DNA from: Caldifarciminota bacterium
GTDB taxonomy: Bacteria > Hydrothermota > Tepidihabitantia > SM23-42
NCBI GenBank assembly: GCA_014859085.1
Contig: JACUUY010000009.1
Coordinates: 1 to 40,889, forward strand
DNA length: 40,889 bases
Direction: 5' to 3'
Part shown: positions 1-40,889 of the stretch, one piece after another
Numbering within the stretch: the stretch's first letter is position 1
Layout of the letters: the number at the start of each line of letters is the position of its first letter
Notes under the pieces: generated by a model
The model's input: only the letters and a program-made list of their open reading frames with translations
What the model was told of the DNA's origin: nothing
Databases searched by the model: none
Position numbers and translations under genes: made by a program

Positions 1-54
1 ATGGCGGACAATTCACGGGACGATGTCGTGGAGAAATTCATCATCGCCCGGTGA
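1..54 (+). CDS. 3' end of an unidentified upstream gene (partial)
   Basis: The first 17 codons of the window read in frame 1 to a TGA at 52-54. The residues are charged (ending DDVVEKFIIAR) and look like the C-terminus of a protein that starts outside the window. The ATG at position 1 is probably just the window edge. The stop lies about 20 bases before the GTG of the ACT-domain gene, so the two are probably co-transcribed. The piece is too short to assign a family. Confidence 0.4.
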   Translation: MADNSRDDVVEKFIIAR

Positions 55-74
55 TGGTCCGGGGAGGAAGGGAA

Positions 75-533
75 GTGATCGAAAAGATCGAGCAGAACAT
101 GAATATTGCCAGGGTAACCGTCAACAAGGTCTTGGATCGTTACGGTGTTGCCGCGGAACTGTTCGGTGCGCTGGGTGAACATGGATTGAACATCGAGCTC
201 ATTTCGACCAGCTCGACCGGCCGCGGCCGGGCCGATATCTCGTTTGCCGTTATGCGATCGGATCTTGACCAGGTCGTGACACTGCTGGAGAAGATCAAAG
301 GTAAGTTCGGGGGCCAGGTGGTCGTCGTGGACGAGAATTGCGCTTTGATAACCATCTACGGCACGAAACTGGCGACCACGCCTGGCGTGGCGGGAAGGAT
401 ATTCAAGGCCCTATCAGAAAACGGGATAAACATTGACATGATCAGCGCTTCGCTTTCAGTGATCAGCGTTGTGATCGCAAAGGACCAGGTCACGACCGCG
501 ATTAGCGCGATCAAGAAGGAATTTCCGGCATGA
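75..533 (+). CDS. Tandem ACT-domain regulatory protein (aspartokinase C-terminal type)
   Basis: A protein of about 152 residues made only of two ACT modules. The first covers roughly residues 10-75 (NIARVTVNKV...GVAAELFGALGEHGLNIELIS), the second roughly 80-150 (CALITIYGTKL...GVAGRIFKALSENGININ-like). This pair resembles the C-terminal regulatory region of aspartate kinases, but no kinase domain is attached. ACT pairs bind amino acids such as lysine or threonine, so a role as a separate regulatory subunit or amino-acid sensor is inferred. I chose GTG 75 because a GGGGAGGAAGG ribosome-binding sequence lies 5-6 bases upstream; an in-frame GTG at 51 has no such site. The alternative is the 3' piece of a broken aspartokinase, which the good ribosome-binding site argues against. 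Confidence 0.75.
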   Translation: MIEKIEQNMNIARVTVNKVLDRYGVAAELFGALGEHGLNIELISTSSTGRGRADISFAVMRSDLDQVVTLLEKIKGKFGGQVVVVDENCALITIYGTKLATTPGVAGRIFKALSENGINIDMISASLSVISVVIAKDQVTTAISAIKKEFPA

Positions 534-585
534 AGACGGGATTGCTGCCAGGTCCACATCCTGTATTCGTTAGAAGGAGGTTGCA

Positions 586-768
586 ATGAAACAGATAAAG
601 TATCTCGCGCTTGCCGTGGCCCTTATCACGATAATCCTCGGCGTCGTTTCCCGGGTTCTGATGCCCGGGAATGTTTTGTTCGGCCTCGGCGGCCTGACTT
701 ACCTAAGGCTGACCGTGGTCATGCTGCTCTTCGCGCTGACCTTCCATTTTCTCTTCAGCGAGCGTTGA
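586..768 (+). CDS. Small two-helix membrane protein
   Basis: A 60-residue protein with two hydrophobic segments, about residues 5-25 (YLALAVALITIILGVVSRVL) and 36-57 (TYLRLTVVMLLFALTFHFLF). A textbook AGAAGGAGG ribosome-binding site sits 6 bases before the ATG, which makes this a credible gene despite its size. It probably lies in the cytoplasmic membrane with a short glycine-rich link between the helices. The family is not recognised and no function can be given. It follows the ACT gene by 52 bases and converges on the membrane-protein gene at 811-1113. Confidence 0.7.
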   Translation: MKQIKYLALAVALITIILGVVSRVLMPGNVLFGLGGLTYLRLTVVMLLFALTFHFLFSER

Positions 769-810
769 CCGGGCAAGCGGCGGACCGCGGCGCCGTGATA
801 ACAAGAGGGT

Positions 811-1113
811 TCAGCTCGCTGGTTTCAGCCCGCGCGTGTTCTCCTCGATCGCGAGAATGACCATTATCAGTTCGGCACCGGCAAGAATGCTGACGAACCA
901 GATGAGGCCGATGATCAGGACGTAGAAGGCGATGCCGACCGCGCCGAACGGACCAAAAGCACCCATGCCGCCGTAGCGGCTCCCGAATTGTGCGAGCGCC
1001 GCCCCGCCCACCAGCAGGGCAATGAAACCGATCGCGGTCAGGGCCGCGATGGCCCAGGCGATCACTTTCAGGATCACCGATACCGTTCTCAAGGTCTTGA
1101 ATTTCTTCTCCAC
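811..1113 (-). CDS. Hypothetical membrane protein, DUF4282-like size and topology
   Basis: A 100-residue protein starting with GTG (GGAGGAAC ribosome-binding site directly upstream). A lysine-rich N-terminus is followed by two hydrophobic stretches, about residues 12-40 and 58-88, separated by a Gly/Phe-rich loop. It ends in a charged tail (AIEENTRGLKPAS). The layout of two helices with a glycine-rich linker and a short cytosolic tail resembles small DUF4282-type membrane proteins, but no diagnostic motif is visible, so this is only a resemblance. It has its own strong promoter inside the 3' end of mfd and would be transcribed separately from it. Confidence 0.6.
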   Translation of the reverse strand: MEKKFKTLRTVSVILKVIAWAIAALTAIGFIALLVGGAALAQFGSRYGGMGAFGPFGAVGIAFYVLIIGLIWFVSILAGAELIMVILAIEENTRGLKPAS

Positions 1114-1130
1114 CGTTCCTCCTTTTGGGG

Positions 1131-1158
1131 ATTATAATCCCGGTTCATGCAAAGTCAA
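1131..1158 (-). promoter_or_regulatory. Sigma-70-type promoter for the 811-1113 gene
   Basis: Read on the minus strand, TTGACT (1153-1158) is followed after 16 bases by TATAAT (1131-1136). The transcript would start about 10-15 bases before the GGAGG of the 100-residue membrane protein. The -35 box overlaps the stop codon of mfd. The match is near consensus, but transcription is not demonstrated. Confidence 0.65.
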
Positions 1159-3986
1159 CCGGCCGCAGCGGTGTGGATCACCCTGCCCGCGCGGTAGAAG
1201 ATGAACTGCCCGGCCTTGCGCACGACCTGGGACGCGCCGAGCGCCCTGGCTTTGACTCTGACGCTGGCGAGCAGGAACAGATCATCCACTTCCTTCGGGT
1301 ACCTTCCGAAACGGTCAACGATCTCGTTCTTGACCGAATCCAACTCCGGTTTTGATTCGATCTCCATGAGCCTCTTGTAGAGTGCCGTTCTTTCGTATGT
1401 GCTGGCAATGTACTGAGCGGGGAAATAGGCGTCGAGTCTGAGGTCAAGAACCGGCTCCTGGACCACGGGTTTCCCCTGCAATTCACTCACCGATTCACTG
1501 AGCAGGCGTATGTAATGATGGAAGCCGATCGAGTGCACGTGCCCGGATTGCTCCTTGCCGAGGAGATTGCCGATGCCCCTGATCTCCATGTCCCTCAGTG
1601 CAAGGCGGAAACCAGACCCCAGTGACGCGTAGGAGACAAGAGCGCCCAATCTCTTCCTGGCCTCCTCGGTCATTTTCTCCGGCGACGGCGTGATGAAATA
1701 AGCATACGCCTGCAGCCCGCTCCGGCCAACACGGCCCCGCAGTTGATGCAGGTCGGACAGCCCAAACCGGTGAGCCTGATCGACGATGATCGTATTGACC
1801 CGCGGGATATCGATCCCTGACTCGACGATCGCGGTCGAGAGCAGCATGTCGTATTCACCGTTCAGGAACTGGATCATTCGCCGGGCATTGACATCCTCGC
1901 GCATTCTTCCGTGCAGAACGCATATCCTCAGGTCCGGCAGCATCTTCAGCAGCCTGTTTCGAAGGCTCTCGATCGTCTGGATCCGGTTGTGCACGAAGAA
2001 GACCTGGCCGCCCCGCTCGATTTCGCGGAGGATGATATCCTCGATCCTTTCTTCATCAAAGTGGATGATCGAGGTCATGATTTCTTTCCGGCCGACCGGC
2101 GGGGTATAGATATTCGATACGTTCTTCAACCCGGTGAGCGCCATGTACAAGGTGCGGGGGACCGGTGTCGCCGACAGGTAGATCACATCGATGCCCGGTT
2201 TCATCTTCTTTATCTTCTCTTTCTGGGCGACGCCGAACCGCTGTTCCTCATCGACGACCAGCAGCCCGAGGTCATGGAACTGGACGTCCGGCTGCAGCAG
2301 CCGGTGCGTGCCGATGACGATATCGACCCTGCCGGCTGCAATGCCCTCGAGTATTTTCTTTATATCATCCCAGTGTCGGAACCGCGAGACCATTTCAATC
2401 GATACCGGGAAGGGGTCGAGCCGCTTCTTGAAAGTGTTGTAATGCTGGAACGCGAGGAGGGTCGTCGGGCAGAGGACCATTGTCTGCTTGCCATCGAGCG
2501 CCGCCTTGAACGAAACGCGCAGGGCGATCTCGGTTTTGCCGTATCCGACATCACCGCAGATTAACCTTTCCGCCGGTGCCGGTGATTCCATGTCACGCTT
2601 GACATCATTTATCGCCGCCAACTGATCCTCGGTTTCTTCAAAGGGAAAGGTCGCCTCCAGCGTCTTCATTTCCGCCGTCTCGGGTGAGAACGCAAATCCC
2701 TGCTCTTGCATGCGCCGGGCATAGAGCTTGAGCAATTCAAGGGCAAAGCGCTCGGTCGCTTTTTTCACCCGCTGCTTGGTCCGCAGCCATAGCTCGCTGC
2801 CGAGTCTGGAGAGGCGCGGTTCCATTCCGCCGGTGGCGACGAACCGTTCGAGCAGGTTCATGCGTTCGATCGGCAGAAACAACTTATCTTTGCCGGCGTA
2901 GGCTATTTCCAAGCACTCTACCTTCTTGTGCCCCAGGTCGACGAAGGTCAGTCGCTTGTATTGGCCGATGCCGTAGTCGCTGTGCACGACGTAGTCATTG
3001 TCCTGAAAACCCGTCAGATCGTCGACAAAGGGTCCTTTGTATGCTGCCGCTTGTTGTTTAACCTTGCCGAATATCTCCCGCTCGGTCAGGTAGGCGATGC
3101 GCCGGTCTTCGTCGACGAATCCCTGTTCCAGCGGTAAATGGTGGATCTCGATCTCACCCAGCACGGATCGCAGGCGCCGGGCAATCCCCGGCGAGACGAG
3201 GAACTTGAAGCCGTAATATCGCCGGTTCATATCCTGGATCACGGCCTTGAGGTCGCCGAAATAGGGCCGGGGTGTCGTGAATCTGTACTCAATATCTCCG
3301 TGATCGCACAGGACTATCGATCTGACCGCGAGCGGCGGGTCGGATTCGGAGATGGCAATGTGTTGCTCCGTGATCCATTGCATCAACGGTTCGGGTCGAG
3401 TGTCCGGACACGCGAGTCTGATCGTGACCCGCTCGAGGCCCTCGGTTGACCTTTGCGTTTGCGTGTCGAATTTACGGATCGAGCATATCTTGTTTCCGTA
3501 GAATTCAATTCTTACGGGGAAACAAGCGTGTTCAAAGACGTCCACTATGCCGCCGCGCACGGCGTATTCATTCTCTTCTTCCACGTTGTCCTCGCGTGAA
3601 TAACCGGTCAATTCAAGCCGGGCAATGAGCCGGTCGAGGTCGATATCCTGGTGCGCCGTGACCGTGATTCTATCCACCTTGAGCATGGGCCTGGTCAGCA
3701 CTGCCGGATCCGAGATGAGTATCCTGGAAGCCGCATAATACGGGTTCTTTTCGTCGATTGCAGTGATGTCGTCGCCGATCTTCCTCAGTTCGCGCCCGTA
3801 ACGGTGCAGGTTCTCTGGTTTCGGCAGCACGACGACCGGTACGAGCCGCGCCAGTTCATGAACCATGATCGTCGCCGCTGACCCGCACAGACCGCCGACC
3901 GCGAGGGTTGATTTTCTCGACAGGGTTTCGAGCAGGCGTCCAGCGTCGAAAATACACGCGTTGTTTATGTGTGCCGGTTTATTCAA
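1155..3986 (-). CDS. mfd: Transcription-repair coupling factor Mfd (compact form)
   Basis: Mfd is an ATP-driven translocase that removes stalled RNA polymerase from damaged DNA and recruits UvrA. The 943-residue protein has a UvrB-like N-terminal part (about 1-200, with EYAVRGGIVDVFEH near 140-153). A CarD-like RNA-polymerase-interacting domain follows at about 326-384 (NDYVVHSDYGIGQY). The translocase has Walker A GDVGYGKT (478-485), DEEQ (579-582), SATP (605-608), GIDIP (724-728) and QLRGRVGRSG (748-757). The C-terminal D7 domain is present to the end. Well-studied Mfd proteins are about 1150 residues, so this one is roughly 200 shorter, with the loss in the N-terminal D2/D3 region. It is the third gene of the hisC-ptb-mfd operon, 33 bases after ptb. 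Confidence 0.95.
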   Translation of the reverse strand: MNKPAHINNACIFDAGRLLETLSRKSTLAVGGLCGSAATIMVHELARLVPVVVLPKPENLHRYGRELRKIGDDITAIDEKNPYYAASRILISDPAVLTRPMLKVDRITVTAHQDIDLDRLIARLELTGYSREDNVEEENEYAVRGGIVDVFEHACFPVRIEFYGNKICSIRKFDTQTQRSTEGLERVTIRLACPDTRPEPLMQWITEQHIAISESDPPLAVRSIVLCDHGDIEYRFTTPRPYFGDLKAVIQDMNRRYYGFKFLVSPGIARRLRSVLGEIEIHHLPLEQGFVDEDRRIAYLTEREIFGKVKQQAAAYKGPFVDDLTGFQDNDYVVHSDYGIGQYKRLTFVDLGHKKVECLEIAYAGKDKLFLPIERMNLLERFVATGGMEPRLSRLGSELWLRTKQRVKKATERFALELLKLYARRMQEQGFAFSPETAEMKTLEATFPFEETEDQLAAINDVKRDMESPAPAERLICGDVGYGKTEIALRVSFKAALDGKQTMVLCPTTLLAFQHYNTFKKRLDPFPVSIEMVSRFRHWDDIKKILEGIAAGRVDIVIGTHRLLQPDVQFHDLGLLVVDEEQRFGVAQKEKIKKMKPGIDVIYLSATPVPRTLYMALTGLKNVSNIYTPPVGRKEIMTSIIHFDEERIEDIILREIERGGQVFFVHNRIQTIESLRNRLLKMLPDLRICVLHGRMREDVNARRMIQFLNGEYDMLLSTAIVESGIDIPRVNTIIVDQAHRFGLSDLHQLRGRVGRSGLQAYAYFITPSPEKMTEEARKRLGALVSYASLGSGFRLALRDMEIRGIGNLLGKEQSGHVHSIGFHHYIRLLSESVSELQGKPVVQEPVLDLRLDAYFPAQYIASTYERTALYKRLMEIESKPELDSVKNEIVDRFGRYPKEVDDLFLLASVRVKARALGASQVVRKAGQFIFYRAGRVIHTAAAG

Positions 3987-4019
3987 GGTGTTATTCTACC
4001 GGTGACCGCGCGTACGATA

Positions 4020-4916
4020 CTACCTATGGGCTATGACAACACCCAGGGCGATCGAATTAAGTTTGGTCTGCGGATCGTCGGCACGCGAGAGCATGATTAT
4101 CGGACGCAGTGCACCGGCCACCATGCCTGCGGCCCGGGTCCGGCAGAAATACATCAATCCTTTTGCCCAGATATTGGCCGCCGAGATGTTGGGCATGAGG
4201 ATGAAATCGGCATCACCGGCAACCGTGCTGTCGATCTTCTTTGTCGAAGCCGCTTTTTTGGAAACCGCGACGTCGAATCCGAACGGCCCGTCGATCACCG
4301 CGCCGGCCAACCGCCCGGTGCGGTTCAATTCAGCGATCTTTGCCGCGTCAACGGTCTCCGGCATATCCGGGTTGATCATTTCACTTGCCGCGACCAGGGC
4401 GATCTTCGGTTGTTCGATTCCCAGCAGCCTGAGCGTGTCGATCGCATTCCGTATGATTTCGATACGGGTCTCGAGGTTGAGCCTCGGGTTCATGCCGCCG
4501 TCAGACATGAAGAGCAGTTTGTGGTAGCCGGGGATCTCGAGTGCGGCGATGTGACTGAGGATCGTCTCTTGCCTCAGTCCGGTTTCCCGGTGCATGACCC
4601 CTTTGAGAAACGCCGAGGTGGAGAGCATGCCTTTCATCAGGAAGTCGCCCTGTTCTTTTACCAGGGCGATCGCTTTAATTATCGCCTGGTTCTCCTCGGG
4701 TTCATGATGTATTTCGCACGGCGTGGTATCAAGGCCGACTTTTTTTGCAATCCCGGCGATACCATGCTTATCGCCGACAAGGACCGGCGTGATCAACCCG
4801 AGATCCTGGGCAAGCTTGATGCCTTCCAGCGCCGCTTCATCCTCGGCTTTTACCACAACACATCTTCTGCTGCCTCTTGCCCGCGCTAATCGGATAAGGG
4901 CTTCAAATGATTTCAT
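4020..4916 (-). CDS. ptb: Phosphate butyryltransferase / phosphate acyltransferase
   Basis: A 298-residue member of the PTA/PTB family, which converts an acyl-CoA plus phosphate into acyl phosphate plus CoA. Butyryl-CoA, isobutyryl-CoA or branched acyl-CoA are likely substrates. The length (about 300) fits Ptb rather than the longer Pta. The family pattern is visible as an N-terminal VVVKAEDEAALEGI segment, the central SDGGMNPRLNLETRIEIIRNA region and the C-terminal PNISAANIWAKGLMYF region, close to the phosphotransacetylase PNLxxGN segment. Its ATG directly follows the hisC stop (TAAATG). No butyrate kinase gene is adjacent, so the partner must be elsewhere or the enzyme works in another context. 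Chain-length preference cannot be read from the sequence. Confidence 0.85.
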   Translation of the reverse strand: MKSFEALIRLARARGSRRCVVVKAEDEAALEGIKLAQDLGLITPVLVGDKHGIAGIAKKVGLDTTPCEIHHEPEENQAIIKAIALVKEQGDFLMKGMLSTSAFLKGVMHRETGLRQETILSHIAALEIPGYHKLLFMSDGGMNPRLNLETRIEIIRNAIDTLRLLGIEQPKIALVAASEMINPDMPETVDAAKIAELNRTGRLAGAVIDGPFGFDVAVSKKAASTKKIDSTVAGDADFILMPNISAANIWAKGLMYFCRTRAAGMVAGALRPIIMLSRADDPQTKLNSIALGVVIAHR

Positions 4917-6002
4917 TTATATTATTGCCTGCAGGGTTCTTACGAGGGCCTCGTTTTGCTCGCGCGTGCCGATCGTGATCCTCAGGGATGTCGGCAGCCC
5001 GTACTCGTAGACCGTTCTCGTTATGATCCCTCTTCTTTGAACGGCTTCGAAGATCTTTTTGGCATCGTGTTTGAAATCGACAAGGATGAAATTGCCGTAG
5101 GAAGGGGTGTGACTGAGACCGAGGCGCTGGAACTCGCCGTACAGGAATGCCTTGCCGGCATCATTGTTCTCCAGACTCAATCTGACGAACTGCTCATCAT
5201 CGAGCGCAGCACCGGCCGCGATCTGCCCGATGCGGTTGACATTGAAGGGCAACCTAACCTTCATCATTGCGCCGATGATCTCCTCACTGCCGAATCCATA
5301 GCCGACGCGCAACCCCGCAAGGCCATAGATCTTGGAGAAGGTGTGGAGGACGATGATGTTGGCGTGTGTCTTCAGGTAATCCATGCCCCTGGGGTAGCTT
5401 CGGTCCTCAATGTACTCGCAATACGCTTCGTCGAGTACCAGGATGACGCTCGGCGGCACGGCTTTGATGAAGTGGTCCATCTTCGCTTTTTCGATTATCG
5501 TGCCCGTGGGATTTATGGGGTTGTCCACGATTATGATCTTGGTTTTCGTGTTGATCGCCTTGATCATCGTGTCGATGTCATGACATTGATCTTTCAGGGG
5601 TACGGCAACTCGCTCACCGCCGAAGATCTGACAGGCGATCCTGTACATTATGAACGATGGTTCGCTCATTATGACCTGGTCGCCGGGATTCACATAGGCT
5701 TTGAAGATCAACTCGATCAGTTCGACCGAACCGCTGCCCACGATCGTGTTGTCCATCGGGATGGAGAATTTTTCACTCAAGCGTTGTTTCAGATAGTAAC
5801 AATTGTCATCCGGGTAGAGGTGGGAATCAGCGATCTTCTCGCTCATCGACTTGATGGCCATGGGCGATGCGCCCAGAGGGTTCTCGTTCGACGCGAGCTT
5901 CATGACTTCGCCGGTCAGCCCCAGTTCTTTTATCACTTCTTCGATCGGTTTCCCCGGTTTGTAGGGCTTGATGTCATTGACGAAATGCCTCAGTTCGATC
6001 AC
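4917..6002 (-). CDS. hisC: Histidinol-phosphate aminotransferase
   Basis: A 361-residue fold-type I PLP aminotransferase. The usual HisC features are present: KLASNENPLG at 35-44, DNPINPTG at 160-167, DEAYCEY at 191-197, the PLP lysine K224 in HTFSKIYGLAGLRVGY, and a C-terminal arginine region (GLPTSLRITIGTREQN). HisC converts imidazole-acetol phosphate to histidinol phosphate; related enzymes act on aromatic amino acids. No other his gene is nearby, so an aromatic aminotransferase role is possible. The start is GTG, with GGAGG four bases upstream. It is the first gene of the minus-strand operon. Confidence 0.85.
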   Translation of the reverse strand: MIELRHFVNDIKPYKPGKPIEEVIKELGLTGEVMKLASNENPLGASPMAIKSMSEKIADSHLYPDDNCYYLKQRLSEKFSIPMDNTIVGSGSVELIELIFKAYVNPGDQVIMSEPSFIMYRIACQIFGGERVAVPLKDQCHDIDTMIKAINTKTKIIIVDNPINPTGTIIEKAKMDHFIKAVPPSVILVLDEAYCEYIEDRSYPRGMDYLKTHANIIVLHTFSKIYGLAGLRVGYGFGSEEIIGAMMKVRLPFNVNRIGQIAAGAALDDEQFVRLSLENNDAGKAFLYGEFQRLGLSHTPSYGNFILVDFKHDAKKIFEAVQRRGIITRTVYEYGLPTSLRITIGTREQNEALVRTLQAII

Positions 6003-6017
6003 ATTACCTCCAGTTCT

Positions 6018-6045
6018 ATTATATCCATTCCGTCCGCAAATTCAA
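6018..6045 (-). promoter_or_regulatory. Probable promoter of the hisC-ptb-mfd operon
   Basis: On the minus strand TTGAAT (6040-6045) is followed after 16 bases by TATAAT (6018-6023). A GGAGGTAAT ribosome-binding site and the GTG of hisC follow directly. The -10 matches consensus and the -35 matches 4 of 6. Confidence 0.55.
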
Positions 6046-6087
6046 GGGAGCGGTACGTGGTTCCGCAGGAATATGAGTCCGGCGCTA

Positions 6088-6116
6088 TTGACGAGCGCGT
6101 GCGAAATGGCTATAGT
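6088..6116 (+). promoter_or_regulatory. Promoter at the start of the TonB-domain lipoprotein gene, possibly leaderless
   Basis: TTGACG (6088-6093), a 17-base spacer, then TATAGT (6111-6116). The expected transcription start is about 6122-6124, which coincides with the GTG start codon at 6122. No ribosome-binding sequence precedes that codon, so a leaderless or almost leaderless transcript is plausible. Confidence 0.5.
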
Positions 6117-6121
6117 TCTCG

Positions 6122-6847
6122 GTGAGATGTACCGTCGGCGTTACGCTGTGTGTGTTGTTCCTGTCCTGTTCGGTCAAGCGTGACATGGTCGTCCCGGTCC
6201 TGCTCGACTACCAGCTGGACTACCCGGAAGAGGCGCGGCGGCAGGGCATGGAGGGCACGGTTCATGTGCGGGCGCTGGTGAACCGCAGCGGCAGGGTCGA
6301 AGAAGCCGCGATAGCAGGGTCGTCAGGTAATTACGTGCTGGATTCGGCGGCTTTGCGTACGGCTAGAACCTTCAAATTCTCACCCGCGATGAGGGACGAG
6401 AAAACGATACAGGCATGGGTATTGGTACCGGTTGAGTTCAAGTTCCGGGACATCGATCGCGCCGAATGGTTTTTCCAGGTCGAGAAATTGCATCGCAAAA
6501 TCGACCGGGATCATGACGCGAGCGCGGTCGCACAATTATACGAGTTGTACCGGCAGATGATCTTCGCTCCGTCGGACGCAACGGACCTGGAATCCAACCG
6601 TTTCATCAAAGAGGTCGTGGTCGAGCGGGCACGGGTCGTCTGGGACGGCTACTGGTCTGTATACCCGGCGCGGGTCGTGCTCTTCATCGATATCGTGAAC
6701 CGCTACCCTGATTCATTCACGGCCCTCGTGGCGCGCAGCGATCTCGCCCGTTTTTTGGAACAGGAAGGGATCAAGATGCGCCATAGTCTCGGCGTGGCCC
6801 GGGCGGATACGCTGGTCAGCCGGATTCAAGAAGCGATACGTTACTAA
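6122..6847 (+). CDS. Lipoprotein with a TonB-type C-terminal domain
   Basis: A 241-residue protein. Residues 1-16 form a short lipoprotein signal ending in the lipobox LFLSC, so the mature protein would be lipidated at Cys16. A TonB C-terminal-like domain follows at about 25-108 (YPEEARRQGMEGTVHVRALVNRSGRV...AALRTARTFKFSPA). The remainder is mostly helical, charged and unassigned. TonB C-terminal domains normally follow an N-terminal membrane anchor and a proline-rich linker and contact outer-membrane transporters. Here the domain is N-terminal and the linker is missing, so energy transduction is unlikely and an envelope or protein-binding role is inferred. GTG 6122 is the first possible start after an in-frame TAG at 6113. 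ATG 6184 would remove the lipobox. Confidence 0.7.
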   Translation: MRCTVGVTLCVLFLSCSVKRDMVVPVLLDYQLDYPEEARRQGMEGTVHVRALVNRSGRVEEAAIAGSSGNYVLDSAALRTARTFKFSPAMRDEKTIQAWVLVPVEFKFRDIDRAEWFFQVEKLHRKIDRDHDASAVAQLYELYRQMIFAPSDATDLESNRFIKEVVVERARVVWDGYWSVYPARVVLFIDIVNRYPDSFTALVARSDLARFLEQEGIKMRHSLGVARADTLVSRIQEAIRY

Positions 6848-6867
6848 CATAGGGGCGGAGCAGAATA

Positions 6868-7968
6868 ATGGCAAAAATATTGATGTTCAGTCAAGATCTG
6901 GAGCTCGTCGAGAACATAACCAGATCGCTTAAGAATGAAGGACATTCAGTATCCTGGTGCAGCAAGCCGGCCGAGATCGAACCTGTGGCCCGAGACGGTG
7001 AACACGATCTTGCGTTCATTGACGTGCACACGCGCGACGTGCAGCACGACAAGATCGCCGAAGTGATCCGGTACGTCATGCCGGACGCGGAGATCGTCCT
7101 GATCACGAGCTATGCCTTTCCGTATGTGACAAAACGCGATATGGACAACGTGACTTCCTTCCTGGTCCAGCCGCTGACCGACGAGAAAATAAAGAACGTG
7201 GTCAACCGGGCGCTGCGGCAGGTCAGGATCGCCCGCGAGAACAGGCGCCTGTTGTCGAACGTCACCACGGCGAAGAAACAATGGGAAGCGACCGTTGATG
7301 CGATCGACGATCCGATCTTTCTGACCGATTTTGAGTACAACATACTGCGGGCGAACCTGATGACTTACCGGCGCCTGGGCAAGGGCATTGACAAGGTCCT
7401 TGGCGGCAAATGCTACGAGGTCTTCCACTGCGCTAAGCGTCCCCCGGCCAACTGCCCGGGCAAGCGGGTAATGGACAGCGCTAAAATGGCCGGTGATGTC
7501 ATTCAGTTCGACGGGCTCGGTGAAAGACTCGCCTGCGACGTGTATCCCCAGGTCTTTGCCGGCGGCGGGCTTGTTCATCACCTGCACGCGCCGGCCATCA
7601 GTTACGAGACACAGACTGAATTAATGACCACCTACGAGCGGGTTTTTGATGAGTCCCTCGTGCCGATGCTTCTGATCGACATCGAAGATTACAAGATCAT
7701 CGATGCGAACCGCCGGGCCCTCGAGTTCTTCGCGCGCGAGCCCGGAATGATATTCAATGTCTCCTTGTCGAGTCTTTTCGTTCCGTTGTTGTCCGGTCAG
7801 GCGATAAGCAGCTTGATGGAGAAGTTCCGGGACCAGGGTGGTGGCTTCCGTTCCCGCGTCGTCGATGGACACGGTAAGGAGAAAAACGTGCACATCATCG
7901 CCAATATCGTGAATGTGCGGAACCTGCGGCTTGGAGCGGTCCTGGTGATACCAGACCAATTGCTGTAG
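6868..7968 (+). CDS. Response-regulator-like receiver protein with two PAS domains
   Basis: A 366-residue cytosolic protein. A receiver-like domain covers about 1-118 with the phospho-acceptor candidate D52 (AFIDV). The usual acidic pair after the first strand is replaced by FSQDLE, and the conserved lysine of the KP motif is glutamine (Q101, VQPL), so phosphotransfer is doubtful. A first PAS domain (about 130-245) has a Cys-rich turn HCAKRPPANCPGK, as in several PAS sensors. A second PAS domain (about 250-365) begins YERVFDESLVPMLLIDIEDYKIIDANRRAL. There is no kinase, DNA-binding or GGDEF output domain, so it likely works through protein contacts. A GGGGCGGAG ribosome-binding sequence precedes the ATG. 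Its stop abuts the ATG of the next gene. Confidence 0.75.
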   Translation: MAKILMFSQDLELVENITRSLKNEGHSVSWCSKPAEIEPVARDGEHDLAFIDVHTRDVQHDKIAEVIRYVMPDAEIVLITSYAFPYVTKRDMDNVTSFLVQPLTDEKIKNVVNRALRQVRIARENRRLLSNVTTAKKQWEATVDAIDDPIFLTDFEYNILRANLMTYRRLGKGIDKVLGGKCYEVFHCAKRPPANCPGKRVMDSAKMAGDVIQFDGLGERLACDVYPQVFAGGGLVHHLHAPAISYETQTELMTTYERVFDESLVPMLLIDIEDYKIIDANRRALEFFAREPGMIFNVSLSSLFVPLLSGQAISSLMEKFRDQGGGFRSRVVDGHGKEKNVHIIANIVNVRNLRLGAVLVIPDQLL

Positions 7969-8964
7969 ATGAAAGTGGCACTGGTCGGCATGGGCCGCTG
8001 GGGCAGCCGGCTGATCCCCAAACTGCTTAACAACCCCCGTATCGCCGGTGTGGTCGGTTATGACACCGACGCATCCCGCAGAGCCGCAATCGCTCAGGAT
8101 TTCTCCGGTGTAGCAGTGGTACGGGATTGCGATAGCATATACAAGGAAGTCGATGCGGTGGTTATTGCCACGCCGGTGGCATCTCACTACGACCTTGCCC
8201 GGCAGGCTCTGGAAAGTGGCAAGCACGTCCTGCTGGAAAAACCGTTGACCAGCCGCCTTGAAGATGCGAGCCATCTCGTTCAGATAGCCAGGGAGCGCGG
8301 ATTGACATTGATGGTCGATCACATTACCGCGTACAGCGGGTTCGTACGCAAGATCAAGGAACTTATTACGGCGCGGGAAATGGGGACGGTGCTCTATGTC
8401 GACGCGGTGCGGGCGAATCTGGGCATGTTGCAGCGTGACGTAAACGTAGCATGGGACCTGGCCGTACACGAGTTCGCGCTCCTGGATCACCTGCTCGGCG
8501 AGATGCCGCGCGCGGTCTCGGGTATTGGCGCCGCCTACCATGGCAAGCAGGAAGAGATCGCCTATATCGCACTCTTCTATGGAAACGGCATCATTGCCCA
8601 CGTCAATGTCAGCTGGCTGTCGCCGGTGAAGATCAGGCGGCTTGTGATCGGCGGCACCGATCAGACAGTCATCTATGACGATACTGCGGCAACGGACAAA
8701 CTCATCGTTTCGACGGCCGGCATCGAGGTATCGAGAGACCGTGATAGCGTAATACCGCGCATCGCGTATCGCCAGGGTAGCGCGCGTGTGATCGTCCTCG
8801 GACAGGATGAACCATTGGTCTCGATGCTCGACGAATTCATCGGTTCGATCGAGGAGCATCGCGCGCCGATGACCGATGGAGAGGCGGGCTGGCGCACGGT
8901 AAAGGTCCTGACGGCGGTAGAACGATCGATCCAGCAGCACGGCGTCCGGATCCCGCTCGATTAG
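7969..8964 (+). CDS. Gfo/Idh/MocA-family oxidoreductase
   Basis: A 331-residue NAD(P)-dependent dehydrogenase of the glucose-fructose oxidoreductase family. The N-terminal Rossmann fold starts KVALVGMGRWGSRL (GMGRWG at 7-12). The family EKP signature is LLEKPLTSR (90-92). A C-terminal alpha/beta substrate domain follows (WDLAVHEFALLDHLLG near 160). These enzymes oxidise sugars, inositols or sugar nucleotides. Several relatives oxidise UDP-sugars, but the substrate cannot be read here. The ATG follows the stop of the receiver-PAS gene with no gap, so the two are translationally coupled. There is no close metabolic link to the acyl-CoA genes that follow. Confidence 0.8.
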   Translation: MKVALVGMGRWGSRLIPKLLNNPRIAGVVGYDTDASRRAAIAQDFSGVAVVRDCDSIYKEVDAVVIATPVASHYDLARQALESGKHVLLEKPLTSRLEDASHLVQIARERGLTLMVDHITAYSGFVRKIKELITAREMGTVLYVDAVRANLGMLQRDVNVAWDLAVHEFALLDHLLGEMPRAVSGIGAAYHGKQEEIAYIALFYGNGIIAHVNVSWLSPVKIRRLVIGGTDQTVIYDDTAATDKLIVSTAGIEVSRDRDSVIPRIAYRQGSARVIVLGQDEPLVSMLDEFIGSIEEHRAPMTDGEAGWRTVKVLTAVERSIQQHGVRIPLD

Positions 8965-9297
8965 GCACCGCCGCGTGAGCGCCCGGCACTAAGCCGCGAC
9001 ACGCCCTGTTGTTTTTCTCCCAGAAGTAAAGCGATTGCGTCGATTTTAACCCCATCTGCGCTGCTTAAAGGGCGGTGACTGCGGTTGACAATGGAATGAA
9101 AATAAGTATAATAAATAGGTTGAAAAAACACAATTGTTGCCCACGAAGAGGTCAGCAGATTTGTCCCCTCATCGTAATCCTTTGCTGACAAGGGCGGTAG
9201 CTTGCATAGAACATAGTTCGGGCAAATCCGTAGAAATTCTCATTACGCACTGCATTACGCAGAATACAGAATACTTGATATCAGGGGAGAATAGACC
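8965..9297. other. Intergenic region with promoter and long 5' leader
   Basis: This 333-base gap carries no credible gene. It contains the strong promoter at 9085-9112, a 7-bp inverted repeat GTCAGCA (9151-9157) / TGCTGAC (9183-9189), and a short repetitive stretch at about 9237-9275 where ATTACGCA and CAGAATACAGAATAC motifs recur. The untranslated leader of the catabolic operon would be about 180 bases. No known riboswitch signature was recognised. Confidence 0.6.
9085..9112 (+). promoter_or_regulatory. Near-perfect sigma-70 promoter of the acyl-CoA dehydrogenase operon
   Basis: A consensus TTGACA (9085-9090) is followed after 16 bases by a consensus TATAAT (9107-9112), in an AT-rich pocket. 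Transcription would start near 9119. It is the last recognisable promoter before the long same-strand catabolic cluster. Confidence 0.75.
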
Positions 9298-10416
9298 ATG
9301 AGCATCATAAGATTGAGCAACGAACAGAATCTGGTCAGAGGGGAGGTCAGGAAGTTCGTCACGGGTGAGCTCGAGCCGATCGCGGCCGATATCGAGAGAG
9401 ACCGTGCCGTGTCCGCACATATCCTTGAAGGGATCGCCCGGATGGGTTTGTTCGGGCTGATCGTGCCCGAACAATACGGCGGCGCCGGGCTCGATATCAC
9501 GAGTTTATGTGTTGCGCTTGAGGAACTCGCAAAGTCCTGTGCTTCGCTCGCGCTAATGGTTGCGGTCAACAATTGCCTTGTGGCGCAAGCCATCTTGAAG
9601 GGTGATCTGGATCTGGGCCAGGTACACCGGGAATATTTGAAACGGCTCGCGGGCGGCGCCGTATGCGGTTACGCACCATTCACCGATGTCGACACTGCCG
9701 TTCAATCATATGGGCTCGAGTCGGAGGGCGACCAGCATTATCTCACCGGCAAGTGCGACGTGGTGCTGGCCGGTATGCTGGCTGAACTGTTCGTCGTGCC
9801 GGTGAAGACCAGCGAGTCCATTGCGCTTCATCTGCTCGTCCGGGATGCGTCGGTAATGAATACCTATCCGGTACGAACGATGGGGATGCGTTCGGCCGGT
9901 ACCTGCGGCGTGGAACTCAAGCGCGCACCGCTCGCCGAGCAGAGCTGCCTTCTGTGCGGACATGACGGGCACGATGTCAGCCTGCCCTTGCACGGGACCG
10001 CTCGCATTGCATATTCGGCGATCGCGCTGGGCATTACCGAGGCCTCGCTCGATGCCGCGGCCAAATATTCTAAACAACGCAGGCAATTCGGGCGCGCGAT
10101 ATGCGAATTCCCAATGGTGCGGGAGATGCTTGCCGGGATCAAGACGTGCGTGGAGGAATCGAGGCTTCTCGTTTATGATGCAGCAAGCAGAGCAGATGCC
10201 GGCGAGGACCACGGCGCGGCTGCCCGCATCGCGTTTCTACGGAGTTGCGAGGGTGCCGTGTGCTCGGCGCTCAATGCAATACAGATCCATGGCGGTTACG
10301 GCTACACGCGCGACTATCCTGTGGAACGGCATTTCCGGGATGCGAAATCGCTCCAGCTGCTTGGTGAAGTGCCGGCCGACCTCAAGAACAAGATCGCGGA
10401 GGAGATCCTCACATGA
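9298..10416 (+). CDS. Acyl-CoA dehydrogenase-like subunit lacking the catalytic glutamate
   Basis: A 372-residue protein of the acyl-CoA dehydrogenase (ACAD) fold: helical N-domain, beta domain, then C-terminal helical domain. The C-domain keeps the FAD-contacting motifs RRQFG (261-265) and QIHGGYG (329-335). The part that normally carries the catalytic base reads LLGEVP (G356-E357) instead of YEGTSEIQ. The flavin/substrate motif FGLTEPxxGSD is replaced by CGYAPFTDVDT (123-133) and FITN is absent. It is therefore unlikely to be active alone. It overlaps the next ACAD gene by ATGA, which suggests coupled translation and a heteromeric complex. It is the first gene after the strong promoter. Confidence 0.8.
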   Translation: MSIIRLSNEQNLVRGEVRKFVTGELEPIAADIERDRAVSAHILEGIARMGLFGLIVPEQYGGAGLDITSLCVALEELAKSCASLALMVAVNNCLVAQAILKGDLDLGQVHREYLKRLAGGAVCGYAPFTDVDTAVQSYGLESEGDQHYLTGKCDVVLAGMLAELFVVPVKTSESIALHLLVRDASVMNTYPVRTMGMRSAGTCGVELKRAPLAEQSCLLCGHDGHDVSLPLHGTARIAYSAIALGITEASLDAAAKYSKQRRQFGRAICEFPMVREMLAGIKTCVEESRLLVYDAASRADAGEDHGAAARIAFLRSCEGAVCSALNAIQIHGGYGYTRDYPVERHFRDAKSLQLLGEVPADLKNKIAEEILT

Positions 10417-11549
10417 TACTTCAAAGCCAGCACAAGGAATTTCAGGCAAGGGTGAGGAGGTTTGCCGAGCAGGAAGTTGCGCCGCGCGCCCGGGAACTGG
10501 ACCGGACCGGCGAGTTCCCGCACGATCTGGTGAAACGCCTGGCCGAGCTGCAACTTACCGCCGTCTATGTCCCCAAGGAATACGGCGGTGCCGGACTCGA
10601 TACACTGCACTACGCGATAGCCGTCGAAGAGATCAGCCGGTCTTGCGGTTCAACCGGTATCTTCCTTGCCGCGCATTCTTCGCTTGGCGTCTTTCCGATC
10701 TTCTTTGCCGGGACTGAAGAGCAGAAAAGGAAATGGCTCATTCCTCTGGCCAGAGGTGAAAAGATAGGTGCATTCGGGCTCACCGAACCCGATGTCGGAT
10801 CTGATGCCGCGGCGACCAGGACCACGGCCAGGATCGAGTCAGACACGTATGTCATCAACGGCACAAAGCGGTTCATCACTTCGGGCAGCATTGCTGACGT
10901 TATTATTGTTACGGCCACCCAGGATCCATCAAAGGGTTATAAGGGGATATCGGCATTCGTGGTGGAAAAAGGGACGCCGGGGTTTTCCTACGGCAAAGAC
11001 GAAGAGAAGCTCGGCCTGCACGGTTCGATCACATCCGAACTGGTATTCGAGGATTGCGCCATCCCCCGGGATAACCTGCTCGGCAGCGAGGGCGACGGCT
11101 TCAGAATATTCATGGAGACGCTCGATGGCGGCCGGATCTCGATCGGTGCGCTCGCCCTGGGTATCGCCCAGGGTGCGCTCGATGCCGCGGTCAGCTTCAG
11201 CAAAGCGAGCAAGCGGTCGGGCAAGCCTTTGTATAAGATGCAGCCGGTGCAATCCATGATCGCCGAGATGGCCACCGAAATCGAGGCCGCGCGTCTGCTC
11301 ATTTACCATGCGGCCGCGTTGAAGGATTCCGGCCTGCCCTATATGAAGGAGGCGGCGATGGCAAAGTACTACGCTTCGACGATCGGGATGAAGGCGGCGA
11401 ACATGGCGGTCGATATCCATGGTCTGTGCGGCGTCACAGATGCTTATCCGGCTGAGCGTTTGATGCGTGACGAGAAGTTGATGGAGATCGGCGAGGGGAC
11501 GAGCGAGATACAGAAGATCGTCATCGCGCGGGAAGTACTGGGAAAATAA
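10413..11549 (+). CDS. Acyl-CoA dehydrogenase, catalytic subunit of a probable heteromer
   Basis: A 378-residue ACAD that oxidises an acyl-CoA to the 2-enoyl-CoA with FAD, passing electrons to ETF. It has FGLTEPDVGSD (121-131), KRFITSG (152-158) and the catalytic glutamate E361 in GEGTSEIQ. The two motifs by which an ACAD contacts the FAD of its partner subunit are degraded: the R-x-x-F-G site reads KRSGKPL (267-273) and the QxHGGxG site reads DIHGLCG (334-340). The upstream neighbour has exactly those motifs intact. The ATG overlaps the upstream stop by 4 bases. The substrate is unknown; butyryl-, isobutyryl- or branched acyl-CoA fit the neighbourhood. Confidence 0.85.
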   Translation: MILQSQHKEFQARVRRFAEQEVAPRARELDRTGEFPHDLVKRLAELQLTAVYVPKEYGGAGLDTLHYAIAVEEISRSCGSTGIFLAAHSSLGVFPIFFAGTEEQKRKWLIPLARGEKIGAFGLTEPDVGSDAAATRTTARIESDTYVINGTKRFITSGSIADVIIVTATQDPSKGYKGISAFVVEKGTPGFSYGKDEEKLGLHGSITSELVFEDCAIPRDNLLGSEGDGFRIFMETLDGGRISIGALALGIAQGALDAAVSFSKASKRSGKPLYKMQPVQSMIAEMATEIEAARLLIYHAAALKDSGLPYMKEAAMAKYYASTIGMKAANMAVDIHGLCGVTDAYPAERLMRDEKLMEIGEGTSEIQKIVIAREVLGK

Positions 11550-11822
11550 ACACCTAAACACCTAAAATCCTGAACGCCTAAAATGGGGAAATGCCTAAAT
11601 GCCTAAAGTCCTAAATGCCTAAATGGATTAATGGAGAAATGCCTAAATTCCTAAAATCCTAAATACCTAAATGGAAATAAGAAAATGGTCTCAGGTTTTT
11701 CAGACATTTTAGCTTGCGCAGGCGGGTTTAGGCATTTGTCTCACGAGGTTGTACGATTTAGGCGTTTAGGCATTTTGGTCCGCCGCAGGCGGGTTTAGGC
11801 ATTTGTATTTATAGGAGGAAAT
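11550..11822. repeat. Intergenic family-1 palindromic repeat, copy A
   Basis: The gap between two ACAD genes consists almost wholly of CCTAAATG-type units on the left and their complement ATTTAGGC units on the right, with GCAGGCGG-containing blocks between them. Positions 11619-11806 are repeated at 37611-37798 with three mismatches in 188 bases and no gap. The right end reads TTTAGGCATTT (11794-11804). The ribosome-binding site of the next gene (AGGAGG) follows immediately. The long inverted arms should form an extended hairpin in RNA. Confidence 0.85.
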
Positions 11823-12965
11823 ATGAATTTTGATCTGACGAGCGACCAGAAAATGTTACAGGACCAAGTGCGTAAGTTTGCCCAGACCGAATTGGCGCCG
11901 CTTGCGCCTGAAATCGACAAGTCCGGTGAATTTCCATGGCCGAGCCTCAAGAAGATGGCCAAGCTCGGTCTGCTCGGCGTGATCGTGCCCGAGAAATACG
12001 GTGGATCTGGTTTCGATTTCGTTTCGCTGGCAATCGCCATCGAGGAGATCTCCCGGGCGTGTGCCTCGACCGGAGTCATCGTGGCGGTGAACAACTCGTT
12101 GACGACATATCCGATCCTGGAATTCAGCAGCGAGGAGCTGAAGAAGAAGTATCTGCCGCAACTGTGCAGCGGTGAAAAGATCGGCGCTTTTGGTCTGACT
12201 GAGCCGAACGCCGGCTCAGATGTCGCGGCAATGGAGTCAACCGCACGCCTGGAGGGCGATCATTACATTGTCAACGGCACCAAACGTTTCATCACCAACG
12301 GCGGCGAGGCGGGCATTTATGTTGTCTTTGCCTACACGAACCGGGACCTGAAGCACAAAGGGATCAGCGCATTCGTGGTCGAACGCGACACGCCGGGTTT
12401 CAGCGTGGGCAAGCACGAGGACCTCATGGGCATCCGCGCAACTGCGAACTGCGAGTTGATGTTCGAGGACGTGAAGGTCCCTAAGGAGAACCTGCTGGGC
12501 AAGGAGGGCGACGGGTTCAAGATCTGCATGAACACACTCGATGTCTCGCGCATCGATATTGGTGCGCAGGCGGTTGGCATTGCCCAGGCTGCGCTCGATG
12601 AAGCGGTCAGGTATTCGAAGGAGCGCAAGGCATTTGGCCAGCCCATCTGCAACTTCGAAATGATCGAAGCATTGATCGCCGAGATGGCGACTGAGATACA
12701 GGCGGCCCGCCTGCTCGTGCATTATGCGGGTTTTTGCAAGGATAAGGGAATGCAGAAATTCTCCAAGGAAGCAGCGATGTCCAAGTACTACGCGTCGGAC
12801 ATCGCGGTGGACGTGACGAGGAAAGCGGTGCAGATTCACGGCGGGTACGGCTACTCCAAAGAATATGCGGTGGAACGACTGTACCGTGATGCCAAGATCC
12901 TGGAACTGTATGAGGGCACGTCTGAGATCCAGAAGATAGTCATCGCGAGAGAACTCACCAGATAA
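11823..12965 (+). CDS. Acyl-CoA dehydrogenase (complete, short-chain/butyryl-CoA type)
   Basis: A 380-residue ACAD with every standard motif: FGLTEPNAGSD (123-133), KRFITNGG (154-161), RKAFGQP (268-274), QIHGGYGY (337-344) and catalytic E364 in LYEGTSEIQ. It should form an ordinary homotetramer with one FAD per subunit and deliver electrons to EtfAB, which is encoded just downstream. It resembles bacterial butyryl-CoA dehydrogenases in length and motif spelling, but acyl-chain specificity is not proven. An AGGAGG ribosome-binding site precedes the ATG. The TAA stop overlaps the start of repeat copy B. Confidence 0.92.
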   Translation: MNFDLTSDQKMLQDQVRKFAQTELAPLAPEIDKSGEFPWPSLKKMAKLGLLGVIVPEKYGGSGFDFVSLAIAIEEISRACASTGVIVAVNNSLTTYPILEFSSEELKKKYLPQLCSGEKIGAFGLTEPNAGSDVAAMESTARLEGDHYIVNGTKRFITNGGEAGIYVVFAYTNRDLKHKGISAFVVERDTPGFSVGKHEDLMGIRATANCELMFEDVKVPKENLLGKEGDGFKICMNTLDVSRIDIGAQAVGIAQAALDEAVRYSKERKAFGQPICNFEMIEALIAEMATEIQAARLLVHYAGFCKDKGMQKFSKEAAMSKYYASDIAVDVTRKAVQIHGGYGYSKEYAVERLYRDAKILELYEGTSEIQKIVIARELTR

Positions 12966-13081
12966 ATGCCTAAAATGCGTAAATGCCTAAACACCAAAAA
13001 TCCTAAATACCTAAATGGAAAAGAGAGAAAGGCGTTAGGCATTTAGGCATTTTGGTCCTGCGCAGGCGGGTTTAGGCATTT
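12964..13081. repeat. Intergenic family-1 palindromic repeat, copy B (118 bp)
   Basis: A compact element bounded by the perfect 11-bp inverted repeat AAATGCCTAAA (12964-12974) / TTTAGGCATTT (13071-13081). The interior carries further CCTAAAT and ATTTAGGC units and the short GC-rich block CTGCGCAGGCGGG. The left end overlaps the TAA stop of the ACAD gene (12963-12965). No gene fits inside. Confidence 0.85.
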
Positions 13082-13102
13082 GATGGTTGAAGGGAGGTTA
13101 TC

Positions 13103-13873
13103 TTGGACCTGATCGTCTGTTTGAAAAGGGTGCCGCAGACGGCTGAAGCCGAAGTGCAGATAGGACCATCGGGCAAGGAGATCGTGCGTGACCGGCTCAC
13201 TTTCGACATGAACGAAGCCGATTCATACGCCCTTGAGGAAGCGATCCTGCTCAAAGAAAAATTCGGCGGAACGATAACGGTCATATCACTGGGTTTGCCC
13301 GATGCCGAGGATACCCTGCGTATTGCGCTGGCAAAGGGCGCGGACCATGCGATCCGCATCAAGGCCGAGGATTTTGGCGAACTCGACGGGTTCAAGACCG
13401 CGTCCTTGCTCAAAGATGCGCTCGTCAATGTGAAATTCGACGTACTGCTTACGGGATGCGTGGCGACCGACGACAGTCTCTACCAGGTTGGGCCAGTGCT
13501 CGCTGAACTGCTCGGTGCGCCCCACGCCACGCTGGTGGGTAAGATCGAGATCGCCGGTGAAAAGGCGCATGTCAACCGCGAACTTGAGGGTGGTCTGATC
13601 GAACACCTCGAGATGTCGCTGCCCGCGGTGTTCGCGGTGCAGACCGGCATCAACGAACCGCGCTACGCATCGCTCATCGCAATAAGGAGAGCGGCTGGCA
13701 AGGAGATCAAGCTACTGGGCAAAGATGATATCCCGTCTGAGCACAGGGTCAACAGCACACTCGAGAAATTGTTCGTGCCGCCGGCCGGCAAGCGGGCGGA
13801 GATAATGACCGGCACGGCGGACGAGGTATCCGCAAGGACTGCATCACTGATCAAAGAAAAGGGTTTAATCTAA
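13103..13873 (+). CDS. etfB: Electron transfer flavoprotein beta subunit
   Basis: A 256-residue EtfB, half of the heterodimer that takes electrons from acyl-CoA dehydrogenases. It begins DLIVCLKRVPQT and has the typical MNEADSYALEEAI segment (36-48), the nucleotide-binding ATDDSLYQVGP loop near 120-130 and the conserved LPAVFAVQTGINEPRYASL segment near 175-193. The start is TTG, chosen because AGGGAGG lies 5 bases upstream. The loop after strand 5 is close to, but not the same as, the GDTAQVGP pattern of NAD-binding bifurcating ETFs, so bifurcation cannot be decided by eye. etfA follows after 9 bases. Confidence 0.92.
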   Translation: MDLIVCLKRVPQTAEAEVQIGPSGKEIVRDRLTFDMNEADSYALEEAILLKEKFGGTITVISLGLPDAEDTLRIALAKGADHAIRIKAEDFGELDGFKTASLLKDALVNVKFDVLLTGCVATDDSLYQVGPVLAELLGAPHATLVGKIEIAGEKAHVNRELEGGLIEHLEMSLPAVFAVQTGINEPRYASLIAIRRAAGKEIKLLGKDDIPSEHRVNSTLEKLFVPPAGKRAEIMTGTADEVSARTASLIKEKGLI

Positions 13874-13882
13874 GGGGGAGCA

Positions 13883-14857
13883 ATGGCAGATATTCTGGCG
13901 CTGGTTGAACATCGGCAGGGCGCGGTCCGGGACGTTACCTTCGAATTGCTGACCTGCGGCCGGAAAATGGCCGGGACCTTGAACGCGAAGTTGACGGGCG
14001 TGGTCCTCGGTCACAAGACCGACGATCTTGTGGCGCGCGTCAGAAATCACGCGCACCGTCTCATTGTCATGGATAGTGAAGTATTCGAGAATTTCAATGC
14101 GGAGACATACCAGCATGCTCTCGTCAAGATCATCGAAAGGGAGCATCCGTATCTGTCACTCTTTGCCAACACAGCGTTCGGGATCGATCTGTGTCCGGCG
14201 CTTGCCACGCAAATGGGTTACCCGTTCACAACCGACTGCATCGGTGTCGAGATCGTCGACGGGCAGGTCAGAGCGACGCGGCAACTGTACGATGGCAAAC
14301 TCGATGCGCAGGTGCGCCTGACCGCGGCCGATTCTTACATGCTCACCATGCGCAGCGGAGCCTGCCCGGCCGAGGGGTCGGATCTCACGGCCGAGGTCGA
14401 AAGAATAGAGACGCTGGTTGCCAGCCAGCCTGAATACAGGAAGTTCATTGAATACATCGAGGCGGCGGTCGGCGACGTCGATATAACAAAGGCCGACGTT
14501 ATTGTCGGCGTGGGCCGGGGCATCAAGGAACAGGCGAACATGCCGATGATCGAGGAACTGGCAAAGGCCCTGGGTGGTGTGGTTGCCTGCTCGCGGCCGG
14601 TCGTCGACGCGAACTGGCTGACCAAGGACCGGCAAGTCGGCTCGTCGGGCAAGACGGTCAAGCCCAAACTCTACATTGCGATCGGGATCTCCGGCGCGTT
14701 CCAGCATATCGCGGGCATGAAGAGCTCGGACACGATAATCGCGATCAACAAGGATCCGAATGCGCCGATCTTTAATGAAGCCGATTACGGGATCGTCGAT
14801 GATCTCTTCAAGGTCGTGCCGGTGCTCAAGAACAAGATCCTGGAGCTGAAGAAATAG
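13883..14857 (+). CDS. etfA: Electron transfer flavoprotein alpha subunit
   Basis: A 324-residue EtfA, the FAD-carrying partner of EtfB. The N-terminal half is the variable nucleotide-fold domain. The C-terminal FAD domain has the hallmark [40 protein letters not shown] and [14 protein letters not shown] segments. GGGGGAG precedes its ATG. It lies between three ACADs and two Hdr-type proteins, suggesting electron flow from acyl-CoA to FAD and then to Fe-S/FAD of HdrA and the Hdr Fe-S protein. HdrA starts 4 bases after its stop. Confidence 0.94.
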
Positions 14858-14861
14858 ATCG

Positions 14862-16820
14862 ATGAAAAGGATCGGTGTTTTCGTCTGCCACTGCGGCCGG
14901 AATATAAGCGGCACGGTCGATGTTGAAGAGGTTGTGCGGCAGATCAGAGGGTATCCGGGTGTAGTGTTCTGCGAGGACAACAAGTACATGTGCTCGGACC
15001 CCGGTCAGAAATTGATCAAGGATATGATAACCGAACAGAAGCTGGAAGGGGTGGTCATTGCCGCGTGCAGTCCCTTGCTCCATGAGGTCACTTTCCGCAG
15101 GGCAGCGGCCGAGGTCGAACTGAACCCGTACTTGCTGGAGATGGCGAATATCCGCGAGCAGTGCAGCTGGATACATGCTGACCAGAGCCAGGCGACGGAG
15201 AAAGCGGTCAGGATCATCAATGCGGCGATCGAGAAAGCGGAGCACGACGAGGCGCTCGTACCGTCCAGGATACCGGTGAAAACGCGCGCCCTGGTCATTG
15301 GCGGCGGGATCGCCGGGATCCAGGCAGCCCTCGACATTGCCAATGCCGGCCATGAAGTCGTGCTCGTCGAGAAGAACCCCTCGATCGGCGGCCGCATGGC
15401 GCAGTTATCCGAAACCTTTCCGACCCTCGACTGTTCGCTGTGTATTCTGACCCCCGGGATGGTCGAGGTTGGACAGCACCCGCGCATAAAACTTATGGCC
15501 TATTCAGAAGTCGAGGAGGTGTCAGGGTATGTCGGTAATTTCAAGGTCAAGGTCCGCCAGAAGAGTTCGTGCGTGGACCGCAGCAAATGCACCGGCTGCG
15601 GTCTGTGTTATGAGAAGTGTCCGGTTACCGCACCATCTGAATTCGATGAAGGAATGGGCAAGCGCAAGGCGATCTATGTGCCGTTCCCCCAGGCCGTGCC
15701 GAACCGGCCGGTCATCGACCGGGACCACTGCACTTATTTCCTTAAGCCGGGCAAGTGCCGCGTTTGCCAGATCGTCTGTCCGGCTCAGGCCGTCGACTTC
15801 CAGCAGACGGACAGCGTCGTCGAGGAGGAGGTCGGAGCGATCATCATTGCCACCGGTTACACGCTCTACCCGGCTGAGAAAATGCCCGAGTACGGCGCCG
15901 GTAAATATCAGGACGTGGTGAATGGTCTCCAATTTGAACGGCTGTTATCGGCTTCCGGGCCAACCCGCGGCAAGATCAGGCGGCCGTCTGACGGCAAGGT
16001 GCCCAAGAGGATCGCCTTTGTCTGCTGTGCCGGATCGCGCGATCCTGAACACCACCTTGCATACTGCTCGAAGATCTGTTGCATGTATAATGCCAAGCAT
16101 GCGCTGCTCTATAGGGAACGGGTGCCGGATGGCGAAGCTATTGTGTTCTCGATCGACGTGAGAACCGCGGGCAAGGGTTATGAAGAATTCATGATGAGAA
16201 CGAGGGAAGAGGAAAATGTAATGTACCTGAGAGGCAAGCCTTCGCGCATAATCAAGGAGGGCGACCAGCTCAGCGTCTGGACGGTCGATACGCTGACCGG
16301 CCACCTGCTCAAGGTGAAGTGCGACATGGTCGTATTGTCGCTGGCCGTTGTGCCGCCGATCGGCGTGGCCGATCTGGCCAAGAAACTGAGGGTTCAGACG
16401 AACCTGGACGGCTTTTTCAGCGAGGCCCACCCGAAACTGCGTCCCGTCGAGTCGCTGGTGCCGGGATTCTTCCTGGCCGGTTGTGCCCAGTCACCCAGGG
16501 ACATCGCCGAGTCCGTTGCGCAGGCCTCGGCCGCGGCCTCCAAGGTGCTGGAGATGTTCTCGAAGAAGGAACTTGCGTCTGAACCAATGGTCGTCACGAT
16601 CGATGAGGAGAGGTGTAGCGGCTGCAAGGTGTGCGTGGTCACTTGTCCCTACGGTGCCCGGGAGTTCGATGAAGCGAAGAACATCGTTAAAATAAACGAA
16701 GCACTATGCCTGGGCTGCGGTTGCTGTGTTGCCGCGTGCCCGAGCGGTGCTTCCGAGCAGAAGAATCTGGTCGAAAAACAGATCTCCAGAATGGTGGAGG
16801 TAATGCTTGGCGAAAAATAA
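14862..16820 (+). CDS. hdrA: HdrA-like FAD/iron-sulfur oxidoreductase
   Basis: A 652-residue protein with full HdrA architecture. The N-terminus begins RIGVFVCHCGRN. A conserved Cys region is followed by the FAD Rossmann motif GGGIAG (147-152) and VEKNPSIGGRMAQL. A first 4Fe-4S motif is CTGCGLCYEKCP (243-254), with further cysteines near 290-310. Two ferredoxin-type clusters at the C-terminus read CSGCKVCVVTCP and CLGCGCCVAACP. HdrA of methanogens is the bifurcating FAD subunit of heterodisulfide reductase. In bacteria HdrA-type proteins serve several electron-transfer complexes. Its position after etfBA and before an HdrC/HdrB protein suggests a soluble complex oxidising EtfAB or reducing ferredoxin/NAD. 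No flavin-mobility or hydrogenase subunit is present. Confidence 0.9.
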   Translation: MKRIGVFVCHCGRNISGTVDVEEVVRQIRGYPGVVFCEDNKYMCSDPGQKLIKDMITEQKLEGVVIAACSPLLHEVTFRRAAAEVELNPYLLEMANIREQCSWIHADQSQATEKAVRIINAAIEKAEHDEALVPSRIPVKTRALVIGGGIAGIQAALDIANAGHEVVLVEKNPSIGGRMAQLSETFPTLDCSLCILTPGMVEVGQHPRIKLMAYSEVEEVSGYVGNFKVKVRQKSSCVDRSKCTGCGLCYEKCPVTAPSEFDEGMGKRKAIYVPFPQAVPNRPVIDRDHCTYFLKPGKCRVCQIVCPAQAVDFQQTDSVVEEEVGAIIIATGYTLYPAEKMPEYGAGKYQDVVNGLQFERLLSASGPTRGKIRRPSDGKVPKRIAFVCCAGSRDPEHHLAYCSKICCMYNAKHALLYRERVPDGEAIVFSIDVRTAGKGYEEFMMRTREEENVMYLRGKPSRIIKEGDQLSVWTVDTLTGHLLKVKCDMVVLSLAVVPPIGVADLAKKLRVQTNLDGFFSEAHPKLRPVESLVPGFFLAGCAQSPRDIAESVAQASAAASKVLEMFSKKELASEPMVVTIDEERCSGCKVCVVTCPYGAREFDEAKNIVKINEALCLGCGCCVAACPSGASEQKNLVEKQISRMVEVMLGEK

Positions 16821-18015
16821 GAAGATCGTTGTCGATATCAACCCCGAGATCCGGGATGTCCTGGTGGAGATGGGCGCGGTCGATATATACAAGTGTTACC
16901 AGTGCGGCAAGTGCGCGAGTGCGTGTCCGTGGTTTCAGGTGGGGACCTACGATTTCCCGGTCTTCCGGTATCCGCTGGAGACCGCGCTCGGCCTGGTCGC
17001 AAGCAGCGAGGAAAAAGAAGATCTGGCAAAAGAGGTCGATAAGCTGTACCGTTGCGTCGGCTGCGAGGCGTGTGTTGACCAGTGTCCGCTGGGCGTGGAC
17101 ATACCCGATATCCTGAGGGCGGCAAGAAGGATCCTGCTCGATTTCGGATGCTATCCCGAGCCGCTCAAGTCCGTGGTGCAGAAGATCAGGAATGTGGGAA
17201 ATCCGCTCGGCGAGCCGCGCGAGAAGCGCGCTGATTGGGCCGGCGATTTGGATATCAGCGCGTTTCAAACGCATATGGAGATCCTCTATTTCCCGTGCTG
17301 TATCCCGTCGTACGATGCGCGGATCCAGAATGTGGCAAGGTCGACTGCGCGCGTGCTCAAGAAGGGCGGCGTGCCGTTCGGCATCCTGGGCGCAAAGGAA
17401 CAGTGCTGCGGTGAGGCGATACGCCGGGTCGGCGCGGAAAGCGTCTATCAGGAAGCGGCCAAGGCGAATATCCGCAGCTTCGAGGCGGCCGGGGTGAGGC
17501 GGGTCCTGGTCAGCTCGCCCCATTGTCTGGTCACGTTCAAGAACGAGTATCCTGAACTGGGGAGCAGTGTTGAGGCCATCCATGCTACGGAATATCTGTG
17601 GCCGCTGATCGAACAGGGCCGGCTCAAACCCGCGAAGAGCGTCAATAAGAAAGTAGTGTACCATGATCCATGCACGCTGGGGCGTCAGTGCGGGATCTAC
17701 GACGCGCCGAGAAAGATCCTGCGGAGCATCCCCGGTCTGGCATTGCTGGAGGTCGAAGATTTCGCACGCGAGTTCAGCTTATGCTGCGGCGCGGGCAGTG
17801 GCGCGCTCTGGCTCGATTGGCCCAAGGGCGAGCGGATCGCCGACGTCCGGATCAAACAGCTGGTCGATACCGGCGCTGAGGTGATCGCGGTCGCCTGTCC
17901 GTATTGTCTGCAGATGTTTGAAGAGACCGTGAAGGCAATGAACCTGAACATTCCGGTCATGGACGTGACGGAAATATTGTATGAAGCATTGAACGAAAAG
18001 GGATCAGCGGAGTAG
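16807..18015 (+). CDS. HdrC/HdrB-type (HdrD-like) iron-sulfur protein with two CCG domains
   Basis: A 402-residue soluble protein joining an HdrC-like ferredoxin part with an HdrB-like part. It has two 4Fe-4S motifs, C30-C33-C36-C40 and C83-C86-C89-C93. These are followed by two CCG domains: CCIPSYD...QCCGE and, later, HDPCTLGRQ...CCGAGSG...ACPYCLQM. CCG domains carry the non-cubane clusters that reduce disulfides or accept electrons in HdrB, GlpC and LutA families. The TTG start lies inside hdrA (14-base overlap), with GGAGGT five bases upstream, so translation is coupled. The natural substrate is unknown; a role as the electron acceptor side of HdrA is inferred. Confidence 0.88.
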   Translation: MAKNKKIVVDINPEIRDVLVEMGAVDIYKCYQCGKCASACPWFQVGTYDFPVFRYPLETALGLVASSEEKEDLAKEVDKLYRCVGCEACVDQCPLGVDIPDILRAARRILLDFGCYPEPLKSVVQKIRNVGNPLGEPREKRADWAGDLDISAFQTHMEILYFPCCIPSYDARIQNVARSTARVLKKGGVPFGILGAKEQCCGEAIRRVGAESVYQEAAKANIRSFEAAGVRRVLVSSPHCLVTFKNEYPELGSSVEAIHATEYLWPLIEQGRLKPAKSVNKKVVYHDPCTLGRQCGIYDAPRKILRSIPGLALLEVEDFAREFSLCCGAGSGALWLDWPKGERIADVRIKQLVDTGAEVIAVACPYCLQMFEETVKAMNLNIPVMDVTEILYEALNEKGSAE

Positions 18016-18018
18016 ACA

Positions 18019-19515
18019 GTGGCAATGAAGATGAAACACCTTTTGCATAAGTTACCGGCAGAACGAGACTTACGCGCGGTGCCGAGACCGTACATCAATC
18101 ATTCGGTCGAGTTGAAGAAAAGCTTCACGCCCGAAGAACGAGCCGGGATGCTGGAGGCGGTTGGTTTGAATGTTTTTTTCTTTCCCTCCGAGATGATAAC
18201 CGGTTGCGACCTTCTGTCCGATTCCGGAGTGACGACGATGACCGGCGAACAGTGGGCGGCATTGCATATGGGCGACGAGGCATACGGGTCGAATCGGGGT
18301 TATTTCATGCTGAAGGACCAGGTTAGAGAAACGTTCGGCAGTGCTTTCTTCAATGAACCCGGTGTTGGTGAGCCGAATGCCTTCCTGTTTCACCAGGGCC
18401 GGGCAAGCGAGGATGCTCTCTTCTCCCAGTTGGGTAAGACTGGTACGGACCTGATTATTCCGAGCAATGGGCACTTCGACACGACCGGTGCGAATATCGA
18501 AGCGAACACGATGCACGCGCTCAATCTTTTTTCCGATGAACTCGCTGCGCCGCTGAGCAATGCAGCATTTAAAGGAAACATGAACGTCCCGGCACTGGAA
18601 GCGCTGCTTGAAGCGTCGCACGATCGCGTGCCGCTCGTTTATTTGACGATTACCAACAACACGGCGGGCGGCCAGCCAGTATCCATGGCAAATATCAGAG
18701 AGGTGCGCCGCATCACGGATGAGTATTCCATCCCGCTGTTCTTTGATGGTTGCCGCTTTGCCGAGAATGCCTGGTTCATAAAACAATTCGAACCTGGCTA
18801 CGCCGACAAACAGATCAAAGACATCGTTCGCGAGATGTTCTCGCATGCCGATGGTTTTACGATCAGCTTCAAAAAAGACGGTCTCGTGAATATGGGCGGG
18901 GGATTGTTCATCAGGAATGGTGGACTGTTCACGAAAAAATACCCCCATCTGCCAGGTATGATCCTCGATTACCAGATACTGACCGAAGGTCACCCGACGT
19001 ACGGCGGTTTGTGCGGCCGCGACATTATGGCGCTCGTATCTGGTCTGAGAATCGTGACGGGCTGTGAATATTTGACCCATCGCATTGAACAGGTGCGGCG
19101 GTTTGGCGCGGAGATGTCTGGTCGGGGGATTCCGGTTTTGAACCCGGTCGGCGGACACGCGGTATATGTTGATATCAACAGATTCTTTGAAGGCACGGCG
19201 ATGAAGCCTGATGATTTCGGTGGTATTTCGTTGTGCGCTGTCTTGCTCGCAGCATACGGTCACCGTGCGTGCGAACTTGGCTACTTCACCTTTGGTCGTT
19301 ATGACCGGGACAAGGAGCGAGAGATCCACCCTCAACTGAACTTCGTGCGGTTCGCGGTGCCGAGGCTGCGCTATGAGAGACAGGACCTTGATTCGGTCGT
19401 TGCCTCAATGGAGGCACTCTATGAAAACCGCGATGGTATTCCGGGTGTGCGTGTGATGTATGGCCGCGAACTGCCGCTGCGTCATTTCAAGGCGCGCTTC
19501 GAATTCAATAAATGA
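18019..19515 (+). CDS. Tryptophanase / tyrosine phenol-lyase family beta-eliminating lyase
   Basis: A 498-residue fold-type I PLP enzyme. The region [12 protein letters not shown] matches the PLP-lysine segment of tryptophanase and tyrosine phenol-lyase; K286 would be the Schiff-base lysine. Other family segments are [20 protein letters not shown] (65-84), [19 protein letters not shown] and [14 protein letters not shown] (241-254). The product would be indole or phenol plus pyruvate and ammonia, feeding pyruvate into fermentation. Tryptophan versus tyrosine cannot be told here. GTG 18019 is used because GGAG ends 6 bases upstream and the previous stop is only 3 bases away. It sits in the catabolic cluster, which supports an amino-acid-degrading role. 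Confidence 0.85.
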
Positions 19516-19531
19516 AAGCGACGAACAGAAC

Positions 19532-21241
<1,710 letters not shown>

Positions 21242-21251
21242 GGATGAGCAT

Positions 21252-22733
21252 ATGCCCGTGAGGATCGATCGATCGCTGGCGGTGATCTTGCTGCTGTGCG
21301 TAGCGTGGATCAGCGTCGCGCCGGCCGATAACATAGACCATTTCGAGCGCGCCAATGAGTTGTTGGAGGCGGGGAATTACCCGGCGGCGATAACAACGTA
21401 CGAAACCTTCATAAAAGAAAACCCGGACAGCGATCTTGTGCCGGCGGCAAAGTGGGCGATCGCCAATATTCACTTTGTGGTTGAGAAGGACTACCGCAAG
21501 GCTGCTCTTCTTTATCAGAACATCATCGGCAAGCATACGGACACGGGCTGGGAAATACTCTCATATGAAAGGCTCGGCGCCTGCTATGAGCAGGAGCAGC
21601 GCTGGATTGATGCGGCGAGGTTATACGAGTCGGCCATTGAGAGGCTGGCCGCGCCGTCCCATGCCGAGGCCGCGGCGGATTGGTATGATGGTTTTAAGGA
21701 AAGACTGCTCTCGTGCTATCGCATGCTCAATGATCTTCCGGGTATGGTGCGCGTCTACGATGAATCTTTGGAGAAAAGCCCGTTGGTCTCTTCTGCGCCG
21801 GGCGATCTGTTCGGCCTGGCCGAGGTCTTTCTCGAAATGAACGATCCGGCCACAGCGGCCAGCCATTTTGCCGCGGTCGTTGACCGGTATCCCTTCTCGG
21901 CTCACGCCCGGAGGGTGCGCGATGAGCACGGAAAACTGCTCGCCGCGCAAGTAAGTTATGACTGGGTACCGTTTGCGACCTTCCAGACCTGCCTGACCCT
22001 CAGCGAGTCAGGGAGGTATGAAGAGGCATCGGTTGGCTTCGATACCGTGATCGCGCGCAAGGAGGGCACCGGGATGGAGCATGCAGCGCGGTTCCAGAAA
22101 GAATTGATCAGGTTCAGGCAAACGGGCGATGCTGCGTCGTTCCGTGACCGGTTGATGAAGAGCCGCGAGGAGCATCCATACGGGTTCGGCGGCGTATCTG
22201 AAGACGAACTGTACGATATCCTCGAGACCGTGATCAAGGCACAGGAGACGGCCGCTTCGAACCCCGGTGAGTTCACACCATATGCGCGCATGGCGTATGC
22301 CTATTATCAGATCCGTGCCTACTCCCCGGCGATCGAGAACTACGAGCGGGCGATCGAGTTCGCTCCAAATAACAGTGACCTCTATGTCATGCTCGGTTAC
22401 TGCTACATGGGTGTCGGGGCTTACGATGACGCGATCCGCGTGTTCGGAAAATCGATCGAGACTGCGCCCTGGGATCCCAATTCCTATGACAGCATGGCCG
22501 AAGCATACTACACCCGCGGCGATACGGCAATGGCCGTAGAATTCTACGAAAAGTCTCTGTCGGTCGATCCCACTTTTGTCAATCCCTACTACGTCTTGGG
22601 CGAGATCAATATGCACGCCGGTCACAAGGATAAGGCGGTTCATTATCTGAGCCGGTATCTTGAGCTGGCGCCCGAAGGATCGCGGGCAGGAGAAGCCCGT
22701 GCGCTGCTGGACGGGTTGACCGATGAATATTGA
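21252..22733 (+). CDS. Exported TPR-repeat protein
   Basis: About 493 residues. A signal peptide covers roughly 1-25 (RSLAVILLLCVAWISVAPA|DN), so the protein is exported. The remainder is tetratricopeptide-like helical pairs. Clear units are near the N-terminus (ANELLEAGNYPAAITTYETF...NPDSDLVPAAKWAIANIH) and near the C-terminus (AYYQIRAYSPAIENYERAIEFAPNNSDLYVMLGYCYMGVGAYDDAIRVFGKSIETAP and two more). TPRs mediate protein contacts; a periplasmic or envelope scaffold is likely, without any catalytic motif. It starts 10 bases after glnS. ATG 21252 fits the signal peptide; an in-frame ATG at 21228 overlaps glnS. Confidence 0.75.
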   Translation: MPVRIDRSLAVILLLCVAWISVAPADNIDHFERANELLEAGNYPAAITTYETFIKENPDSDLVPAAKWAIANIHFVVEKDYRKAALLYQNIIGKHTDTGWEILSYERLGACYEQEQRWIDAARLYESAIERLAAPSHAEAAADWYDGFKERLLSCYRMLNDLPGMVRVYDESLEKSPLVSSAPGDLFGLAEVFLEMNDPATAASHFAAVVDRYPFSAHARRVRDEHGKLLAAQVSYDWVPFATFQTCLTLSESGRYEEASVGFDTVIARKEGTGMEHAARFQKELIRFRQTGDAASFRDRLMKSREEHPYGFGGVSEDELYDILETVIKAQETAASNPGEFTPYARMAYAYYQIRAYSPAIENYERAIEFAPNNSDLYVMLGYCYMGVGAYDDAIRVFGKSIETAPWDPNSYDSMAEAYYTRGDTAMAVEFYEKSLSVDPTFVNPYYVLGEINMHAGHKDKAVHYLSRYLELAPEGSRAGEARALLDGLTDEY

Positions 22734-22763
22734 GCGGTCCCCTGGCTGGCGTATTACTGAGAT

Positions 22764-23717
22764 ATGGATGGTATCGAGCACCGGTTGAGGGGTCTGCTGC
22801 GAGGCGAGAAGCGGATGATCGCGCAGATCATCAGTGCCGTTGAGAACGACTGCGCACAGGGCCTCTTGCAGAACATCTTCCCCTATACGGGCCGGGCATA
22901 TCACGTCGGGATAACCGGACCACCCGGTGCCGGTAAATCGACACTGGTGAATGCCGTAGCCAAACAATTCCTCCAGCAGGGCAAGAAGATCGGCATCATC
23001 GCGGTCGACCCCAGTTCTCCGTTTTCCGGCGGCGCGTTGCTCGGCGACCGCGTGCGCATGACCGACCTGGCAGCGCACAGGGATGTCTTCATCCGGAGCA
23101 TGGCGTCACGCGGCAGTCTAGGTGGTCTTGCGCGGACGACCAAGGATGCCGCGCTCGTTCTCGACGCCGCCGGCATGGATTATGTCCTGATCGAAACGAT
23201 CGGCGTCGGGCAGGTCGAACTCGACATTGCCGGCGTATGCGATACGACGGTCGTCGTGCTCGTGCCCGAGTCCGGGGACAGCATCCAGGCGATGAAAGCG
23301 GGGCTCCTCGAGATCGCCGATATTCTCGTCGTCAACAAGAGCGACCGCGACGGAAGCGAGCGGCTCGTTATGGAGTTGAAGTTCGCGATGGAAATGAGAG
23401 AGCGCGAACCCGACTGGGAATATCCAATTCTGATGACGACCGCGACCGAAGAAAAGGGGATAGGTCAGCTTGTGATTGCCCTGCAGGCGCATATCGATCA
23501 TCTCTCAATGACCGGCAAACTCGAGGAACAGAGAAAAGCCAAGTTGCTGCACCACGTGCACGAACTGGTCGAGCAGAAGATCCGATCGCATCTTGAGGAG
23601 AATGTCATGCACGAGCATGACCTTCGGACATTGGTCGACCGTATTTACAGGCGCCGGCTGGATCCCTACCGAGTTGCGGAAAGAATCGCGAGGAAAATCG
23701 TCAAGGGTAGCCGATAG
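22764..23717 (+). CDS. meaB: Acyl-CoA mutase chaperone GTPase MeaB
   Basis: A 317-residue G3E-family GTPase that loads and protects adenosylcobalamin in methylmalonyl- and isobutyryl-CoA mutases. Walker A is GPPGAGKS (52-59), followed by IAVDPSSPFSGGALLGDRVRM, the switch-like DRVRMTDLAAHRDVFIRSMASRG region, ETIGVGQVE and the base-specificity motif NKSD. The length and the C-terminal arm fit MeaB/ArgK proteins. It stands directly upstream of a mutase large subunit (9-base gap), as usual. The start ATG has only a weak ribosome-binding site, so it may be coupled to upstream translation. Confidence 0.95.
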   Translation: MDGIEHRLRGLLRGEKRMIAQIISAVENDCAQGLLQNIFPYTGRAYHVGITGPPGAGKSTLVNAVAKQFLQQGKKIGIIAVDPSSPFSGGALLGDRVRMTDLAAHRDVFIRSMASRGSLGGLARTTKDAALVLDAAGMDYVLIETIGVGQVELDIAGVCDTTVVVLVPESGDSIQAMKAGLLEIADILVVNKSDRDGSERLVMELKFAMEMREREPDWEYPILMTTATEEKGIGQLVIALQAHIDHLSMTGKLEEQRKAKLLHHVHELVEQKIRSHLEENVMHEHDLRTLVDRIYRRRLDPYRVAERIARKIVKGSR

Positions 23718-23726
23718 GAGGTTTCC

Positions 23727-25358
23727 GTGAAAAGAGCAAAGTGGGATGCAAAATTCAAGGCGTGCCGAGAAAGGGATATTGATTTCAGTACTGTCTCGGG
23801 CCTGCCGGTCAGGCCGCTGTACACGCCGGCCGACATCGCCGGTTTTGAGCATGACCGCGACCTCGGTTATCCGGGCGAGTTTCCCTACGTGCGCGGCGTG
23901 CAAACCAGCATGTACCGCGGCCGTCTGTGGACCATGCGGCAATTCTCCGGCTTCGGCACGGCCGGGGACACGAACCGGCGTTACAAGTACCTGTTGAAAC
24001 ACGGGCAGACCGGGCTCTCGGTGGCTTTTGATTTTCCCACGCTCTACGGCCGGGATTCTGATGATCCCTTTGCCCGGGGCGAAGTCGGCAAGTGCGGCGT
24101 CGCCATCGACAGCCTGCAGGACATGGAGACACTGTTCAGCAGTATCCCGCTCGACAAGATCTCGACTTCGATGACGATCAACCCGCCGGCCGCCATGCTC
24201 CTTGCGATGTATATCGCGGTCGGTGAGAAGCAGAAATTGCCGGCACACATCCTTACCGGTACGATACAGAATGATATGCTCAAGGAATATCAGGCACAGA
24301 AGACCTGGATCTATCCGCCCGAACCCTCCCTCAAGATCATCGCGGACATTCTCGAATACTGCGCGGAGCGCGTTCCGCGCTGGAACACGATCTCGATATC
24401 CGGCTACCACATAAGGGAAGCCGGTTCCACGGCCGTGCAAGAGCTCGCGTTCACGCTCAAGAATGGATTCACGTACGTTGAGCGCGGCATCAGCGCAGGC
24501 CTGCCCGTTGACAAATTCGCGCCGCGCCTGTCTTTTTTCTTCAACGCGCATCTGGATTTTTTCGAGGAGATTGCAAAATACCGCGCCGCGCGCCGGATAT
24601 GGGCGCACACCATGCGCGATAAATACGGGGCCCAGGATCCCCGTTCCTACCTCATGCGCTTTCACACACAGACCGCGGGATGCACCCTGACCGCGCAGCA
24701 GCCCGAGAACAACATCGTGCGCACTGCCTATCAAGCACTCTCGGCCGTCCTCGGCGGCACCCAGTCTCTGCATACCAATTCCATGGATGAGAGCTATGCA
24801 CTGCCCACGGAGAAAGCCGTCAAGATCGCGCTCCGCACGCAGCAGTTGCTGGCTTACGAGACGGGCGTGCCGAATACCATCGACCCGATGGCTGGTTCGT
24901 ACTATGTCGAAGCATTGACCAACGAACTCGAACGGGAAGCGTACAAGTATTTTGAGAAGATCGACAAAATGGGCGGTGTTATTCCGGCCATCGAAAAGGG
25001 ATACTTCCAGAAAGAGATATCGCGCAGCGCCTATTCCTATCAGGTGGCCCTGGAGCGGCAGAGGAAGCACCATGTCGGGGTCAATATCTTCACCGAAGAC
25101 GAAAAGCCCGCCATCGAGACCTTGAAGATCCCGCCCGCGGTCGAGAAGGTTCAGATAGCAAAACTGAGACGGCTGAGAAGGGAGCGGAATAACCAAAGGG
25201 TCAAGGAGAAACTGCGCTTATTACGCAAGGCGGCAAAGGATGGAGAGAACCTGATGCCCAGGATTCTTGATTGCGTCAGGGCGTACGCGACGTTGGGCGA
25301 AATGTGCAGCACGTTGAAGGAAGAATACGGGGTGTACCGCGAGCCGATCATCTTTTAG
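23727..25358 (+). CDS. icmA: Isobutyryl-CoA mutase-like large subunit
   Basis: A 543-residue B12-dependent acyl-CoA mutase TIM-barrel subunit without its own B12 domain. In methylmalonyl-CoA mutase, Tyr89 and Arg207 (Propionibacterium numbering) bind the substrate carboxylate. Here those positions are Phe73 (RQFSGF) and Gln191 ([10 protein letters not shown]). The catalytic His is kept (Y227-H228 in [10 protein letters not shown]). Phe plus Gln is the known signature of isobutyryl-CoA mutase, which interconverts isobutyryl-CoA and butyryl-CoA. That makes a methylmalonyl-CoA substrate unlikely. GTG start with TAGGAGG upstream. MeaB precedes it and the B12 subunit follows. The residue assignment is by eye and should be confirmed in an alignment. 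Confidence 0.82.
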
Positions 25359-25400
25359 AAATTTCGCATTTCGCATTTCGAATTTCGAAATTGTTGTTGG
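25359..25400. repeat. Short TTTCG-type intergenic repeat
   Basis: Between the mutase and the B12-subunit gene, positions about 25363-25392 consist of repeated TTTCGCA/TTTCGAA units that end in the self-complementary AATTTCGAAATT. It is small and AT-rich, unlike the flanking genes, and resembles the other intergenic repeats of this window in style but not in sequence. Confidence 0.6.
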
Positions 25401-25408
25401 GAGGTTCT

Positions 25409-25906
25409 ATGGAACGAAAAATTCGTGTCTTAGTCGGTAAGCCCGGTCTGGATGGACATGACCGCGGCGCGAAGGTCGTTGCCGCCGCACTGCGTGATGC
25501 CGGCATGGAGGTCATATACACCGGACTGCACCAGACATGTGAGAGCATCGTCGATGCGGCGATTCAGGAAGATGTACAGGTTGTCGGCCTATCGATCCTG
25601 TCCGGCGCCCACATGACGATACTGCCCAGAATACTGAAACTGCTGAAGACCAGGAAGGCCGGCGACATGATTGTGATCGGCGGCGGTATTATTCCGGCCG
25701 ATGACGCGAAGAAACTCGAGAAAATGGGCGTGCGGCGGCTATTCGGCCCAGGTACGCCGACCGTTGAGATCGTCGATTGGATAAGAGCCAATGCCGGCAA
25801 GGTCGGCAAGTCCGGCAAGGTCGGCAAGTCCGGCAAGGTTCCACGGCATCAGACCGTAAAGAAAAAGAAGGCGACCGCAGTTGCCAGGTGGCGGAAGAAG
25901 AAATGA
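25409..25906 (+). CDS. B12-binding small subunit of acyl-CoA mutase
   Basis: A 165-residue cobalamin-binding Rossmann protein. It has the DxHxxG motif (D15, H17, G20 in GLDGHDRG), SILSGAHMT (62-70) and the GGGIIP loop (91-96), all typical of the C-terminal B12 domain of mutases. His17 would replace dimethylbenzimidazole as the lower cobalt ligand. The family normally ends near VDWIRAN; here about 37 extra residues follow, made of alternating GKV/GKS units and a Lys-rich tail ([15 protein letters not shown]). It is the only B12 subunit in the window for two large subunits. ATG 25409 has GGGAGG four bases upstream; a longer frame overlaps the mutase gene. Confidence 0.92.
25796..25840 (+). repeat. 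In-gene 18-bp tandem repeat encoding Gly-Lys tail
   Basis: Five consecutive 9-base units alternate GGCAAGGTC and GGCAAGTCC, an 18-bp period repeated about 2.5 times, inside the end of the B12-subunit gene. They encode [15 protein letters not shown]. Such near-perfect repeats can change in copy number by slippage, in steps of three residues. Confidence 0.85.
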
Positions 25907-26805
25907 TCGCCGGACAGAACTGCTTCAAGCTGGGCGAATTCGAATTATACCCGATATCGGACGGATATTTCTGGCTTGACGGCGGGGCGCTCTTCGGGGT
26001 CGTGCCCAAAGTCCTCTGGAGCCGGTTCCTGCCCGCCGATCCTGAGAACCGGGTGAAACTTGCGCTGAATTGCCTCCTCGTGAGGGCCCGGGGTAAGTGT
26101 GTGCTGATCGACACCGGACTGGGGGACAAGTTCAGCAAGCGCCTGAGGGAGATATATAAAGCGGCGCAGAAGGCGAAACTCCTTGACTCGCTGGCAGCGT
26201 TGAACGTGAAGCCCTCTGACATCGATTACGTGATCAACACCCATCTCCATTTTGACCACTGCGGCGGCAATACACAAAACGAGAACGGAAAGTACGTGCC
26301 GACCTTTCCCAATGCCCGCTATTTCATCCAGCAGCAGGAGTGGTTCTGCGCTCAGAACCTGGACGAACGGACACGGTCAAGTTACCGCGCAAGTGATTTC
26401 ATGCCCATCGAGGAGGCCGGTCAGGTTGAATTCGTCGACGGTGACGAGGATGTGATCCCGGGTATCAAGGTACTGCTTACGAACGGCCACACGCTCGGCC
26501 ACCAGTCAGTGATGATCACCAGCAAGCAGGGCAGGGCATTGTATCCTGGCGATCTCATACCGACCGCACACCATCTGAAAGCGCAATATCTGACCGCTTT
26601 TGATCTGTATCCGGTCGATCTTATCAGCCGGAAAAAGGAGATCGTCCAACAGGCGCTGCGGGAGAAATGGCTGTTCGTCCTGGAGCATGACCCGGACATG
26701 GTCTTCTGCCGTCTGACCGAGGACGGCGGCGTGGTAAAACCGGTGCCGGTCAGCGGCAGAATAACCAGGGCACGAATCCGGGGCGAACGGCAGAGTCCGG
26801 GATGA
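25903..26805 (+). CDS. Metallo-beta-lactamase-fold hydrolase
   Basis: A 300-residue MBL-fold enzyme with a complete di-zinc site: HLHFDH (H114, H116, D118, H119), H200 in GHTLGH, D217 in YPGDLIP and H262 in LEHDPD. It resembles the lactonase/thioesterase-like branch of the superfamily (quorum-lactonase and AttM/AiiB-like proteins share the [10 protein letters not shown] spelling). Its position between mutase and carboxylase genes suggests hydrolysis of a thioester or ester intermediate, but the substrate cannot be determined. The ATG overlaps the stop of the B12-subunit gene (ATGA), so translation is coupled. No signal peptide is seen, so it is cytosolic. Confidence 0.8.
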
Positions 26806-26853
26806 GAACGCGGCTCGGTCAAGTTCAGGGATCGACCTGATCAGGGAGGATTG

Positions 26854-28401
26854 ATGGAAACCCCAGATAGACTACAGAGACTGGAGAAGCTCGAGAAAGA
26901 GGCATCGCTCGGCGGGGGTGCGGAGCGGATCAAGGCGCAGCACGGCAAGGGCAAGTTGACCGCACGGGAGCGCATAGATCTGCTGCTCGACGAGGGAACG
27001 TTCCAGGAGACCGACAAGTTTGTCACACACCGCTGCACTGATTTCGGCCTGGAAGAAAACAAGTTCTTGGGTGATGGCGTGGTGACCGGCTACGGCCGGA
27101 TAAACGGCCGTCCGGTTTGTGTCTTTGCCGAGGACTTCACGGTCTTCGGCGGGTCTCTGTCGCTGGCGTTTGCCGAGAAGATAGTGAAATTACAGGATCT
27201 GGCAATGAAGATCGGCTGTCCGGTGATCGGGCTGAAGGATTCGGGAGGGGCGAGGATCCAGGAGGGCGTTGACAGCCTGGCCGGCTACACCAACGTGTTC
27301 TTGAGGAACGTCCTTGCATCCGGCGTCGTGCCGCAGATCTCGGCAATAATGGGTCCGTGCGCCGGCGGTGCGGTTTACTCTCCGGCGATCACCGACTTCA
27401 TTATCATGGTCGGCGGTTCCTACATGTTCCTGACCGGTCCGGACGTGGTCAAGGCGGCAACGCATGAGGATGTTACCTATGAAGAACTTGGCGGCGCAAT
27501 GGTACACAACGAGAAATCCGGCGTTGCCCATTTCGCGGTCGATTCGGATATCGAATGTATTGAGTTGATCAAGAAACTGCTCTCCTTCATACCGCAGAAC
27601 AATCTCGCTGACCCGCCTATCAGTGAACCGACCGATCGGGCAAACCGCATGGATACCGAACTCGATGATATCATTCCTGCGAGTCCCAATAAACCTTATG
27701 ACATGCTTGAAGTAATAATGAAGGTCGTCGATAATGGCGATTTTTTAGAGGTCCACAAACACTACGCGCCGAATCTGATCGTTGGTTTCGCACGCCTCAA
27801 TGGCCGGGCCGCGGGTATCGTGGCAAACCAACCCGCAGTCCTGGCCGGGGTGCTGGACAGTAATTCCGGGATGAAGGGCGCGCGTTTCGTACGTTTCTGC
27901 GATTGTTTCAATATCCCTATCATCACTTTCGTCGATGTACCCGGCTTCTTGCCCGGCACGGCGCAGGAATGGGGCGGGGTGATAAAGAACGGAGCAAAGC
28001 TCCTCTATGCATTCTGCGAGGCAACCGTGCCCCGGGTCACGGTCATAACGCGCAAAGCGTATGGCGGAGCCTATTGTGTCATGAGCTCCAAGCATACCCG
28101 TACCGACGTGAATTTTGCCTGGCCCAGTGCCGAGATCGCGGTCATGGGGCCGGACGGTGCAGTGAAGGTGCTCTACAGGAAACAGCTCAGGGAAGCAAAG
28201 AACCCGGCGGCGCTCGAGCAGCAGCTCGTCACTGAATATACCGAGAAATTCGCCAATCCTTTCGTGACTGCGAGCAAGGGCTACATTGACGCGGTGATCA
28301 GGCCGGTAACCACGCGGCCGCGGATCATCGAGGCCCTGGAGATGATCGACAGCAAGCGCGACACCAATCCGTCGAAGAAGCACGGGAATATACCACTATG
28401 A
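26854..28401 (+). CDS. pccB: Acyl-CoA carboxylase carboxyltransferase subunit (propionyl-CoA type)
   Basis: About 515 residues, the usual size for the beta subunit of propionyl-CoA carboxylase or the methylmalonyl-CoA decarboxylase/transcarboxylase 12S subunit. Two crotonase-fold halves are seen: the N-half with [20 protein letters not shown] and the oxyanion segment [17 protein letters not shown], the C-half with [26 protein letters not shown] and [18 protein letters not shown]. It transfers CO2 between carboxybiotin and propionyl-CoA to give methylmalonyl-CoA. ATG 26854 is used because AGGGAGG lies 4-5 bases upstream; TTG 26851 would be too close. Biotin carboxylase and carrier genes follow, so an ATP-dependent carboxylase is likelier than a sodium-pump decarboxylase. 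Confidence 0.9.
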
Positions 28402-28518
28402 GCAGACAAATCCTAAGCACGAAATCCGAAATCCGAAACAATATCAAATGCTCGAAATTCAAAACTATTTTGGATTTGTAGTTTTGAATCTGTTTAGGAT
28501 TTAGGGCTTCAGGGAAAT
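28402..28518. repeat. Intergenic family-2 palindromic repeat
   Basis: The gap between the carboxyltransferase and biotin carboxylase genes forms nested inverted repeats. The inner pair is ATTCAAAACTA (28457-28467) / TAGTTTTGAAT (28479-28489) with an 11-base loop. The outer pair is AAATCCTAA (28408-28416) / TTAGGATTT (28494-28502). The left arm contains repeated GAAATCC units. It lies wholly between genes of one operon, so it should be transcribed and fold. Confidence 0.8.
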
Positions 28519-30015
28519 ATGTTCAAGAAAGTATTAGTGGCAAACCGGGGTGAGATCGCGCTGCGCGTGCTCCGGGCTTGCCGTGAAATGAACATTCGGT
28601 CGGTCGCCGTGTATTCCGATGCGGACCGCAATGCATTGCACACCCGCTGTGCCGATGAGGTCTATTATCTGGGCCCGGCGCCCGCGGCCGAGAGTTATTT
28701 GAAGATCGACCGGATAATCGATCTTGCAAAGAGGTCGAAAAGCGAAGCGATCCATCCCGGCTATGGCTTTCTGGCGGAGAATGCCGAGTTTGCGCGGGCA
28801 TGCGAGGAAAGCGGGATCGCCTTCATCGGTCCGAATTCCCGTGCCGTGGAATTGCTCGGCGACAAGATCGCGTCGAAGAAGACGATGCGCAAGGCAGGCA
28901 TTCCCGTTATCCCAGGCAGCGGGGGGGCCGTCGTCAGTGAAGAGGATGCGTCCCGGATCGTGCAACAGATCGGTTATCCCGTTCTGATCAAAGCCGCCGG
29001 TGGCGGCGGAGGAAAGGGGATGCGCGTTGTCCTCGCCGAACAGGGTTTGGCCAGCGCGATGAAACAGGCGGTCGGTGAAGCCCGGTCAGCATTCGGCGAC
29101 GCAAGGGTCTTCATCGAGAAATTCCTGGATTCGCCCCGGCATATCGAATTCCAGATCCTCGCCGACGATCACGGTAACGCGCTCCATCTCTATGAGCGCG
29201 AGTGCTCGGTGCAGCGGCGGCATCAGAAATTGATCGAGGAATCGCCCTCGCCAATAATGACGCCCGAACTGCGGGCACAGATGGGCGATGCGGCAGTAAG
29301 GGTGGTAAAAGCCGCCGGCTATAACAATGCCGGTACTGTGGAATTCATGGTCGACGAGCAGAGGAATTTCTATTTCCTCGAGATGAACACCCGCCTGCAG
29401 GTCGAACATCCGGTGACCGAATTGATCACGGGTATCGATATCGTCAAGGAGCAGTTCAAGATCGCCGCCGGCGAGAAGCTGGCGCTCAGGCAGGATACGA
29501 TCAGGATGGCGGGCGCCGCGATCGAATGCCGGATCTCGGCCGAAGATCCGGAAAGCGATTTTGCGCCATCGGTCGGCGAGATCATCGAACTCATTGAGCC
29601 GGGCGGCATCGGCGTCAGGGTTGACAGCGGTATCCATGAAGGATTCCGCGTGCCGGTCTACTACGATCCGCTCGTGGCAAAACTGCTCGTATGGGCACCA
29701 ACGAGACCGGAGGCGATAGTCCGCATGAGGCGGGCGCTTGCCGAGTATGTGATCAGGGGGATCAAGACCACGATACCGTTTCACCGGCTGGTCATGGAAC
29801 ATCCGAAATTCATCGAGGGCAATTACGATACGACCTTCATTGACCGGGTTCTCGGGAAGATCGCTTACCGGAAAGAACACCACAAGGTGGCGGCGATTGC
29901 CTCGGCGCTCGGACGTATGCTTCAGATCGAGCGCGTCCGGGTCGACCGGGGCCGCGCGCACCGGGCAGCCGATCCCTGGAAGATCGCGGGACGGCAATCG
30001 ATGATGAGGGGTTGA
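28519..30015 (+). CDS. pccA: Biotin carboxylase subunit of acyl-CoA carboxylase
   Basis: A 498-residue ATP-grasp biotin carboxylase that makes carboxybiotin from bicarbonate and ATP. It begins FKKVLVANRGEIALRVLRACREM. It has EAIHPGYGFLAENAEF (77-92), the glycine-rich ATP loop GGGGGKGM (161-168), the ERECSVQRRHQKLIEE segment, and the FLEMNTRLQVEHPVTE active-site segment. The C-terminal biotin carrier domain is absent and is encoded by the next gene. Propionyl-CoA is the likely final acceptor because the mutase and epimerase genes follow. A CAGGGA ribosome-binding sequence is weak and lies just past the repeat. Confidence 0.93.
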   Translation: MFKKVLVANRGEIALRVLRACREMNIRSVAVYSDADRNALHTRCADEVYYLGPAPAAESYLKIDRIIDLAKRSKSEAIHPGYGFLAENAEFARACEESGIAFIGPNSRAVELLGDKIASKKTMRKAGIPVIPGSGGAVVSEEDASRIVQQIGYPVLIKAAGGGGGKGMRVVLAEQGLASAMKQAVGEARSAFGDARVFIEKFLDSPRHIEFQILADDHGNALHLYERECSVQRRHQKLIEESPSPIMTPELRAQMGDAAVRVVKAAGYNNAGTVEFMVDEQRNFYFLEMNTRLQVEHPVTELITGIDIVKEQFKIAAGEKLALRQDTIRMAGAAIECRISAEDPESDFAPSVGEIIELIEPGGIGVRVDSGIHEGFRVPVYYDPLVAKLLVWAPTRPEAIVRMRRALAEYVIRGIKTTIPFHRLVMEHPKFIEGNYDTTFIDRVLGKIAYRKEHHKVAAIASALGRMLQIERVRVDRGRAHRAADPWKIAGRQSMMRG

Positions 30016-30016
30016 T

Positions 30017-30508
30017 TTGGCATACCTCGTCAGGACCGATGGCCGGGAGTTCAAGGTCGATATTAGAAATGCGGAAGAAGGGCTTGTCACATCCGTGAAC
30101 GGCGAAAGGATCGACGTGGCGATAATCCATGCCGCAGGTAACCGGTTGATGCTCATTGTGAACAACGAGCCGTTTTCCATCATTCTTGAATCGGACAGGC
30201 GGATCATCGTGAACGCCGAGACCTATGATGTGGACCTCATCGATGAGCGGATCCCGCGGTTAATGAGCGCAGGGACTGGTGCCGTTCAGAAAAGGGAAGT
30301 GGCGCTCAAAGCCGTCATGCCCGGGCTGGTCGTCGAGGTCAATGTCAAACCGGGCGATACGGTCAGAGCCGGCGCGGGCCTGCTCGTTGTCGAAGCGATG
30401 AAGATGCAGAACGAGTTGAAGTCGAGTCGTGACGGATGTGTGAAAATTATCCATGTGCAGCCGGGCCAGACCGTGAACACGGGCGACACGCTCATAACGA
30501 TTGAATGA
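30017..30508 (+). CDS. Biotin carboxyl carrier protein
   Basis: A 163-residue protein whose C-terminal 75 residues are a biotinyl domain. The biotin attachment site is EAMKM with K129. A flexible linker precedes it, and the N-terminal part (about 1-85) resembles the BT/propionyl-CoA carboxylase carrier region. It completes a three-gene carboxylase with the biotin carboxylase and carboxyltransferase. Start TTG 30017 is one base after the previous stop, with GAGGGG upstream. The end overlaps a possible TTG of the next gene, but that gene more likely starts at ATG 30537. Confidence 0.9.
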
Positions 30509-30536
30509 GATCTCCCGCACAGGAATTGACCGGATC

Positions 30537-32090
30537 ATGATGTTTTCTCCTGAAGATCTAAAGGACTTCGAATACAAACGTGATCTGGGTGAGCCCGGCA
30601 AGTACCCGTTCACGCGGGGGGCCTATCCCAGCATGTATACGGGCCGGCTCTGGACGATGCGCCAGTACGCTGGCTACGGCACGGCCGAAGAGTCGAACCG
30701 GCGGTACAAATACCTGCTCGCGCACGGCCAGACCGGTCTTTCGGTGGCCTTCGATCTGCCCACGCAGATGGGTTATGATTCCGATCATCCGTTTGCCGAG
30801 GGTGAGGTCGGCAAGACCGGGGTCGCGATCGACACCCTGGCCGACATGGAGATCCTGTTCAAAGACATCCCCCTGGACCGGGTCAGCACTTCCATGACGA
30901 TCAATGCCACGGCCGCGATACTCCTGGCGATGTATATTGCCCTGGCCGAAAAGCAGGGCGTGGCGCTGGCAGTTCTTGAGGGCACGGTGCAGAACGATCC
31001 GCTGAAGGAATACATCGCACGCGGCGCCTACATCTACCCCCCGGCCGCGTCGATGAAAATAACGGTCGACATAATAGCCTATTGCAGCAAGAACCTGCCC
31101 CGGTGGAACACGATCTCGGTTTCCGGTTATCATATCAGGGAAGCCGGTGCCACCGCGGTTCAGGAAGTCGCATTCACGCTGGCAAACGGCATTGAGTACG
31201 TGCGCGCCGTCATCGAGCGCGGCGGTTTGCCGGTCGACGACTTCGCGCCTCGCCTATCGTTTTTCTTCAACGCGCACAGTAATTTCTTTGAGGAGATCGC
31301 CAAGTTTCGCGCGGCCCGGAGGATCTGGGCAAAGATCATGCGCAAGCGGTTCAAGGCACAGGACGCCCGGTCCTGGGTGCTCAGGTTCCATACGCAGACC
31401 GCGGGGTCAACGCTGACCGCGCAGGAACCGCAGAACAATACGGTCCGCGTGGCGTTACAGGCGCTGGCGGCCGTTCTGGGCGGCACGCAGAGCCTGCATA
31501 CGAATTCGTTCGATGAAGCCCTGTCGCTGCCGGCCGAGGACGCGGTGCGCCTGGCGCTGCGCACGCAACAGATCATGGCGTACGAGACACAGGTGAGCGA
31601 GGTCATTGATCCGCTGGGCGGTTCATACTACCTTGAGCGGCTTACGCACGACCTGGAAGCCGGGGTGAACAGGTGTCTGGCCGAGGTCGACGGGATGGGC
31701 GGTTCGGTCAATGCAATTGCCAAAGGGTACTTCCAGAAAGAGATACATAACAGCGCATACGAATATCAGAAAGCCCTCGAGAGCGGCACAAGGAAGGTGA
31801 TCGGCGTCAACAAATTCGGTGAAGAGGCGGCGGTGCTCGCCGGTTACACCCCGGTAAAGATCGCACCGCGACTACTTGAAAAGCAGGCGGCGAGGACCGC
31901 GGCCGTGAAGCGAAAGAGGGACCGCCGGCTGGTTGAGCAGTCTCTCGCCCGTCTCAGGGAATCAGCGATCTCAGGCTGGAATCTGATGGTACCGGTCCTC
32001 GATTGTGTCCGTGCGTATGCCACCGTGGGTGAAATATCGGATATCTTGAGAGATGTATACGGAATTTACCGGGAGAGATCATTTCTGTGA
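30537..32090 (+). CDS. mcmA1: Methylmalonyl-CoA mutase large subunit
   Basis: About 517 residues, a mutase catalytic subunit without B12 domain. The carboxylate-binding residues of true methylmalonyl-CoA mutase are kept: Tyr44 (RQYAGY, equivalent to Tyr89) and Arg162 ([10 protein letters not shown], equivalent to Arg207), plus catalytic Y198-H199 ([10 protein letters not shown]). It should interconvert methylmalonyl-CoA and succinyl-CoA, completing the propionyl-CoA route with the carboxylase upstream and the epimerase downstream. No B12-binding gene is adjacent, so it must use the subunit at 25409-25906 or one elsewhere. A TTG 36 bases earlier is a possible start but has no ribosome-binding site. 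Confidence 0.9.
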
Positions 32091-32154
32091 TTATTCCTGG
32101 AGGCGTGCGAAATCTGCAAGGTTTTGAATCGTTCCGGAGAAAAAAGGAGGATAG

Positions 32155-33243
32155 ATGAACTTCGGTGTCCCTAAGGAAATTCCTCCGTTCAAAGAAACCG
32201 AGGAATACAGAGTCGGACTCACCCCGCAAGGCGCCCAGGAACTGGTCCTGTGCGGCGCCAAGGTCTTTGTTGAGAGCAAGGCGGGCGAAGGCGCAGGGTT
32301 TCTCGACGCCGATTACGAAAAGGCGGGAGCCACGGTTGTTTTCTCGAAAGAAGAGGCGTACCGCCGGGCCGATGTCGTGCTTAAGGTCAGGAAGCCGCAG
32401 CAGGATGAATATTCCATGATCCGCGAAGGACAGACGATAATGGGGTTCATCCATCTCGTTACGGTGCGCAAGGAATTCCTTAATCTGATCGCCGACAAAA
32501 AGATGACGCTGATCGGCTACGAGATCATGCAGGACATTGACGGTCGTCTGCCGATCGTCGTACCGTTCAGCGAAATGGCGGGAAGGCTCGCGGTTCAGAT
32601 CGCGGGCCGGCTGCTGGAATCGCCGAACGGCGGACGCGGCATTCTGCTCAGCGGCGTGCCCGGCATACCGCCGGCCGAGGTTGTTATTCTTGGCGGCGGC
32701 ACGCTCGGTTGCAACGCGGCCAAGACGTTTGCGGGTGTCGGCGCCAACGTCTATGTCCTCGACGTGGAACGCGACAAGCTCGAAAACCTCGCCTGCCAGG
32801 CGGTGAATCTGAAAATAACGACGATGTTCGCCACGAGATACAATATCGAGAAGCTTGTTCAGTTCGCCGATGTCGTGATCGGAGCGGTATTGGTCCGCGG
32901 CAAGCGGGCGCCGGTGCTTGTCACGCAGGAAATGGTAAAGACGATGCACAAGGGGTCGGTGATCATCGATTTTTCCATTGACCAGGGCGGTTGTTTCGAG
33001 ACGTCGAAGGTCTCGCCCAGCGGCAAGTTCATATACACGGTCGATGACGTGATACACTTCTGCATGCCCAATGCGACGACCCTGGTGGCCCGGACCGCGA
33101 GCCACGCGCTTACATCGAGCATCTTCCCCTACTTGAAAATGATGACCGAGTCAGGATTCGAATTCACGCTGCGCGAAAATCATGTCGTTGCGAGCGGCGT
33201 TTATGCGGAAAATGGAGAGATCAAAAAGGAGTTCTTGCCATGA
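32155..33243 (+). CDS. ald: Alanine dehydrogenase (Ald/PntA-type)
   Basis: A 362-residue NAD-dependent dehydrogenase of the alanine dehydrogenase/transhydrogenase-alpha family. It begins FGVPKEIPPFKETEEYRVGLTP with R19 matching Arg15 of Ald. H100 (GFIHL) matches the catalytic His96. A Rossmann fold carries VVILGGGTLGCNAAKTF, and IDFSIDQGGCFET holds the active-site aspartate. The substrate-binding lysine of classical Ald (Lys75 in KVKEP) appears as Arg (KVRKP), and the late loop reads CMPNATTLVART rather than VANMPGAVPRTS, so a related amino acid may be the substrate. It could recycle NADH or deaminate alanine. AGGAGG precedes the ATG. It overlaps the next gene by ATGA. Confidence 0.82.
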   Translation: MNFGVPKEIPPFKETEEYRVGLTPQGAQELVLCGAKVFVESKAGEGAGFLDADYEKAGATVVFSKEEAYRRADVVLKVRKPQQDEYSMIREGQTIMGFIHLVTVRKEFLNLIADKKMTLIGYEIMQDIDGRLPIVVPFSEMAGRLAVQIAGRLLESPNGGRGILLSGVPGIPPAEVVILGGGTLGCNAAKTFAGVGANVYVLDVERDKLENLACQAVNLKITTMFATRYNIEKLVQFADVVIGAVLVRGKRAPVLVTQEMVKTMHKGSVIIDFSIDQGGCFETSKVSPSGKFIYTVDDVIHFCMPNATTLVARTASHALTSSIFPYLKMMTESGFEFTLRENHVVASGVYAENGEIKKEFLP

Positions 33244-34535
33244 GTTGGTTTGATGACTATAAGAAGAAGCTTTGCTCGATCGAAGAGGCCGTTTCGGTCG
33301 TCAAAAGCAACAACCGCGTTTACATCAGCGGCAATGCCGCAACCCCGTTCCGGCTGACCGAGGGTCTTTCCCACAGGAAGGATGAATTGAAGGATGTCGA
33401 GATCACGCACGTCCTGTTGATGGGTGATGACCCCCTGTCCCGGCCGGGTATGGAAGGGCATTTCAGGCATAACTCGCTTTTTGTCGGTCCGGCTGACCGG
33501 GCCGCGATCAATGATGGCCGGGCCGATTACACGCCGGTCTTTCTATATGAGATACCGCAGCTCTTCTACCACGATCTGCTGCCGCTGGACATTGCGTTCC
33601 TGCATGTATCGCCGCCGGATGAATTCGGATTTGTCAGCCTCGGCGTTGAATGTCTCGCATCCAAGGCCGCGGCGGAAACGGCGAAAATGGTCATCGCTCA
33701 GGTCAATGACCGCATGCCGAGAACCCTCGGTGATACCTTCCTCCACATTTCCCGTTTCGCAAAGCTCGCCGAGGTCTCAGACGAGTTGCCCGAATTGAAC
33801 ATACCGCCCTTCACTGAAGTCGAGAACAAGATCGGCGGTTACATAGCGGGGCTCGTTGATGACGGATGCACGCTGCAGCTGGGTATAGGCGGGATCCCCA
33901 ATGCCGCCCTCAAGGCGATGTCCGGCAAACGCGACCTGGGCATTCACACCGAGATGGTTTCTGATGGCATCGTCGAGGCGATAAACGCAGGAGTGATCAC
34001 CGGCCGCAAGAAGACCCTCCATCCGGGTAAGGTTATCGCCACTTTCTATTTCGGTACGGCCGCGCTCTACGATTTCGTCGACAATAATCCGTTCTTCGAA
34101 ACGCATCCGGTCGGTTACACGAATCATCCGTTCGTCGTCGGGCAGAATGAGAAGATGATCGCGATCAACTCGGCGATCGAGGTCGATCTTACCGGACAGG
34201 TCTGCTCCGATTCAATCGGCACAAGGATCTACTCGGGTTTCGGCGGCCAGGTCGATTTCATCCGCGGTGCCGCTCAGTCGAAAGGGGGCAAACCGATCAT
34301 CGCGCTGCCCTCGTCAGCTAAGAACGATACCGTGTCGAAGATCGTGCCGACGCTCCAGGTCGGGGCCGGTGTCGTCACGACGCGGGCCGATGTTCATTAC
34401 GTGGTGACCGAGTACGGTATAGCCTACCTGCACGGCAAGAATCTAAAAGAGAGGGCCAAGGCCTTGATCAAGATCGCCCACCCCAATTTCCGCGCCGAGC
34501 TCGAGGCGGCCGCGAAGAAAAGAAAACTCATCTGA
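33240..34535 (+). CDS. Acetyl-CoA-dependent CoA-transferase (4-hydroxybutyrate/butyrate CoA-transferase type)
   Basis: A 431-residue family I CoA-transferase of the acetyl-CoA hydrolase/transferase group. The catalytic glutamate falls at E238 in GIHTEMVSDG, the same number as Glu238 of 4-hydroxybutyrate CoA-transferase. Other family segments are GPADRAAINDGRADYTPV, the LQLGIGGIPNAAL glycine loop (213-224), and QVCSDSIGTRIYSGFGGQVDFIRGA. It would move CoA between acetyl-CoA and butyrate, isobutyrate, propionate or 4-hydroxybutyrate. With Ptb elsewhere in the window it offers a second way to release organic acids. The specific acid is not deducible. Its ATG overlaps the ald stop. Confidence 0.88.
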   Translation: MSWFDDYKKKLCSIEEAVSVVKSNNRVYISGNAATPFRLTEGLSHRKDELKDVEITHVLLMGDDPLSRPGMEGHFRHNSLFVGPADRAAINDGRADYTPVFLYEIPQLFYHDLLPLDIAFLHVSPPDEFGFVSLGVECLASKAAAETAKMVIAQVNDRMPRTLGDTFLHISRFAKLAEVSDELPELNIPPFTEVENKIGGYIAGLVDDGCTLQLGIGGIPNAALKAMSGKRDLGIHTEMVSDGIVEAINAGVITGRKKTLHPGKVIATFYFGTAALYDFVDNNPFFETHPVGYTNHPFVVGQNEKMIAINSAIEVDLTGQVCSDSIGTRIYSGFGGQVDFIRGAAQSKGGKPIIALPSSAKNDTVSKIVPTLQVGAGVVTTRADVHYVVTEYGIAYLHGKNLKERAKALIKIAHPNFRAELEAAAKKRKLI

Positions 34536-34559
34536 TCGTTCGAGAACTGACTTCGGATC

Positions 34560-36140
34560 ATGAACTTGAACCATATCGGCATTGCCGTACGGAGCATCGA
34601 AGAGCAGCTGCGGCTCTGGCATGGTGTGCTTGGTCTGCGCATCAGGAGTGTTGAGGATCTTGCTGAGCAGAAGGTGCGTCTTGCAATGCTCGAGGCGGGC
34701 GCGGTCACGATCGAACTGCTCGAACCCCTTACCGCTGACAGCCCGATCGCGAAGTTCATCGCGAAGCGCGGCGAAGGCCTGCACCACCTGAGCTTCGAAG
34801 TCCCGGATATTAACCAAACGATAAGGGCGCTGAAGAACAGGGGTTTGCAGATGATCGATGATGTTCCGAGGAAGGGGGCACATGGTTCGAGCATTGCGTT
34901 CGTTCATCCATCATCAACCGGCGGAGTATTGATCGAACTGTGCCAGGAAGCCGGAATAACCCGAGGAGGAACGATGCATATTGAGACCGATGTTGTGCAC
35001 GGTGGGCAACATCCAGACAAGTGGACCGGAGCGCTGGCTCCGCCGATCTACCAGACGTCAACTTTTGCCTTCCGCGATGCCGACCACGGTGCGCGGTTGT
35101 TCAAGGGAGAAGAAGCAGGACATATCTACACGCGCATCAGCAACCCGACGATCGAGCTTCTTGCCGCGAAGATCGCTCTTCTGGAGTCGGCTGAAGCGGG
35201 TTTGATCTTCGCCTCTGGACTTGCGTCGATATTCAATGTGGTTGTGGCTACTGTGAGGGCGGGCGAAAACGTGGTCTCGGATGATACGATATACGGAGGT
35301 ACGTACACGCTCTTCAGGAACGTATTACCACGGCTCGGCATCGAAGTGATATTTGTCGATGCGACCGATCCGGAGCGGTTCGCCGGTGCAATCAACGAGC
35401 GCACGAAACTTGCTTTCATTGAGACCCCGGCCAACCCGACACTGAAGATCATCGATATTGCCGCGCGCGCGGAGCAAACGCGGAGTAGGGGTGTACCGCT
35501 GTGCGTTGATAACACGTTTGCCACGCCGTGCCTGCAGCGGCCGATCGAGCACGGCGCCGATATCGTCGTTCATTCAGCCACAAAATACTTCGGCGGCCAT
35601 GGAGACATTATTGGGGGTGTTGCCGTGGGCCGGAAGGATTTCATCCAGGGATTATGGAAATACGCCAAGGATGTCGGTGCTTCGATCTCGCCATTCAATG
35701 CCTGGCTTATTTTGAGAGGACTGAAGACGCTGGCCGTGCGCATGGAAAGGCATTGCGCGAATGCCCGGAAGATAGCGGACTATCTTGACCGTCACGAAAA
35801 AGTCGAAAAGGTCTATTATCCTGGATTGGAGTCGCATCCCGGACATGACATTGCGTGCCACCAGATGCGCGACTTCGGCGGGATGATCGGATTCGATGTG
35901 AAGGGCGGCAAGGAGGCAGGTAAACTAATGATGAATTCAGTCAAGTTATGCACGCTGGCGGTGAGCCTGGGCGACGTCGATACGCTCATCGAACACCCTG
36001 GTTCCATGACGCATTCCGGATACAGCGAGAAAGAGCTGCTCGAATGCGGCATCAAACCGGGGTTCGTTCGTCTATCAGCCGGCCTCGAGCACGTTGATGA
36101 TATCATTGCGGATCTAAACCAAGCGCTGGACAGAATATAA
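34560..36140 (+). CDS. Methylmalonyl-CoA epimerase fused to a Cys/Met-metabolism PLP lyase
   Basis: A 526-residue in-frame fusion. Residues 1-130 are a VOC-fold methylmalonyl-CoA epimerase with metal ligands H5 (NHIGIAV), E52 (TIELLEP), H76 (LHHLSFEV) and E126 (LIELC). Residues 139-526 are a complete gamma-lyase/gamma-synthase-family PLP enzyme: YTRISNP (190-196), ASGLASI, and PLP lysine K342 in HSATKYFGGHGD. The typical methionine gamma-lyase cysteine (the GCT of LYGCT) is glycine here (IYGGT), so cystathionine gamma-lyase or another role is equally possible. The PLP part has its own GAGGAGGA ribosome-binding site and ATG at 34974, so it may also be made separately. The joint is just eight residues, unlike a designed linker. 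Confidence 0.85.
   Translation: MNLNHIGIAVRSIEEQLRLWHGVLGLRIRSVEDLAEQKVRLAMLEAGAVTIELLEPLTADSPIAKFIAKRGEGLHHLSFEVPDINQTIRALKNRGLQMIDDVPRKGAHGSSIAFVHPSSTGGVLIELCQEAGITRGGTMHIETDVVHGGQHPDKWTGALAPPIYQTSTFAFRDADHGARLFKGEEAGHIYTRISNPTIELLAAKIALLESAEAGLIFASGLASIFNVVVATVRAGENVVSDDTIYGGTYTLFRNVLPRLGIEVIFVDATDPERFAGAINERTKLAFIETPANPTLKIIDIAARAEQTRSRGVPLCVDNTFATPCLQRPIEHGADIVVHSATKYFGGHGDIIGGVAVGRKDFIQGLWKYAKDVGASISPFNAWLILRGLKTLAVRMERHCANARKIADYLDRHEKVEKVYYPGLESHPGHDIACHQMRDFGGMIGFDVKGGKEAGKLMMNSVKLCTLAVSLGDVDTLIEHPGSMTHSGYSEKELLECGIKPGFVRLSAGLEHVDDIIADLNQALDRI
34963..34976 (+). promoter_or_regulatory. Internal ribosome-binding site and start of the PLP-lyase part
   Basis: GAGGAGGA (34963-34970) precedes ATG 34974 by three to seven bases depending on which repeat of GAGG is counted. 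This ATG begins exactly where normal members of the PLP family begin (MHIETDVVHGGQ). It strongly suggests that the second domain is, or recently was, a separate gene. Confidence 0.7.
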
Positions 36141-36187
36141 TATCCTTGCGGTGATGATCGATATTATTTCAAAACGCGGAGGACAAG

Positions 36188-37582
36188 ATGAATAATGGCG
36201 TCCAGAAGTATGTGGACGAGGCACGCAAGCATCTCGCCGAGCGCAGTCGGTACATCAAGAACGAGGTCAGGAAATGGAAATTCGATACGATCGCGGTGCA
36301 CGGCGCGTATTCGGTAAAGGAGGCGATCGAAAACAACCAGGGCTCGATCATCGAACCGATATATATGAGTTCATCGCAGGCGTTTCGCGACAGCGATGAA
36401 ATGGAAGCGGCGCTGGCTTACCTGATACCGTCCTGGACCTACAGCCGGATACACAATCCGTCGATCGGCTATCTTGAAGATACGCTGGCCCTGCTCGAGG
36501 GCTATGGTTTCGATGGCGAGACCGGGTGCTGTGCTACTTCATCGGGCATGGCGGCGATCGCCAGTGCCACCGATCCCTTTCTGGTGAAGAGAGGCACAAG
36601 GTCGGACGAGAAGATCAATTTTGTTTCGAACGCCCAGATCTACGGCGGGACATTCCAGCAGTTCAGCATCCGTAAGATGCAAGAACGCGGCATTGAGTGC
36701 CGCTGGGTGGTGGAACCAGACAACATAGATGAGTGGGCTTCAAGGATCGACGGCGACACTCGTTTTCTGTTCGGTGAATTACCCTCGAACCCCGGCCTGA
36801 TGTTTTTCGATCTCAAGAAGGTGATCGACCTGGCGCACGAGAACGGAATTCCGGCGATCTTCGATGCAACGATCGCGACGCCGGCACTGCTTCGTCCGAT
36901 CCAACTCGGCGCGGACATCGTTATCCACTCGGTGACGAAAACATTGACCGCAAGCGGATTCGGCATGGCCGGAGCGGTGATAGCGCGCCGGAATATCGTA
37001 TCGAATATCGATAGCGAGCCAATGAAGGAAGACTTCGCGGCCTACATAAAACTCCTGCCCAACCGGGATATAGGGTGGTGTCTTTCTCCATTCCAGGCCA
37101 TTCTCACCCTGAACGACATACGAACCCTGCGTTCCAAGGTTGATGTTCTGAGTCAGAATGCCATGAAAGTCGCCCGGTTCCTCAATGGGCACGCCAAGAT
37201 CTCACAGGTGAATTACCTCGGTCTTGAGAATCATCCCCTGTATGAGGTGGCGAGCAAGTACCTGTGGCTGGTCGATGCCGAGCATGACGAGCATTACCGA
37301 AAAGCCGTTAACCGGTACGGCCATCTTATGTCGTTTCAGTTCAAGGGTGGAGTCACTGCCGCGCGGAAATTCTTCGACAACCTCAAACGCATCTGGCGGG
37401 CGACTGATCTGGGGCGCATCAAATCGGTTGCGACGATACCGGCAATATCCACCCACCAGCAGATGGGCGAGGACCTGCGCGACATGGCGAACATCCCCGC
37501 GGACCTGGTGCGTTTGTGCATCGGAGCCGAACACCCGGATGACATGATCGCGGATCTGGAACAAGCACTTGACAAAGCATAA
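36188..37582 (+). CDS. Second Cys/Met-metabolism PLP enzyme (divergent)
   Basis: A 464-residue relative of the PLP lyases above, with a longer N-terminus (about 30 charged residues before KWKFDTIAVHGAYS). It has YSRIHNPS (85-92), CATSSGMAAIASATDPF, AQIYGGT (149-155) and PLP lysine K251 in HSVTKTLTASG. The sequence differs clearly from the first lyase, for example with a lysine-containing TKTLTASGFGMAG turn. An O-acetylhomoserine sulfhydrylase- or cystathionine-type activity is possible; methionine breakdown is also plausible. GCGGAGGA precedes the ATG, and it starts 47 bases after the fusion gene. Its TAA stop overlaps repeat copy C. Confidence 0.8.
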   Translation: MNNGVQKYVDEARKHLAERSRYIKNEVRKWKFDTIAVHGAYSVKEAIENNQGSIIEPIYMSSSQAFRDSDEMEAALAYLIPSWTYSRIHNPSIGYLEDTLALLEGYGFDGETGCCATSSGMAAIASATDPFLVKRGTRSDEKINFVSNAQIYGGTFQQFSIRKMQERGIECRWVVEPDNIDEWASRIDGDTRFLFGELPSNPGLMFFDLKKVIDLAHENGIPAIFDATIATPALLRPIQLGADIVIHSVTKTLTASGFGMAGAVIARRNIVSNIDSEPMKEDFAAYIKLLPNRDIGWCLSPFQAILTLNDIRTLRSKVDVLSQNAMKVARFLNGHAKISQVNYLGLENHPLYEVASKYLWLVDAEHDEHYRKAVNRYGHLMSFQFKGGVTAARKFFDNLKRIWRATDLGRIKSVATIPAISTHQQMGEDLRDMANIPADLVRLCIGAEHPDDMIADLEQALDKA

Positions 37583-37798
37583 ATGCCTAAAATCCAAAAT
37601 TCCTAAATACCTAAATGGATTAATGGAGAAATGCCTAAATTCCTAAAATCCTAAATACCTAAATGGAAATAAGAAAATGGTCTCAGGTTTTTCAGACATT
37701 TTAGCTTGCGCAGGCGGGTTTAGGCATTTGTCTCACGAGGTTGTACGATTTAGGCATTTAGGCATTTTGGTCCGCCGTAGGCGGGTTTGGGCATTTGT
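37581..37798. repeat. Intergenic family-1 palindromic repeat, copy C
   Basis: Bounded by AAATGCCTAAA (37581-37591) and TTTGGGCATTT (37786-37796, one mismatch to TTTAGGCATTT). Positions 37611-37798 repeat 11619-11806 of copy A with three differences in 188 bases, 26 kb away. It begins over the stop codon of the PLP gene and ends just before the AGGAAGGAGG ribosome-binding site of the HMG-CoA synthase gene. Confidence 0.88.
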
Positions 37799-37815
37799 TC
37801 TAGGAAGGAGGTTCA

Positions 37816-38862
37816 ATGGTCGGGATTGTCGGATATGGTTCTTATGTGCCGAGGTACAGGATCAAGGTCGAAGAGATCGCCAAACAGTGGGGCCGCGATG
37901 CAGAATCGGTGCGGCGCGGACTCCTGCTTAAGGAGAAAACGGTTCCCGGTATGGACGAGGACACGATAACGATCTCGGTCGAGGCCGGCCGCAATGCGCT
38001 GAAACGCGCGCAGATCGACCCGACAGAGATCGGCGCCCTTTACATCGGGTCCGAATCCCACCCTTATGCGGTCAAACCGTCGGGCACGGTCGTTGCCGAG
38101 GCCTTGGGTGTGGTGCCCGAGGTCCACATCGCCGATTACGAGTTTGCATGCAAGGCCGGCACTGAGGCGATGTTTGTGGCCTACAGTCTGGTCAAGGCCG
38201 ACCAGGTGAAGTACGCGATGGCAATCGGCGCGGACACATCGCAGGGTGCGCCCGGCGACGCCCTGGAGTTCTCCGCATCGGCCGGCGGTTCGGCGTTCAT
38301 ATTCGGCCGTGATGGTGTGGTTGCTGAGCTATTGCACACCTACTCGTACACGACCGACACGCCTGATTTCTGGCGCCGCGAGGGTGCTGTATATCCGATG
38401 CACGGCGGCAGGTTCACGGGTGAACCCGCGTATTTCAAACACATCATTGCCGCCGCGCAGGGTATATTGAAGAAGAGCGGACTGCAGGCATCGGATTTCG
38501 CCTATGCGATATTCCACATGCCGAACGGAAAGTTCCCTTTGACCGCGGGCAAGATACTCGGCTTCAAGCAAGAGCAGCTGGACCCGGGCTGGGTCGTGCC
38601 CCTGATGGGTAACACATATTCGGGGTCTTCGCCGACCGGCTTCTCGGCGACCCTGGATATTGCCAGGGCCGGCGATATGATCCTCCTCGTGTCTTTCGGT
38701 TCGGGCGCCGGCAGCGATGCGTTTATCTTCAAGGTGACCGAGCGCATCGAAGAGGTGCGGGACAAGGCCGAAAAGGTGAGGGATATGCTGGAAAAAGACC
38801 GCATCTACCTCGACTACGGTCAGTACGCCAAGTTCCGGGGCAAGATCATCATGAACGAGTAA
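37816..38862 (+). CDS. Archaeal-type HMG-CoA synthase
   Basis: A 348-residue thiolase-fold enzyme that condenses acetyl-CoA with acetoacetyl-CoA to HMG-CoA. It starts VGIVGYGSYVPRYRI. E80 lies in IGSESHPYAVKPSG, and the catalytic cysteine is C112 (YEFACKAGTEAM), near Cys114 of archaeal enzymes. The later FHMPNGKFP and NTYSGSSPTGFSATL segments match the archaeal type. The size (348) is that of archaeal HMGS, not of the larger eukaryotic or Gram-positive type. The thiolase gene follows, as in archaeal gene clusters. The role could be mevalonate-route isoprenoid synthesis or leucine/acetoacetate metabolism; no other mevalonate gene is in the window. Confidence 0.88.
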   Translation: MVGIVGYGSYVPRYRIKVEEIAKQWGRDAESVRRGLLLKEKTVPGMDEDTITISVEAGRNALKRAQIDPTEIGALYIGSESHPYAVKPSGTVVAEALGVVPEVHIADYEFACKAGTEAMFVAYSLVKADQVKYAMAIGADTSQGAPGDALEFSASAGGSAFIFGRDGVVAELLHTYSYTTDTPDFWRREGAVYPMHGGRFTGEPAYFKHIIAAAQGILKKSGLQASDFAYAIFHMPNGKFPLTAGKILGFKQEQLDPGWVVPLMGNTYSGSSPTGFSATLDIARAGDMILLVSFGSGAGSDAFIFKVTERIEEVRDKAEKVRDMLEKDRIYLDYGQYAKFRGKIIMNE

Positions 38863-39000
38863 CACTGAATGCACTGAATCTAACAATGACACAGAATACA
38901 CTGAACCCTGAAGACGGTTTGTATCATTGGAATTTTGGATTTGGGATTTGTTTAGGATTTAGGATTTGGAATTTGGGATTTACCTGTGAAGGGGGTTAAT
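38863..39000. repeat. Intergenic family-2-like GGATTT repeat
   Basis: A 138-base gap between HMGS and thiolase. The left part has three CACTGAA units and an ACAGAATACACTGAA stretch. The right part (about 38930-38982) is a run of GGATTTG/GGATTTA units. Its right half matches the right arm of the repeat at 28402-28518 in style (TTTAGGATTTAGGATTTGG). GAAGGGGG before the thiolase ATG follows directly. No gene is visible. Confidence 0.7.
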
Positions 39001-40149
39001 ATGCGTGACGTTGCCGTAATCGGTTGCGGTATGACTAAGTTCGGCGAGTTGTGGGAAAAATCTTTGAGGGACATTTTTGTTGAAGCGGCGGTCAAGGCGA
39101 TCGACGACGCGAAGGTGGATCGCGTCGCATCCATGTATGTCGGTTCCATGACGCCCGGGCTCTTCGTCGGGCAGGAACACGTCGGCGCGCTCATGGCCGA
39201 CTATCTCGGCATACCGCATATCCCGGCGGTGAGGGTCGAGTCGGCCTGCTGTTCGGGCGGCATGGCGCTGCGTCTCGGGTTCTTCGAGGTTGCCTCCGGA
39301 TACAGCGATATCGTCCTCGTCGGCGGCGTCGAAAAGATGACCGACGGAGCAGACGTAACATACGCGCTGGCCACGGCCTCGGATCAGGAGTATGAAGTGT
39401 ACCATGGCGTGACGTTCCCCGGGTTGTACGCGATGATCGCTCGGGCGCACATGCACAAGTACGGGACGACGAGGGAGCAGCTCGCCATGGTGGCGGTCAA
39501 GAATCACCGCAACGGCGCGCTCAATCCCAACGCGCAATTCCCGGGCCAGGTCACGGTCGAACAGGTCATCAACGCGACGATGGTCGCCGATCCCCTGACC
39601 GTTCTCGACAGCTCGCCGGTCTCGGACGGCGCGGCCTGCGTGATACTGGCATCCATGGATCTCGCGCGGAATTCAGATAGACCGGCGATCCGGGTGATCG
39701 GCACAGGCGCGGCAACCGACACGCTTGCGCTGCACGCGCGCGCGGATGTCACGCGGCTCGAAGCGGTCAACCGGTCGGCCGAAGCGGCGTATAAGATGGC
39801 CGGTGTCAAGCCCGCCGACATTAATTTCGCCGAGGTGCACGACTGTTTCTCGATTGCCGAGATCTGTATCATCGAGGAACTGGGCTTCGCTGAGAGGGGC
39901 AAGGGCGGGCCGTTCACCGAACAGGGGCACACCGCCCTGGCCGGGAAGATACCCGTGAACACATCGGGTGGCCTCAAGTCGAAGGGACACCCGGTCGGCG
40001 CAACCGGTATCGCCCAGGTCGTCGAGGTCGTCGAGCAATTGCGCGGCACGGCCGGCAAGAGACAGGTGAAGAACGCCCGCATCGGATTGACGCAGAACAT
40101 GGGCGGGTCTGGAGCATCATCCGTCGTGCATATATTTACAAATGCCTAA
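39001..40149 (+). CDS. Thiolase (acetyl-CoA acetyltransferase, archaeal/SCP2 type)
   Basis: About 382 residues. Active-site cysteine in [32 protein letters not shown], and the catalytic histidine in [14 protein letters not shown]. The C-terminal motif reads [10 protein letters not shown] instead of the CxG of classical thiolases, as in archaeal and SCP2-type enzymes. It probably makes acetoacetyl-CoA for the neighbouring HMG-CoA synthase, with which archaeal relatives form a complex bridged by a DUF35 protein. No DUF35 gene is seen before the window ends. ATG 39001 has GAAGGGGG upstream. The last two codons and TAA (AAT GCC TAA) lie within the inverted repeat of the next element. Confidence 0.88.
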
Positions 40150-40601
40150 ATGCCAAAATACCTAAATACCTAAATCTAAAAAAAAGATGGGAACGAAACT
40201 CAAGAAGAAGTACAGTATAAGCGATGAACTCAAAGCGAGAACCTTCGACTTCGCCATATCCATACTTGAATTGGCAGCGCTGCTCCCGAATTCTGATGAA
40301 GCTCGTGTTGTGAGACGTCAGTTATGCAAGTCCGGAACCTCTGTCGGCGCAAATATCGAAGAGGCAGACGGCTCCTTGACGCTCAATGATTTTGTGTACC
40401 GCGTTGATGTTGCATTCAAAGAAGTGAAAGAAACGCGCTACTGGCTCCGTGTGATAACATCAAGGAAATTGGTTGATCTTGATATTCTTCGGCCGCATTT
40501 GGATGAGAGTTTAGAACTGACCAAGATTCTTTCGACGATCATCTTCAAGTGTCTCAAATGAATTTAGGTATTTTTTTCCGCCGCAGGCGGATTTAGGCAT
40601 T
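40140..40601. mobile_element. Putative inverted-repeat element carrying a four-helix-bundle gene (copy D)
   Basis: The left end is AAATGCCTAAA (40140-40150) followed by CCTAAATA units. The right end (40561-40601) is ATTTAGGTATT, a 6-bp-stem GC hairpin TCCGCCGCAGGCGGA (40577-40591), then TTTAGGCATT (40592-40601). Between the arms lies one complete gene (40187-40561), whose stop codon touches the right arm. The arms match the ends of copies A-C, which have no gene. Mobility is inferred from this pattern only; no target-site duplication was identified. Confidence 0.5.
40187..40561 (+). CDS. Four-helix bundle protein (S23 / 23S rRNA intervening-sequence family)
   Basis: A 124-residue all-helical protein of the family found as open reading frames in 23S rRNA intervening sequences. 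The hallmark is CKSGTSVGANIEEADGSLTLNDFVYRVDVAFKEVKETRYWLRVI (about residues 47-90, four helices). There is no signal peptide or enzymatic motif. The family forms oligomers, and its biological role is unresolved; the related Avd protein assists diversity-generating retroelements. There is no rRNA or reverse transcriptase here. The gene sits alone between inverted repeats, with only AAAAAAAAG before the ATG as a weak ribosome-binding region. Confidence 0.88.
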   Translation: MGTKLKKKYSISDELKARTFDFAISILELAALLPNSDEARVVRRQLCKSGTSVGANIEEADGSLTLNDFVYRVDVAFKEVKETRYWLRVITSRKLVDLDILRPHLDESLELTKILSTIIFKCLK

Positions 40602-40889
40602 GGCGCGGACCATGGGAAGTTGCCTGTATTCGCTTTTGTTAAGAAAGATTTTTAGGAATTTAGGTATTTTTTTCCGCCGCAGGCGGATTTAGGCATTGGC
40701 GCGGACCATGGGAAGTTGCCTGTATTCGCTTTTGTTAAGAAAGATTTTTAGGAATTTAGGTATTTTGGTCCGCCGCAGGCGGATTTAGGCATTGGCGCGG
40801 ACCATGGGAAGTTGCCTGTATTCGCTTTTGTTAAGAAAGATTTTTAGGAATTTAGGTATTTTGGTCCGCCGCAGGCGGATTTAGGCATT
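40561..40889. repeat. 96-bp tandem repeat array, cut by the window end
   Basis: The unit starts AATTTAGGTATT at 40561, 40657, 40753 and 40849, an exact 96-base period, giving about 3.4 copies. Each unit has the right arm of the family-1 element (41 bases, with TCCGCCGCAGGCGGA hairpin) and a 55-base spacer containing GCGCGGACCATGGGAAGTTGCC. The first two units have TTTTTTTCC and the next two TTTTGGTCC before CGCCGC. No gene fits in this stretch. The array continues past the window. Confidence 0.9.

Follow-up and report, generated by a model that had tools for sequence, protein, structure and literature searches.

In ordinary acyl-CoA dehydrogenases (ACADs) the FAD lies between two subunits. 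This point, on which the initial annotation of the present locus was built, is confirmed by human IVD, in which T200 on one side and Q323 from the neighbouring subunit hold the FAD, with R312 and G384 likewise at the subunit border (PMC12369846). In the M. tuberculosis cholesterol ACADs ChsE1-ChsE2 and ChsE4-ChsE5, which are alpha2beta2 enzymes, the two subunits are encoded by adjoining genes, as are those of IpdE1-IpdE2 and Scd1AB. The alpha subunit carries the catalytic Glu and holds both the substrate and the isoalloxazine ring, the ADP-ribose moiety of FAD is contacted by the beta subunit (PMC11153573, PMC8399759), and each heterodimer has one FAD and one Glu (PMC8399759). CasC of R. jostii is a fused double ACAD: the Glu is in one domain, and FAD binding needs the other (PMC8399759). 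The initial annotation compared the pair described below with mycobacterial ChsE1-ChsE2. The likeness of the split held, but the kind is not confined to mycobacteria: heteromeric ACADs are known or proposed far more widely, including Proteobacterial steroid ACADs, the fused CasC and PimCD-like dicarboxylate enzymes (PMC8399759, PMC12543098), the heterotetramer of PimC and PimD, the large and small subunits of pimeloyl-CoA dehydrogenase, having only been suggested (PMC12543098). A literature search retrieved no paper on a heteromeric ACAD of the present lineage.

The window analysed here, a stretch of 40,889 nucleotides from a Caldifarciminota bacterium, contains two ACAD-like genes on the + strand: A1 (9298..10416, 372 aa) and B1 (10413..11549, 378 aa). 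The A1 stop and the B1 start overlap in the tetranucleotide ATGA (10413..10416, +), and both ORFs were found as initially reported. Both proteins belong to the ACAD superfamily. Pfam matches above cut-off were obtained for all three ACAD domains of B1 and for the N- and C-terminal domains of A1, the middle domain of A1 being without a match. Both were predicted by AlphaFold as full ACAD folds (pLDDT 89.5 for A1 and 95.3 for B1) and aligned with solved ACADs at TM 0.9-0.98. The closest solved structures to both models were ordinary short-chain ACADs, those nearest to B1 being the butyryl-CoA dehydrogenases of A. fermentans (4l1f) and C. difficile (5ol2), with 50-53% identity and TM 0.97-0.98.

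A1 retains two partner-side FAD contacts, R-R-Q-F-G (residues 261-265; 10078..10092, +) and Q-I-H-G-G-Y-G (residues 329-335; 10282..10302, +), of which R261, F264, Q329 and GGYG are invariant in 22 loci. It has no catalytic Glu: the Glu column is occupied by Gly, a non-conserved Glu following one residue later, and FGLTEP and FITN are replaced by GYAPFTDVD and VVLAG. B1 retains the own-side flavin contacts of FGLTEPDVGSD (residues 121-131; 10773..10805, +), with own-site columns invariant in 23 loci, together with FITSG (residues 154-158) and the catalytic Glu361 (11493..11495, +). The latter lies within GEGTSEIQ, with Gly instead of the usual Tyr before the Glu. On the partner side of B1, RxxFG has become SKRSG and QxHGGxG has become DIHGLCG. 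The sets of kept and lost motifs read earlier from the letters alone were reproduced in the ORFs and in the alignment. The possibility that the motifs are intact elsewhere in A1 or B1 was ruled out by an alignment of 114 sequences from five ACAD groups, in which the loss could be followed column by column. Butyryl-CoA dehydrogenases, like other ordinary homotetrameric ACADs, have both residue sets in one chain, whereas A1 and B1 have one set each; as adjacent genes with complementary loss of FAD and catalytic residues, they have the make-up of a heteromeric ACAD. The third gene of the trio, C (11823..12965, +), encodes a canonical ACAD with both sets, an ordinary enzyme of the butyryl-CoA dehydrogenase type.

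Analysis of the genome (2.57 Mb, 97% complete) showed five PF00441 matches only: A1, B1, C and two adjoining genes on another contig (C216:1331-3684; locus L006 of genome G000). These last two form an unlinked second pair, B2 followed by A2, with the same complementary split. B2 (404 aa) has FGLTEAQAGSD, FISSG and YEGTN, lacks RxxFG and reads LMGPH in place of HGGxG; A2 (365 aa) has RVQFE and QVYGGYGY and lacks the catalytic motifs. The intact B2-A2 pair occurs in about 21 genomes of the order, with a gene order opposite to that of A1-B1. Where the surroundings of B2-A2 were sampled in relatives, the neighbours were MutL, an M42 peptidase and DUF6754, with no catabolic operon. Neither A1 nor A2 has an active site, and neither should be annotated as an acyl-CoA dehydrogenase.

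Conservation was assessed with 22-23 sequences for each of the groups A1, B1, A2, B2 and C, taken from genomes of the same order. The six partner-side columns of A1 were invariant in 22/22 sequences, and none of 20,000 random column sets was equally conserved; its own-site columns were conserved below random (P 0.003). A2 showed the same pattern against random columns (P 0.0075). In the column alignment both A proteins have lost the own side and kept the partner side entirely. In B1 all ten own-site columns were invariant (23/23), and the partner-side columns held canonical residues in 33% of cells. The own side kept by B1 and B2 comprises the Thr and Glu of FGLTEP, Gly-Ser, the catalytic Glu, Gly and Thr; the partner-side Arg, Phe, Gln and second Gly are gone, except for Arg in two B2 rows. 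C keeps both residue sets in 23/23 sequences.

A1 and B1 are present in 25 of the 27 genomes of the order, some truncated at contig ends, usually in the order A1-B1-C, and they are neighbours in essentially all assembled loci. The 4-base ATGA overlap was found in all loci of the same family with both genes whole; in a sister family (f2) A1 and B1 are separated by 32-582 nt instead. The A1/B1 split is conserved and is no local accident. In close pairs, dN/dS was 0.11-0.19 for A1 and 0.02-0.10 for B1, and within-family identity was 40-58% for A1 versus 71-81% for B1. A1 is under purifying selection, looser than that on B1, and its dN/dS, fold and conservation rule out a pseudogene. One A1 that appeared to be split into halves 540 kb apart (L072 and L073 of genome G007) proved to be a scaffolding artefact, the halves ending in N runs and overlapping in sequence.

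The Gly ahead of the catalytic Glu of B1 occurs in 23/23 sequences of the order and also in the class-level and Zixibacteria B1 proteins, Tyr being present in B2 and C. It may provide a wider pocket. The same Gly is found in some canonical ACADs (L171, L188) and is thus no hallmark of heteromers.

In other families of the class no A was found. There a B1-like protein, with GEGT, the own side intact and the partner side gone, is encoded directly before canonical C, an arrangement seen in 16/16 class-level loci with both genes. A search of genome contigs with an A1 profile gave mostly canonical ACADs and no close A1 relatives among the matches listed; among these matches were two Zixibacteria contigs (L088, L134) on which a B1-like protein has a partner that is nearly canonical, a similar intermediate state. 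In these two loci and in a Bacillota locus (L103), the ACAD genes adjoin and the partner side is gone in one member only; the Bacillota pair adjoins MeaB and an acyl-CoA mutase. In one genome of family f3 (G027) an A-like gene adjoins B1, and the B2 partner side is gone.

An A1-A1 or a B1-B1 contact would contain no complete site and an A1-B1 contact exactly one, which argues for a heteromer. We estimate at roughly 80% the probability that A1 and B1 form an obligately heteromeric ACAD, most likely alpha2beta2, each heterodimer housing one of its two FAD sites. The alpha-type subunit, B1, would bind both substrate and flavin ring and use Glu361 as base; A1, the beta-type subunit, would have no working site of its own and would use its Arg, Phe, Gln and Gly residues to grip the ADP portion of the FAD seated in B1. 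The initial annotation had put forward a composite site in each heterodimer, and this remains the best-fitting reading of the sequences, given the order-wide complementarity, the ATGA overlap, the selection on catalytically dead A1 and the same division of labour in ChsE. Complex formation, stoichiometry and FAD count we infer from sequence. A looser role of A1 as a scaffold is conceivable because of its fast evolution, and the class-wide occurrence of B1 without A1 indicates that A1 is not strictly needed for a B1 to exist. The same class-level loci, 16 in number, in which a B1 lacking the partner side stands directly 5' of canonical C, are what would be expected if B1 worked with the adjacent C, which retains every partner-side residue, and A1 were an accessory or regulatory ACAD-like protein outside the FAD site. 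We consider this unlikely: translational coupling links A1 to B1 within the order, exactly the six partner-side columns of A1 are invariant after its own site has gone, which an accessory role would not need, and A2/B2 show the identical split with no adjacent C gene. It is barely credible that A1 and A2 are functionless, decaying duplicates and that B1 acts alone with weakened FAD binding. All catalytic motifs of A1 are gone and it evolves faster than B1, but its dN/dS of 0.11-0.19, the open frame in 22 loci, the intact fold, the invariant partner side and the order-wide retention speak for a function, and of the roughly 100 canonical ACAD ORFs inspected, almost every one has the residues that B1 lacks.

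The obligate heteromer so proposed for A1 and B1 could also be a distant member of the PimCD/IpdE/ChsE family acquired by transfer, with no independent origin. In favour of this, PimD- and IpdE2-like matches from Actinobacteria and Proteobacteria, aligned with their adjoining partners, are split as A1/B1 are. In a joint tree, 16 partner subunits of the known types formed one clade (support 99) and 15 catalytic subunits of the known types another (100); both clades fell outside the short-chain ACADs, and A, B1, B2 and C all fell inside, so that neither A nor B grouped with its known counterpart. Constraining B1 with the known catalytic subunits was rejected (p-AU 0.0175), whereas constraining A1/A2 with the known partner subunits was borderline (p-AU 0.070 and 0.049), the rejection of a joint partner clade being thus only marginal. 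Quite apart from the trees, the catalytic Glu occupies the LCAD/IVD helix position in 15/15 known catalytic subunits, with Gly or Ala at the MCAD position, in line with the ChsE description (PMC11153573); in B1 and B2 the reverse was found, with the Glu at the MCAD position. B2, moreover, is nested among stand-alone canonical enzymes. The best profile matches of the pair were acryloyl-CoA reductase and short-chain ACADs rather than PimC/D, whose profiles scored weakly (A1 against TIGR03203, 41 bits; B1 against TIGR03204, 85 bits). ChsE differs further in its steroid substrates and steroid-degrading hosts, and CasC in being a single polypeptide with a bile-acid substrate. We therefore regard membership by transfer as quite improbable. 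The architecture is common to both, but common descent of the window pairs with ChsE/IpdE/PimCD-type ACADs is not supported; the separate tree placement and the MCAD-position Glu indicate an independent origin, and the window pairs are probably convergent rather than homologous members of the known heteromeric class. For A alone, given the borderline joint-clade tests, convergence depends mainly on its grouping with C (98), and the long A branches may mislead the trees.

The trees placed A1 and A2 in one clade (100) with C as nearest relative (A and C together, 96 and 98), and B1 in a separate clade. B2 nested within stand-alone enzymes of the class that have an intact partner side (100) and read RVQFG or RRQFG; an apparent loss of F-G in these enzymes was ruled out as an artefact of rows added at fixed alignment length. 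The class-level occurrence of B1 beside C without A1 suggests that C can act as a partner for B1, or did so in the past. In the simplest order of events suggested by the extant states, B1 would have lost its partner side while the adjacent canonical C complemented it; a duplicate of C would then have decayed into a dedicated, catalytically dead partner A; and after duplication of A, A2 would have come to serve the unrelated B2, whose own partner side would have been lost thereafter. The long branches of A call for caution here as well. On balance we think it reasonably probable that the system originated separately within the class by such a ratchet, from a canonical pair through a B1 needing a bifunctional C to a dead A, with the A1/A2 lineage taken up by two unrelated catalytic subunits.

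Downstream from C, on the + strand, are EtfB (13103..13873) and EtfA (13883..14857), the beta and alpha subunits of an electron-transfer flavoprotein (ETF) identified by NCBIfam, an HdrA-like iron-sulfur flavoprotein (14862..16820; NCBIfam HdrA2, 810 bits) and an HdrBC/GlpC/TfrB-like protein with CCG domains (16807..18015; Pfam CCG, NCBIfam TfrB). The order A1-B1-C-EtfB-EtfA, with EtfBA directly 3' of C, and HdrBC are kept across the order of bacteria, and HdrA too in the genus. The A. fermentans and C. difficile butyryl-CoA dehydrogenases are likewise ETF-linked. This gene context suggests that electrons would probably pass from A1B1 to the adjacent EtfBA and on to the HdrA/HdrBC-like proteins.

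The wider window encodes a tryptophanase-family lyase, parts of propionyl-CoA carboxylase, MeaB, two acyl-CoA mutases, alanine dehydrogenase, a CoA-transferase and methionine-lyase-like proteins, a gene set typical of amino-acid fermentation. One mutase large subunit (23727..25358, +; Pfam MM_CoA_mutase) has the residues RQFSG and KEYQAQ, which we take to be of the isobutyryl-CoA mutase type; the second (30501-32090) has RQYAG and KEYIAR, presumably of the methylmalonyl-CoA mutase type. A literature check of this residue rule turned up nothing. One separate B12-binding subunit (25271-25906) is present in the mutase cluster. With this gene set and the mutase residues, A1B1 probably acts on an acyl-CoA of amino-acid fermentation that is short or branched, for example one linked to the isobutyryl/butyryl-CoA mutase of the cluster.

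If so, split-site ACADs, known from bacteria that degrade steroids and dicarboxylates, would also include a short-chain, ETF-linked enzyme of a probably anaerobic, amino-acid-fermenting lineage, which suggests that repeated evolution of the architecture is possible. The split architecture itself was already known; what is apparently new is a heteromeric ACAD of independent origin with surviving intermediates. The surviving states, namely B1 beside either canonical C or dead A1, and the stand-alone ancestors of B2, offer a testable case of the passage from homomer to obligate heteromer.

Elsewhere in the window, a methylmalonyl-CoA epimerase-like domain is fused to a Cys/Met PLP lyase (34560-36140). 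Most relatives encode these parts separately, in adjoining genes, which points to a recent fusion, a lost stop codon or an assembly error. Short tandem arrays of an octamer resembling CCTAAATG were seen between genes of the cluster (11553-11675, 12963-13017, 37580-37665 and 40140-40175), and a 96-bp tandem array closes the contig (40560-40889).
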